From NCBI GenBank assembly GCA_004299305.1, contig SCPZ01000017.1, positions 1 through 35,401 of the forward strand: a stretch of DNA of 35,401 nt, written 5' to 3'. The translations under genes and the position numbers were made by a program. The DNA is from Methylobacter sp. Its GTDB lineage: Bacteria; Pseudomonadota; Gammaproteobacteria; Methylococcales; Methylomonadaceae. The notes beneath the pieces were generated by a model. It had not been told where the DNA came from, made no database searches, and saw only the letters and a program-made list of their open reading frames with translations. This document shows positions 1 to 35,401 of the stretch, one piece after another; the first letter of the stretch is position 1, and each line of letters starts with the position of its first letter.

Positions 1-1
1 G

Positions 2-87
2 GTCTTTTTGCCCGTCTCCTGCGTTGCAAAAATGGTTGCATAGCTCGCTATGCGCCCATTTTTACGCCTTGTAGACGAACAAAAATC
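2..87. repeat. Imperfect palindromic dispersed-type repeat
   Basis: The core is a nested inverted repeat at 28-63: AAAAATGG pairs with CCATTTTT and GCATAG pairs with CTATGC around a short loop. Outer arms at 2-16 and 73-87 are also roughly complementary (GTCTTTTTGCCCGTC against GACGAACAAAAATCC). This is the architecture of a REP or MITE-like element. It has no coding potential and may be cut by the window edge. Confidence 0.6.
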
Positions 88-120
88 CTGCGCCATTTGG
101 GTATATTTATTCTTGGCAAT

Positions 121-155
121 TACCTAAGGCGATTCTTGGTAATCGCCTAAAGCAA
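121..155. repeat. Small hairpin repeat (GGCGATT/AATCGCC)
   Basis: GGCGATT and AATCGCC flank a 6-base loop (about 128-147). The sequence CCTAAGGCGATT at 123-134 is the reverse complement of a motif that recurs near 21752-21763 and 27234-27245. It lies upstream of the fumarase gene. Confidence 0.45.
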
Positions 156-283
156 CTTTATTCATAACTACGCCGGTTCGCAGCATGTCATCATAATCTA
201 TTCACTTAATAGTCTTAATAAAACTATCCTGAATAGGATATGCCGACTTGACTACGCACAGGGTAAATAGCAAGGAACCTCCG

Positions 284-1813
284 ATGAGCATCATTCGTCA
301 AGACGATCTTATTCAAAGTATTGCCGATTCTCTGCAATATATTTCGTATTATCATCCGCTGGATTTTATCAAGGCCATGCATGAGGCCTATCAGAAGGAA
401 GAAAATCCGGCAGCCAAGGATGCGATGGCGCAAATCCTGATCAATTCCAGAATGTGTGCAGAAGGCCATCGCCCGATTTGCCAGGACACCGGCATTGTTA
501 CGGTATTTTTAAAGATCGGTATGAATGTTCAGTGGGATGCAAGCATGAGCGTCGCCGATATGATTAATGAGGGCGTCAGGCGCGCTTACCTGCATCCCGA
601 TAACGTGTTGCGGGCTTCGATATTGGCTGATCCGGCAGGCAAGCGCATTAACACCAAAGACAATACGCCGGCGGTGATACACATGGAAGTCGTACCCGGC
701 GATACCTTGGATATCGAGATAGCCGCTAAAGGCGGGGGATCCGAGGCTAAGGCGAAGTTTGCGATGCTCAATCCTTCGGACAGCATTGTAGACTGGGTGT
801 TGAAAACCGTTCCTACCATGGGCGCGGGCTGGTGTCCGCCCGGTATTCTAGGCATCGGCATCGGCGGTACGGCTGAAAAAGCCATGATTTTGGCAAAGCA
901 GGCCTGTATGGGGTCAATAGATATTCAGGAATTAAGCGCACGCGGCCCTAGTAATGCGCTTGAAGAGTTGCGTTTGGAACTATATGACAAGGTCAATGCC
1001 TTGGGGATAGGCGCCCAAGGTTTGGGCGGCCTTACCACCGTGTTGGACATTAAGATCAATGATTATCCGACCCATGCGGCCAACAAGCCGGTTGCAATCA
1101 TTCCGAACTGTGCCGCCACTCGGCATGTGCATTTTGTACTGGATGGCAGTGGCGTTGCCGAATTTAAACCGCCGCGTTTGGAAGATTGGCCGGAAATTAC
1201 TTGGCATACAGGCGCTACCGCCCGCAGAGTCGATTTGGATAGCGTAACGCAACAGGACCTGGAAAGCTGGGAACCGGGAGAAACCTTATTGCTTAGCGGC
1301 ACCCTGTTGACCGGTAGGGATGCGGCTCATAAGCGCATGGCTGAGCTCTTTGAACGGGGCGAAGCATTGCCTGAGAGCGTCGATTTTACCAATAAATTTA
1401 TTTATTACGTGGGGCCGGTCGACCCGGTTCGGGACGAAGTGGTAGGGCCTGCCGGTCCAACGACGGCGACACGGATGGATAAATTCACCGAAGTGATGCT
1501 GGATAAAACCGGCTTGCTGGGTATGATAGGTAAAGCCGAGCGTGGGCCGGAGGGAATAGCCGCCATTAAAAAGCATAAAGCCGTTTATTTGATGGCGGTC
1601 GGCGGCGCCGCTTACCTAGTATCAAAGGCTATCCGTAAAGCGAAAATTGTCGCTTTTGAAGATCTCGGCATGGAAGCGATACACGAGTTTGTGGTCGAGG
1701 ATATGCCGGTCATGGTCGCTGTTGATGCAAAGGGCGTTTCGGTGCATCAAACTGCGCCGAAAATCTGGCAAGCCAGAATCGGCAAGATTCCCGTTGTGGT
1801 TGAGAGGAGTTAA
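284..1813 (+). CDS. fumA: Fumarate hydratase, class I (iron-sulfur)
   Basis: Class I fumarase, which interconverts fumarate and malate in the TCA cycle in the cytoplasm using an oxygen-sensitive [4Fe-4S] cluster. The product is 509 residues. Three cysteines have the family spacing for cluster ligands: C66 in CQDTG, C184 in GWCPPG and C276 in IPNCAATRH. The N-terminal alpha domain and the C-terminal beta domain (from about residue 330, with the GPAGPTTATRMD stretch) are both present, so the protein is full length, a little shorter than E. coli FumA. I chose the ATG at 284 because AAGGAA precedes it at good spacing; an in-frame TTG at 248 would add 12 residues without a ribosome binding site. 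It stands alone, with a 452-base gap before hfq. Confidence 0.93.
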   Translation: MSIIRQDDLIQSIADSLQYISYYHPLDFIKAMHEAYQKEENPAAKDAMAQILINSRMCAEGHRPICQDTGIVTVFLKIGMNVQWDASMSVADMINEGVRRAYLHPDNVLRASILADPAGKRINTKDNTPAVIHMEVVPGDTLDIEIAAKGGGSEAKAKFAMLNPSDSIVDWVLKTVPTMGAGWCPPGILGIGIGGTAEKAMILAKQACMGSIDIQELSARGPSNALEELRLELYDKVNALGIGAQGLGGLTTVLDIKINDYPTHAANKPVAIIPNCAATRHVHFVLDGSGVAEFKPPRLEDWPEITWHTGATARRVDLDSVTQQDLESWEPGETLLLSGTLLTGRDAAHKRMAELFERGEALPESVDFTNKFIYYVGPVDPVRDEVVGPAGPTTATRMDKFTEVMLDKTGLLGMIGKAERGPEGIAAIKKHKAVYLMAVGGAAYLVSKAIRKAKIVAFEDLGMEAIHEFVVEDMPVMVAVDAKGVSVHQTAPKIWQARIGKIPVVVERS

Positions 1814-2202
1814 ATTAGAAAACGCGAGTATTGTTCAGCTACCGATCAATACAGAACGGATTGTTTTTTGGGCTACCAACTTTAGCCGCTTTAAATTGGA
1901 AGCCGATTTTTGCGGTCTAATTCATTGTAAAACCGATAAAAACGCTTGATAATAGAACCGGTATATTTTTTTATAGTTCAGTATATCAGCGTCAATCCGT
2001 GGCTGAATAGTTACAAATGCTAAGGTCGAATCATCAAACGCCGAATAGAAAATAATTACAACAGCATATCGATGGGGCGATATGGACAGGGTGATCGCGC
2101 TTGAATTTATAAAAATGTACCCCATTATATTTTGTGATTACTAGTCGAAATCAGGATACGCACAGATTTAGCTAAAAAATAGCCTGGAATTGGAGTATTG
2201 AT
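1814..2202. other. Long intergenic region between fumarase and hfq
   Basis: No convincing gene is visible. The stretch is AT-rich. It lacks a clear rho-independent terminator after the fumarase gene, and short open frames here have no ribosome binding site or recognisable product. miaA, which usually precedes hfq in gammaproteobacteria, is absent. Confidence 0.5.
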
Positions 2203-2231
2203 TTGTGTTGCTTTGTAATTGCAGTTATCTT
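2203..2231 (+). promoter_or_regulatory. Possible sigma-70 promoter of hfq
   Basis: A TTGTGT hexamer (2203-2208) and a TATCTT hexamer (2226-2231) are separated by 17 bases. They lie about 35 bases upstream of the hfq start. Both are only moderate matches to consensus. Confidence 0.35.
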
Positions 2232-2265
2232 AATCAATAGTTATTAAATAATAAGGAGAAATCGG

Positions 2266-2505
2266 ATGTCAAAAGGTCAAAATTTACAGGATAACTTTTT
2301 AAATGCCCTTAGAAAAGAGCACACCCCTGTTTCTATTTTCCTTGTTAACGGAATAAAGTTACAAGGTAAAGTGGACTCATTTGATCAGTATGTGGTTATG
2401 TTAAAAAACACATCGAGCCAAATGGTTTATAAACATGCCATATCTACCATCGTGCCGAGTAAAGCAGTAAAAATGCCGCATGAGCATGAATCCAGTGAAG
2501 AATGA
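2266..2505 (+). CDS. hfq: RNA chaperone Hfq
   Basis: Hfq is the hexameric Sm-like RNA chaperone that pairs small RNAs with mRNAs. The 79-residue product has the Sm1 region (QDNFLNALR, with Q8 of the proximal RNA-binding face, then [16 protein letters not shown]) and the Sm2 signature YKHAIST with Y55, K56 and H57. The acidic C-terminal tail is short (HEHESSEE), as in many Hfq proteins outside the enterics. An AAGGAG ribosome binding site precedes the ATG. hflX follows 80 bases downstream, the classical hfq-hflX order. Confidence 0.98.
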
Positions 2506-2585
2506 TTAATTTCCTTCACTTCCAGCAGGTCGGCAGAGCCGCAGCAGTAAACGTTTTTTTATCATCACGCCTATGAGGTATTTAA

Positions 2586-3848
2586 TTGTTTGACCGTCCC
2601 GAATCAGGTGAACGAGCCGTTCTTGTTCATCTGACACTCCGTTCCATGCATGAAGATCTTTTAGAATTAAAAGAATTGGCTAAATCAGCCGGAACCGATC
2701 CTGTCTATGTAGTAACAGGCAGTCGCAAAAAACCTGATCCAAAATATTTTGTCGGCAAAGGCAAGCTCGAAGAGCTTAAAGGCATTATCGAAGCCTATGA
2801 AGCCGACATCGTCTTATTTAATCATCCGCTTTCACCTAGTCAGGAAAGAAATCTCGAAGGATTCTTGGGGGTTCGTGTAGTTGATAGAAATGGCCTGATT
2901 CTCGATATTTTTGCTCAGCGTGCGCAAACCTTTGAAGGCAAGCTACAGGTCGAATTGGCGCAATTGCAGCATTTATCGACCCGTCTGGTTCGCGGTTGGA
3001 CGCATTTGGAGCGGCAAAAAGGCGGTATTGGGCTTCGTGGGCCTGGTGAAACCCAGCTGGAAACCGACCGGCGATTATTGGGTTTGCGCATTAAACAGAT
3101 TCAACAGCGCTTGGATAAAGTCGATAAGCAAAGGCATCAAGGGCGCAGCAAACGGAAAAAAGCCGAAGTTCCATCGGTTTCCCTGGTGGGTTACACCAAT
3201 GCTGGTAAATCAACCTTGTTTAATAGGTTGACCGGCGCCGATATTTACGTGGCTGATCAGTTGTTCGCCACCTTGGATCCAACCCTGCGCAACTGTCAGC
3301 TACCCAATAGCAGCGAGATTGTTTTAGCCGATACGGTAGGCTTTATTCGGCATTTGCCGCATGAACTGGTAGCGGCATTTAAATCCACATTGCAGGAAGC
3401 CAGTGAAGCGGATTTATTGTTGCATGTGATTGATGCCAGTAGTGACGATAGAGTTGAGACGATTTATCAGGTTAATCAAGTGCTTGAAGATATTGAAGCC
3501 GATGAAGTCAGGCAGCTTGAAGTTTTCAATAAAATAGATTTATTAGACGGCATCCAGCCACGGATTGAGCGCGATGATGTCGGTAACCCGGTTCGGGTAT
3601 GGTTGTCCGCCGAAACCGGGGCCGGAGTTGACCTGCTTTATCAGGCATTGTCTGAAATATTTTCAAATACTAAAGTCAAAAAAACATGCCATCTGCGACC
3701 GGATCAAGGCGATATAAGGGCGAAATTATTTGCTTGCGCCAAAATAATCAGCGAAAAAACCGATGATTTTGGCGGTTGCGAATTGCTTGTTGAGATCGAT
3801 ACCAAGTATTTAGGTTTGCTGAAATCGGTCGAGAGTGAGGAAAGTTAA
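2586..3848 (+). CDS. hflX: Ribosome-associated GTPase HflX
   Basis: HflX binds the 50S subunit and splits or rescues stalled ribosomes. The 420-residue product begins FDRPESGERAVLVH after the initiator, aligning with the usual HflX N-terminus, so the TTG at 2586 is the likely start; GAGG lies 7 bases upstream. The HflX N-terminal domain includes GSRKKPDPKYFVGKGK, LSPSQERNLE and the GGIGLRGPGETQLETDRR segment. The GTPase domain follows, with G1 GYTNAGKST at 202-210, G3 DTVGFI and G4 NKID. A C-terminal domain of about 60 residues completes the expected length. It is probably co-transcribed with hfq. Confidence 0.97.
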   Translation: MFDRPESGERAVLVHLTLRSMHEDLLELKELAKSAGTDPVYVVTGSRKKPDPKYFVGKGKLEELKGIIEAYEADIVLFNHPLSPSQERNLEGFLGVRVVDRNGLILDIFAQRAQTFEGKLQVELAQLQHLSTRLVRGWTHLERQKGGIGLRGPGETQLETDRRLLGLRIKQIQQRLDKVDKQRHQGRSKRKKAEVPSVSLVGYTNAGKSTLFNRLTGADIYVADQLFATLDPTLRNCQLPNSSEIVLADTVGFIRHLPHELVAAFKSTLQEASEADLLLHVIDASSDDRVETIYQVNQVLEDIEADEVRQLEVFNKIDLLDGIQPRIERDDVGNPVRVWLSAETGAGVDLLYQALSEIFSNTKVKKTCHLRPDQGDIRAKLFACAKIISEKTDDFGGCELLVEIDTKYLGLLKSVESEES

Positions 3849-4132
3849 ACAACCGACTGCCACTCAGTTAATCCTATTTTGACAGGTAAAATAAATTCAT
3901 CCTGATTTTGTCGGAGCCCGTCATGAGCGTGTCTAAGGGAGAGCTGTCAAGCCGGTCATGGCTCGGCAAGGCTATCCCCTAAGCACAAGGGGGCGCGCCA
4001 CGATTTGCCCAGCCAATTCCACATCAAACTCTGTAAAACCCTTGTATTGCAGCGAATGCGATTGTTTTACGCGTGTCCATTTCCCTAAGCCTGGGAACCC
4101 CTGCTTAAAAATTCGGAAAACACAGCGCTTAT
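3849..4132. other. Intergenic region between hflX and the feo promoter
   Basis: No gene is supported. A small inverted repeat CCCCT/AGGGG at 3976-3992 could be a weak stem but has no following U-tract. The rest is unassigned sequence upstream of the Fur-box-like region. Confidence 0.4.
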
Positions 4133-4133
4133 T

Positions 4134-4167
4134 TATGATATAGTCCCTCTTAATGAGAATGATTGTT
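4134..4167 (+). promoter_or_regulatory. Candidate promoter and Fur box for feoABC
   Basis: A -10-like TATGAT (4134-4139) is followed by TTAATGAGAATGATTGT (4150-4166), which matches 13 of 17 central positions of the Fur consensus ATAATGATAATCATTAT. The site would overlap the transcription start, so iron-loaded Fur could block the promoter, as expected for ferrous iron uptake genes. No good -35 box is visible. Confidence 0.5.
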
Positions 4168-4219
4168 GATAACTCCAAAGCGGATGGTTTTTAATGTATA
4201 TTATTTCAATGCTTAATTT

Positions 4220-4453
4220 ATGACGATAAGCTTAAAAAATTTGGCTGTAGGTGATTCCGGCAAAGTCGTTGGTTTTGAACAATCCGGCAAGGCTTATCGA
4301 AAACGCTTGCTGGCTATGGGCTTAACGCCGGGAACTGAGTTTAGCGTTACCCGTTTTGCACCGATGGGCGATCCCGTTGAAATTAAATTACGCGGATTTT
4401 CATTAACCTTGCGCAAGGACGAAGCGGCCATATTGTTGATAGAGAAACTCTGA
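4220..4453 (+). CDS. feoA: Ferrous iron transport accessory protein FeoA
   Basis: FeoA is a small cytoplasmic SH3-like protein that associates with FeoB. The 77 residues show the family pattern LAVGDSGKVVGF, LLAMGLTPGTEF, APMGDPVEIKLRGFSLTLRKDEA. The stop codon overlaps the feoB start (TGATG), suggesting translational coupling. No Shine-Dalgarno sequence precedes the ATG. Instead a 9-codon open frame at 4194-4223 ends with an ATGA overlap at the feoA start. Identification is secure; the mode of initiation is uncertain. Confidence 0.95.
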   Translation: MTISLKNLAVGDSGKVVGFEQSGKAYRKRLLAMGLTPGTEFSVTRFAPMGDPVEIKLRGFSLTLRKDEAAILLIEKL

Positions 4454-6801
4454 TGAAAACTGATTTTACGGTAGGCGTTGTCGGTAACCCCAATTGCGGC
4501 AAGACTACGCTATTTAATGCGCTCACCGGTGCCAGACAGCATGTCGGCAATTGGCCCGGCGTTACGGTCGAGAAGAAAACCGGTGAATACAGCTTCGATC
4601 ATAAACTTATCGAATTAGTCGATTTACCCGGCACCTATTCGTTGGAAGCCGCCGACGACCAAGTCTCTTTAGATGAAAAAGTCGCCCGCGATTATGTCGC
4701 TTCCCAGCAGGCCGATTTAATCATCAACATCGTCGATGCTTCCAATTTGGAACGGAACCTGTATTTGACCTCGCAACTTATCGAGATGCGGGTGCCGATG
4801 ATATTAGTGCTGAATATGATGGATACCGTCAAACAACGCGGCATTAAAATTGATGTTGATTTTCTTGAGCAGTTTCTAGGTTGCCCGGTTATCCCTATTA
4901 CCGCCTCAATCAAAGGCGGTATCGGCTCATTAAAAGCCGCAATCAACAGCGCCGCCATCATCAAACCGATACCCTCGGTAAAAATCAGCTATATTCCTGC
5001 GCTAGAACAAGCCATCACCGACATTTCACCATTATTGATCGAGGCTGCACAGCAGTATCATTGCGACCTGCGCTGGTTGGCCGTGCGCTTACTGGAAGAC
5101 GATACCCTGGCCAAACAGTTTGCCGGAACCGCCTTGTTGCCGACGGCTGCACAATTACAGCGCAGGGTAGAAAGCGAAACCGATGATGAAATAGACATTC
5201 TTGCAGCCGATGCCCGCTACGGATTCGTCAACGAGTTAGCCGGTGGCGCAGTCTGCAAGTTAAACGAAGTGAGTCGCCACACCACAGACAGAATCGACAG
5301 CATCGTCTTAAACCGCTTTTTGGGCATCCCGGTTTTCCTGTTAGTCATGTACGCGATGTTCATGTTTACCATCAACATCGGCAGCGCCTTTGTCGATTTT
5401 TTCGATCAGGCCGTAGGCGCTTTATTGATCGATAGTCTAAGTCTTTTGCTCAGCGATCTGGATTGGCCGCAATGGCTGATCGTATTAATCACCAATGGCG
5501 TAGGCGGCGGCATCCAGGTCGTCGCGACCTTTATCCCTATCGTCGGTTTTTTATTCATGTTCCTGTCGGCGCTGGAAGACTCCGGTTACATGGCCAGGGC
5601 GGCTTTCGTGATGGACCGGTTCATGCGCATGATCGGCTTACCCGGTAAATCATTCGTGCCGATGATCGTCGGTTTCGGCTGCAATGTACCGGCGATTATG
5701 GCGACGCGCACCCTGGAAAGCCAACGCGATAGGATTTTGACCAACTTGATGAACCCGTTCATGTCCTGCGGCGCCAGATTGCCGGTTTACGCCTTATTTG
5801 CCGCCGCATTTTTCCCGGTCGGCGGACAGAACCTAGTGTTCGGCTTATATTTATTGGGTATAGCCGTCGCAGTACTGACCGGCTTAATCATGCGTCATAC
5901 CCTGTTTAAGGGCGAATCAGCCCCCTTTATTATGGAGTTGCCCGCCTACCACATGCCGACACTGCGCGGCGTTTTTATCAGGACCTGGGACCGTCTCAAG
6001 TCGTTTTTATTCAACGCCGGCAAAGTCATCGTACCTATGGTTTTGGTGCTGAACTTCCTTAATGCACTGGGTACAGACGGCTCATTCGGCCAGGAAAACA
6101 GCAACAAATCGGTATTAAGCGAGATCGGTCGCAGCCTGACTCCGGCATTCAAACCGATGGGCATAGAAAAAGACAACTGGCCGGCAACGGTAGGGATTTT
6201 TACCGGTGTGTTAGCCAAAGAAGCGGTGGTCGGAACCCTGGATGCCTTATACAGCCAAATGGCGGCGATCGACTTAAGTGTTGCCGAACAAGCGCCATTC
6301 AATCTTGAACAGGCTTTAATTGACGCCTGTTTAACCGTACCTAAAAACCTGCAAGATGTAGCGGACAACCTGTTAGACCCATTGGGCCTGAATATCGGCA
6401 CCGTCAATGACATAGCGGCAGCTGCCAACGAACAGGAAGTCAACACCGGCACCTTTGCCGCGATGCAGCAAAGTTTTGACGGCAAAGCCGGAGCCTTCGC
6501 CTATTTGTTATTTATCTTGCTGTATGCGCCTTGCGTTGCGGCAACCGCTGCAATCTACCGGGAAACCAACCTGAACTGGACCGTGTTTGTGATGTTTTGG
6601 ACAACCGGCATCGCCTACATGGCTGCAACTATTTTTTATCAGGCGATGACCTATAGCCGTCATCCCGATTATTCGTTAGTTTGGATAAGCGGATTAATCA
6701 GCGCATTTTCAGCTGTATTGCTAGGCTTATGGTTGCTTGGTAAAAATAACGATGCGACGAACGTAAAACCAAATCGGGAGTCTTTAAGTGATCCTGTCTG
6801 A
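4453..6801 (+). CDS. feoB: Ferrous iron transporter FeoB
   Basis: FeoB is the inner-membrane Fe(II) uptake protein with an N-terminal cytosolic G domain. The 782-residue product has G1 GNPNCGKTT at 11-19, the switch region GNWPGVTVEKK, G3 DLPGTYSL and G4 NMMD. A helical GDI-like spacer then leads into the polytopic membrane domain from about residue 280. That domain carries two Gate motifs, including GFGCNVPAIMATRTLE and the MSCGARLPVY segment, and a late cysteine-containing stretch LLYAPCVAATAAIYRE. The length is standard. It overlaps feoC by 14 bases and is the second gene of feoABC. Confidence 0.97.
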   Translation: MKTDFTVGVVGNPNCGKTTLFNALTGARQHVGNWPGVTVEKKTGEYSFDHKLIELVDLPGTYSLEAADDQVSLDEKVARDYVASQQADLIINIVDASNLERNLYLTSQLIEMRVPMILVLNMMDTVKQRGIKIDVDFLEQFLGCPVIPITASIKGGIGSLKAAINSAAIIKPIPSVKISYIPALEQAITDISPLLIEAAQQYHCDLRWLAVRLLEDDTLAKQFAGTALLPTAAQLQRRVESETDDEIDILAADARYGFVNELAGGAVCKLNEVSRHTTDRIDSIVLNRFLGIPVFLLVMYAMFMFTINIGSAFVDFFDQAVGALLIDSLSLLLSDLDWPQWLIVLITNGVGGGIQVVATFIPIVGFLFMFLSALEDSGYMARAAFVMDRFMRMIGLPGKSFVPMIVGFGCNVPAIMATRTLESQRDRILTNLMNPFMSCGARLPVYALFAAAFFPVGGQNLVFGLYLLGIAVAVLTGLIMRHTLFKGESAPFIMELPAYHMPTLRGVFIRTWDRLKSFLFNAGKVIVPMVLVLNFLNALGTDGSFGQENSNKSVLSEIGRSLTPAFKPMGIEKDNWPATVGIFTGVLAKEAVVGTLDALYSQMAAIDLSVAEQAPFNLEQALIDACLTVPKNLQDVADNLLDPLGLNIGTVNDIAAAANEQEVNTGTFAAMQQSFDGKAGAFAYLLFILLYAPCVAATAAIYRETNLNWTVFVMFWTTGIAYMAATIFYQAMTYSRHPDYSLVWISGLISAFSAVLLGLWLLGKNNDATNVKPNRESLSDPV

Positions 6802-7012
6802 TTTGAGAACCTATTTAAAGGAACAGCGCCGGGTTGCCCTGGCGGATTTAATCATTCATTTCAACATGGATGCCGATGCTCTGCGCGGCATGTTGGACAA
6901 ATGGATCAGCAAAGGCAAAGTGCGTAAATTACCGTTGAGCGCTTCTTGCGGCACCAGCTGCTGTCAGTGCGATACGGCGTTGACGGAGATTTATGAGTGG
7001 CTTGATGAATAG
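6788..7012 (+). CDS. feoC: FeoC-like winged-helix protein
   Basis: The 74-residue protein starts at a GTG inside the end of feoB. It has an N-terminal winged-helix fold typical of FeoC (MILSDLRTYLKEQRRVALADL). A cysteine cluster C54, C58, C59, C61 lies near the C-terminus, resembling the iron-sulfur cluster cysteines of FeoC proteins, though the spacing is tighter than in Klebsiella FeoC. FeoC is proposed to protect or regulate FeoB. Position and motif support the call; sequence conservation in this family is low. Confidence 0.85.
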   Translation: MILSDLRTYLKEQRRVALADLIIHFNMDADALRGMLDKWISKGKVRKLPLSASCGTSCCQCDTALTEIYEWLDE

Positions 7013-7055
7013 CACAAGGATGGCGGAATCACCCACTATCAACACTTTGCCCGAA

Positions 7056-7826
7056 TTACCCCTGGCTCTTGTTGTTAGATGATTGCTCGGCATCTTCAAG
7101 GATGGCTACGGCAACGCCGTTTAAAGCCATTTTGGGTACGATCAATTTGCCGCGCGTACTGGCGATCAGCGCGCAGGGTTCGCATACCCCCGGCAAGCCA
7201 ATATTTTGCTGCACCCAGTCCGACGGCTTTGTTACCCAAGATCTAGCCGCCACTGTCGCGCTTGCCAATACCCGCAACGGCAAATCGTGCTGCCTACAGA
7301 ACGCCAATAATCCCGGTTCGTTTGCCTTTAAATCGATGGTGGCAAGTTCGCGCACTTCGTTTAACTGCCGTTTCCCTAGGGCCTGTTTTACGGCGGCGGC
7401 GATTTGTTCCGCAGTTACGTCTTTCCGGCAGCCTATGCCAATCACCAAAGGCTTCAAGGCTTCGGTGGCCGTAGTGATGACCGGCACCGCACCGATTGCA
7501 TTGGCGACGCGGTAAGCCAAACGGTTGGCGCCGCCTTCATGACCGGCCAGCAGCGATACAGCAAATCGCCCCGCTTCATCCAACACTACAACGGCCGGGT
7601 CGCTATGTTTATCTTGCGCCAAGCCATCGAGAAAGCGTACCGCGATGCCGCTGGCGGCTATCATGATCCATTGTTTATGCAGCCGGTAAGCGGCGGCAAA
7701 CTGTTGTTTTTGGCTGTTGGCTGTATCGAGCCACGGTCGATACAGCACGCCGCCCAGCGGCTCTTGCAGAGCTACAGCCAAGGCTTCGCTTTCCGGCCTT
7801 ACCAGCCAAATGCCGCAATCTGTCAC
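7056..7826 (-). CDS. cbiG: Cobalt-precorrin-5A hydrolase CbiG
   Basis: CbiG opens the delta-lactone of cobalt-precorrin-5A and releases the C20 carbon as acetaldehyde in the oxygen-independent B12 route. The 256-residue product has the CbiG N-terminal and central pattern (IAASGIAVRFL, DPAVVVLDEAGRFAVSLLAGHEGGAN, PVITTATE). The CbiG C-terminal domain follows (LVIGIGCRKD, then CEPCALIASTRGKLIVPK). It is not fused to CobJ/CbiH as in some genomes. The start overlaps the cobM stop (ATGA). It is the last gene of the B12 locus and converges on feoC with only 43 bases between and no obvious terminator. Confidence 0.92.
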   Translation of the reverse strand: MTDCGIWLVRPESEALAVALQEPLGGVLYRPWLDTANSQKQQFAAAYRLHKQWIMIAASGIAVRFLDGLAQDKHSDPAVVVLDEAGRFAVSLLAGHEGGANRLAYRVANAIGAVPVITTATEALKPLVIGIGCRKDVTAEQIAAAVKQALGKRQLNEVRELATIDLKANEPGLLAFCRQHDLPLRVLASATVAARSWVTKPSDWVQQNIGLPGVCEPCALIASTRGKLIVPKMALNGVAVAILEDAEQSSNNKSQG

Positions 7827-8599
7827 GTTGCAGCCTTCTTCTTTTTAACGACGCGGAAAATATGGGTGAAGTCTTTTGAATACAGACTGGATTCGATTTG
7901 TTCTCCGCGTCCCAACGCTTTGCCCACCAATAACATCGTGGTTAGGTTCCACTCACTTTTCTTGGTTTCTTTAAGGATGGTCCCCAAAGTGCCTTGGTAA
8001 GACTTCTCTTCCGGCCAAGTCGCTTTATAGACCAACGCCACCGGCGTGTCGTCCGGGTAATGCAGGCGCAGGTCGGCGACTATTTTCTTTAAATGCGGCC
8101 CGGACAGGAAGATGCACATGGTCGCTTGGTGTTCTGCCAGCCGCGCTATAGATTCCAGTTCCGGTACGGCGGAGGCGCGACCGGAAACACGGGTCAGGAT
8201 AATAGTTTGCGAGACTTCCGGTTTGGTCAGCTCGGCCTTAATGGATGCCGCCGCCGAGGTGAACGAGGATACACCCGGTACAATTTCGTAGGCTATGCCC
8301 AGCGCATCGAGCCGCCGCATTTGTTCGGCGGTTGCTCCGTAAATGGCTGGGTCGCCGGAATGCAGACGCGCCACATCGCAACCTGTCTCCTGAGCGCGGC
8401 GATAACAAGCTTCTTGCTGCTCAAGGTCTAGCTTGGCGGTGTCGATCAATTCGGCATCCGGGCGGCAATGCTGCAACATGTCGGTAGGCACCAAGGAGCC
8501 TGCGTACAGCACCATGCTGACCCGGCCAAGAATATTAGCGCCGCGTAATGTGATCAGATCCGAAGCGCCGGGTCCTGCACCGATAAAGTAAACTTTCAT
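7823..8599 (-). CDS. cobM: Precorrin-4 / cobalt-precorrin-4 C11-methyltransferase
   Basis: A SAM-dependent tetrapyrrole methylase (CobM/CbiF family) that methylates C11 of the corrin precursor. The 258 residues start with VYFIGAGPGASDLITLRG, the SAM-binding loop of the superfamily. LYAGSLVP, RLHSGDPAIYGA, PGVSSFTSAAASI and LTRVSGRA are characteristic of CbiF/CobM. CbiG downstream favours the cobalt-containing substrate. The C-terminal lysine-rich tail (VVKKKKAAT) overlaps the cbiG start. It follows cobI after a repeat-filled gap. Confidence 0.93.
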   Translation of the reverse strand: MKVYFIGAGPGASDLITLRGANILGRVSMVLYAGSLVPTDMLQHCRPDAELIDTAKLDLEQQEACYRRAQETGCDVARLHSGDPAIYGATAEQMRRLDALGIAYEIVPGVSSFTSAAASIKAELTKPEVSQTIILTRVSGRASAVPELESIARLAEHQATMCIFLSGPHLKKIVADLRLHYPDDTPVALVYKATWPEEKSYQGTLGTILKETKKSEWNLTTMLLVGKALGRGEQIESSLYSKDFTHIFRVVKKKKAAT

Positions 8600-8616
8600 T
8601 CTAAAACCTCTGTTGA

Positions 8617-8790
8617 TCCACGAAAATAGAACACGGATGATACCGATTGGACGGATTTGAACGGATTTTTATCCGTGCTTATCTGTTTAATCCGCGTCAT
8701 CCGCGTCATCCGTGTTCCGTTTCCTAATGCCTTGATGAGTCGTTTGATATGTCTTTTGAAAATTTTCGTGCTTTTCGTGTCTTTCGTGGA
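8617..8790. repeat. Inverted-repeat element between cobI and cobM
   Basis: The ends are TCCACGAAA (8617-8625) and TTTCGTGGA (8782-8790). Internal 12-base arms GAACACGGATGA (8629-8640) and TCATCCGTGTTC (8706-8717) are perfectly complementary. The middle has short direct repeats of ATCCG(C/T)GTC. Fragments of the same family occur at 13735-13758, 16028-16070, 34084-34112 and 34168-34206. No coding potential; probably a non-autonomous mobile or REP-like element. Confidence 0.75.
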
Positions 8791-8796
8791 CGAAAT

Positions 8797-9531
8797 TCAA
8801 GAATGTCTTTTCTCTCTGGGTGTTTTGCGTATTAATAAAGTGGCGAGATAGCCCATCGCCGAAGTCGCGCATAAATCGCTGACATCATCGGCCAGCATTT
8901 CGTCGTCCAAGCCGATGCGGCGGGCAAATGCGCAGTGCTCGGCGATGCCCATTTCACGGAGCAGGGCAAGCACCCATGGCAGGCGCGTGCCGATCTTCAT
9001 CAGCACGACGATGTCGTGGCTTTCGATGTCCTGCCGCAGCGCGACCGCATCTTCGGGGCAGGGCAGAATCAAGGTGCGTTCCTTGCCCACACCCAGCGGC
9101 CAGCCCATAGCCGAAGCAGCCGCCGCATAGCTGGTAATGCCGGGGAAGGTGCGCTGCGGCAAATCCGGCACATACTCGCGTAAGGCGGCTAATATATAGC
9201 CGTAAGTGGAGTAGGTCAGGCTGTCGCCTATGGTCAGATAAGCCACGTTAAGGCCAGCGCGTAAATCGACGGCGATGGTCTCGGCCAGCTGGGCGTAATG
9301 GTCGCTCAGCACGGTGCGGTCTGGGTCCATGGTGAACTCGATTTCCCGTATCCTGTTTTGAGCGATGTCTATGCCTGTTAAGCATTGCAGGGCCACCGAT
9401 GTGTCGGAACTGTGCGCACGGGGCGCATAGACGATGTCGGCCTGTTGCAACGCCTCGACCGCCGCCAGCGGAATATAACCCGCAGGTCCTGGTCCTACGC
9501 CTATACCCCAGAATGTGCCTAACAAACTCAT
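8797..9531 (-). CDS. cobI: Precorrin-2 C20-methyltransferase (CobI/CbiL)
   Basis: A tetrapyrrole methylase that adds the C20 methyl group to precorrin-2 or cobalt-factor II. The product is 244 residues: WGIGVGPGPAGYIPLAAVEAL near the N-terminus, then FTMDPDRT, YLTIGDSLTYSTYGYI and FPGITSYAAAASAMGWPL, all diagnostic of CobI/CbiL rather than other corrin methylases. I chose the ATG at 9531 because AGGAG lies just upstream and the protein aligns there; 45 further in-frame codons upstream lack family similarity. The extreme C-terminus (KTPREKRHS) abuts the repeat element and may not be native. Confidence 0.92.
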   Translation of the reverse strand: MSLLGTFWGIGVGPGPAGYIPLAAVEALQQADIVYAPRAHSSDTSVALQCLTGIDIAQNRIREIEFTMDPDRTVLSDHYAQLAETIAVDLRAGLNVAYLTIGDSLTYSTYGYILAALREYVPDLPQRTFPGITSYAAAASAMGWPLGVGKERTLILPCPEDAVALRQDIESHDIVVLMKIGTRLPWVLALLREMGIAEHCAFARRIGLDDEMLADDVSDLCATSAMGYLATLLIRKTPREKRHS

Positions 9532-9609
9532 ATTGCTCCTCACTAAAATAGCCTTTGTGTCGGTGCGGCAGTAACGTTGTCTACAACGCCTGGTTAAAGC
9601 CGGAAAAAA

Positions 9610-9712
9610 TATCAACGCGATAAGATGCGCTAACTTATAGGATGCCGCTGACGTAAGGAAGCGCATCGCCTATGTTTGATGCGCCTCCCTTCGTTCGGTA
9701 CATCCTATTGCA
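9610..9712. repeat. Palindromic repeat with GCGCATC/GATGCGC hairpin
   Basis: GCGCATC (9661-9667) and GATGCGC (9678-9684) form a hairpin. A related direct word, GATGCGCT, occurs at about 9621. The block fills the gap between the lipoprotein gene and cobI and resembles a dispersed REP-type unit. Confidence 0.5.
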
Positions 9713-10189
9713 CTAATTAGATTTTAAAAAAATTTTCTTCAATAAATCGTCTGGTGCAACATCTTTAGGACAAGTATATGAAGAGTCCGCATAACCCTTG
9801 AGTAAAACACCACCGCCAAACCTTGAATAAAAAATACTTTCACCTAAAAGTTTGTTGTCCTTTCGCCGATAAACAAAAAAATGATTTCGATATGCCGCTA
9901 ATCCACCAGACTCACTATACGCATTTTGGATATGCTTATCTTCAGAGGTGCTGTAATACTCATAAGTCACTTTTCTATTATCAAAGGATATACCTGTAAA
10001 ATGCCCCGATTGATCAAACTGCTCCTTCGGCAAAGTCACTGTTTCATAAACTTTAATTCCGCCGTCTTTCGCACAAAGCTCGTCCAGCAAACGATCTGCC
10101 TGCCATTGGCGGGGGGTTGAACAAGCAGTGATAAACGAGATTAAAAGTAATAAAATGGTCAAATTGAGCATTTTCTTCCGTTTTCGCAT
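9713..10189 (-). CDS. Predicted lipoprotein of unknown function
   Basis: The 158-residue product has a basic N-terminus (MRKRKK), a hydrophobic stretch (LTILLLLISFI) and a lipobox ending in TACS, so it is probably a lipid-anchored envelope protein. The mature part is hydrophilic, with two further cysteines (in ELCAKDGG and YTCPKD) that could form a disulfide. I do not recognise a family. I chose the ATG at 10189 because GGAGG stands directly upstream; an earlier in-frame start at 10249 has none. The base composition looks more AT-rich than the flanking cob genes. It sits inside the B12 locus in the same direction, but a role in B12 metabolism is not shown. Confidence 0.8.
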   Translation of the reverse strand: MRKRKKMLNLTILLLLISFITACSTPRQWQADRLLDELCAKDGGIKVYETVTLPKEQFDQSGHFTGISFDNRKVTYEYYSTSEDKHIQNAYSESGGLAAYRNHFFVYRRKDNKLLGESIFYSRFGGGVLLKGYADSSYTCPKDVAPDDLLKKIFLKSN

Positions 10190-10288
10190 AATGACCTCCG
10201 TTGGTAACTTAAGCGCTTTTTCTTTATCCGTATTTATCACCAATGACACCGATAGAAACGGGCCGTGGCCGCGATATTTGGGCGACGA

Positions 10289-11443
10289 TTACGAAAATGC
10301 AGCGCCCTTGCGGGCGCGGCCCGCTCCTACAATGCTGCCTTGTAAATCAAACAGCCGCACTTCAACCTTTTTCACGGCAGGCACACGGGTATGAACAAGC
10401 GCGGCGATGCGCTGTTCGATGTCCATCCATAACGCCTGCGAGCCGGGTTCGTTCGTTAACCGTTGAATGGCCGCTTCCACGGTGTTGGCCTGTTCCAGCT
10501 CTTGCACCAGAAGATTGTTAAGCCCCCGTTCCGCAGCTATTCGTGCCACGACATTCATCGCCATATCGCTCTTGCTGGAGTGTGTATCCCATACTGCATC
10601 CAGTGCTTTAGCAAGTTTGCCCGGATGTCCCAGCAGCCACAACACATCCAGATGGCGCTGTTGTTCAGTCAAGGCCCGCTGTAAAAAATCCAACGCGTCG
10701 CCAAGAAAATTGGCAATCTGCACCGAACGCTGTTCTGGCAAACTCAGTATTTCTTTTGCATAGACGCGGCCGATTTTGCCTGGCAGCAATGCGATGCTGG
10801 TTGCATCATTACCGAGTGCGACGCGGACATAAACCTCGATCGAAGCAATCCAGGACGCCAGCGATAAAGGTTCGACCAGACCCGAAGTGCCGAGTATCGA
10901 GATGCCGCCGACTATGCCGAGTTTCGGGTTGAAGGTCTTTCTGGCAATCGCTTCACCGTTGACACAGCCTATGGTCAGGTCGAAGCCTTGGTCATTGCCG
11001 GACAGGTCGGCGACCGCCTGCCGCATCATGTTGCGCGGCGTCGGATTGATTGCAGGCTCTCCTACCGCTACGCGCAACCCTGGCTGAGTCGCGGTACCGA
11101 CGCCTGTCCCTGCAAAAAAGCGTATCTGTCCTGTGTCGTTTCTTCGCACTTCGGCAAAGATGGTCGCCCCGTGCGTGTTATCCGGGTCATCGCCGCCGTC
11201 TTTCAGCACGTCAGCGCGCGCCGTTTGCAGGTCCAGTCTGCGGCTGTCTTGTATCGGTACGGTCAGGTAATGCGTATCGTCAGGCAATGTTATCTGTACC
11301 TGGCTGCGATACTCGCCGTGCAGCAGCAAATGGAGTGCGGCTTTAACCGCCGCTGCGGCGCAGCTGCCTGTAGTGCGCCCGCGCCGTAAACCGTTCGGCG
11401 CGAGCACGCTGAGATCGAATTCCTTAAGTTCCGTCTGAGCCAT
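10289..11443 (-). CDS. cbiD: Cobalt-precorrin-5B (C1)-methyltransferase CbiD
   Basis: CbiD methylates C1 in the oxygen-independent corrin pathway. The 384 residues begin, after a short lead, with LRRGRTTGSCAAAAVKAAL, the CbiD signature. DGGDDPDNTHGATI, GVGTATQPGLRVAVGEPAINPTPR and GGISILGTSGLVEPLS follow in the expected order. I prefer the ATG at 11443, which overlaps the end of the upstream fusion gene by 20 bases; a TTG at 11452 is possible. The last codons (SIVGAGRARKGAAFS) and the stop are supplied by a REP-like palindrome, so the native C-terminus may have been replaced. Confidence 0.93.
   Translation of the reverse strand: MAQTELKEFDLSVLAPNGLRRGRTTGSCAAAAVKAALHLLLHGEYRSQVQITLPDDTHYLTVPIQDSRRLDLQTARADVLKDGGDDPDNTHGATIFAEVRRNDTGQIRFFAGTGVGTATQPGLRVAVGEPAINPTPRNMMRQAVADLSGNDQGFDLTIGCVNGEAIARKTFNPKLGIVGGISILGTSGLVEPLSLASWIASIEVYVRVALGNDATSIALLPGKIGRVYAKEILSLPEQRSVQIANFLGDALDFLQRALTEQQRHLDVLWLLGHPGKLAKALDAVWDTHSSKSDMAMNVVARIAAERGLNNLLVQELEQANTVEAAIQRLTNEPGSQALWMDIEQRIAALVHTRVPAVKKVEVRLFDLQGSIVGAGRARKGAAFS
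10290..10332. repeat. REP-like palindrome overlapping the cbiD 3' end
   Basis: On the minus strand the block reads TTGTAGGAGCGGGCCGCGCC and continues into GCGCCC-GCAA-GGGCGC (10302-10317). That is a six-pair stem with a four-base loop. The GTAGGAGCGGGC word is the form of REP units known from pseudomonads and other gammaproteobacteria. It encodes the C-terminus of CbiD. Confidence 0.65.
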
Positions 11444-12998
11444 ACTCTGCAAGCTGGTTTACCGCATCGATCATCAAGCCGTTAACGACCGTTGCCGCCC
11501 ACGGTGAACCGCCGCGCGTACCGGTGTTGGTGATGCGCGGCACTTGCAGGCAGCGTTTCAATTCCGCCTTCGATTCGCAGGTGCCGACAAAGCCGACCGG
11601 CAGGCCGATCACCAGTTGCGGTCGCCAGCCATGTTCGCGAATCAGGCGCACGGCTTCCATAATCGCGGTCGGCGCATCGCCTATCGATAGCACGATGTCG
11701 TTACCGAACTTTTCAAAAGCGCGCCGTATTCCGGCTGCGGAACGGGTGATGCTCTGCGTTTGCGCCATCAGCGCGGTTTCAGGGTCATGTACCCCGCACC
11801 AGGTTTCGATGCCGAGCTGTTCGAGCAGTGCGCGCTTTAGGCCGGTTTGCACCATGGTCACGTCGGTCACCACACGCTTACAGCGGAGCAGGGCGCGGAT
11901 GCCGGTTTCGACTGCGCCCGGCGAAAAATAAATATCATCGACTGCATTAAAATCGCCGCTGGTATGCACCAGCCGCTGTAGTACGGTTAAATGCGCTTCG
12001 GGAAAAATCGACCAGTCGCGCCCGGCTGCGATGATGCGGAAACTTTCCGCTTCTATTGGATGCGGCACGTAAGGCGCAAATTCTGTTGCAGCTACAGCTA
12101 CAGCGGCTTTTTCAAATAAGCCTCGCACCTGAAGATGATGGGGACGTTGCGGCTCGCCGACCTGTTGTTCAAAGCCGACGATTTGCACCCGGTATTTGCA
12201 CAGCGAGCAGTTCATCTCCGCACGGCCTTCTATCGCTTCCTGCGCCCTGTCGATCAAGGTATCGGCGACATTCGGATGCACGCCGAGATAACCGGCTTTG
12301 AGCACTTCCAATTCAGGTTCGCGTTGCTGCAAGGCGTCGGCGGCCTCGTAAATACGCTTGACCAAGATGCCGTCGAACAGGAAAAACGGCACAACGATCA
12401 GCCGTGCGTAGCCCAGCTTCGCGGCAGTGCGCAGGCCGTCGGCAACCAGCGGCTTGGCCGTGCCTGAATAACATACATAGGATGCGCCAAAGCCCATGCC
12501 TTCCTCGATCATCCGCGCGAACTTGGCGACTTCGCCATTCGCGTCGGGATCGGTAGTGCCGCGGCCGACCAGGACCAGACAGGTGTCGTCTCTGCGGACA
12601 GTTTTTGGCGATGTCGCTTCGGCCTTGACGACGCGCTGTTGAACCACTTGCAGCAACAGTGGATGCAAACCCATCGGCGCACCGAAATGAAAGTCGATTT
12701 CTGGATGTTCATGCGCGAAGTTCAGCAGTTCGCTGGGCATGTCGTTTTTGGCATGGGTCGCCGCAAGCAATATGCCGGGCACCATGACGATTTGTTTGGC
12801 ATCGACTTTCAATTGGTCGGCAATCGCTTGGTCGATAGTTGGGCTGGCAAATTCCAGGTAACCGTGGCTGACTGTATGCTGCGGTGCGCGTTCCTTGACC
12901 AGTTCAACCAGCTGTTCGAATTCCCGAATGCCGTCGGCATCGCGGCTGCCGTGTCCTGCGATAACGATGCCGAAGTGTTGGTTTGTTTCAGCCTGCAT
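11424..12998 (-). CDS. Fusion of cobaltochelatase CbiX and precorrin-8X methylmutase CbiC/CobH
   Basis: A 524-residue two-enzyme protein. Residues 1-260 are a long-form CbiX, which inserts Co(II) into sirohydrochlorin: IVIAGHGSRD with H16, LLAATHAKND with H82, and a second CbiX repeat with VLVGRGTTDPDAN. M262-N-C264-S-L-C267 is an MXCXXC motif like the one linked to an iron-sulfur cluster in Bacillus CbiX. From about residue 310 the methylmutase follows (LVHTSGDFNAVDDIYFSPGAV, VVTDVTMVQTGL, IGDAPTAIMEAVRLI, GLPVGFVGTCESK), which moves the C11 methyl to C12. The start overlaps the cbiE stop (TGATG); the end overlaps cbiD. The fusion joins an early and a late pathway step. Confidence 0.93.
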   Translation of the reverse strand: MQAETNQHFGIVIAGHGSRDADGIREFEQLVELVKERAPQHTVSHGYLEFASPTIDQAIADQLKVDAKQIVMVPGILLAATHAKNDMPSELLNFAHEHPEIDFHFGAPMGLHPLLLQVVQQRVVKAEATSPKTVRRDDTCLVLVGRGTTDPDANGEVAKFARMIEEGMGFGASYVCYSGTAKPLVADGLRTAAKLGYARLIVVPFFLFDGILVKRIYEAADALQQREPELEVLKAGYLGVHPNVADTLIDRAQEAIEGRAEMNCSLCKYRVQIVGFEQQVGEPQRPHHLQVRGLFEKAAVAVAATEFAPYVPHPIEAESFRIIAAGRDWSIFPEAHLTVLQRLVHTSGDFNAVDDIYFSPGAVETGIRALLRCKRVVTDVTMVQTGLKRALLEQLGIETWCGVHDPETALMAQTQSITRSAAGIRRAFEKFGNDIVLSIGDAPTAIMEAVRLIREHGWRPQLVIGLPVGFVGTCESKAELKRCLQVPRITNTGTRGGSPWAATVVNGLMIDAVNQLAEYGSDGT

Positions 12999-13705
12999 CA
13001 GTTAACAGCTCCCGGCGGCTCGATCTGGCTGGACATGGGGTTGCGGGTGCGGATTAGCATGATGCTCATGTCGCTGAATTCCTGAGTTGCACAGTCGGCG
13101 AGCGTGCCGTGCCACTCCGCTTCGGAACGGGTCAGGTTCTCCCAAACCTCGGTCGGATGCTCGGTCGATATGCCTTGCTCAATCAGGTAAGCAGCAATAT
13201 GGCGCGGCATGAAGGAACGCGCGGCATCCCAAGGGCAGGGAATCACAATTGCATTGCGCTGGTCTTGCAGCACATGCACCAGATGTTGCTTAAACGGGGT
13301 TAAATCGCCGCGGCGGTGAAAGGTGATAAATGTCGTTTCGTCGAAACAGACCTTGGCGCGCGATGCGAGTATCTGCGCCGAAGAAATGCCCGGCACGGTT
13401 TCGACCGGATGGCCGCAAGCGCGCTCGACCCGTTCCAGGTACTGGAAGCCGCTGAAATGGATGTCGCCCATGAATACCACGACGCAGTTTTTGCCTGCAT
13501 GGTGTTCAGCCGCCACTTTCGCTAATTGTTCGGTTTGGTCGCGATAATTCATCAGCACGGTTTGCGCGGTAGCGGGAATCAGGCTTTGTACGACGTTAAT
13601 GACGGCATCGAATCCGGCTACCACGTCGGCATTGCGGATCAGTTCCGCGCCGCGCTGGGTCAGGTAAGCCACATCGCCAGGGCCTGCGCCTATGCAGATA
13701 ATCAT
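12998..13705 (-). CDS. cbiE: Precorrin-6Y / cobalt-precorrin-7 C5-methyltransferase CbiE
   Basis: A tetrapyrrole methylase of 235 residues. [22 protein letters not shown] and ADVVAGFD at the N-terminus, [13 protein letters not shown] in place of the common GDP-containing loop, and [13 protein letters not shown] are typical of CbiE. The decarboxylating partner CbiT is neither fused to it (as in CobL) nor found next to it. The stop overlaps the start of the CbiX-CbiC fusion by one base. A repeat-rich gap separates it from the upstream chelatase gene. Confidence 0.88.
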
Positions 13706-13734
13706 AATTGTTCCTTAATTAACGGGTGTTTTTG

Positions 13735-13845
13735 TCCACGAAAAACACGGAAAGCACGAAAAATTGTAGGTACGCTGTGCGTACCACTAGGCCTAAGGTA
13801 CGACAGCGTACCTACAAGACTCGTTTCCACGCGCTGCGTGGGAAT
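13735..13845. repeat. Cluster of palindromic repeats between the chelatase gene and cbiE
   Basis: Three blocks are visible. A fragment of the TCCACGAAA family lies at 13735-13758. A long hairpin at 13764-13817 has 15 paired bases (TTGTAGGTACGCTGT with ACAGCGTACCTACAA) and an inner GTACC/GGTAC stem. A REP of the GTTCCCACGC family, TTTCCACGC-GCT-GCGTGGGAA, lies at about 13824-13844. Confidence 0.8.
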
Positions 13846-13874
13846 GCAGTCAAGGCGCGCTGCAATGTGTAACA

Positions 13875-15869
13875 TCATTTAATACATCCACGTATCGTAA
13901 GCGCCAGATTTTCCGCCGACAACTCTTCCAGCGTCAGGTACTCAGCGCCCAAGGCTTCTGCTAATTGCCGGGCTTTCCCCAAGCGTAAGTAACCGGTTTC
14001 GGTATCGAGCACCAGGGCAGGTACGCCGCGCTCGGCAAGCAATGCAGCAAAGCTTAGCGATTCCTGCCAGGGGTCGTTGCCGACGCGCAACGCAACATTG
14101 GCCCTGCCGTCGCTAAGCAGCACCAGCAACGGTGGCATGGCGGTTTTTTCCAGTGTTTCCAGTGTTACGGACAGTGCATGAGGCAAGGGTGTGCGACCGC
14201 CGGTAGGCAGCTCGCGCAGGTTCCGTTCGGCCAGATCGACGCTACGGGTAGGAGACAGCAATAGCTGTGCGGATTTGCCGCCAAAGCTGATCACCGCGAC
14301 TTCATCGCGCTGCTGGTAGGCGTCGGTCAGCAGCGATAACACTGCGCCTTTGACGGCTTCCATGCGCCGTTGTGCGGCCATTGAGCCGGAGGCATCGACG
14401 ACAAATAAAATCAGGTTGGCGGTTTTGCCTGCCCGGACTTGTTGGTGCAGATCGTTTTTTGTCACCTGAAAGTCGACTGACAGTGATGGTGGCCGCGACT
14501 GCTCCCGGCAGTCGTCGGCATTCCCTCCATCCAGGGAGGTCAGAAGTGTCGTAATCGGTAGGGAACCGATGCGAGCGTCTGCGTTCCGAAGCGCCGCGCT
14601 GCGCAATGTAGCGCCGACGGCGAGGCTGCTTGGATTTTGGTCCGGCACGGTGCGTACCACTCGACCGCGTGGGGCATCTTGCGCGTTGCTGCGCTTGCCG
14701 GATGCGTAGCGATTGGCAAGCGTATCGACGGCTATTTTTCGTATATCAGCGGTAGACGCGGCGGCAAAGACTTGTTGTTGGTCTTGCGACTCGCCGTTAT
14801 CTTGATCGTTTTCCTGTTCGGTATCTTCAGCGCCGGATTCGCTCTGATCCGGCGGCTGCATAGCTTGTTGCATCAGGTCATCAAGCTGGTTTTGATCCAG
14901 TCCCGGTTGTTCGAACGGTTTGCGTCTGCGCCTATGCGGCAACACCAGTTCCGCCGCACCGCGCACGTCTTGCGGCGTTACCTGCGACCGCCCTTCGAGC
15001 GCCGCCAATGCGCGTGCCGCTTTGTGCATGACGATGTCGGCGCGAAGACTCGCCACTTCGAATTCGCAGCATAAATGGCTGATCAAGTCGAGCAGCGCAT
15101 CATCCAGCGTCACTTCCGGCAGCAACTGTTGCGCCGTAGCTAACTGATGGCGCAATGTCTGTTGTTCGTGCATCCAGGCCGCAGCATAAGCCGTAGGATT
15201 GGCCTCAAATGCGATGCGGCGGCGCACGACTTCGGAGCGCAAAACTTTGTCGCGCGGCGCGGTCACTTCAACCATCAGGCCGAAGCGGTCCAGCAGTTGC
15301 GGGCGCAAATCGCCTTCTTCGAGGTTCATCGTGCCGATCAGCGTGAAGCGGGCAGGGTGCGTGACCGACAAGCCTTCCCGTTGCACCGCATTGACGCCCA
15401 TCGCGGCTGCATCCAGCAGTACATCGACCAGGTGGTCGGGCAGCAGGTTGACTTCGTCGATATAGAGTATGCCCCGGTGCGCCGCTGCCAGTAAGCCGGG
15501 CTTGAACACCCGCTTGCCGCCTTTGAGTGCTTGCTCCAAATCCAGGGTGCCGATCACGCGGTCTTCGGTGGCGCCCAGCGGCAGGGTGACGAAAGGCACG
15601 CTGTCCGCTTGAGCCGTTGCATGTTTGGTATTGCAGGTTTCGCAGTGCTGATACGGCGCGCCGGGCAGGCAATTGAACGCGCATCCGGCAACTCGTTCGA
15701 TTAGCGGCAGGATGTCGATCAACGCACGCGCCGCTGTACTTTTGGCGGTGCCTTTGTCGCCGCGTATCAGGACGCCGCCCAAGGACGGATCGACGGCGCA
15801 CAGTAGCAACGCGGTCTTGAGCTGAGTCTGTTCGACGATGGCGGAAAAAGGGAAGGTGGCTTGATTCAT
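13875..15869 (-). CDS. Fused ChlI/ChlD-type cobaltochelatase subunit (AAA+ and VWA)
   Basis: Magnesium/cobalt-chelatase motor subunit of 664 residues, expected to power CobN. The N-terminal AAA+ domain has Walker A GDKGTAKST at 37-45, a cysteine group C63, C67, C76, C79 of the kind seen in this family, ATEDRVIGTLDLE, and Walker B ILYIDEVNLL. After an acidic, Gln-rich linker (about 330-370) comes a VWA domain with MIDAS D492ASGS and LPTGGRTPLPHAL. Residues about 434-460, in the linker before the VWA domain, are encoded by a run of short hairpins and look like an insertion. The neighbouring cobN makes cobalt rather than magnesium the likely metal. It lies downstream of cobN after a repeat-containing gap. 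Confidence 0.9.
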   Translation of the reverse strand: MNQATFPFSAIVEQTQLKTALLLCAVDPSLGGVLIRGDKGTAKSTAARALIDILPLIERVAGCAFNCLPGAPYQHCETCNTKHATAQADSVPFVTLPLGATEDRVIGTLDLEQALKGGKRVFKPGLLAAAHRGILYIDEVNLLPDHLVDVLLDAAAMGVNAVQREGLSVTHPARFTLIGTMNLEEGDLRPQLLDRFGLMVEVTAPRDKVLRSEVVRRRIAFEANPTAYAAAWMHEQQTLRHQLATAQQLLPEVTLDDALLDLISHLCCEFEVASLRADIVMHKAARALAALEGRSQVTPQDVRGAAELVLPHRRRRKPFEQPGLDQNQLDDLMQQAMQPPDQSESGAEDTEQENDQDNGESQDQQQVFAAASTADIRKIAVDTLANRYASGKRSNAQDAPRGRVVRTVPDQNPSSLAVGATLRSAALRNADARIGSLPITTLLTSLDGGNADDCREQSRPPSLSVDFQVTKNDLHQQVRAGKTANLILFVVDASGSMAAQRRMEAVKGAVLSLLTDAYQQRDEVAVISFGGKSAQLLLSPTRSVDLAERNLRELPTGGRTPLPHALSVTLETLEKTAMPPLLVLLSDGRANVALRVGNDPWQESLSFAALLAERGVPALVLDTETGYLRLGKARQLAEALGAEYLTLEELSAENLALTIRGCIK
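14490..14571. repeat. In-frame palindromic repeat run inside the chelatase gene
   Basis: Three short stems lie in a row: GACTGC-TCCCG-GCAGTC (14497-14513), CCTCC/GGAGG (14524-14539) and ATCGGT-AGGGA-ACCGAT (14554-14570). The block stays open in the coding frame and encodes a segment with no counterpart expected in the family linker. Confidence 0.5.
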
Positions 15870-15936
15870 TTGCTTTTTAAATTGGCGTTTCCGGCAAGCG
15901 CCTTATTCAGATCTATTTGGCTAGCAGGATGTGGCG

Positions 15937-15980
15937 GGAGTGCAAGCTTTGCTTGCCAAGGCAGGCGAAGCCTGCACTCC
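15937..15980. repeat. 44-base near-perfect palindrome
   Basis: Two 21-base arms around a two-base AA loop match at 18 of 21 positions. The left arm starts GGAGTGCAAGC and the right arm ends GCCTGCACTCC. This is a strong stem-loop in the gap between cobN and the chelatase gene and could affect mRNA stability or partial termination. Confidence 0.75.
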
Positions 15981-16027
15981 AGCGTCAAGATTATTTTGGT
16001 GTTAACGGAATCTTGACAGCTATACGA

Positions 16028-16070
16028 ATATTTTCGTGCCTTTCGTGCCTTTCGTGTATTTCGTGGACAA
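16028..16070. repeat. Fragment of the TTTCGTGGA repeat family
   Basis: Direct copies of the word CTTTCGTG followed by TTTCGTGGAC match one end of the inverted-repeat element at 8617-8790. It lies just beyond the cobN stop codon. Confidence 0.6.
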
Positions 16071-16077
16071 AAAATCA

Positions 16078-19000
16078 TCATACCCCGCGCGCTGTTTCGC
16101 CGCGCGCCTCCAGCAGGGTTTCGCTATGCAGGTATAAAGCCTGCAATGCGTCCAGCGTTTGTTGCTTTGGCTCGGCCCACATGCCGCGGCTGGCAGCTTC
16201 CAGCAGCCGTTCGGCAATGGCGTTTTGCGCCCACGGGTTGGCTTGTTCCAGGAAGCGTTGCATCTCTGGATCCATCGCGTAAGTTTCGGCGACTTGCTCG
16301 TACATCCAGTCGTCCATCACCTGAGCGGTGGCGTCGTAGCCGAATAAATAATCGACGGTCGCGGTTAGCTCCAGTCCGCCTTTGTAGCCGTGACGGCGGA
16401 TGCTGTCCAGCCATTTTGGATTGACCACGCGCGAGCGGAACACTCGCAAGGTTTCTTCTTTTAAGTCCCGCACTTGCGCCCGTGACGGATCGTGGCTGTC
16501 GCCGAAATACTTGCGCGGTTGTGCGCCGGTCAAAGCCCTGATCGTGGCGATCATGCCGCCGTGGAATTGCAGATAATCGTCGCTGTCGAAAATATCGTGC
16601 TCGCGATTGTCCTGATTGTGCAAAGCCACCTGGACGCCGGATAGGCGGGTGCGGAATGCATCGCGCTGATCGTTGCCCTGCTGGCTGCGCCCATAGGCAT
16701 AGCCACCCCAATTGACGTAGGCTTCGGCAAAATCGGCGTCGGCCTGCCAGTTTTTTTCCTGGATCAGCGGCAAGATGCCTGCGCCGTAACTGCCGGGTTT
16801 TGCGCCGAAGATGCGGAAGGTTGCCCGGCTTGATGCTTCCTGTTCGGTCAGGCCTTTGCCTATCCATTCGCCCAGTTCGGCAAGATAATGTTTGCGCACA
16901 AAGTTTTGCGACAGCGGTTCGTCAAGCGCAATGACGGCGTTGACCGCATCGTCAATCAAATCGATCAGTTGCGGGAAAGCGTCGCGGAAAAAACCGCTAA
17001 TGCGGGTCGTGACATCGATGCGCGGACGTTTTAATTCGTTCAGCGGGATGACTTCGACGCCGGTCAAGCGGCGGTTTTCATGTTGCCAAACCGGGCGCAC
17101 GCCGAGCAGCGCTAAAATTTGCGCGACATCGTCGCCGTGGGTGCGCATCGCGCTGGTGCCCCAGATGCTGATGGCGACGCTTTCGGGATAATCGCCGGTT
17201 TCACGGACATAGCGCGACAGCACTTCGTGGGCAAGTTGCTGGCCGACGCGCCAGGCGGATTGCGAGGGCACGCTACGGGGATCGACCGAGTAAAAATTGC
17301 GTCCCGTCGGCAGGATGCTTGCCATGCCGCGCGTTGGCGAACCGCTGGGACCTGCGGGTACATAGCCGCCGGAGAGGCCGCGCAGCAGGTTATCGATTTC
17401 GTCGGTGGCGCGGGCGAGGTTGGGGGCTAATTCGCGGCAGGCAAAACCAAGCACTCTTTTTATGGTGTTGCAGTTGGGCTTATCGTTCCCACGCAGAGCG
17501 TGGGAACCATAAATACGGGTGATAGCTTGGTCTATGGCGGATTCGGAATAATCATGCGCCTGCAATTCTTTGAATAGTTGTTTGCATAACGCTTCGATGG
17601 TTTCCAGTACATCGGCATGAGTGGGCAAAGGTCGTCCCGCCAGTTTTTCAAGTTCGGGAATTGCTTGCTCCAATCGGCGGCCCTGATGCTCCAGCAGCGC
17701 GTCCATGCTTAGGCCGAACAGCTTGGCAATTTCTATCGGCAGTCCGGGAATGTCTTGGTTTGGCAAGCGGGTCAGCGAGACCAGCATATCTACCAGTTGC
17801 TCGTTTTCGGGAGCCAGTCCGAGTATGTGCAAACCATCGCGGATTTGCGCCGCGCCCAGTTCGCAAAGATAGCCATCCAGGTCTTCGATCAAATGAGCGA
17901 CATCGGCACCGGCCATTTTGCTCAGGAGCTCGGGAAGTCCATCTTCGTCATCGTGGTGATCATCGTCGTGGTCATGATGATCGTCATGATGGTGATGATG
18001 CCCATGATGGTGTTCGTCATGTCCATGAGCGTGGTGATGAGGGTCGTGATGCTCGTGTTCGTGGTGATCGGCATGGTGATGCCCATCGTGATGATGTCCA
18101 TGATGGTCGTCATCGTGGTCATGGTCATGATGCAACAGCCGGGCTTGCAAGTCGGTATCCAGATTGGTTTCTTTGACCAAATCCCAGATTTGCTGCTGCA
18201 ACAGCGGCAGCTTGGCTGGATCAAGCACTTCCACTTGGTAATATTCATCAACCAGCTGGGTCAGTTGAGCCAGTGCACCGTAAGTGTCGGCGGTGGTCAT
18301 CGGCGGCGTCAGGTGATCGATAACGACGGCATGAGCGCGGCGTTTGGCCTGTGCGCCTTCGCCGGGATCGTTGATGATGAACGGGTAAAACAACGGCATG
18401 TCGGCCAGCAGCGCATCGGGGAAACAGTTTTCCGACAAGCCCACGCCTTTGCCCGGCAGCCATTCCAAAGTGCCGTGCTTGCCGACATGGACAATCGCAT
18501 CGGCTTTCCATTCATCGCGCAGCCAGCGGTAAAGCGCATAGTAATGATGAGTGGGAGGCAAGTCGGGTTGGTGATAAATAGCATCGGGGTCCATGCCGTA
18601 ACCGCGCGGCGGTTGCAAGGCCACGAAGCAGTTGCCGAGTTCCAGACCCGCCAACGCGAGCTGGCCGTCATGCATATAAGCATTGCCTGGCGCGGCTCCC
18701 CATTGCGCGGTCATTTTGTCCTGCATGTCAACGGGCAGGTCGTCAAACCAGGCTTGATATTGCGCTGCCGATACGCGGCCAACAGCATGGCTTAGTTGTT
18801 CGCTGGTCAGATAGGTATTGTCGTAAGCGCAGCGGTCTATCAGTTCATGGATCAGCGCCGTGCCGCTTTTCGGGAGCTCGCCGATGTTATAACCGGCAGC
18901 CTGCATGGCTTGCAGAATACGCATCAACGATGCCGGTGCATCCAGGCCGACTGCGTTGCCGATTTGCGAGGCTTTGCTGTTGGAGTTGGTGAATACGAAG

Positions 19001-20118
19001 GCAATGCGTTTATCGGCATTATTCAGGCGTTTAAGCCGTGCAAAGCGCGAGGCGATTTGGGCAATGCGCGCGACTCTATCTTGCACGGCTTCGTATTCGA
19101 TCAGTTCATTCGACAGGCCGGAGGTTTTTGCTTTGAACGACAGCGGTACGGTGATGATACGGCCGTCGAATTCCGGCAATACCACGTTCATCGCCGCATC
19201 CAGCGGGTTGAGGCCGCGTGCCGATTGTTCCCACTGATGCTGCATCATGCCGCTGGTGATGGCTTGCAGCACGGGGACATTGAGTTGCTCCAGCACGGAC
19301 ACCGACCAGCCTGCGGGCGTGGCTCCGCCGGGGGTGATTTCTCCCATCGCGAACGCGGTGGTGTTGATCAGTACGTCGATATGCGCGCCTTGTTCGCCGC
19401 TGAAATAATTTAAAGCGATAGGAAGCGCATTATCGCTACGACCTGCGCGTAATGACGAGGTGAACACGGGCAATACATTCAGCTCGTGTTTTTCCAGTTG
19501 CTCAATTAAAGCATCGATAAAACGCGTGTTGCCGCTCATCCAGTGGGCGCGGTAAAACACGATGCCCACGCTGGCCCGCTCCGGCGCTTTTAGGGTAAGC
19601 CAGTCGTCTGTGCTGGCGTCTTGAGATAAATCGGGATGATAAATGCCATGCTCTGGCAAATCGACTGCCGGTTCAAAACCAAAACCGGTCAGCAAAAAAT
19701 GATCGGATAGATAGCGCAGCAGTTGCGCCATATTGACGCTGCCGCCCGCCTGAAAATAGGCCTGTACCTGATGCAGTACGTCGGATGATACGGTGGACGC
19801 GGCTGCCAGTTCAGGGTCCGGTTCGCCGGTGCCGCTGATCGCAATTAAGTGCAGTTTTCGATTCTTGGCATGACGCAGCAGATCGGCAAAGCCGGGCACG
19901 CTACCGAGACGTCCCAGTACGCGCAATACAATGATACGCGCCGACACAAGCTGATGTTCCAACAGCTCGGCCATTTGCGCATCGCTTTCCAATGCCTGCA
20001 AGTTAATGCCTGTGCATGGCGGGAAACCTTCCGGCATTTGAGTCAATGCGCTTTGCAGCACCATCAGGTCGTTGGGCGCATGGGTTAGCAGCGCAATAGG
20101 CCTGTTCAAATCAGGCAT
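16078..20118 (-). CDS. cobN: Cobaltochelatase large subunit CobN with His-rich insertion
   Basis: CobN is the catalytic, substrate-binding subunit of the ATP-dependent cobalt chelatase. The product is 1346 residues. Family landmarks include VLPEFDGRIITVPLSFK, HVGKHGTLEWLPGKG, FYPFIINDPGEGAQAKRR, YVPAGPSGSPTRG, GRNFYSVDPR and FGAKPGSYGAGILPLI. The ATG at 20118 overlaps the upstream ferredoxin stop (ATGCCTGA) and gives a typical N-terminus. Two oddities stand out. Residues 663-726 are a low-complexity tract with 35 histidines in 64 residues, mixed with Asp and Gly. At about residues 871-879 a REP palindrome is translated in frame as YGSHALRGN. The His tract probably binds cobalt or another divalent metal; this is inference. 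Confidence 0.94.
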   Translation of the reverse strand: MPDLNRPIALLTHAPNDLMVLQSALTQMPEGFPPCTGINLQALESDAQMAELLEHQLVSARIIVLRVLGRLGSVPGFADLLRHAKNRKLHLIAISGTGEPDPELAAASTVSSDVLHQVQAYFQAGGSVNMAQLLRYLSDHFLLTGFGFEPAVDLPEHGIYHPDLSQDASTDDWLTLKAPERASVGIVFYRAHWMSGNTRFIDALIEQLEKHELNVLPVFTSSLRAGRSDNALPIALNYFSGEQGAHIDVLINTTAFAMGEITPGGATPAGWSVSVLEQLNVPVLQAITSGMMQHQWEQSARGLNPLDAAMNVVLPEFDGRIITVPLSFKAKTSGLSNELIEYEAVQDRVARIAQIASRFARLKRLNNADKRIAFVFTNSNSKASQIGNAVGLDAPASLMRILQAMQAAGYNIGELPKSGTALIHELIDRCAYDNTYLTSEQLSHAVGRVSAAQYQAWFDDLPVDMQDKMTAQWGAAPGNAYMHDGQLALAGLELGNCFVALQPPRGYGMDPDAIYHQPDLPPTHHYYALYRWLRDEWKADAIVHVGKHGTLEWLPGKGVGLSENCFPDALLADMPLFYPFIINDPGEGAQAKRRAHAVVIDHLTPPMTTADTYGALAQLTQLVDEYYQVEVLDPAKLPLLQQQIWDLVKETNLDTDLQARLLHHDHDHDDDHHGHHHDGHHHADHHEHEHHDPHHHAHGHDEHHHGHHHHHDDHHDHDDDHHDDEDGLPELLSKMAGADVAHLIEDLDGYLCELGAAQIRDGLHILGLAPENEQLVDMLVSLTRLPNQDIPGLPIEIAKLFGLSMDALLEHQGRRLEQAIPELEKLAGRPLPTHADVLETIEALCKQLFKELQAHDYSESAIDQAITRIYGSHALRGNDKPNCNTIKRVLGFACRELAPNLARATDEIDNLLRGLSGGYVPAGPSGSPTRGMASILPTGRNFYSVDPRSVPSQSAWRVGQQLAHEVLSRYVRETGDYPESVAISIWGTSAMRTHGDDVAQILALLGVRPVWQHENRRLTGVEVIPLNELKRPRIDVTTRISGFFRDAFPQLIDLIDDAVNAVIALDEPLSQNFVRKHYLAELGEWIGKGLTEQEASSRATFRIFGAKPGSYGAGILPLIQEKNWQADADFAEAYVNWGGYAYGRSQQGNDQRDAFRTRLSGVQVALHNQDNREHDIFDSDDYLQFHGGMIATIRALTGAQPRKYFGDSHDPSRAQVRDLKEETLRVFRSRVVNPKWLDSIRRHGYKGGLELTATVDYLFGYDATAQVMDDWMYEQVAETYAMDPEMQRFLEQANPWAQNAIAERLLEAASRGMWAEPKQQTLDALQALYLHSETLLEARGETARGV
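17485..17507. repeat. REP palindrome inside cobN
   Basis: GTTCCCACGC-AGA-GCGTGGGAAC is a perfect ten-pair hairpin. It is the same family as the intergenic units at 13824-13844, 25256-25280, 34134-34162 and 35263-35280. Here it lies in the coding sequence without breaking the frame. Confidence 0.85.
17941..18132. repeat. Low-complexity GATGGT/CATCAT tract coding for His/Asp
   Basis: On the plus strand the tract is made of ATGATG, GTGGTG and GTCATC-like triplets, the complement of His (CAT/CAC) and Asp (GAT/GAC) codons. It is 192 bases, a multiple of three. Such tracts can grow and shrink by slippage. Confidence 0.8.
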
Positions 20119-20413
20119 CGCCGATACCCAAACGGTGGAAAACGTGTTCGCTGACTTCGATGTTATTTTCCAGGTGCTCGCTGACGATGCGCTCCAGCAC
20201 CGACTCGTCGGTACAGGAATACCAGACGCCTTCAGGATAAACGACCAGGATCGGGCCGTTTTTGCAGACTGCAAAACAGTTTGAACGGGTGCGTTTCACT
20301 TTAAGCTGGGGGCGGGCGTCGATTTTTTGGCCCAGCTGTTGGAACGCTTCGGTGTTGTTTCCAGAGCAGCGCGGGCCTGTACACATCAATACGTGTTTGT
20401 TGTGGGTTCTCAT
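20111..20413 (-). CDS. Thioredoxin-fold [2Fe-2S] ferredoxin
   Basis: A 100-residue small ferredoxin of the thioredoxin-like family. C11 and C16 (MCTGPRCS) and C46 and C50 (SNCFAVCKNGP) supply the C-x4-C and C-x3-C pairs that hold the cluster. PILVVYPEGVWY is a typical hairpin of this fold. It is coupled on both sides: its ATG overlaps the cbtA stop (ATGA) and its stop overlaps the cobN start. A role as electron donor in cobalt reduction or corrin synthesis is suggested only by position. An upstream in-frame start at 20461 would extend into cbtA and is less likely. Confidence 0.88.
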   Translation of the reverse strand: MRTHNKHVLMCTGPRCSGNNTEAFQQLGQKIDARPQLKVKRTRSNCFAVCKNGPILVVYPEGVWYSCTDESVLERIVSEHLENNIEVSEHVFHRLGIGDA

Positions 20414-21087
20414 GACTCTTTTTTGTAAAACCGCCCCAGCAAACCGCCGATAGCTAGCCAAAACACAGCGTTAGCAACAACGGTGGCGACGATAAAAGCT
20501 TGCGCCAATTCGGCAGGTGCGGCACTGCTGTGGACTTCCGGTTGCGGCGCACTGATTAAATGAGGAGCAACAAGCAATACCGCACCGAAAAACTTGTTGG
20601 TTTTGGTAAGGGCAAAAGCCAGTAACGACAGGCCGAAGCCGGTATCGAGCACTGTTATCAGCCACCAACTTTGCCGATCCGCCAGTTTGGCAGCTTCGGT
20701 GCCGGGAACTTCCGGCGGCAATCCCAAAGAAGGTGCAACGAAAAAAGTCAGGTAACCGGCCAGTCCCCATAATAATCCTATGCGCCAACTGCCGGGACGA
20801 CCGCGCAAACACATGACCGAACCAAGCAACAGTGCAAAACCTACGCCCAGGCTGATATTGGCTACTGCGGTAAAAAATGTCCGTTCCCAGCCGTTTTCAG
20901 GCTGCCATTCATGGTGTTCGTGGCTGTTTTCCGCATTGGCAACAGTCGTAGCCGCTTCGTACGCTTCGGCCTGGAGCAAGGTCGGGATAACTTGAATTTG
21001 TTGAACGGCGGTTAATAACAAACCCGCCAGTAAGCCGGTCCAGAGAGCCGCAATCAGCAGCTCCCTGAAGGTAGTCAGGTTAAACAT
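20410..21087 (-). CDS. cbtA: Cobalt transporter subunit CbtA
   Basis: CbtA is a predicted inner-membrane cobalt uptake protein found under cobalamin riboswitches. The 225 residues have about five to six membrane segments. A His-rich loop after the first helix (ENSHEHHEWQPENGWER) has the H-x-H-H-x-W-x-P pattern of the family, and VAPSLGLPPEVPG and WWLITVLDTGFGL follow. I chose the ATG at 21087, which overlaps the cbtB stop (TAATG). It is the second gene of the operon. Confidence 0.9.
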   Translation of the reverse strand: MFNLTTFRELLIAALWTGLLAGLLLTAVQQIQVIPTLLQAEAYEAATTVANAENSHEHHEWQPENGWERTFFTAVANISLGVGFALLLGSVMCLRGRPGSWRIGLLWGLAGYLTFFVAPSLGLPPEVPGTEAAKLADRQSWWLITVLDTGFGLSLLAFALTKTNKFFGAVLLVAPHLISAPQPEVHSSAAPAELAQAFIVATVVANAVFWLAIGGLLGRFYKKES

Positions 21088-21314
21088 TAATGGCACGGAA
21101 AGCTGGCGGAATGTCGTCCATCATGTGCAGCGTTATGCAGCTGCGCAGTTTCAGCGAAACCGGCGGCATACAAGAGAGTTAAGCCAAGCATGGCGGCCAG
21201 CATAGAGGGTAGGATTCTATCTGAAATCCCCCTGCCTTCGGCCTCCCCCTTTGACAAAGGGGGATTGAGGGGGATTTTTTGAGCGTTATCGAGTAAAGCA
21301 GGTGTTGATGACAT
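21087..21314 (-). CDS. cbtB: Cobalt transporter subunit CbtB with in-frame repeat
   Basis: CbtB is a one-helix partner of CbtA. The 75-residue product ends in HNAAHDGRHSASFPCH, the conserved metal-ligand tail of CbtB, after one membrane helix (MLAAMLGLTLLYAAGFA). AGGAG precedes the ATG at 21314. Residues about 13-30 (including NPPLSKGEAEGRG) are encoded by a palindromic repeat, making the protein longer than the roughly 60 residues usual for the family. The insertion lies before the helix, in the N-terminal tail. It is the first gene after the riboswitch. Confidence 0.9.
   Translation of the reverse strand: MSSTPALLDNAQKIPLNPPLSKGEAEGRGISDRILPSMLAAMLGLTLLYAAGFAETAQLHNAAHDGRHSASFPCH
21224..21277. 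repeat. Palindromic repeat inside cbtB
   Basis: Two nested stems are visible: AATCCCCC (21225-21232) with GGGGGATT (21269-21276), and CCCCCTTT-GAC-AAAGGGGG (21245-21263). The block is about 54 bases, a multiple of three, and encodes the NPPLSKGE-type peptide that marks this kind of dispersed repeat in many bacterial genomes. Confidence 0.8.
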
Positions 21315-21471
21315 GGGTTTTCTCCTGGGTAAAGAGACGGCAAAACCGGCAACGCACCATTTCAAGTTATGGCTTACCGGCGGAAATAATCTATACGGGG
21401 AGAAAGTGCAGGACGGACGCGAAGGAGAGCAATCCATCTGAGCGCCCTCCGCGCACACAATGATTATTGTT

Positions 21472-21646
21472 TTAGGCCGGTCTCCGGGCTCACAAGTTGA
21501 AAGTCGATGCTTGAGCTTTCAAGGTTAGCGCCTTCCCATGCATGACACAGTGGCGTTTACCAACCTTTTACTTGTTTACCGTTGCGGGGGCAGCGTGGGC
21601 TTTGTTTGCTGTGTTAAGCGAACTCACCGACTTCCCGTTTCAATTC
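21472..21646 (-). promoter_or_regulatory. Cobalamin (AdoCbl) riboswitch
   Basis: Read on the minus strand, the leader has GGGAAGTCGGTGA near its 5' side, then GCTGCCCCCGCAACGGTAA, then GCCACTGTG and ATGGGAAGGCGC. It ends with the B12-box GAGCCCGGAGACCGGCC (21475-21491). These are the conserved elements of the cobalamin riboswitch in the right order. It ends about 160 bases before the cbtB start and should repress cobalt uptake and corrin synthesis genes when cobalamin is bound. Confidence 0.95.
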
Positions 21647-21691
21647 TGAGGACGATAGTCCATGAATACCTAAAGCAAGTTATACCGGGCT

Positions 21692-21720
21692 AGTATATTC
21701 ACTCGATAAAAAACTAGCAA
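21692..21720 (-). promoter_or_regulatory. Sigma-70-like promoter of the B12 operon
   Basis: On the minus strand TTGCTA (21715-21720) and TATACT (21692-21697) are separated by exactly 17 bases. They sit about 45 bases upstream of the first riboswitch element, which is where the promoter of the leader should be. Confidence 0.6.
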
Positions 21721-21738
21721 GTTTGAGAGGGTGTGATG

Positions 21739-21765
21739 TTTTTCGCAGGAAATCACCTTAGGCAT
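21739..21765. repeat. Short dispersed motif, copy 1
   Basis: These 27 bases match 27222-27248 at 23 positions (pattern TTTTTyGCAGrAAATCrCCT then TAGGmAT). The copy overlaps the 3' end of rsgA. Confidence 0.5.
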
Positions 21766-22645
21766 ACGCCGTCGGCATTTTCTCTCTAAGCTTTAAAAAT
21801 CGCTGATACCGCGGCATTGAGATCTCGCCGTTTTCCGCAGCCACCCGCACCGCGCAGCCTTTGTCAACCAGATGACGACAGTTCTTGAATTGGCATTGAT
21901 CAATCAAAGGCTGGAATTCACGGTAGCCGTAAGCCAGTTGTTGTTCGGACAGGCCAGCCAGTCCGAAAATAGCAACACCGGGGCTGTCGATTAAATCGCC
22001 GCCTTGGTCCATGTGATACAGCGTTGCTGCGGTGGTGGTATGCCGCCCGTGTTTGGTGGTTTCGGAGATGGTGTTGGTTTTCAGTTCCTTGTCGGGAATA
22101 ATCGCATTGGTTAACGATGACTTACCGACGCCGGATTGCCCCGCTAAAATACTGACCTGGTCTTTTAACGCCAGCTTTAGTTCATCCAGTCCCGAGGCGG
22201 CTGTGGCGCTGACCCGGTACAGTGCATAGCCCAGGTTGATATAGTCAAGCAGTTCCTGTTCAATACCGACCGATTGCGCCAGATCGGTTTTATTCAGCAC
22301 TAAGGCCGCGTCGATATTGCGGTTTTCGCAAATCGCCAGATACTGGTCTATCAATAAAAAATCGCAATAAGGTTCGATGGCAAAGACGACAAATACGGTG
22401 TCGATATTGGCCGCAACCGGGCGAGTCTTGCCGTTTCTGGACGGGCGCATCAATAACGAGCGCCGGGGCAGGATTTGTTCTATGCGGCCTTGATCGGGCG
22501 AGGATTGCGTCCATAAAACCCGGTCGCCCACTGCGACGGTTTCAAGCCGCCGCAGGGTTTGGCAAAGTACAATCTTATGGTCATATTCAACCGCAATGCC
22601 TTGGCCTAAATGGGAGATGACCAGTCCTTCAAGTAACTCAGACAC
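21758..22645 (-). CDS. rsgA: Ribosome small-subunit GTPase RsgA
   Basis: RsgA (YjeQ) is a circularly permuted GTPase that acts in late 30S subunit maturation. The 295 residues have an N-terminal OB domain and GTPase motifs in permuted order: G4 NKTD, then G1 GQSGVGKSS, then G3 DSPG. A C-terminal zinc site C-x4-C-R-H-x5-C (CQFKNCRHLVDKGC) follows. It appears to start at a GTG overlapping the end of the M48 protease gene by 8 bases. The stop codon lies inside a short sequence shared with 27222-27248. Confidence 0.96.
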   Translation of the reverse strand: MSELLEGLVISHLGQGIAVEYDHKIVLCQTLRRLETVAVGDRVLWTQSSPDQGRIEQILPRRSLLMRPSRNGKTRPVAANIDTVFVVFAIEPYCDFLLIDQYLAICENRNIDAALVLNKTDLAQSVGIEQELLDYINLGYALYRVSATAASGLDELKLALKDQVSILAGQSGVGKSSLTNAIIPDKELKTNTISETTKHGRHTTTAATLYHMDQGGDLIDSPGVAIFGLAGLSEQQLAYGYREFQPLIDQCQFKNCRHLVDKGCAVRVAAENGEISMPRYQRFLKLREKMPTAYA

Positions 22646-23885
22646 GTATTTTGGATTCTAAATTGGCAATGCGGATAGCCGCAGGCGGGTGGCTGTAATG
22701 GAACGCGGAATACAAGGGGTCCGGGGTTAAGGTGCTGGCGTTTTCTTCATACAGCTTGACCAGGGAGCTGATTAATTTTTCGGCTTTGGCATGGGCAGAT
22801 GCAAAATCATCGGCTTCAAATTCAAATTTGCGTTGAAAATAGGCGCTGATAGGCTGCATAAAAAAGGTAAACGACGATGACACCAGCATGAATAACAATA
22901 AGGCGGCAGCATGTGATGGCAGCTTGACGCCCAGACCGTTGTAAAACCATGGCTGATCGATCAGCCAGCCTAAAATCGCAAAACTGACCAGGCTCATAAT
23001 AGCGGTGGCAATCAGCATCTTGATAGTATGTTTGCACTTGAAATGCCCCAGTTCATGGGCCAGTATGGCTTCCAGTTCTTCATCATCCAACGACTTGACC
23101 AAGGTATCGTAAAATACAATGCGCTTGTTGTTGCCAAGGCCGGTGAAGTAAGCGTTGCCGTGGCCTGAACGTTTGGAGCCGTCCATGATGAAGATGCCGT
23201 TGCTGTTAAAACCGCAACGGGCAAGCAAGCCTTGAATCCGGTCTTTTAACGAGCCGTCTTCCATCGGGGTGAATTTATTGAATAACGGCGCGATCAGGGT
23301 AGGGAACAACCAACTCATCAGCAGCGAAAAACTCATCAGTATGCACCAGGCCCATAACCACCACAGCGAACCTATGCTGTCCATGACCCACAGGATTAAA
23401 GCCAGTAAAGGCATGCCGATAGCGGCGACTAAAACCAGTTGCAGCAATTGGTCCTTGATAAATTGTTGCGGGGTGCTTTTGTTGAAACCGTATTTTTCTT
23501 CAATCACAAAGGTTTGGTAGACGCTGGTCGGAATTTCAAACAAAGTCATGACTAGGAAAACACTGGCAACAGCCGCCAAACCTGCTATCAACGGGCTGGT
23601 AATTATCGATGCCCAACATTCGAAAGCAAAATTAATGCCGCCGCCCACGGTCAGCAACAACAGCAAAATAACGCCGATGATGCTGTCTATATCGCCCAGC
23701 TTGCTTTTTTCCAGTGTGTAGTCGGCCGCTTTTTGATGGGCTTCCAGCGAGACGGTGTTTTTAAAGGCTTCAGGCACGGCAAAGCGGTGCTTGGCAACAT
23801 AACCTGCGTGTCGTTTAGCTAGCCAAAACTGGACTGAAAAAGAAAGGGTTAGCGCGATTAGAAAGACGATGGTAAAGCTGTTCAT
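22638..23885 (-). CDS. Ste24-type M48 family metalloprotease
   Basis: An integral membrane zinc protease of 415 residues, similar to CAAX prenyl protease 1 (Ste24). Several N-terminal helices precede the catalytic H277-E-L-G-H281, and the third ligand is probably E357 in FEFEADDFA. FNKFTPMEDGSLKDRI and GSKRSGHGNAYFTGLG are conserved Ste24 features. Bacteria with this protein lack prenylated substrates, so the likely role is membrane protein quality control. It is co-directional and overlapping with rsgA, and divergent from orn. Confidence 0.9.
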   Translation of the reverse strand: MNSFTIVFLIALTLSFSVQFWLAKRHAGYVAKHRFAVPEAFKNTVSLEAHQKAADYTLEKSKLGDIDSIIGVILLLLLTVGGGINFAFECWASIITSPLIAGLAAVASVFLVMTLFEIPTSVYQTFVIEEKYGFNKSTPQQFIKDQLLQLVLVAAIGMPLLALILWVMDSIGSLWWLWAWCILMSFSLLMSWLFPTLIAPLFNKFTPMEDGSLKDRIQGLLARCGFNSNGIFIMDGSKRSGHGNAYFTGLGNNKRIVFYDTLVKSLDDEELEAILAHELGHFKCKHTIKMLIATAIMSLVSFAILGWLIDQPWFYNGLGVKLPSHAAALLLFMLVSSSFTFFMQPISAYFQRKFEFEADDFASAHAKAEKLISSLVKLYEENASTLTPDPLYSAFHYSHPPAAIRIANLESKIRV

Positions 23886-23973
23886 AAGCGGTATTCTTCA
23901 AAGTTTAAGAGTTAGACGTACAGATTAGCCAATGCTACACTAACCGCCCTCTTATATACAATGGAATCGACAA

Positions 23974-24519
23974 ATGGCGCAGGACCCATCGCATCTTATC
24001 TGGATAGACCTTGAAATGACCGGGCTCGATCCGGACAACGATTTGATTATCGAGATTGCTACGATTGTTACCGATCAAAACTTGAACATTCTAGCCCAAG
24101 GCCCGGTGTTGGCCGTGCATCAGTCCGATGCGGCATTGGCGGCAATGGATGACTGGAATCAGCAGCATCACGGACAATCAGGTCTAATCGAGCGCGTCAA
24201 GGCGTCTACTGTTGATTCGGTAGAAGCTGAGCGGCAAACGATAGCATTTTTACAGCAGTGGGTGCCGGAAAATACCTCGCCGATCTGTGGAAACAGTATT
24301 GGCCAGGACAGGCGCTTTTTGTACCGCTACATGCCCAAGTTGGAAGCCTATTTTCATTATCGCAATATCGATGTTTCAACACTGAAAGAGCTTGCCGCCA
24401 GATGGGCGCCCGCCGTAAAGGAAGGTTTTAAAAAAGAGTCGTCGCATCAGGCCTTGAACGATATTGTCGAGTCGATTGAAGAGCTGCGTTATTACCGCGA
24501 GCACTTCATCAGGTTTTAG
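23974..24519 (+). CDS. orn: Oligoribonuclease
   Basis: Orn is the essential DEDDh 3'-5' exonuclease that degrades RNA dinucleotides, including pGpG. The 181 residues have D12 and E14 ([11 protein letters not shown]), D112 ([10 protein letters not shown]), H158 and D163 (SSHQALNDI). The length is standard. It is divergent from the M48 protease and rsgA genes, a common gammaproteobacterial neighbourhood, and is followed after 3 bases by the fluoride channel gene. Confidence 0.97.
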
Positions 24520-24522
24520 CTT

Positions 24523-25230
24523 ATGAACCAAATTCTTGCAGTTGCCTTGGGCGGATCGTTCGGTGCGGTGGTGCGGTTTCTGGTGTCATCGGGTATTTAC
24601 CAATGGCTGGGGCGCGGCTTTCCCTACGGCACCTTGGTTGTTAACGTAATCGGTTCGTTTATGCTCGGCTTGCTGACTGAGTCGCTGATGCAGCAACGTA
24701 TCACCATCACCTTTGAATACAGAGCGGCTATTTTAGTCGGTTTCATCGGCGCGTTTACCACCTTCTCTACGTTTTCGCTGGAAACGTTTTATTTAATAGA
24801 GCAGGGCAATTTGACCAAAGCGGCGTTGAATATATTCACCAGTGTTACGGCCTGTGTCTTTGCAATTTGGATCGGTTTGCTGTGCGGTCGGGGCTTGTTT
24901 TATTATTCGGAGGGCGTTATCAACTGGTCGGGCGGCATGATTCCTTATGCCTTGATGATTATTAACGCGATAGGCGCTTTTTTAATCAGCATCATCGCTA
25001 CTATCTTATTGCAGAAAGTCGCGCTAGCTGTGGAATACCGTGTCGTACTGACGGTGGTTTTAGTGGGTGTTTTTTTAACCCTGTCCGGCTTGTATTTACT
25101 GTTGTATTTGGTAGAACACGGTTACTCATTCGATACCCATTTGAATTTAATGCTGGGTACTTTTGTCGCCAACGGCTTGATTTGCATCTTGGTGATTTGG
25201 ATGGGCCTGCTGGTGGGCAGGCAGATATAA
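24523..25230 (+). CDS. crcB: Fused tandem CrcB/Fluc fluoride channel
   Basis: A 235-residue protein made of two CrcB-like halves. Residues 1-123 are a standard four-helix unit: GGSFGAVVRF with R18, NVIGSFMLG with N41, and GAFTTFSTFSLE with F81 and F84. Residues about 130-235 resemble helices 2-4 only (IINAIGAFLIS with N148, VGVFLTLSGLYLL, then a last helix). The first helix is missing, and F81 and F84 are replaced by L187 and L190. An odd number of helices would invert the second half, as in the antiparallel Fluc dimer. One pore is probably vestigial. It likely exports fluoride. Probably co-transcribed with orn. Confidence 0.88.
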   Translation: MNQILAVALGGSFGAVVRFLVSSGIYQWLGRGFPYGTLVVNVIGSFMLGLLTESLMQQRITITFEYRAAILVGFIGAFTTFSTFSLETFYLIEQGNLTKAALNIFTSVTACVFAIWIGLLCGRGLFYYSEGVINWSGGMIPYALMIINAIGAFLISIIATILLQKVALAVEYRVVLTVVLVGVFLTLSGLYLLLYLVEHGYSFDTHLNLMLGTFVANGLICILVIWMGLLVGRQI

Positions 25231-26619
<1,389 letters not shown>

Positions 26620-26623
26620 TCGG

Positions 26624-26666
26624 TGGGCACAAAAGTGTCGCCTCAATCGTCTACTTTTGGAGCCCA
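26624..26666 (+). terminator. Possible hairpin after serS
   Basis: TGGGC..AAAAGT (from 26624) pairs with ACTTTTGGAGCCCA (ending 26666) with a small internal bulge. No T-tract follows, so termination is uncertain. Confidence 0.3.
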
Positions 26667-26695
26667 TCCTGTAATGCTTTTGAGGGGCTATACGG

Positions 26696-27133
26696 GTGAA
26701 ATTTAAAATTGTTTTTTATATTATCGTTATGACGCTAAGCACAACAACTCAGGCAAATCAGCTATTGGAAAAACAATTGCCGCCTTGTCCAAATAGCCCC
26801 AACTGCGTTTCCACCCAGGCGACAGACGCGGATCATTTGATTGCGCCGTTTAAAATCATCGGCAACATTGAAGATGCCTGGGCGGCATTGAAGCAAGCCC
26901 TGCTCAGCCAAAGCCGCACGGTGATCACCAACGATAGCGGCGATACGCTTCATGCCCAGGCAACCAGCCTGGTGTTTCGTTTTGTGGATGATATAGACGT
27001 GGTGCTTGATGTGGATGCCAAGTTAATTCATATCCGTTCCGCATCGCGCGTCGGTTATGGTGATTTCGGGGTTAACCGTAAACGGGTCGAAATGCTTCGT
27101 TCGCAGCTGCAACAGGCGCATGTCATAGAGTGA
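26696..27133 (+). CDS. Secreted DUF1499-type protein
   Basis: The 145-residue product starts at GTG with GAGG upstream and a short signal peptide (FKIVFYIIVMTLSTTTQA). The mature part begins with PPCPNSPNCVSTQA, the usual DUF1499 opening. TLHAQATSLVFRFVDDIDVVLD and IRSASRVGYGDFGVNRKRVE, the conserved core and end, follow. The function of the family is unknown; it is exported to the periplasm here. It is a single gene followed by a good terminator. Confidence 0.85.
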   Translation: MKFKIVFYIIVMTLSTTTQANQLLEKQLPPCPNSPNCVSTQATDADHLIAPFKIIGNIEDAWAALKQALLSQSRTVITNDSGDTLHAQATSLVFRFVDDIDVVLDVDAKLIHIRSASRVGYGDFGVNRKRVEMLRSQLQQAHVIE

Positions 27134-27144
27134 CGATTTTCTAA

Positions 27145-27178
27145 AAATGGGGTGGCGCAGTTACCCCATTTCTTCTTC
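27145..27178 (+). terminator. Rho-independent-type terminator
   Basis: AAATGGGGT (27145-27153) and ACCCCATTT (27163-27171) form a perfect nine-pair stem, followed by CTTCTTC. It lies just after the DUF1499 gene. The A-rich left flank means it could also act on the opposite strand. Confidence 0.65.
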
Positions 27179-27221
27179 AAAGCCACCATACGCCGGACAG
27201 GATCGTTAGTCAGGTGGGTTA

Positions 27222-27248
27222 TTTTTTGCAGAAAATCGCCTTAGGAAT
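27222..27248. repeat. Short dispersed motif, copy 2
   Basis: A second copy of the motif at 21739-21765, with 23 of 27 positions identical. It is intergenic, between two convergent transcription units. Confidence 0.5.
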
Positions 27249-27284
27249 GCAAATTAAATAACGTGAACGCACGATAAGCCCTAG

Positions 27285-27304
27285 GGGCGACCGGCTGGTC
27301 GCCC
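27285..27304. repeat. Hairpin GGGCGACC/GGTCGCCC
   Basis: An eight-pair stem with a four-base loop, 25 bases beyond the stop of the HtpX-like gene. It could be a REP-type unit or part of the terminator for the minus-strand genes; no clear U-tract follows on that strand. Confidence 0.6.
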
Positions 27305-27328
27305 TTTGTGCAAATGTATTCCCGTTCC

Positions 27329-28276
27329 TTAGTACCAGAATCCGCCTAAATGCCAGCGGGGTTTTCTAATTGATATTTGATAGTGGACGGGAACAGCGAA
27401 TCGATCATGGTCCGAATATTCCAGGGCTTGTTCAGGCAGTTCTTTTAAATGTAACAGCCGTTTTATTCTTTCTTCTGTGTCAGGATGCGTCCTGAGGATT
27501 GAGGGAATTGATGCGCTATGACCGCGACCCAACAGCATGTCGATCATTGATGCGTCATAAGCTTCTAATTTACCTAATGCCATTGCCAAACCTTCGGGAT
27601 CGCCGGTTAATAAAACGGCTTGGTGATCCGCATCAAACTCATGCATTCGGGATAATGAAAGTTGCAGGAAGCTCATAATGTTCGGAGCCACAATGAGTAC
27701 GCCTAATGCGGACCAGGAAATTGTGATCAGCCCTAGAAAAAACAGCGGTAAATTTAAAAAGATTAATAAAAAACCTGTAAAAGACAAGGTGTTGGTAATC
27801 CGGCTGATGACATCGGCATAAGTCATGACACGTACGTCATTATGCTGGATATGACTGATTTCATGAGCCAATACAGCAATAATCTCCCGCATAGTCAGCG
27901 TATTCAGCAGCGTATCGCTAAGGCCGATAGCCGAGTTTGCCGACGTGCCTACAGAAAAGGCATTCATCATTTGACTGGGCAGGTAGTAAAGCGCAGGCGG
28001 TGCGGGTAAGTCGGCGCGAGCGGCCAGTTCCCGTATTATCTGGTGAAGGCCGGGGGCGTCATGTGCCGACAGCAATCTTCCCTCATACATAGAAAATATG
28101 AATGACGGCGATATGTTCGGGCTGATAACAAGTATTAGCATGCCTAAAAATGCGGCCCACAAAATGCCGTCGACTCCTGCCAAAATAAAACCCACTAATG
28201 ACAGAATGCCGCCCATGCAAAGAAAAAGCGCCAACGTATGAATGAAGTTTTTTAATTTATGGTTAAATTCTGTCAT
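27329..28276 (-). CDS. HtpX-like M48 family metalloprotease
   Basis: A 315-residue membrane zinc protease. Two N-terminal hydrophobic segments (about 11-52) are followed by the catalytic H138-E-I-S-H142, another hydrophobic pair (about 160-205), and MHEFDADHQAVLLTG with the third zinc ligand. MMNAFSVGTSANSAIGLSDTLL is the HtpX-type lead to the active site. The likely role is degradation of damaged membrane proteins. The start overlaps the upstream mlaC-like stop (TAATG), so the two are translationally coupled. It is a second M48 protease, unrelated in detail to the Ste24-type one at 22638. Confidence 0.88.
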   Translation of the reverse strand: MTEFNHKLKNFIHTLALFLCMGGILSLVGFILAGVDGILWAAFLGMLILVISPNISPSFIFSMYEGRLLSAHDAPGLHQIIRELAARADLPAPPALYYLPSQMMNAFSVGTSANSAIGLSDTLLNTLTMREIIAVLAHEISHIQHNDVRVMTYADVISRITNTLSFTGFLLIFLNLPLFFLGLITISWSALGVLIVAPNIMSFLQLSLSRMHEFDADHQAVLLTGDPEGLAMALGKLEAYDASMIDMLLGRGHSASIPSILRTHPDTEERIKRLLHLKELPEQALEYSDHDRFAVPVHYQISIRKPRWHLGGFWY

Positions 28277-28920
28277 TAGGAATCTTTTGCTGCGAGCGCT
28301 TCGGCGTTACGTTTAACCAGTCCGTCGATAACGGCGTTTAATGAACCTTTGCTTTGAATTTCTTCGTTAAAGGTTGAACGGTAGTTGGTTACCAGGCTCA
28401 CGCCGTCGATCATAATATCGTAGACCTTCCATTCGCCGTTACTCAGAACCATGCGGTAATTTACATCAACAGGTTGAAGGCCAGGTTGCAAAATTTGTGT
28501 TTTTACGGTGACTTTGGTCGCTTCATTGGTCATTTCAAGCGGCAAGAAACGCATTGACCAGTCGTTATACTCTATAAACGCCCTGGAATAGGTTCTTACC
28601 AACAGTGTCTGGAATTCATGTTTAAAACGGTCCTGTTCTGTTGGAGATGCAGTTTTCCAGTGTTTCCCCAGAACTAATGGGGCGATTTTGTCGAAATCCG
28701 TATGCGCGTAAATAACGTCATTAACGAAGCGCGTAACTTGTGCAAAGTCCTTGCTGAAGATTTTATCTTTTAGCTTTTGCTGTAATTGTGATGAAACTGA
28801 TTGTATTACTTGCTGGGGGGCTTGCAGGTTTTCCGCCATCACTTGGGTAGCGGGCATTAACCCGATTAATACAGCAAAAAATAAACCAACTAGTACAGAG
28901 CGTTCAGTTCGATTTCGCAT
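28276..28920 (-). CDS. MlaC/Ttg2D-family periplasmic protein
   Basis: The 214-residue product has a signal peptide (RSVLVGLFFAVLIGLMPATQVMA). The MlaC fold is recognisable from FAQVTRFVNDVIYAHTDFDKIAPLVLGKHWKTASPTEQDRF, the YSRAF segment and the VNYRMVLSNGEWKVYDIMIDGVSLVTNYRSTF segment. MlaC proteins shuttle phospholipids between the envelope membranes, and a relative (HpnM) is linked to hopanoids. No mlaFEDB genes are adjacent; the coupled partner is an HtpX-like protease, so the specific cargo is unknown. Confidence 0.88.
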   Translation of the reverse strand: MRNRTERSVLVGLFFAVLIGLMPATQVMAENLQAPQQVIQSVSSQLQQKLKDKIFSKDFAQVTRFVNDVIYAHTDFDKIAPLVLGKHWKTASPTEQDRFKHEFQTLLVRTYSRAFIEYNDWSMRFLPLEMTNEATKVTVKTQILQPGLQPVDVNYRMVLSNGEWKVYDIMIDGVSLVTNYRSTFNEEIQSKGSLNAVIDGLVKRNAEALAAKDS

Positions 28921-29157
28921 AATGATCCACTATTAAATATAGAGTTAGGTGATGACGCCTCTGATTGTTGTTCAATTCAGCGGTGCGGTGTTGTTGAATC
29001 AAGGCAAGGAGTTTGCAGTCATTTTCACAGGTGAATTACGCTGTAACTTTGCGTTGAATAGTTAGTAAAAAGCGCTATCGAATTGTTCCTGACTGCATTG
29101 CTAGCGCATGTCATGATGCCATTAGTTCTAATGAAGCGCAAGTTCGCTAGCGGAAGT

Positions 29158-29706
29158 TCAATCTGTGAATTGGTGGCGTTTTATTTTTTCTGCTGAGTAG
29201 TTACAAGCGGTTTTTATGTTAGCCGAATGCCAATGGTAGCTAACGCTAATTGCTGCTATCGACAATACTGCCAGCGGCCAGATATAGCTATCAAAATAAG
29301 CCACACAAACAGTTATAAGGCCTAGAAATAATCCGGTAAAAATACAGCGCCAGCCTGTTTGTATGCCATCCAGATAAGTTGTTAATGCCAGTATTAACAG
29401 CACGATCAAACCAGCTTCTTCATGGAATATTCTTCCTGAATTATGGTAGGCGTAAATGACAATGCCTGCACACAAACCGCCTGACCAATGCAGCAGCCGG
29501 TCGATAAGCGCTTTGAGGTTATCGCGATGCTGCTTGAATTGATAATAGTCGGGAGCGATAGCGATAGCGGTAAACAAAAATATCATCACAAACCAATAAT
29601 CGTGGCTAGCATGCCGATAGCTATAGCCAATGTAGGCGCCGAGTAATGACAAAAGTAAACGCAAGGTAAAAAGATTATGGGGGGATAGCAGGTATTGCTT
29701 GTTCAT
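29158..29706 (-). CDS. Predicted six-helix membrane protein downstream of mxaL
   Basis: The 182-residue product has about six hydrophobic segments: LFTLRLLLSLLGAYIG, WFVMIFLFTAIAIAP, GGLCAGIVIYAY, GLIVLLILALTTYL, then two more after RCIFTGLFLG. It ends in a basic tail. I do not recognise a family. The ATG at 29706 is chosen because the first hydrophobic segment follows directly; an upstream TTG at 29796 would overlap mxaL and add a non-membrane lead. It lies 40 bases after mxaL on the same strand, where mxaD is found in some methylotrophs, but it does not resemble the soluble MxaD protein. Confidence 0.75.
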   Translation of the reverse strand: MNKQYLLSPHNLFTLRLLLSLLGAYIGYSYRHASHDYWFVMIFLFTAIAIAPDYYQFKQHRDNLKALIDRLLHWSGGLCAGIVIYAYHNSGRIFHEEAGLIVLLILALTTYLDGIQTGWRCIFTGLFLGLITVCVAYFDSYIWPLAVLSIAAISVSYHWHSANIKTACNYSAEKIKRHQFTD

Positions 29707-29746
29707 GAGCTGTTCTCGGGATGGTAGATAAGGAATGACGATTTGC

Positions 29747-30703
29747 TTAGTGCCGGGAAAATCGGCGAAATTTATACAGCCTGGGCAGATAGACAAGACT
29801 TAACAGCAGCAGTGCCAACAAGGCCGGTTGTTGGCGAATATCGGCCTGCACGACTTTTTCAGTCGCCAGTTTCGGGTTTTGTAATGCCAGACTAAGGTTT
29901 TTTAAGTCGGTTAAACGGGCGTAAGCCAAGCCGGATTCGGCGGCCATTTTTTCCAAATAGGTTTCGTGCAAAGAGGTTAAATGCTCGTTGCCTATGGCGG
30001 CTTCGCTGCCGAATGGGGCATTGCGCGCGTTATAGCCTTTGATTTGCGACGAGTCCAGGTTCGATTGTCCGAACGTAGAACGGTGCGGCACATCGTCCTG
30101 GGCATAAAAGCCGGTTTGTTTGCCCAGGCTGTCGAACTTGGGGATAGCTACAGCCTGCAGGCCGCCGACACCGATAATCATGCCTTTCGCTCGTCCCTTT
30201 ACCGTTGAAAAATCGGTTTGGTAACTGGGATTAACAGGCGGGGCTTCCTGGCCGTCGGTAATGAAGATCACCGAACTGTCGCTTTTTTGCAGCATGTCCA
30301 GCGTACTCAGCAAGCCTTTGGCAATATTGCTGTCTGCGGCCCAGGCCATGCGCCAGTCGACTTTGCTGATCGCGGTGTCTATTTCCGTGTAAGCCGAACA
30401 AACTTCCAGCGGCTCGAATAACAGGGTTGAGCGCCTTTCGGTGAATAGGCCCAGGCCGACTTTGGATTCGCAGGGCAGTGTTTGCAACAGTTCGCGCAAG
30501 GTTTGCTTAACAAAATGCAGGCGGCTGACGGCTTGGTTGTCTTGCTGGTAGTCGGTTGCATTCATGCTGCGGGTAATATCGATAATAAAGGTGTAGTTAT
30601 AGGTTGGGTTTTTTTGCTGCTTGTTGGGGTATAGGAACAGCACCAGCATGGCGATAAGTGCCAGCAGCAAACACCAGGTTCGATAATTTTTTAATGTATT
30701 CAT
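29747..30703 (-). CDS. mxaL: Methanol dehydrogenase maturation protein MxaL (VWA)
   Basis: The 318-residue product has an N-terminal membrane anchor (CLLLALIAMLVLFLYP), a VWA domain with MIDAS D42ITRS46, and a C-terminal hydrophobic segment (PALLALLLLSLVYLP) near the end. MxaL is one of the proteins (MxaA, MxaK, MxaL) needed for calcium insertion into MxaFI methanol dehydrogenase. The start at 30703 has GAGG at good spacing. That Shine-Dalgarno overlaps the edge of a REP-like repeat. Earlier in-frame starts run through the repeat and mxaK and are rejected. Confidence 0.88.
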   Translation of the reverse strand: MNTLKNYRTWCLLLALIAMLVLFLYPNKQQKNPTYNYTFIIDITRSMNATDYQQDNQAVSRLHFVKQTLRELLQTLPCESKVGLGLFTERRSTLLFEPLEVCSAYTEIDTAISKVDWRMAWAADSNIAKGLLSTLDMLQKSDSSVIFITDGQEAPPVNPSYQTDFSTVKGRAKGMIIGVGGLQAVAIPKFDSLGKQTGFYAQDDVPHRSTFGQSNLDSSQIKGYNARNAPFGSEAAIGNEHLTSLHETYLEKMAAESGLAYARLTDLKNLSLALQNPKLATEKVVQADIRQQPALLALLLLSLVYLPRLYKFRRFSRH

Positions 30704-30709
30704 TGTTTC

Positions 30710-30790
30710 CTCGTTCTCACGTAGCGCGCTCATCGTCACACACAAGTGTCTGTTATTAGGCATAATTCTCATGCGTCGCGTGGGAACGAG
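30710..30790. repeat. REP-pair element between mxaK and mxaL
   Basis: The ends CTCGTTCTCACG (30710-30721) and CGTGGGAACGAG (30779-30790) are inverted copies of the GTTCCCACGC family. The first is extended by CTCATCGTCACACACAAG, which recurs at 35282-35299. The whole is a short MITE-like unit of about 81 bases. Confidence 0.75.
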
Positions 30791-30806
30791 ATATTTCCGT
30801 GGAAAA

Positions 30807-31367
30807 TCAAGGCAAACCGCGCGGAAACCCCGGCACTGTCGTCCACAACTGCGATTTCTGCTTTGTGGGTTCGTCGTCCGGCATATCGACCCTGTCCATT
30901 TCCGGCAATAGGCGCATGGCGACTTCAAGGTTGTATTTCGCATCCCAATTGCCGCTGTTTAACGCCAAAGACTGCCGGTAGAGCTGTTTCGCCAATCCGG
31001 CCAAAGGCATTGCTTCGTTGATATTCATGGCTTTTGCTTGCTGTATGGCTTGCTCCAGATACAGGTTGCCGAGGTTATAGCGGGCTTTGGCCTGGAAGTT
31101 CCGGTCGCCTTTGTCCATAATCAGGCTGAGGGTCGATAACGCCTCATCGTAGCGGTGTTTTTGCTTGAAATAAAAAGCCCGCGCCAATCTTAATTCCGGC
31201 TTGCCGCTGATGACTTTATTAACGGTCGTATCCTTTCCCGAAACCAATTGCCGGATTAAGTCATTGTCGCGGTGGATGCCGTACAACGCGTCGGCACAGT
31301 AAACGAAAGCCGCTAAGCTGAGCGCTAACGCGGCCCACAGCGTGACATGCCTGAGTGTTCTTATCAT
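30807..31367 (-). CDS. mxaK: Methanol dehydrogenase maturation protein MxaK
   Basis: A 186-residue protein with one N-terminal membrane anchor (VTLWAALALSLAAFVYCADAL) and a helical, TPR-like body. Paired helices are suggested by PELRLARAFYFKQKHRYDEAL, QAKARYNLGNLYLEQAI and the final NWDAKYNLEVAMRLLPE. MxaK has a role in metal insertion into methanol dehydrogenase in methylotrophs. Its start overlaps the mxaC stop (ATGA). Identification rests on order, length and architecture together. Confidence 0.85.
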   Translation of the reverse strand: MIRTLRHVTLWAALALSLAAFVYCADALYGIHRDNDLIRQLVSGKDTTVNKVISGKPELRLARAFYFKQKHRYDEALSTLSLIMDKGDRNFQAKARYNLGNLYLEQAIQQAKAMNINEAMPLAGLAKQLYRQSLALNSGNWDAKYNLEVAMRLLPEMDRVDMPDDEPTKQKSQLWTTVPGFPRGLP

Positions 31368-32344
31368 CGTTTGACCTCAAAAAATTTAACGCTCAGCAGA
31401 ATCAGTAGCAAGAAAGCCGCTACGCTGTAGCAGACTGCCGACAAATCCTGTTTGGGGATGCGTTCGACATAGTGCATGGGCAGGTTTTCCAGCCGGTTGA
31501 TGTCGGCAATCGCCTGTTTTAACGCGTCCGGGCTTTCCGCTTCATAAGCCTGATAGGGACTGCCCAGCTCCAGGAAAAACTTGTGCAGATACAGTTCGGG
31601 CATGGCCCCAGCGTTGTCGTCACGGCTGTCTTCAGGCTGATCGAAAATGCCGGGGCTGCCTGCGGTACGCAGGAAAATCCAGTACAGGCGGACTTGCTGC
31701 TGTTTAAACCAAAGCCGCAGTTTTTGTTCGCTGTCATGATCGATTGCCGCCGCGCCGTCCGAAACCAGCAGCACGATACGCGAGCCGGTGACCGGTTGTT
31801 GTTCAAAAAACGATATGGCCATCCCTAAGCCTTTGCTGACATGGGTAAAACCCAGCGCCGGTGTCGCTGTCGCCGCAATCGCCGCCTGCACCGCGTTTTT
31901 GTTTTCGGTCAGCGGCATTACGAATAGCGGCGAGGTGCTGTATTCCGCGACTCCGATCAAATCGGTTTGCCGCTGTTTGACAAAATCGGTCAATAAGCGC
32001 CGCGCCGCCGTGGCTTTGGATTCATCGGAGCCGTTCGGCGCGCGTCCGGCAAAGGTGTTATCCATGCTGCTGCTGCGATCGAGCAGTAACACGATATGCG
32101 CGCCGTGGCCTATCCTCTCCTGGCTTTGTTCGGTGCGATGCAGGCCCGCGATGCCCAGCACTAATCCGGCGATGGCCGCGACGGCGCACAGCCGCAAACA
32201 GCAGACGACAAAAGCCGACAGCGTGTCGGCAGGGATCAACGACGTCCACGGGGCGGGGCTGGCACGCATGCCGTTATTGAACAGCGGCAACAGGGTGAGC
32301 ACTAGGCCTGTCAAAGCCCAGGGGCTATTAACCGCTAAATTCAT
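31364..32344 (-). CDS. mxaC: Methanol dehydrogenase maturation protein MxaC (VWA)
   Basis: A 326-residue membrane-anchored VWA protein of the BatA/B type. Two N-terminal hydrophobic segments (about 8-22 and 44-68) are followed by the VWA domain with a full MIDAS D89RSSS93, the GFTHVSKGLGMAI segment and LLVSDGAAAID. A C-terminal hydrophobic segment (AVCYSVAAFLLLILLSVKF) closes it. Its start and stop overlap its neighbours mxaA and mxaK by ATGA. It probably works with the MoxR ATPase MxaR. Confidence 0.88.
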   Translation of the reverse strand: MNLAVNSPWALTGLVLTLLPLFNNGMRASPAPWTSLIPADTLSAFVVCCLRLCAVAAIAGLVLGIAGLHRTEQSQERIGHGAHIVLLLDRSSSMDNTFAGRAPNGSDESKATAARRLLTDFVKQRQTDLIGVAEYSTSPLFVMPLTENKNAVQAAIAATATPALGFTHVSKGLGMAISFFEQQPVTGSRIVLLVSDGAAAIDHDSEQKLRLWFKQQQVRLYWIFLRTAGSPGIFDQPEDSRDDNAGAMPELYLHKFFLELGSPYQAYEAESPDALKQAIADINRLENLPMHYVERIPKQDLSAVCYSVAAFLLLILLSVKFFEVKR

Positions 32345-33216
32345 TGGCTACCTCGTTCGATCTTCCGGCATTGCTCGCAGAGCTCTTTTAGTTGCTGCAA
32401 GTCCTGTGCTACGGCAATCATTCCGTCGGAAAAAAAGTAACGATTGGAGTAGTTGAAAAACCAAGCCAATTGGGCGTTTATTTGCAGATATTCCGGGTTA
32501 CGCCGGTAAAATTCGCCTAGCCGGTTAAAGAACAGCGGCTGGCCGTTGAGGCTGTTCAAGGCGTGGTGGACAACGGTCAAAGCCTGCTCCATGTCGGCTT
32601 TAGACAATCCCGCCAGTTTGCGCAATGCCAGCTTGAACACGGTGCGTCGCGACATGCCAGGAAAGCATCCGTATAAGTAAGCCAGATAGGCCGCTATCAG
32701 TACGGCAACGCTCAGGCTGGCCGCCAAGCCGTACAAAACCTGGTTATTTGCCAATAACGGCGGAGGGCTGTCAGGGCGCATGTATTCACCCTGTTCGGTT
32801 TGGCGCACCACCAGCTCTCTCAGTGGGGACAGGGTAAAAGTCCAGGCGGGGACGTTTTGGCCGATGCTTTTTTCGCCCTGGCTGAGCTGTATGGTAAAGC
32901 CGGGTAGGGTTAACGATTTAACCTCTAGCGGCGCGTAAAAAACCTGGTACAGCAAGTCGATTTGATAACGCTGCCCTGTTTGTTTAACCGTGACTTGGTT
33001 CAAGTTCAGCCAGCGGTTGATTTGGCCTTTTGCGGGTAAGCTGCCGGGTTGCAAACTGATGCCCGAGCGGATTTCGATAATAATGCGTTGGGGAATTTCA
33101 TCGCCGTTAACGTAACCAAACGGGCGCGGCGTTTCGACGTTAAAGTAGCTGACCGGCTCGTCGATCGAGCCGGAACAGCCCAGCAGCGACAACACCATGA
33201 TTAACACAATTCTCAT
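32341..33216 (-). CDS. mxaA: Methanol dehydrogenase maturation protein MxaA
   Basis: A 291-residue protein with a signal sequence ending in a lipobox (SLLGCS), suggesting a lipid anchor. A beta-rich periplasmic domain follows to about residue 150, then a membrane helix (VLYGLAASLSVAVLIAAYLAYLYG) and a cytoplasmic helical tail with QPLFFNRLGEFYRRNPEY. MxaA is required for active, metal-loaded methanol dehydrogenase. Its start overlaps the mxaS stop (ATGA). Lipidation together with a later membrane helix is unusual and should be treated as a prediction. Confidence 0.87.
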   Translation of the reverse strand: MRIVLIMVLSLLGCSGSIDEPVSYFNVETPRPFGYVNGDEIPQRIIIEIRSGISLQPGSLPAKGQINRWLNLNQVTVKQTGQRYQIDLLYQVFYAPLEVKSLTLPGFTIQLSQGEKSIGQNVPAWTFTLSPLRELVVRQTEQGEYMRPDSPPPLLANNQVLYGLAASLSVAVLIAAYLAYLYGCFPGMSRRTVFKLALRKLAGLSKADMEQALTVVHHALNSLNGQPLFFNRLGEFYRRNPEYLQINAQLAWFFNYSNRYFFSDGMIAVAQDLQQLKELCEQCRKIERGSQ

Positions 33217-34049
33217 GCGACTCTCTGCTGCAAATGACGATTAATGGTTTGGGTGCTGTAGCCTTCGGTAATAAATAACGGCTCATTGCCAAAGGCCCTG
33301 AAGGTGTTTTTCAGATCGTGTTGGCGTTGTTGATAGGCGGCCATTATTTTTTGCCGTAAGGCCGGACGCATGAACAGTGTGCGGGTCGCATGGTTTTCCA
33401 TGTCCTGGAAAGAAATCAGGCCCCAGTTGGGCAAGGCCGCGTATTCATCCTGATTCCACAACACCAACGGGATCACGTTGTGAGCCTGTAGCGAGCCTAA
33501 TACGGCGCGCAACTGAGGCAGCGGAAAATGGCAGTCGGACAGCAAAAACACCAGCGAGCGCTCGTTAGGCAAAAAGGCTACCGCGTTTTGAAGTCCGTTT
33601 GCGCTGCCGGTAAAGGTCAGACGTTTCAGTTGTTTTGCCAGCATCGACACCCGTCCCAAGTGTTGACCGGCGGGGAGCAGCCAGCGATGCTCGATACGCA
33701 CGGTGCAGCCGATAAAGCCGAATTTATCGCCGTAATCGAAAGCCGAATTGGCGGCGGTCAGCAAAAACCGGAGCAGGGTTTGTTGTTTATCGGCATAGCC
33801 CATTGACGCTGACATATCGGCAATCAGATAGACGTTGACGCTGCTTTGCTGTTGATAAACGCGCACCCGATACGACGAAAACGGGTCGAGCACACTGGCG
33901 CGCAAGTCTATGCGTCTGGGGTCGGGGCTGGCAATCAGCGGTTCATGGCGCTTGAACAATTGCCCTGCACCGACCATTTGTCCGGGATGCGCTCCCGGAT
34001 AAACGGAACTGGATTGCCAGGGTAAGCGATAATGTAGCGTTTCGGTCAT
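33213..34049 (-). CDS. mxaS: DUF58-family protein MxaS
   Basis: A 278-residue DUF58 protein, a VWA-like fold that accompanies MoxR ATPases. Typical elements are DLRASVLDPFSSYRVRVYQQ, NVYLIADMSASMG with a MIDAS-like D-x-S-x-S, and LVFLLSDCHFPLPQL. It probably forms a chaperone-like module with MxaR for methanol dehydrogenase assembly. It starts 170 bases after mxaR, across a repeat-filled gap, and overlaps mxaA by ATGA. Confidence 0.9.
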   Translation of the reverse strand: MTETLHYRLPWQSSSVYPGAHPGQMVGAGQLFKRHEPLIASPDPRRIDLRASVLDPFSSYRVRVYQQQSSVNVYLIADMSASMGYADKQQTLLRFLLTAANSAFDYGDKFGFIGCTVRIEHRWLLPAGQHLGRVSMLAKQLKRLTFTGSANGLQNAVAFLPNERSLVFLLSDCHFPLPQLRAVLGSLQAHNVIPLVLWNQDEYAALPNWGLISFQDMENHATRTLFMRPALRQKIMAAYQQRQHDLKNTFRAFGNEPLFITEGYSTQTINRHLQQRVA

Positions 34050-34083
34050 GGCTTGGTTTTTTACGATTTGATGTGTTTAGTTG

Positions 34084-34206
34084 TCCACGAAAAGCACGAA
34101 AGACACGAAATAGAGCAATGGGTTGTTATGCTCCTCGTTTCCACGCAGCGCGTGGGAACGAGAGTAAATCCGTTTAAATCCGTCTAATCCGTGTCATCCG
34201 TGTTCT
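34084..34206. repeat. Composite repeat block between mxaR and mxaS
   Basis: Three parts are visible: a TCCACGAAAAGCACGAAAGA-type fragment from 34084; a perfect-ended hairpin CTCGTTTCCACGC-AGC-GCGTGGGAACGAG (34134-34162); and AATCCGT repeats ending in TCATCCGTGTTC (34195-34206), identical to an arm of the element at 8617-8790. Confidence 0.8.
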
Positions 34207-34219
34207 ATTTTTTAATCGC

Positions 34220-35236
34220 TTAAGGCGCAGCCATCTGGCTCAAAATCCCCTTGATCAATTCGGGCAACAATTGTTCTTTCCTATAAGCATACATCGGGTT
34301 TAAAAACAGCCGATGCGTCATGCAGACCGGGAAAACCGCTTGCAGGTCTTCCGGCAACACATGATTCCGGCCTTCCAGCCAAGCGCGGGTTTTGGCGGCG
34401 CGGATCAAATAACTCATGCCGCGTGGGCTGGTGCCGACCATTAACAATTGCGGCATTTCGACATCGCTTAATTGCACGCCGTATTGTTGCGGCCGATGCG
34501 TGGCTTTCCATAAACTCAACGCGTAAGCATGGAGCTTGGGACTGGTTTGTATGCGTTGTTGCACGGTTTGCGCCAACTCATTGAGCCTATAGTAAATGCC
34601 GCTGCTGGTGACACCGGCGATAAGCCGGTCGGTATCATGAAAGCGCGGGTTAAACATCAGCTCATCCAGCTCGGTATCGCCTCTGGGCATATCGATGTTG
34701 ATTTCCATCATAAAGCGGTCTTTGGCGGCGGCGGGCAACTCGAAGGTTTCTTCCTTCTCGACGCGGTTGCGGTCGGCAAAAACCTGGATGTGCGGAAAAT
34801 GATAGTCGCGGTTAAAAGCGTTGATGCTGCGTTCGGCCATCGCCCTTAACAGTAAGGCATGGACTTGCGGGCGGGCGCGATTGATTTCGTTGAAGAAGAA
34901 GGTGGCGAGTGTGTCGCCGTGTTTCAGCAAAGGTCCCGGATCGACGCACGGACGGCCTTGTTCATTTAAGTAAGTGTAATAAATCAAGTCGGCGGGCATC
35001 AGGTCGATGGTGCCTTCAATCCGTTGGTAATCGCCGCCCAAGCCTTGGGCAACCGCCCGTAATAACGTGGTTTTGCCGACGCCGACATTGCCTTCCAGCA
35101 ACACATGGCCTCTGGCGAATACGGCCAGAATGATATGACTGACCGCAGGCTGCAGGCCGATAACGGTTTGATTGATTTGTTGTTCAAACTGTAACGCTTG
35201 CTCGCGCCAGTCGGTAAGCTGGGTGTCTGTGTTCAT
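34220..35236 (-). CDS. mxaR: MoxR-family AAA+ ATPase MxaR
   Basis: A 338-residue AAA+ ATPase of the MoxR group, the first gene of the maturation operon in this window. Walker A is GNVGVGKTT (49-57). Walker B is in FFFNEINRARPQ, with the following RPQVHALLLRAMAE typical of MoxR. TSPRGMSYLIRAAKTRAWLEGR and VLPEDLQAVFP form the lid domain. I chose the ATG at 35236 because family similarity begins there; upstream in-frame sequence is translated repeat (including the IPAIPAG peptide). No strong ribosome binding site is visible. Confidence 0.92.
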   Translation of the reverse strand: MNTDTQLTDWREQALQFEQQINQTVIGLQPAVSHIILAVFARGHVLLEGNVGVGKTTLLRAVAQGLGGDYQRIEGTIDLMPADLIYYTYLNEQGRPCVDPGPLLKHGDTLATFFFNEINRARPQVHALLLRAMAERSINAFNRDYHFPHIQVFADRNRVEKEETFELPAAAKDRFMMEINIDMPRGDTELDELMFNPRFHDTDRLIAGVTSSGIYYRLNELAQTVQQRIQTSPKLHAYALSLWKATHRPQQYGVQLSDVEMPQLLMVGTSPRGMSYLIRAAKTRAWLEGRNHVLPEDLQAVFPVCMTHRLFLNPMYAYRKEQLLPELIKGILSQMAAP

Positions 35237-35262
35237 TGGCTTTATAAAAAATCTGGATTTCC

Positions 35263-35338
35263 CTCGTTCCCACGCGCCGCACTCATCGTTATACACAAGT
35301 ATTTCAAAGCACGTCATCCCGGCAGGGATTGCCGGGAT
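35263..35338. repeat. REP-like repeats upstream of mxaR
   Basis: CTCGTTCCCACGCGCCGC followed by ACTCATCGTTATACACAAG (35263-35299) matches the left part of the element at 30710-30750. A second hairpin, ATCCCGGC-AGGGATT-GCCGGGAT (35316-35338), follows. The second unit may have cut off the right half of the first. Confidence 0.75.
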
Positions 35339-35401
35339 CCAGAAGCCATGGATGGCATACTGAAGTAGGCAACAAGTCTCGCCACAGGAATTGCTCAATG
35401 A

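Follow-up and report, generated by a model that had tools for sequence, protein, structure and literature searches.

Four genes of a B12 operon contain palindromic repeats

The window analysed here, the whole 35,401-nt stretch of contig SCPZ01000017.1 (GCA_004299305.1, Methylobacter sp.), contains a B12 operon in which an earlier note had placed palindromes inside cbtB, cobN, a ChlI/D-type gene and the 3' end of cbiD, assigning them to at least three visibly different families and describing all four frames as open. The sequence and its reading frames bear out the four positions, all four frames (4/4) are open, and the dispersed families number four, denoted A (cbtB), B (cobN), C (cbiD) and D (ChlI/D). 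The proposed cobalt transporter subunit gene cbtB (21087..21314, minus strand; NCBIfam CbtB) encodes 75 aa including the insert. The family A unit (21222..21280, minus strand) forms part of its N-terminal region, encoding about KIPLNPPLSKGEAEGRGISD, and has a core hairpin at 21244-21264 with a perfect 10-bp stem and a 1-nt loop. Upstream of cbtB lies a cobalamin riboswitch (21458..21688, minus strand; RF00174, 96.6 bits), which is context outside the repeat system. The cobaltochelatase subunit gene cobN (16078..20118, minus strand, ATG at 20118; TIGR02257, 1292 bits; 7c6o CobN) carries the family B palindrome GTTCCCACGCTCTGCGTGGGAAC in a linker (17485..17507, minus strand), where a perfect 10-bp stem with a 3-nt loop encodes GSHALRGN.

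In the ChlI/D-type putative cobaltochelatase gene (13875..15869, minus strand; TIGR02442), a composite family D unit (D1 plus D2) of 102 nt, or 34 codons, occupies 14475..14576 (minus strand, residues 432-465), with ends uncertain by a few bases. The ChlI-like AAA region (3-321) precedes it and the VWA region (485-658) follows it. The cobalt-precorrin-5B C1-methyltransferase gene cbiD (10289..11443, minus strand, start taken at MAQTELK; TIGR00312, 378.5 bits) ends in a family C unit of the GTAG type of REP (10289..10332, minus strand, core 10310-10330), which supplies the last codons (about GSIVGAGRARKGAAFS) and thus a new C-terminus, leaving the protein uninterrupted.

The families are dispersed within and between host genes

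Seven perfect inverted repeats with a stem of at least 9 and a loop of at most 12 occur in the 35.4-kb window, the cobN and cbtB hairpins being two of them; the palindromes of the cbiD and ChlI/D units are weaker, yet these too are dispersed repeats. The host genome contains 42 family B sites at up to 2 mismatches, 26 family C sites at up to 3 and family A at 5 places at up to 3, with no hits for the reversed-pattern control in any case, while family D gave 34 BLAST matches at E<=10 and 22 at E<=0.01. Further intergenic units in the window, with no strand assigned, are two family B copies, one within this gene cluster (13824..13844) and one elsewhere (34138..34158), and a palindromic unit (GGGAGTGCAAG...GCCTGCACTCC, 15937..15980) resembling family F, the family that fills the cobN linker in G021. 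Family E has 9 exact matches to its pattern in the host; its looser counts were not taken as a copy number, most of the host hits listed being other sequence of the CCCTCTCC-TGTT/TGCT-GGAGAGGG types. The counts do not establish unusual frame openness of the elements: it was somewhat above the shuffle mean for 8 of 11 units and not for E, G and H, most tested copies being genic.

The earlier note had proposed counting copies inside genes against those between genes. By a coding-score heuristic and domain matches, 16 of 75 host loci of families A-D are internal to genes (A 3/5, B 3/36, C 1/16, D 9/18), although, of the nine genes with internal family D copies, two (the Slt N-part and a FliK-like gene) lack a domain match on both sides. 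The internal count leaves out a family B match within an ORF of 885 aa (L219), judged to be chance; B sites situated on the 5' side of ORFs (L005, L008, L216 and window 30766); a family C pair beside the L036 ORF, which we take to be lipB-like; and A units near ORF starts (L019, L020). At L226, one of the 36 B loci and a duplicate context, no spanning ORF longer than 140 aa was found. Repeat-bearing genes include mutY, holB, hsdS and an NRPS, and in a YfiH-like gene the segment at the family A unit is unaligned against 1rw0. The holB loop is variable. While several families do lie in one B12 operon, as the earlier note had it, the operon is not special, since A-D are also found inside many other genes; operon-specific targeting was rejected on this ground and because purL has two hot loops.

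Relatives carry empty, differently filled and nested sites

Orthologue alignment, also proposed earlier, mapped the insertion points; in relatives the corresponding sites are empty or hold something else, which identifies the segments as insertions. In cbtB, insertion replaced about 10 native codons and added 10; the family A unit is present in four of 17 aligned CbtB sequences (the window, G006, G008 and G015), and G007 has a different 24-nt insert at the same position. The family C tail is confined to the window among 18 aligned CbiD rows, and the ChlI/D insert occurs in 2 of 20 aligned sequences. A segment 85% identical to the latter over its 34 codons also lies inside cobN of Methylobacter L139, after SLRAG of CobN and thus at a different place, so that one unit occupies two sites in two genes. 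The possibility that distant genera carry the same peptides as native parts of the proteins was not borne out: among loci with a homologous ORF (cobN 74, ChlI/D 68, cbtB 51, cbiD 53), insert peptide tags were found in no locus beyond 15 Methylobacter loci, and hence none of the peptides encoded by the four repeats was found in distant genera of this set.

The cobN linker measures 90 nt in the window versus 72 nt in three empty congeners, and 12 of 15 Methylobacter genomes carry repeat-derived inserts, from at least four families and some of them mosaic, with the linker in one open frame and its length divisible by 3 in all 15. In G006 a second palindrome sits inside a family E hairpin, as comparison with G018 reveals; G002 has a further palindrome pair inside a compound B unit, and G016 has family G beside half of a compound B. 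E-like hairpins are also present in G058, from another genus of Methylococcales. In Betaproteobacteria this linker is long and naturally variable.

Inserts in mutY and purL likewise have lengths divisible by three and an open frame. An exact 51-nt family D1 insert is present in mutY of 2 of 20 genomes, 17 being empty and one having another addition of 18 nt; where the insert lies, MutY exceeds E. coli MutY (1kg2) by 17 residues. Nonsynonymous changes are in excess in the MutY insert (0 synonymous and 8 nonsynonymous, against 94 and 45; p=0.0002) and, at the borderline, in the ChlI/D insert (4 and 5, against 127 and 40; p=0.049). One purL loop carries H-type units in four species, family assignments leaving out the G004 insert at site 1. 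Among the four genomes tested for H content (G002 and G015 left out), the window's own has no H sites and carries another insert at purL site 2, and G007 and G021, with 36 and 26 forward sites, both carry H there. Across 15 genomes, the control gene metH showed no internal indel of four or more residues; purL was dropped as a second control, itself carrying repeat inserts.

These comparisons support the earlier proposal of a tolerated spread of palindromic units into linkers and termini. Its description as recent fares less evenly: the ChlI/D insert is common to one other species and the cbtB insert to three, the holB copies look partly decayed, and 8 of 15 genomes have B units in some form in their cobN linker, from which alone recency cannot be claimed. 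Event counts on the operon gene tree were abandoned, as its weakly supported backbone precludes exact numbers and insert sharing may reflect recombination.

Candidate movers of the repeats

Family C units have a terminal GTAG beside a short palindrome (GTAGGAGCGGGCCGCGCCCGC and variants), and at 10 of 16 loci two units face in opposite directions, their starts 47-61 bp apart; a further dimer lies inside hsdS. A RAYT (Y1_Tnp) ORF on C131 (L227:1627-2148, minus strand) has family C units at 1472-1492 and 2085-2152. Family C is thus a GTAG REP whose units border a RAYT gene, the only such family among A-D, and the label REP that the earlier note gave to all the units holds in the strict GTAG/RAYT sense for C only. 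The inspected units of A, B and D have no GTAG end, and none lies in the flanks of about 1.5 kb of six Y1_Tnp genes, searched by pattern for B and by BLAST at E<=0.1 for A and D, Y1_Tnp being the one transposase type covered for these families. By eye, no clear CGTC end was seen in the units. MITEs combine terminal inverted repeats with a target-site duplication and a matching transposase; empty-site comparisons, also read by eye, gave no consistent duplication, the insert ends being uncertain to within a few bases. The flanking gene suggests that RAYT moved family C, and other enzymes presumably moved A, B and D.

Discussion

The four segments are very probably unrelated, non-autonomous short palindromic elements that inserted at the DNA level, with in-frame, stop-free copies kept where they could be tolerated. 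Copies of the four elements would insert into coding DNA and those that break genes would be lost, leaving survivors whose net length is divisible by three, which lack an in-frame stop and which lie where a linker, loop or terminus tolerates them. The surviving segments are probably translated as extra residues and may be close to neutral; with time they could gain nested units, be exchanged, or erode until they read as ordinary protein sequence. Tolerant loops being few, families abundant in a lineage would end up in the same loops.

It is highly improbable that the segments are instead native functional linkers, palindromic by chance. Although the cobN linker varies naturally and is long in Betaproteobacteria, and the holB loop varies too, the same DNA lies between genes and in unrelated genes in different frames, the sites are empty or hold other inserts in relatives, and the ChlI/D segment recurs in L139 cobN; for these four segments, the empty sites and dispersed copies contradict native origin. 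A mobile peptide domain was likewise rejected: with frames read from where each BLAST alignment begins, the nine family D copies internal to genes use four of six orientation and frame classes, and five of six with terminal copies included, so no fixed peptide is being moved. Intragenic hairpins resemble the signals for bypass or self-removal in some systems, and the inserts might be cut from the mRNA or skipped by the ribosome, yielding proteins without them. However, bypass needs no length divisible by three, whereas all 15 cobN linkers have such lengths in one open frame and purL and mutY behave likewise; as a general explanation it was rejected, and we give it hardly any credence.

Whether the inserts are adaptive, for example by adjusting mRNA stability or the activity of chelatase or repair enzymes, is doubtful. 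DNA-repair and replication genes (here mutY and holB) are among the targets, as PMC3733652 notes for other species; that paper also describes REPs as acting on mRNA at 3' ends, where the cbiD unit lies; against this stand the sparse, lineage-specific presence of the inserts and the nonsynonymous excess within them. Active targeting of the hot linkers, with resident repeats or hairpin DNA attracting more units, is unlikely, if less so. The mosaic and nested cobN inserts of G006, G002 and G016, the convergence of at least four families on one cobN linker and the E-like hairpins in G058 speak for it, but selection for tolerant loops alone can yield the same pattern, no earlier resident is visible at the cbiD and mutY loops that were hit, and no target sequence was found. 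Insertion followed by selection for tolerated copies remains the preferred reading.

Intragenic REPs have already been published, and the Methylobacter case is a variant of them. In Di Nocera et al. 2013 (PMC3733652), GTAG and CGTC REPs are listed inside ORFs gene by gene, with species kept separate. As here, they are short palindromes in frame, single or dimeric, often in DNA repair genes, and the authors suggest linkers and loops as sites; in recB, two Xanthomonas species carry different REPs at roughly one position, a precedent for site sharing. The Methylobacter case differs in that a single genome has at least four families within its genes, three of them without a GTAG end. One loop is moreover used by several unrelated families among congeners, where it also occurs empty, nested or decayed, and the host is a free-living methanotroph; the string 'Methylo' does not occur in that paper. 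The likeness to Rickettsia palindromic elements drawn by the earlier note holds for behaviour: in the description given by PMC3733652, these too comprise several families inserted in frame into many unrelated proteins, although they belong to another host class and family C here has a RAYT. With REPIN/RAYT systems (PMC3116915, PMC2817692, PMC8266576), family C shares the GTAG end, inverted pairs and a Y1_Tnp gene flanked by units, whereas A, B and D have no GTAG end and none is tied to RAYT. Enterobacterial RU sequences (PMC2759123) are also small mobile repeats read within proteins, but are longer (reported as 103-168 bp). No report of intragenic palindromes in Methylobacter or Methylococcales was found by title or abstract opening in the open-access literature, a weak negative.

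For annotation, the inserts are a warning, since they can split profile matches, as in cobN, ChlI/D and purL, or leave a short protein just below its curated threshold, as with CbtB (64.1 bits against a cut-off of 64.4). Among these closely related and partly cultured species, a given loop can be found empty, filled, nested or apparently decayed, which allows mobile DNA to be followed stepwise as it enters proteins, is tolerated and becomes assimilated. Tentatively, and with the odds clearly against it, these may be recurrent landing-pad loops in core enzymes, where residents attract further units, families are replaced by lineage, and eroded palindromes leave clade-specific segments. If so, palindromic mobile DNA would continually supply the genus with new enzyme sequence.

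Results

Four repeat families in the cobalamin gene cluster

The window spans contig C30 of the 4.49-Mb host genome from end to end. Its cobalamin gene cluster lies on the minus strand and comprises a riboswitch (RF00174, 21458-21688) upstream of cbtB, then cbtA, a small ferredoxin-like ORF, cobN, a ChlI/D-type putative cobaltochelatase gene, a cbiE-like gene, a CbiX/CobH-like fusion and cbiD; the labels "ferredoxin-like" and "fusion" are our interpretation. The window sequence and its ORFs confirmed the palindromes that the earlier note had placed within cbtB, cobN, ChlI/D and cbiD, each in frame. The note had claimed at least three families, and a copy search in the host genome found four dispersed ones: A (cbtB), B (cobN), C (cbiD) and D (ChlI/D). 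Family A occupies five places at ≤3 mismatches, family B 42 sites at ≤2 mismatches (36 loci once neighbours are merged) and family C 26 sites (16 loci, 10 of them opposite pairs), with no hits for the reversed-pattern control of any of the three. Family D gave 34 BLAST matches at E≤10, and its tally uses only the 22 at E≤0.01 (18 loci), the 12 weaker ones being dropped. This family is composite, with D1 (∼51 bp) and D2 found separately or joined, and D1 units form head-to-tail arrays with 51-bp spacing (host C2:3444-3640 and C42:41627-41780). Since 51 is divisible by three, complete D1 units leave the reading frame unshifted.

The window also holds two direct-repeat pairs, 8686-8733 / 34174-34221 (CCGTGTCATCCGTGTTC type) and 13719-13761 / 34068-34110 (CCACGAAA-CACGAAA type). 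Palindromes of the CCCTCTCCTGTTGGAGAGGG type occur on many host contigs, several at contig ends, and are perhaps the ends of an abundant insertion sequence.

The window segments as insertions

Operon regions for alignment were drawn from 20 relatives, and the relatives G001-G022 are of the same genus as the window. Judged from these sequence comparisons, the four window segments are insertions. The ChlI/D gene was detected in 21 of 81 genomes searched (host counted), and its 34-residue insert is a clean 102-nt addition carried by two of 20 aligned sequences, the window and G007. This 34-codon segment recurs, 85% identical, in frame within cobN of a Methylobacter sp. STA_13 record (L139, ORF 7197-10763), at a position where the window CobN has no insert. 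The family A unit in cbtB (4/17 aligned) replaces ∼10 codons and adds ten, and near its site G007 carries an unrelated 24-nt insert. The family C unit forms the C-terminus of CbiD in one of 18 aligned sequences, and the tail of G018 differs. Elsewhere in cbiD, G021 has an internal 11-residue family A-like insert, and G058, from another family of the same order, has a 37-residue insert at a different position. The alternative that these peptides are native parts of the proteins, shared with distant genera, was not borne out: the insert tags were absent from comparison loci beyond 15 Methylobacter loci, the loci with a homologous ORF numbering 74 for cobN, 68 for ChlI/D, 51 for cbtB and 53 for cbiD.

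The cobN linker across the genus

Measured between two conserved anchors, the cobN linker was resolved in 15 genus genomes including the window, the remaining fetched relatives not being anchored. Its length is a multiple of three in all 15, and family B is present in some form in eight. The linker is empty (72 nt) in G007, G011 and G015. A single B unit is found in the window and G010 (90 nt each) and, decayed, in G013 (84 nt); G008, G009 and G019 carry a compound B dimer (171 nt), and G002 has B plus a further palindrome pair (204 nt). Other linkers hold family E (G018, 243 nt; G006, 321 nt, with an additional palindrome inside the E hairpin), F (G021, 117 nt) or G (G004, 96 nt), and that of G016 (159 nt) combines G with half of the compound B. 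Families E, F and G were counted as repeats because further copies exist: E matches exactly at nine host places, an F copy is intergenic in the window, and hairpins of the G type recur at other places in G004 and also in the host. E-like hairpins were also present in this region of G058. Outside Methylococcales, stems in this region of the scannable comparison loci reached at most 8 bp. Two Methylomonas-labelled records had A+T-rich stems of 8 and 9 bp there. A long His/Asp-rich tract of cobN (window 17922-18150) differs among relatives and holds a 16-bp hairpin in G021.

Copies inside other genes

Several families share one B12 operon, and they are not confined to B12 genes: copies are also internal to unrelated host genes. 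The count of copies inside and between genes, which the earlier note had proposed, placed 16 of 75 family A-D loci clearly inside genes, with calls based on open frames and codon score, then on Pfam and PDB matches. Internal copies comprise three of five for family A (cbtB, holB between its two Pfam domains, a YfiH-like gene), three of 36 for B (cobN, an NRPS condensation domain, the linker of a CydC/D-like ABC transporter) and one of 16 for C (hsdS, with the cbiD end in addition). The NRPS copy is a compound B dimer of the type seen in cobN of G008, G009 and G019. For family D, nine of 18 are internal: ChlI/D, an Exo_endo_phos protein, MutY, an ABC ATPase, a lytic transglycosylase (Slt), two hybrid histidine kinases, a FliK-like protein and a nuclease-like protein, with Slt and the FliK-like protein lacking a domain match on both sides of the insert. 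Two D copies are C-terminal (NtrY-like kinase, UDP-GlcNAc epimerase), one is ambiguous N-terminal and six are intergenic. The dropped matches include C-terminal tails on NuoF-, TtcA-, MurF- and NrdR-like proteins; those on the NrdR- and NuoF-like proteins (L071 and L072, host C79 and C118) appear to be family D-derived, with matches below the E cut-off. The names CydC/D, NtrY, FliK, NuoF, TtcA and MurF are presumptive, taken from sequence and Pfam matches.

In MutY, an exact 51-nt D1 insert is present in two of 20 aligned genomes (host and G001); the site is empty in 17, and G016 carries an 18-nt addition of another kind. At the insert point, E. coli MutY (1kg2) is shorter by 17 residues. HolB retains an intact family A hairpin in three of 21 genomes, and variants such as PLLQKEDL and PLSKREDL in several others look to us like decayed family A. 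In purL, site 1 is filled in three of 15 genomes, counting the long G004 segment, unassigned to a family, and site 2 in seven: units of a further family, H, in G002, G007, G015 and G021, a different short unit shared by the host and G018, and a mosaic in G006. Among four genomes tested, family H has 36 forward sites in G007, 26 in G021, four in G019 and none in the host. Internal indels of at least four residues were absent from metH in 15 genomes.

Mobility, codon differences and frames

Six Y1_Tnp matches exceeded the cut-off in the host. One of these genes, a RAYT on C131, lies with family C REP units on its flanks inside a type I restriction locus (C131:26500-31000), adjoining hsdS and an ORF that is hsdM-like by eye. 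Within this hsdS, another C dimer follows the first specificity domain match. Units of A, B and D were absent from the stretches examined around the six genes, and no mover was found for them.

A comparison of the window with G007 shows four synonymous and five nonsynonymous codon differences in the ChlI/D insert and 127 and 40, respectively, in 490 codons on its flanks (p=0.049). The MutY insert has zero and eight between the host and G001, and the 300 codons after it 94 and 45 (p=0.0002). These rates argue against a mobile peptide, as does the occurrence of the nine internal family D copies in four of six orientation and frame classes (five with terminal copies). Rates and frame classes alike fit tolerated DNA.

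Discussion

Intragenic palindromes are already known, since the parts of PMC3733652 consulted describe REPs within ORFs of several bacteria, including dimers in genes and frequent repair genes, raise tolerant linkers as an idea, report that two Xanthomonas species have different REPs at approximately the same position of recB, and cite Rickettsia palindromic elements. The passages of PMC12306157 consulted mention neither "intragenic" nor "Methylo". Our literature search returned no report of unrelated families repeatedly colonising the same loops across a genus, in empty, nested and decayed states and with lineage-specific family content.
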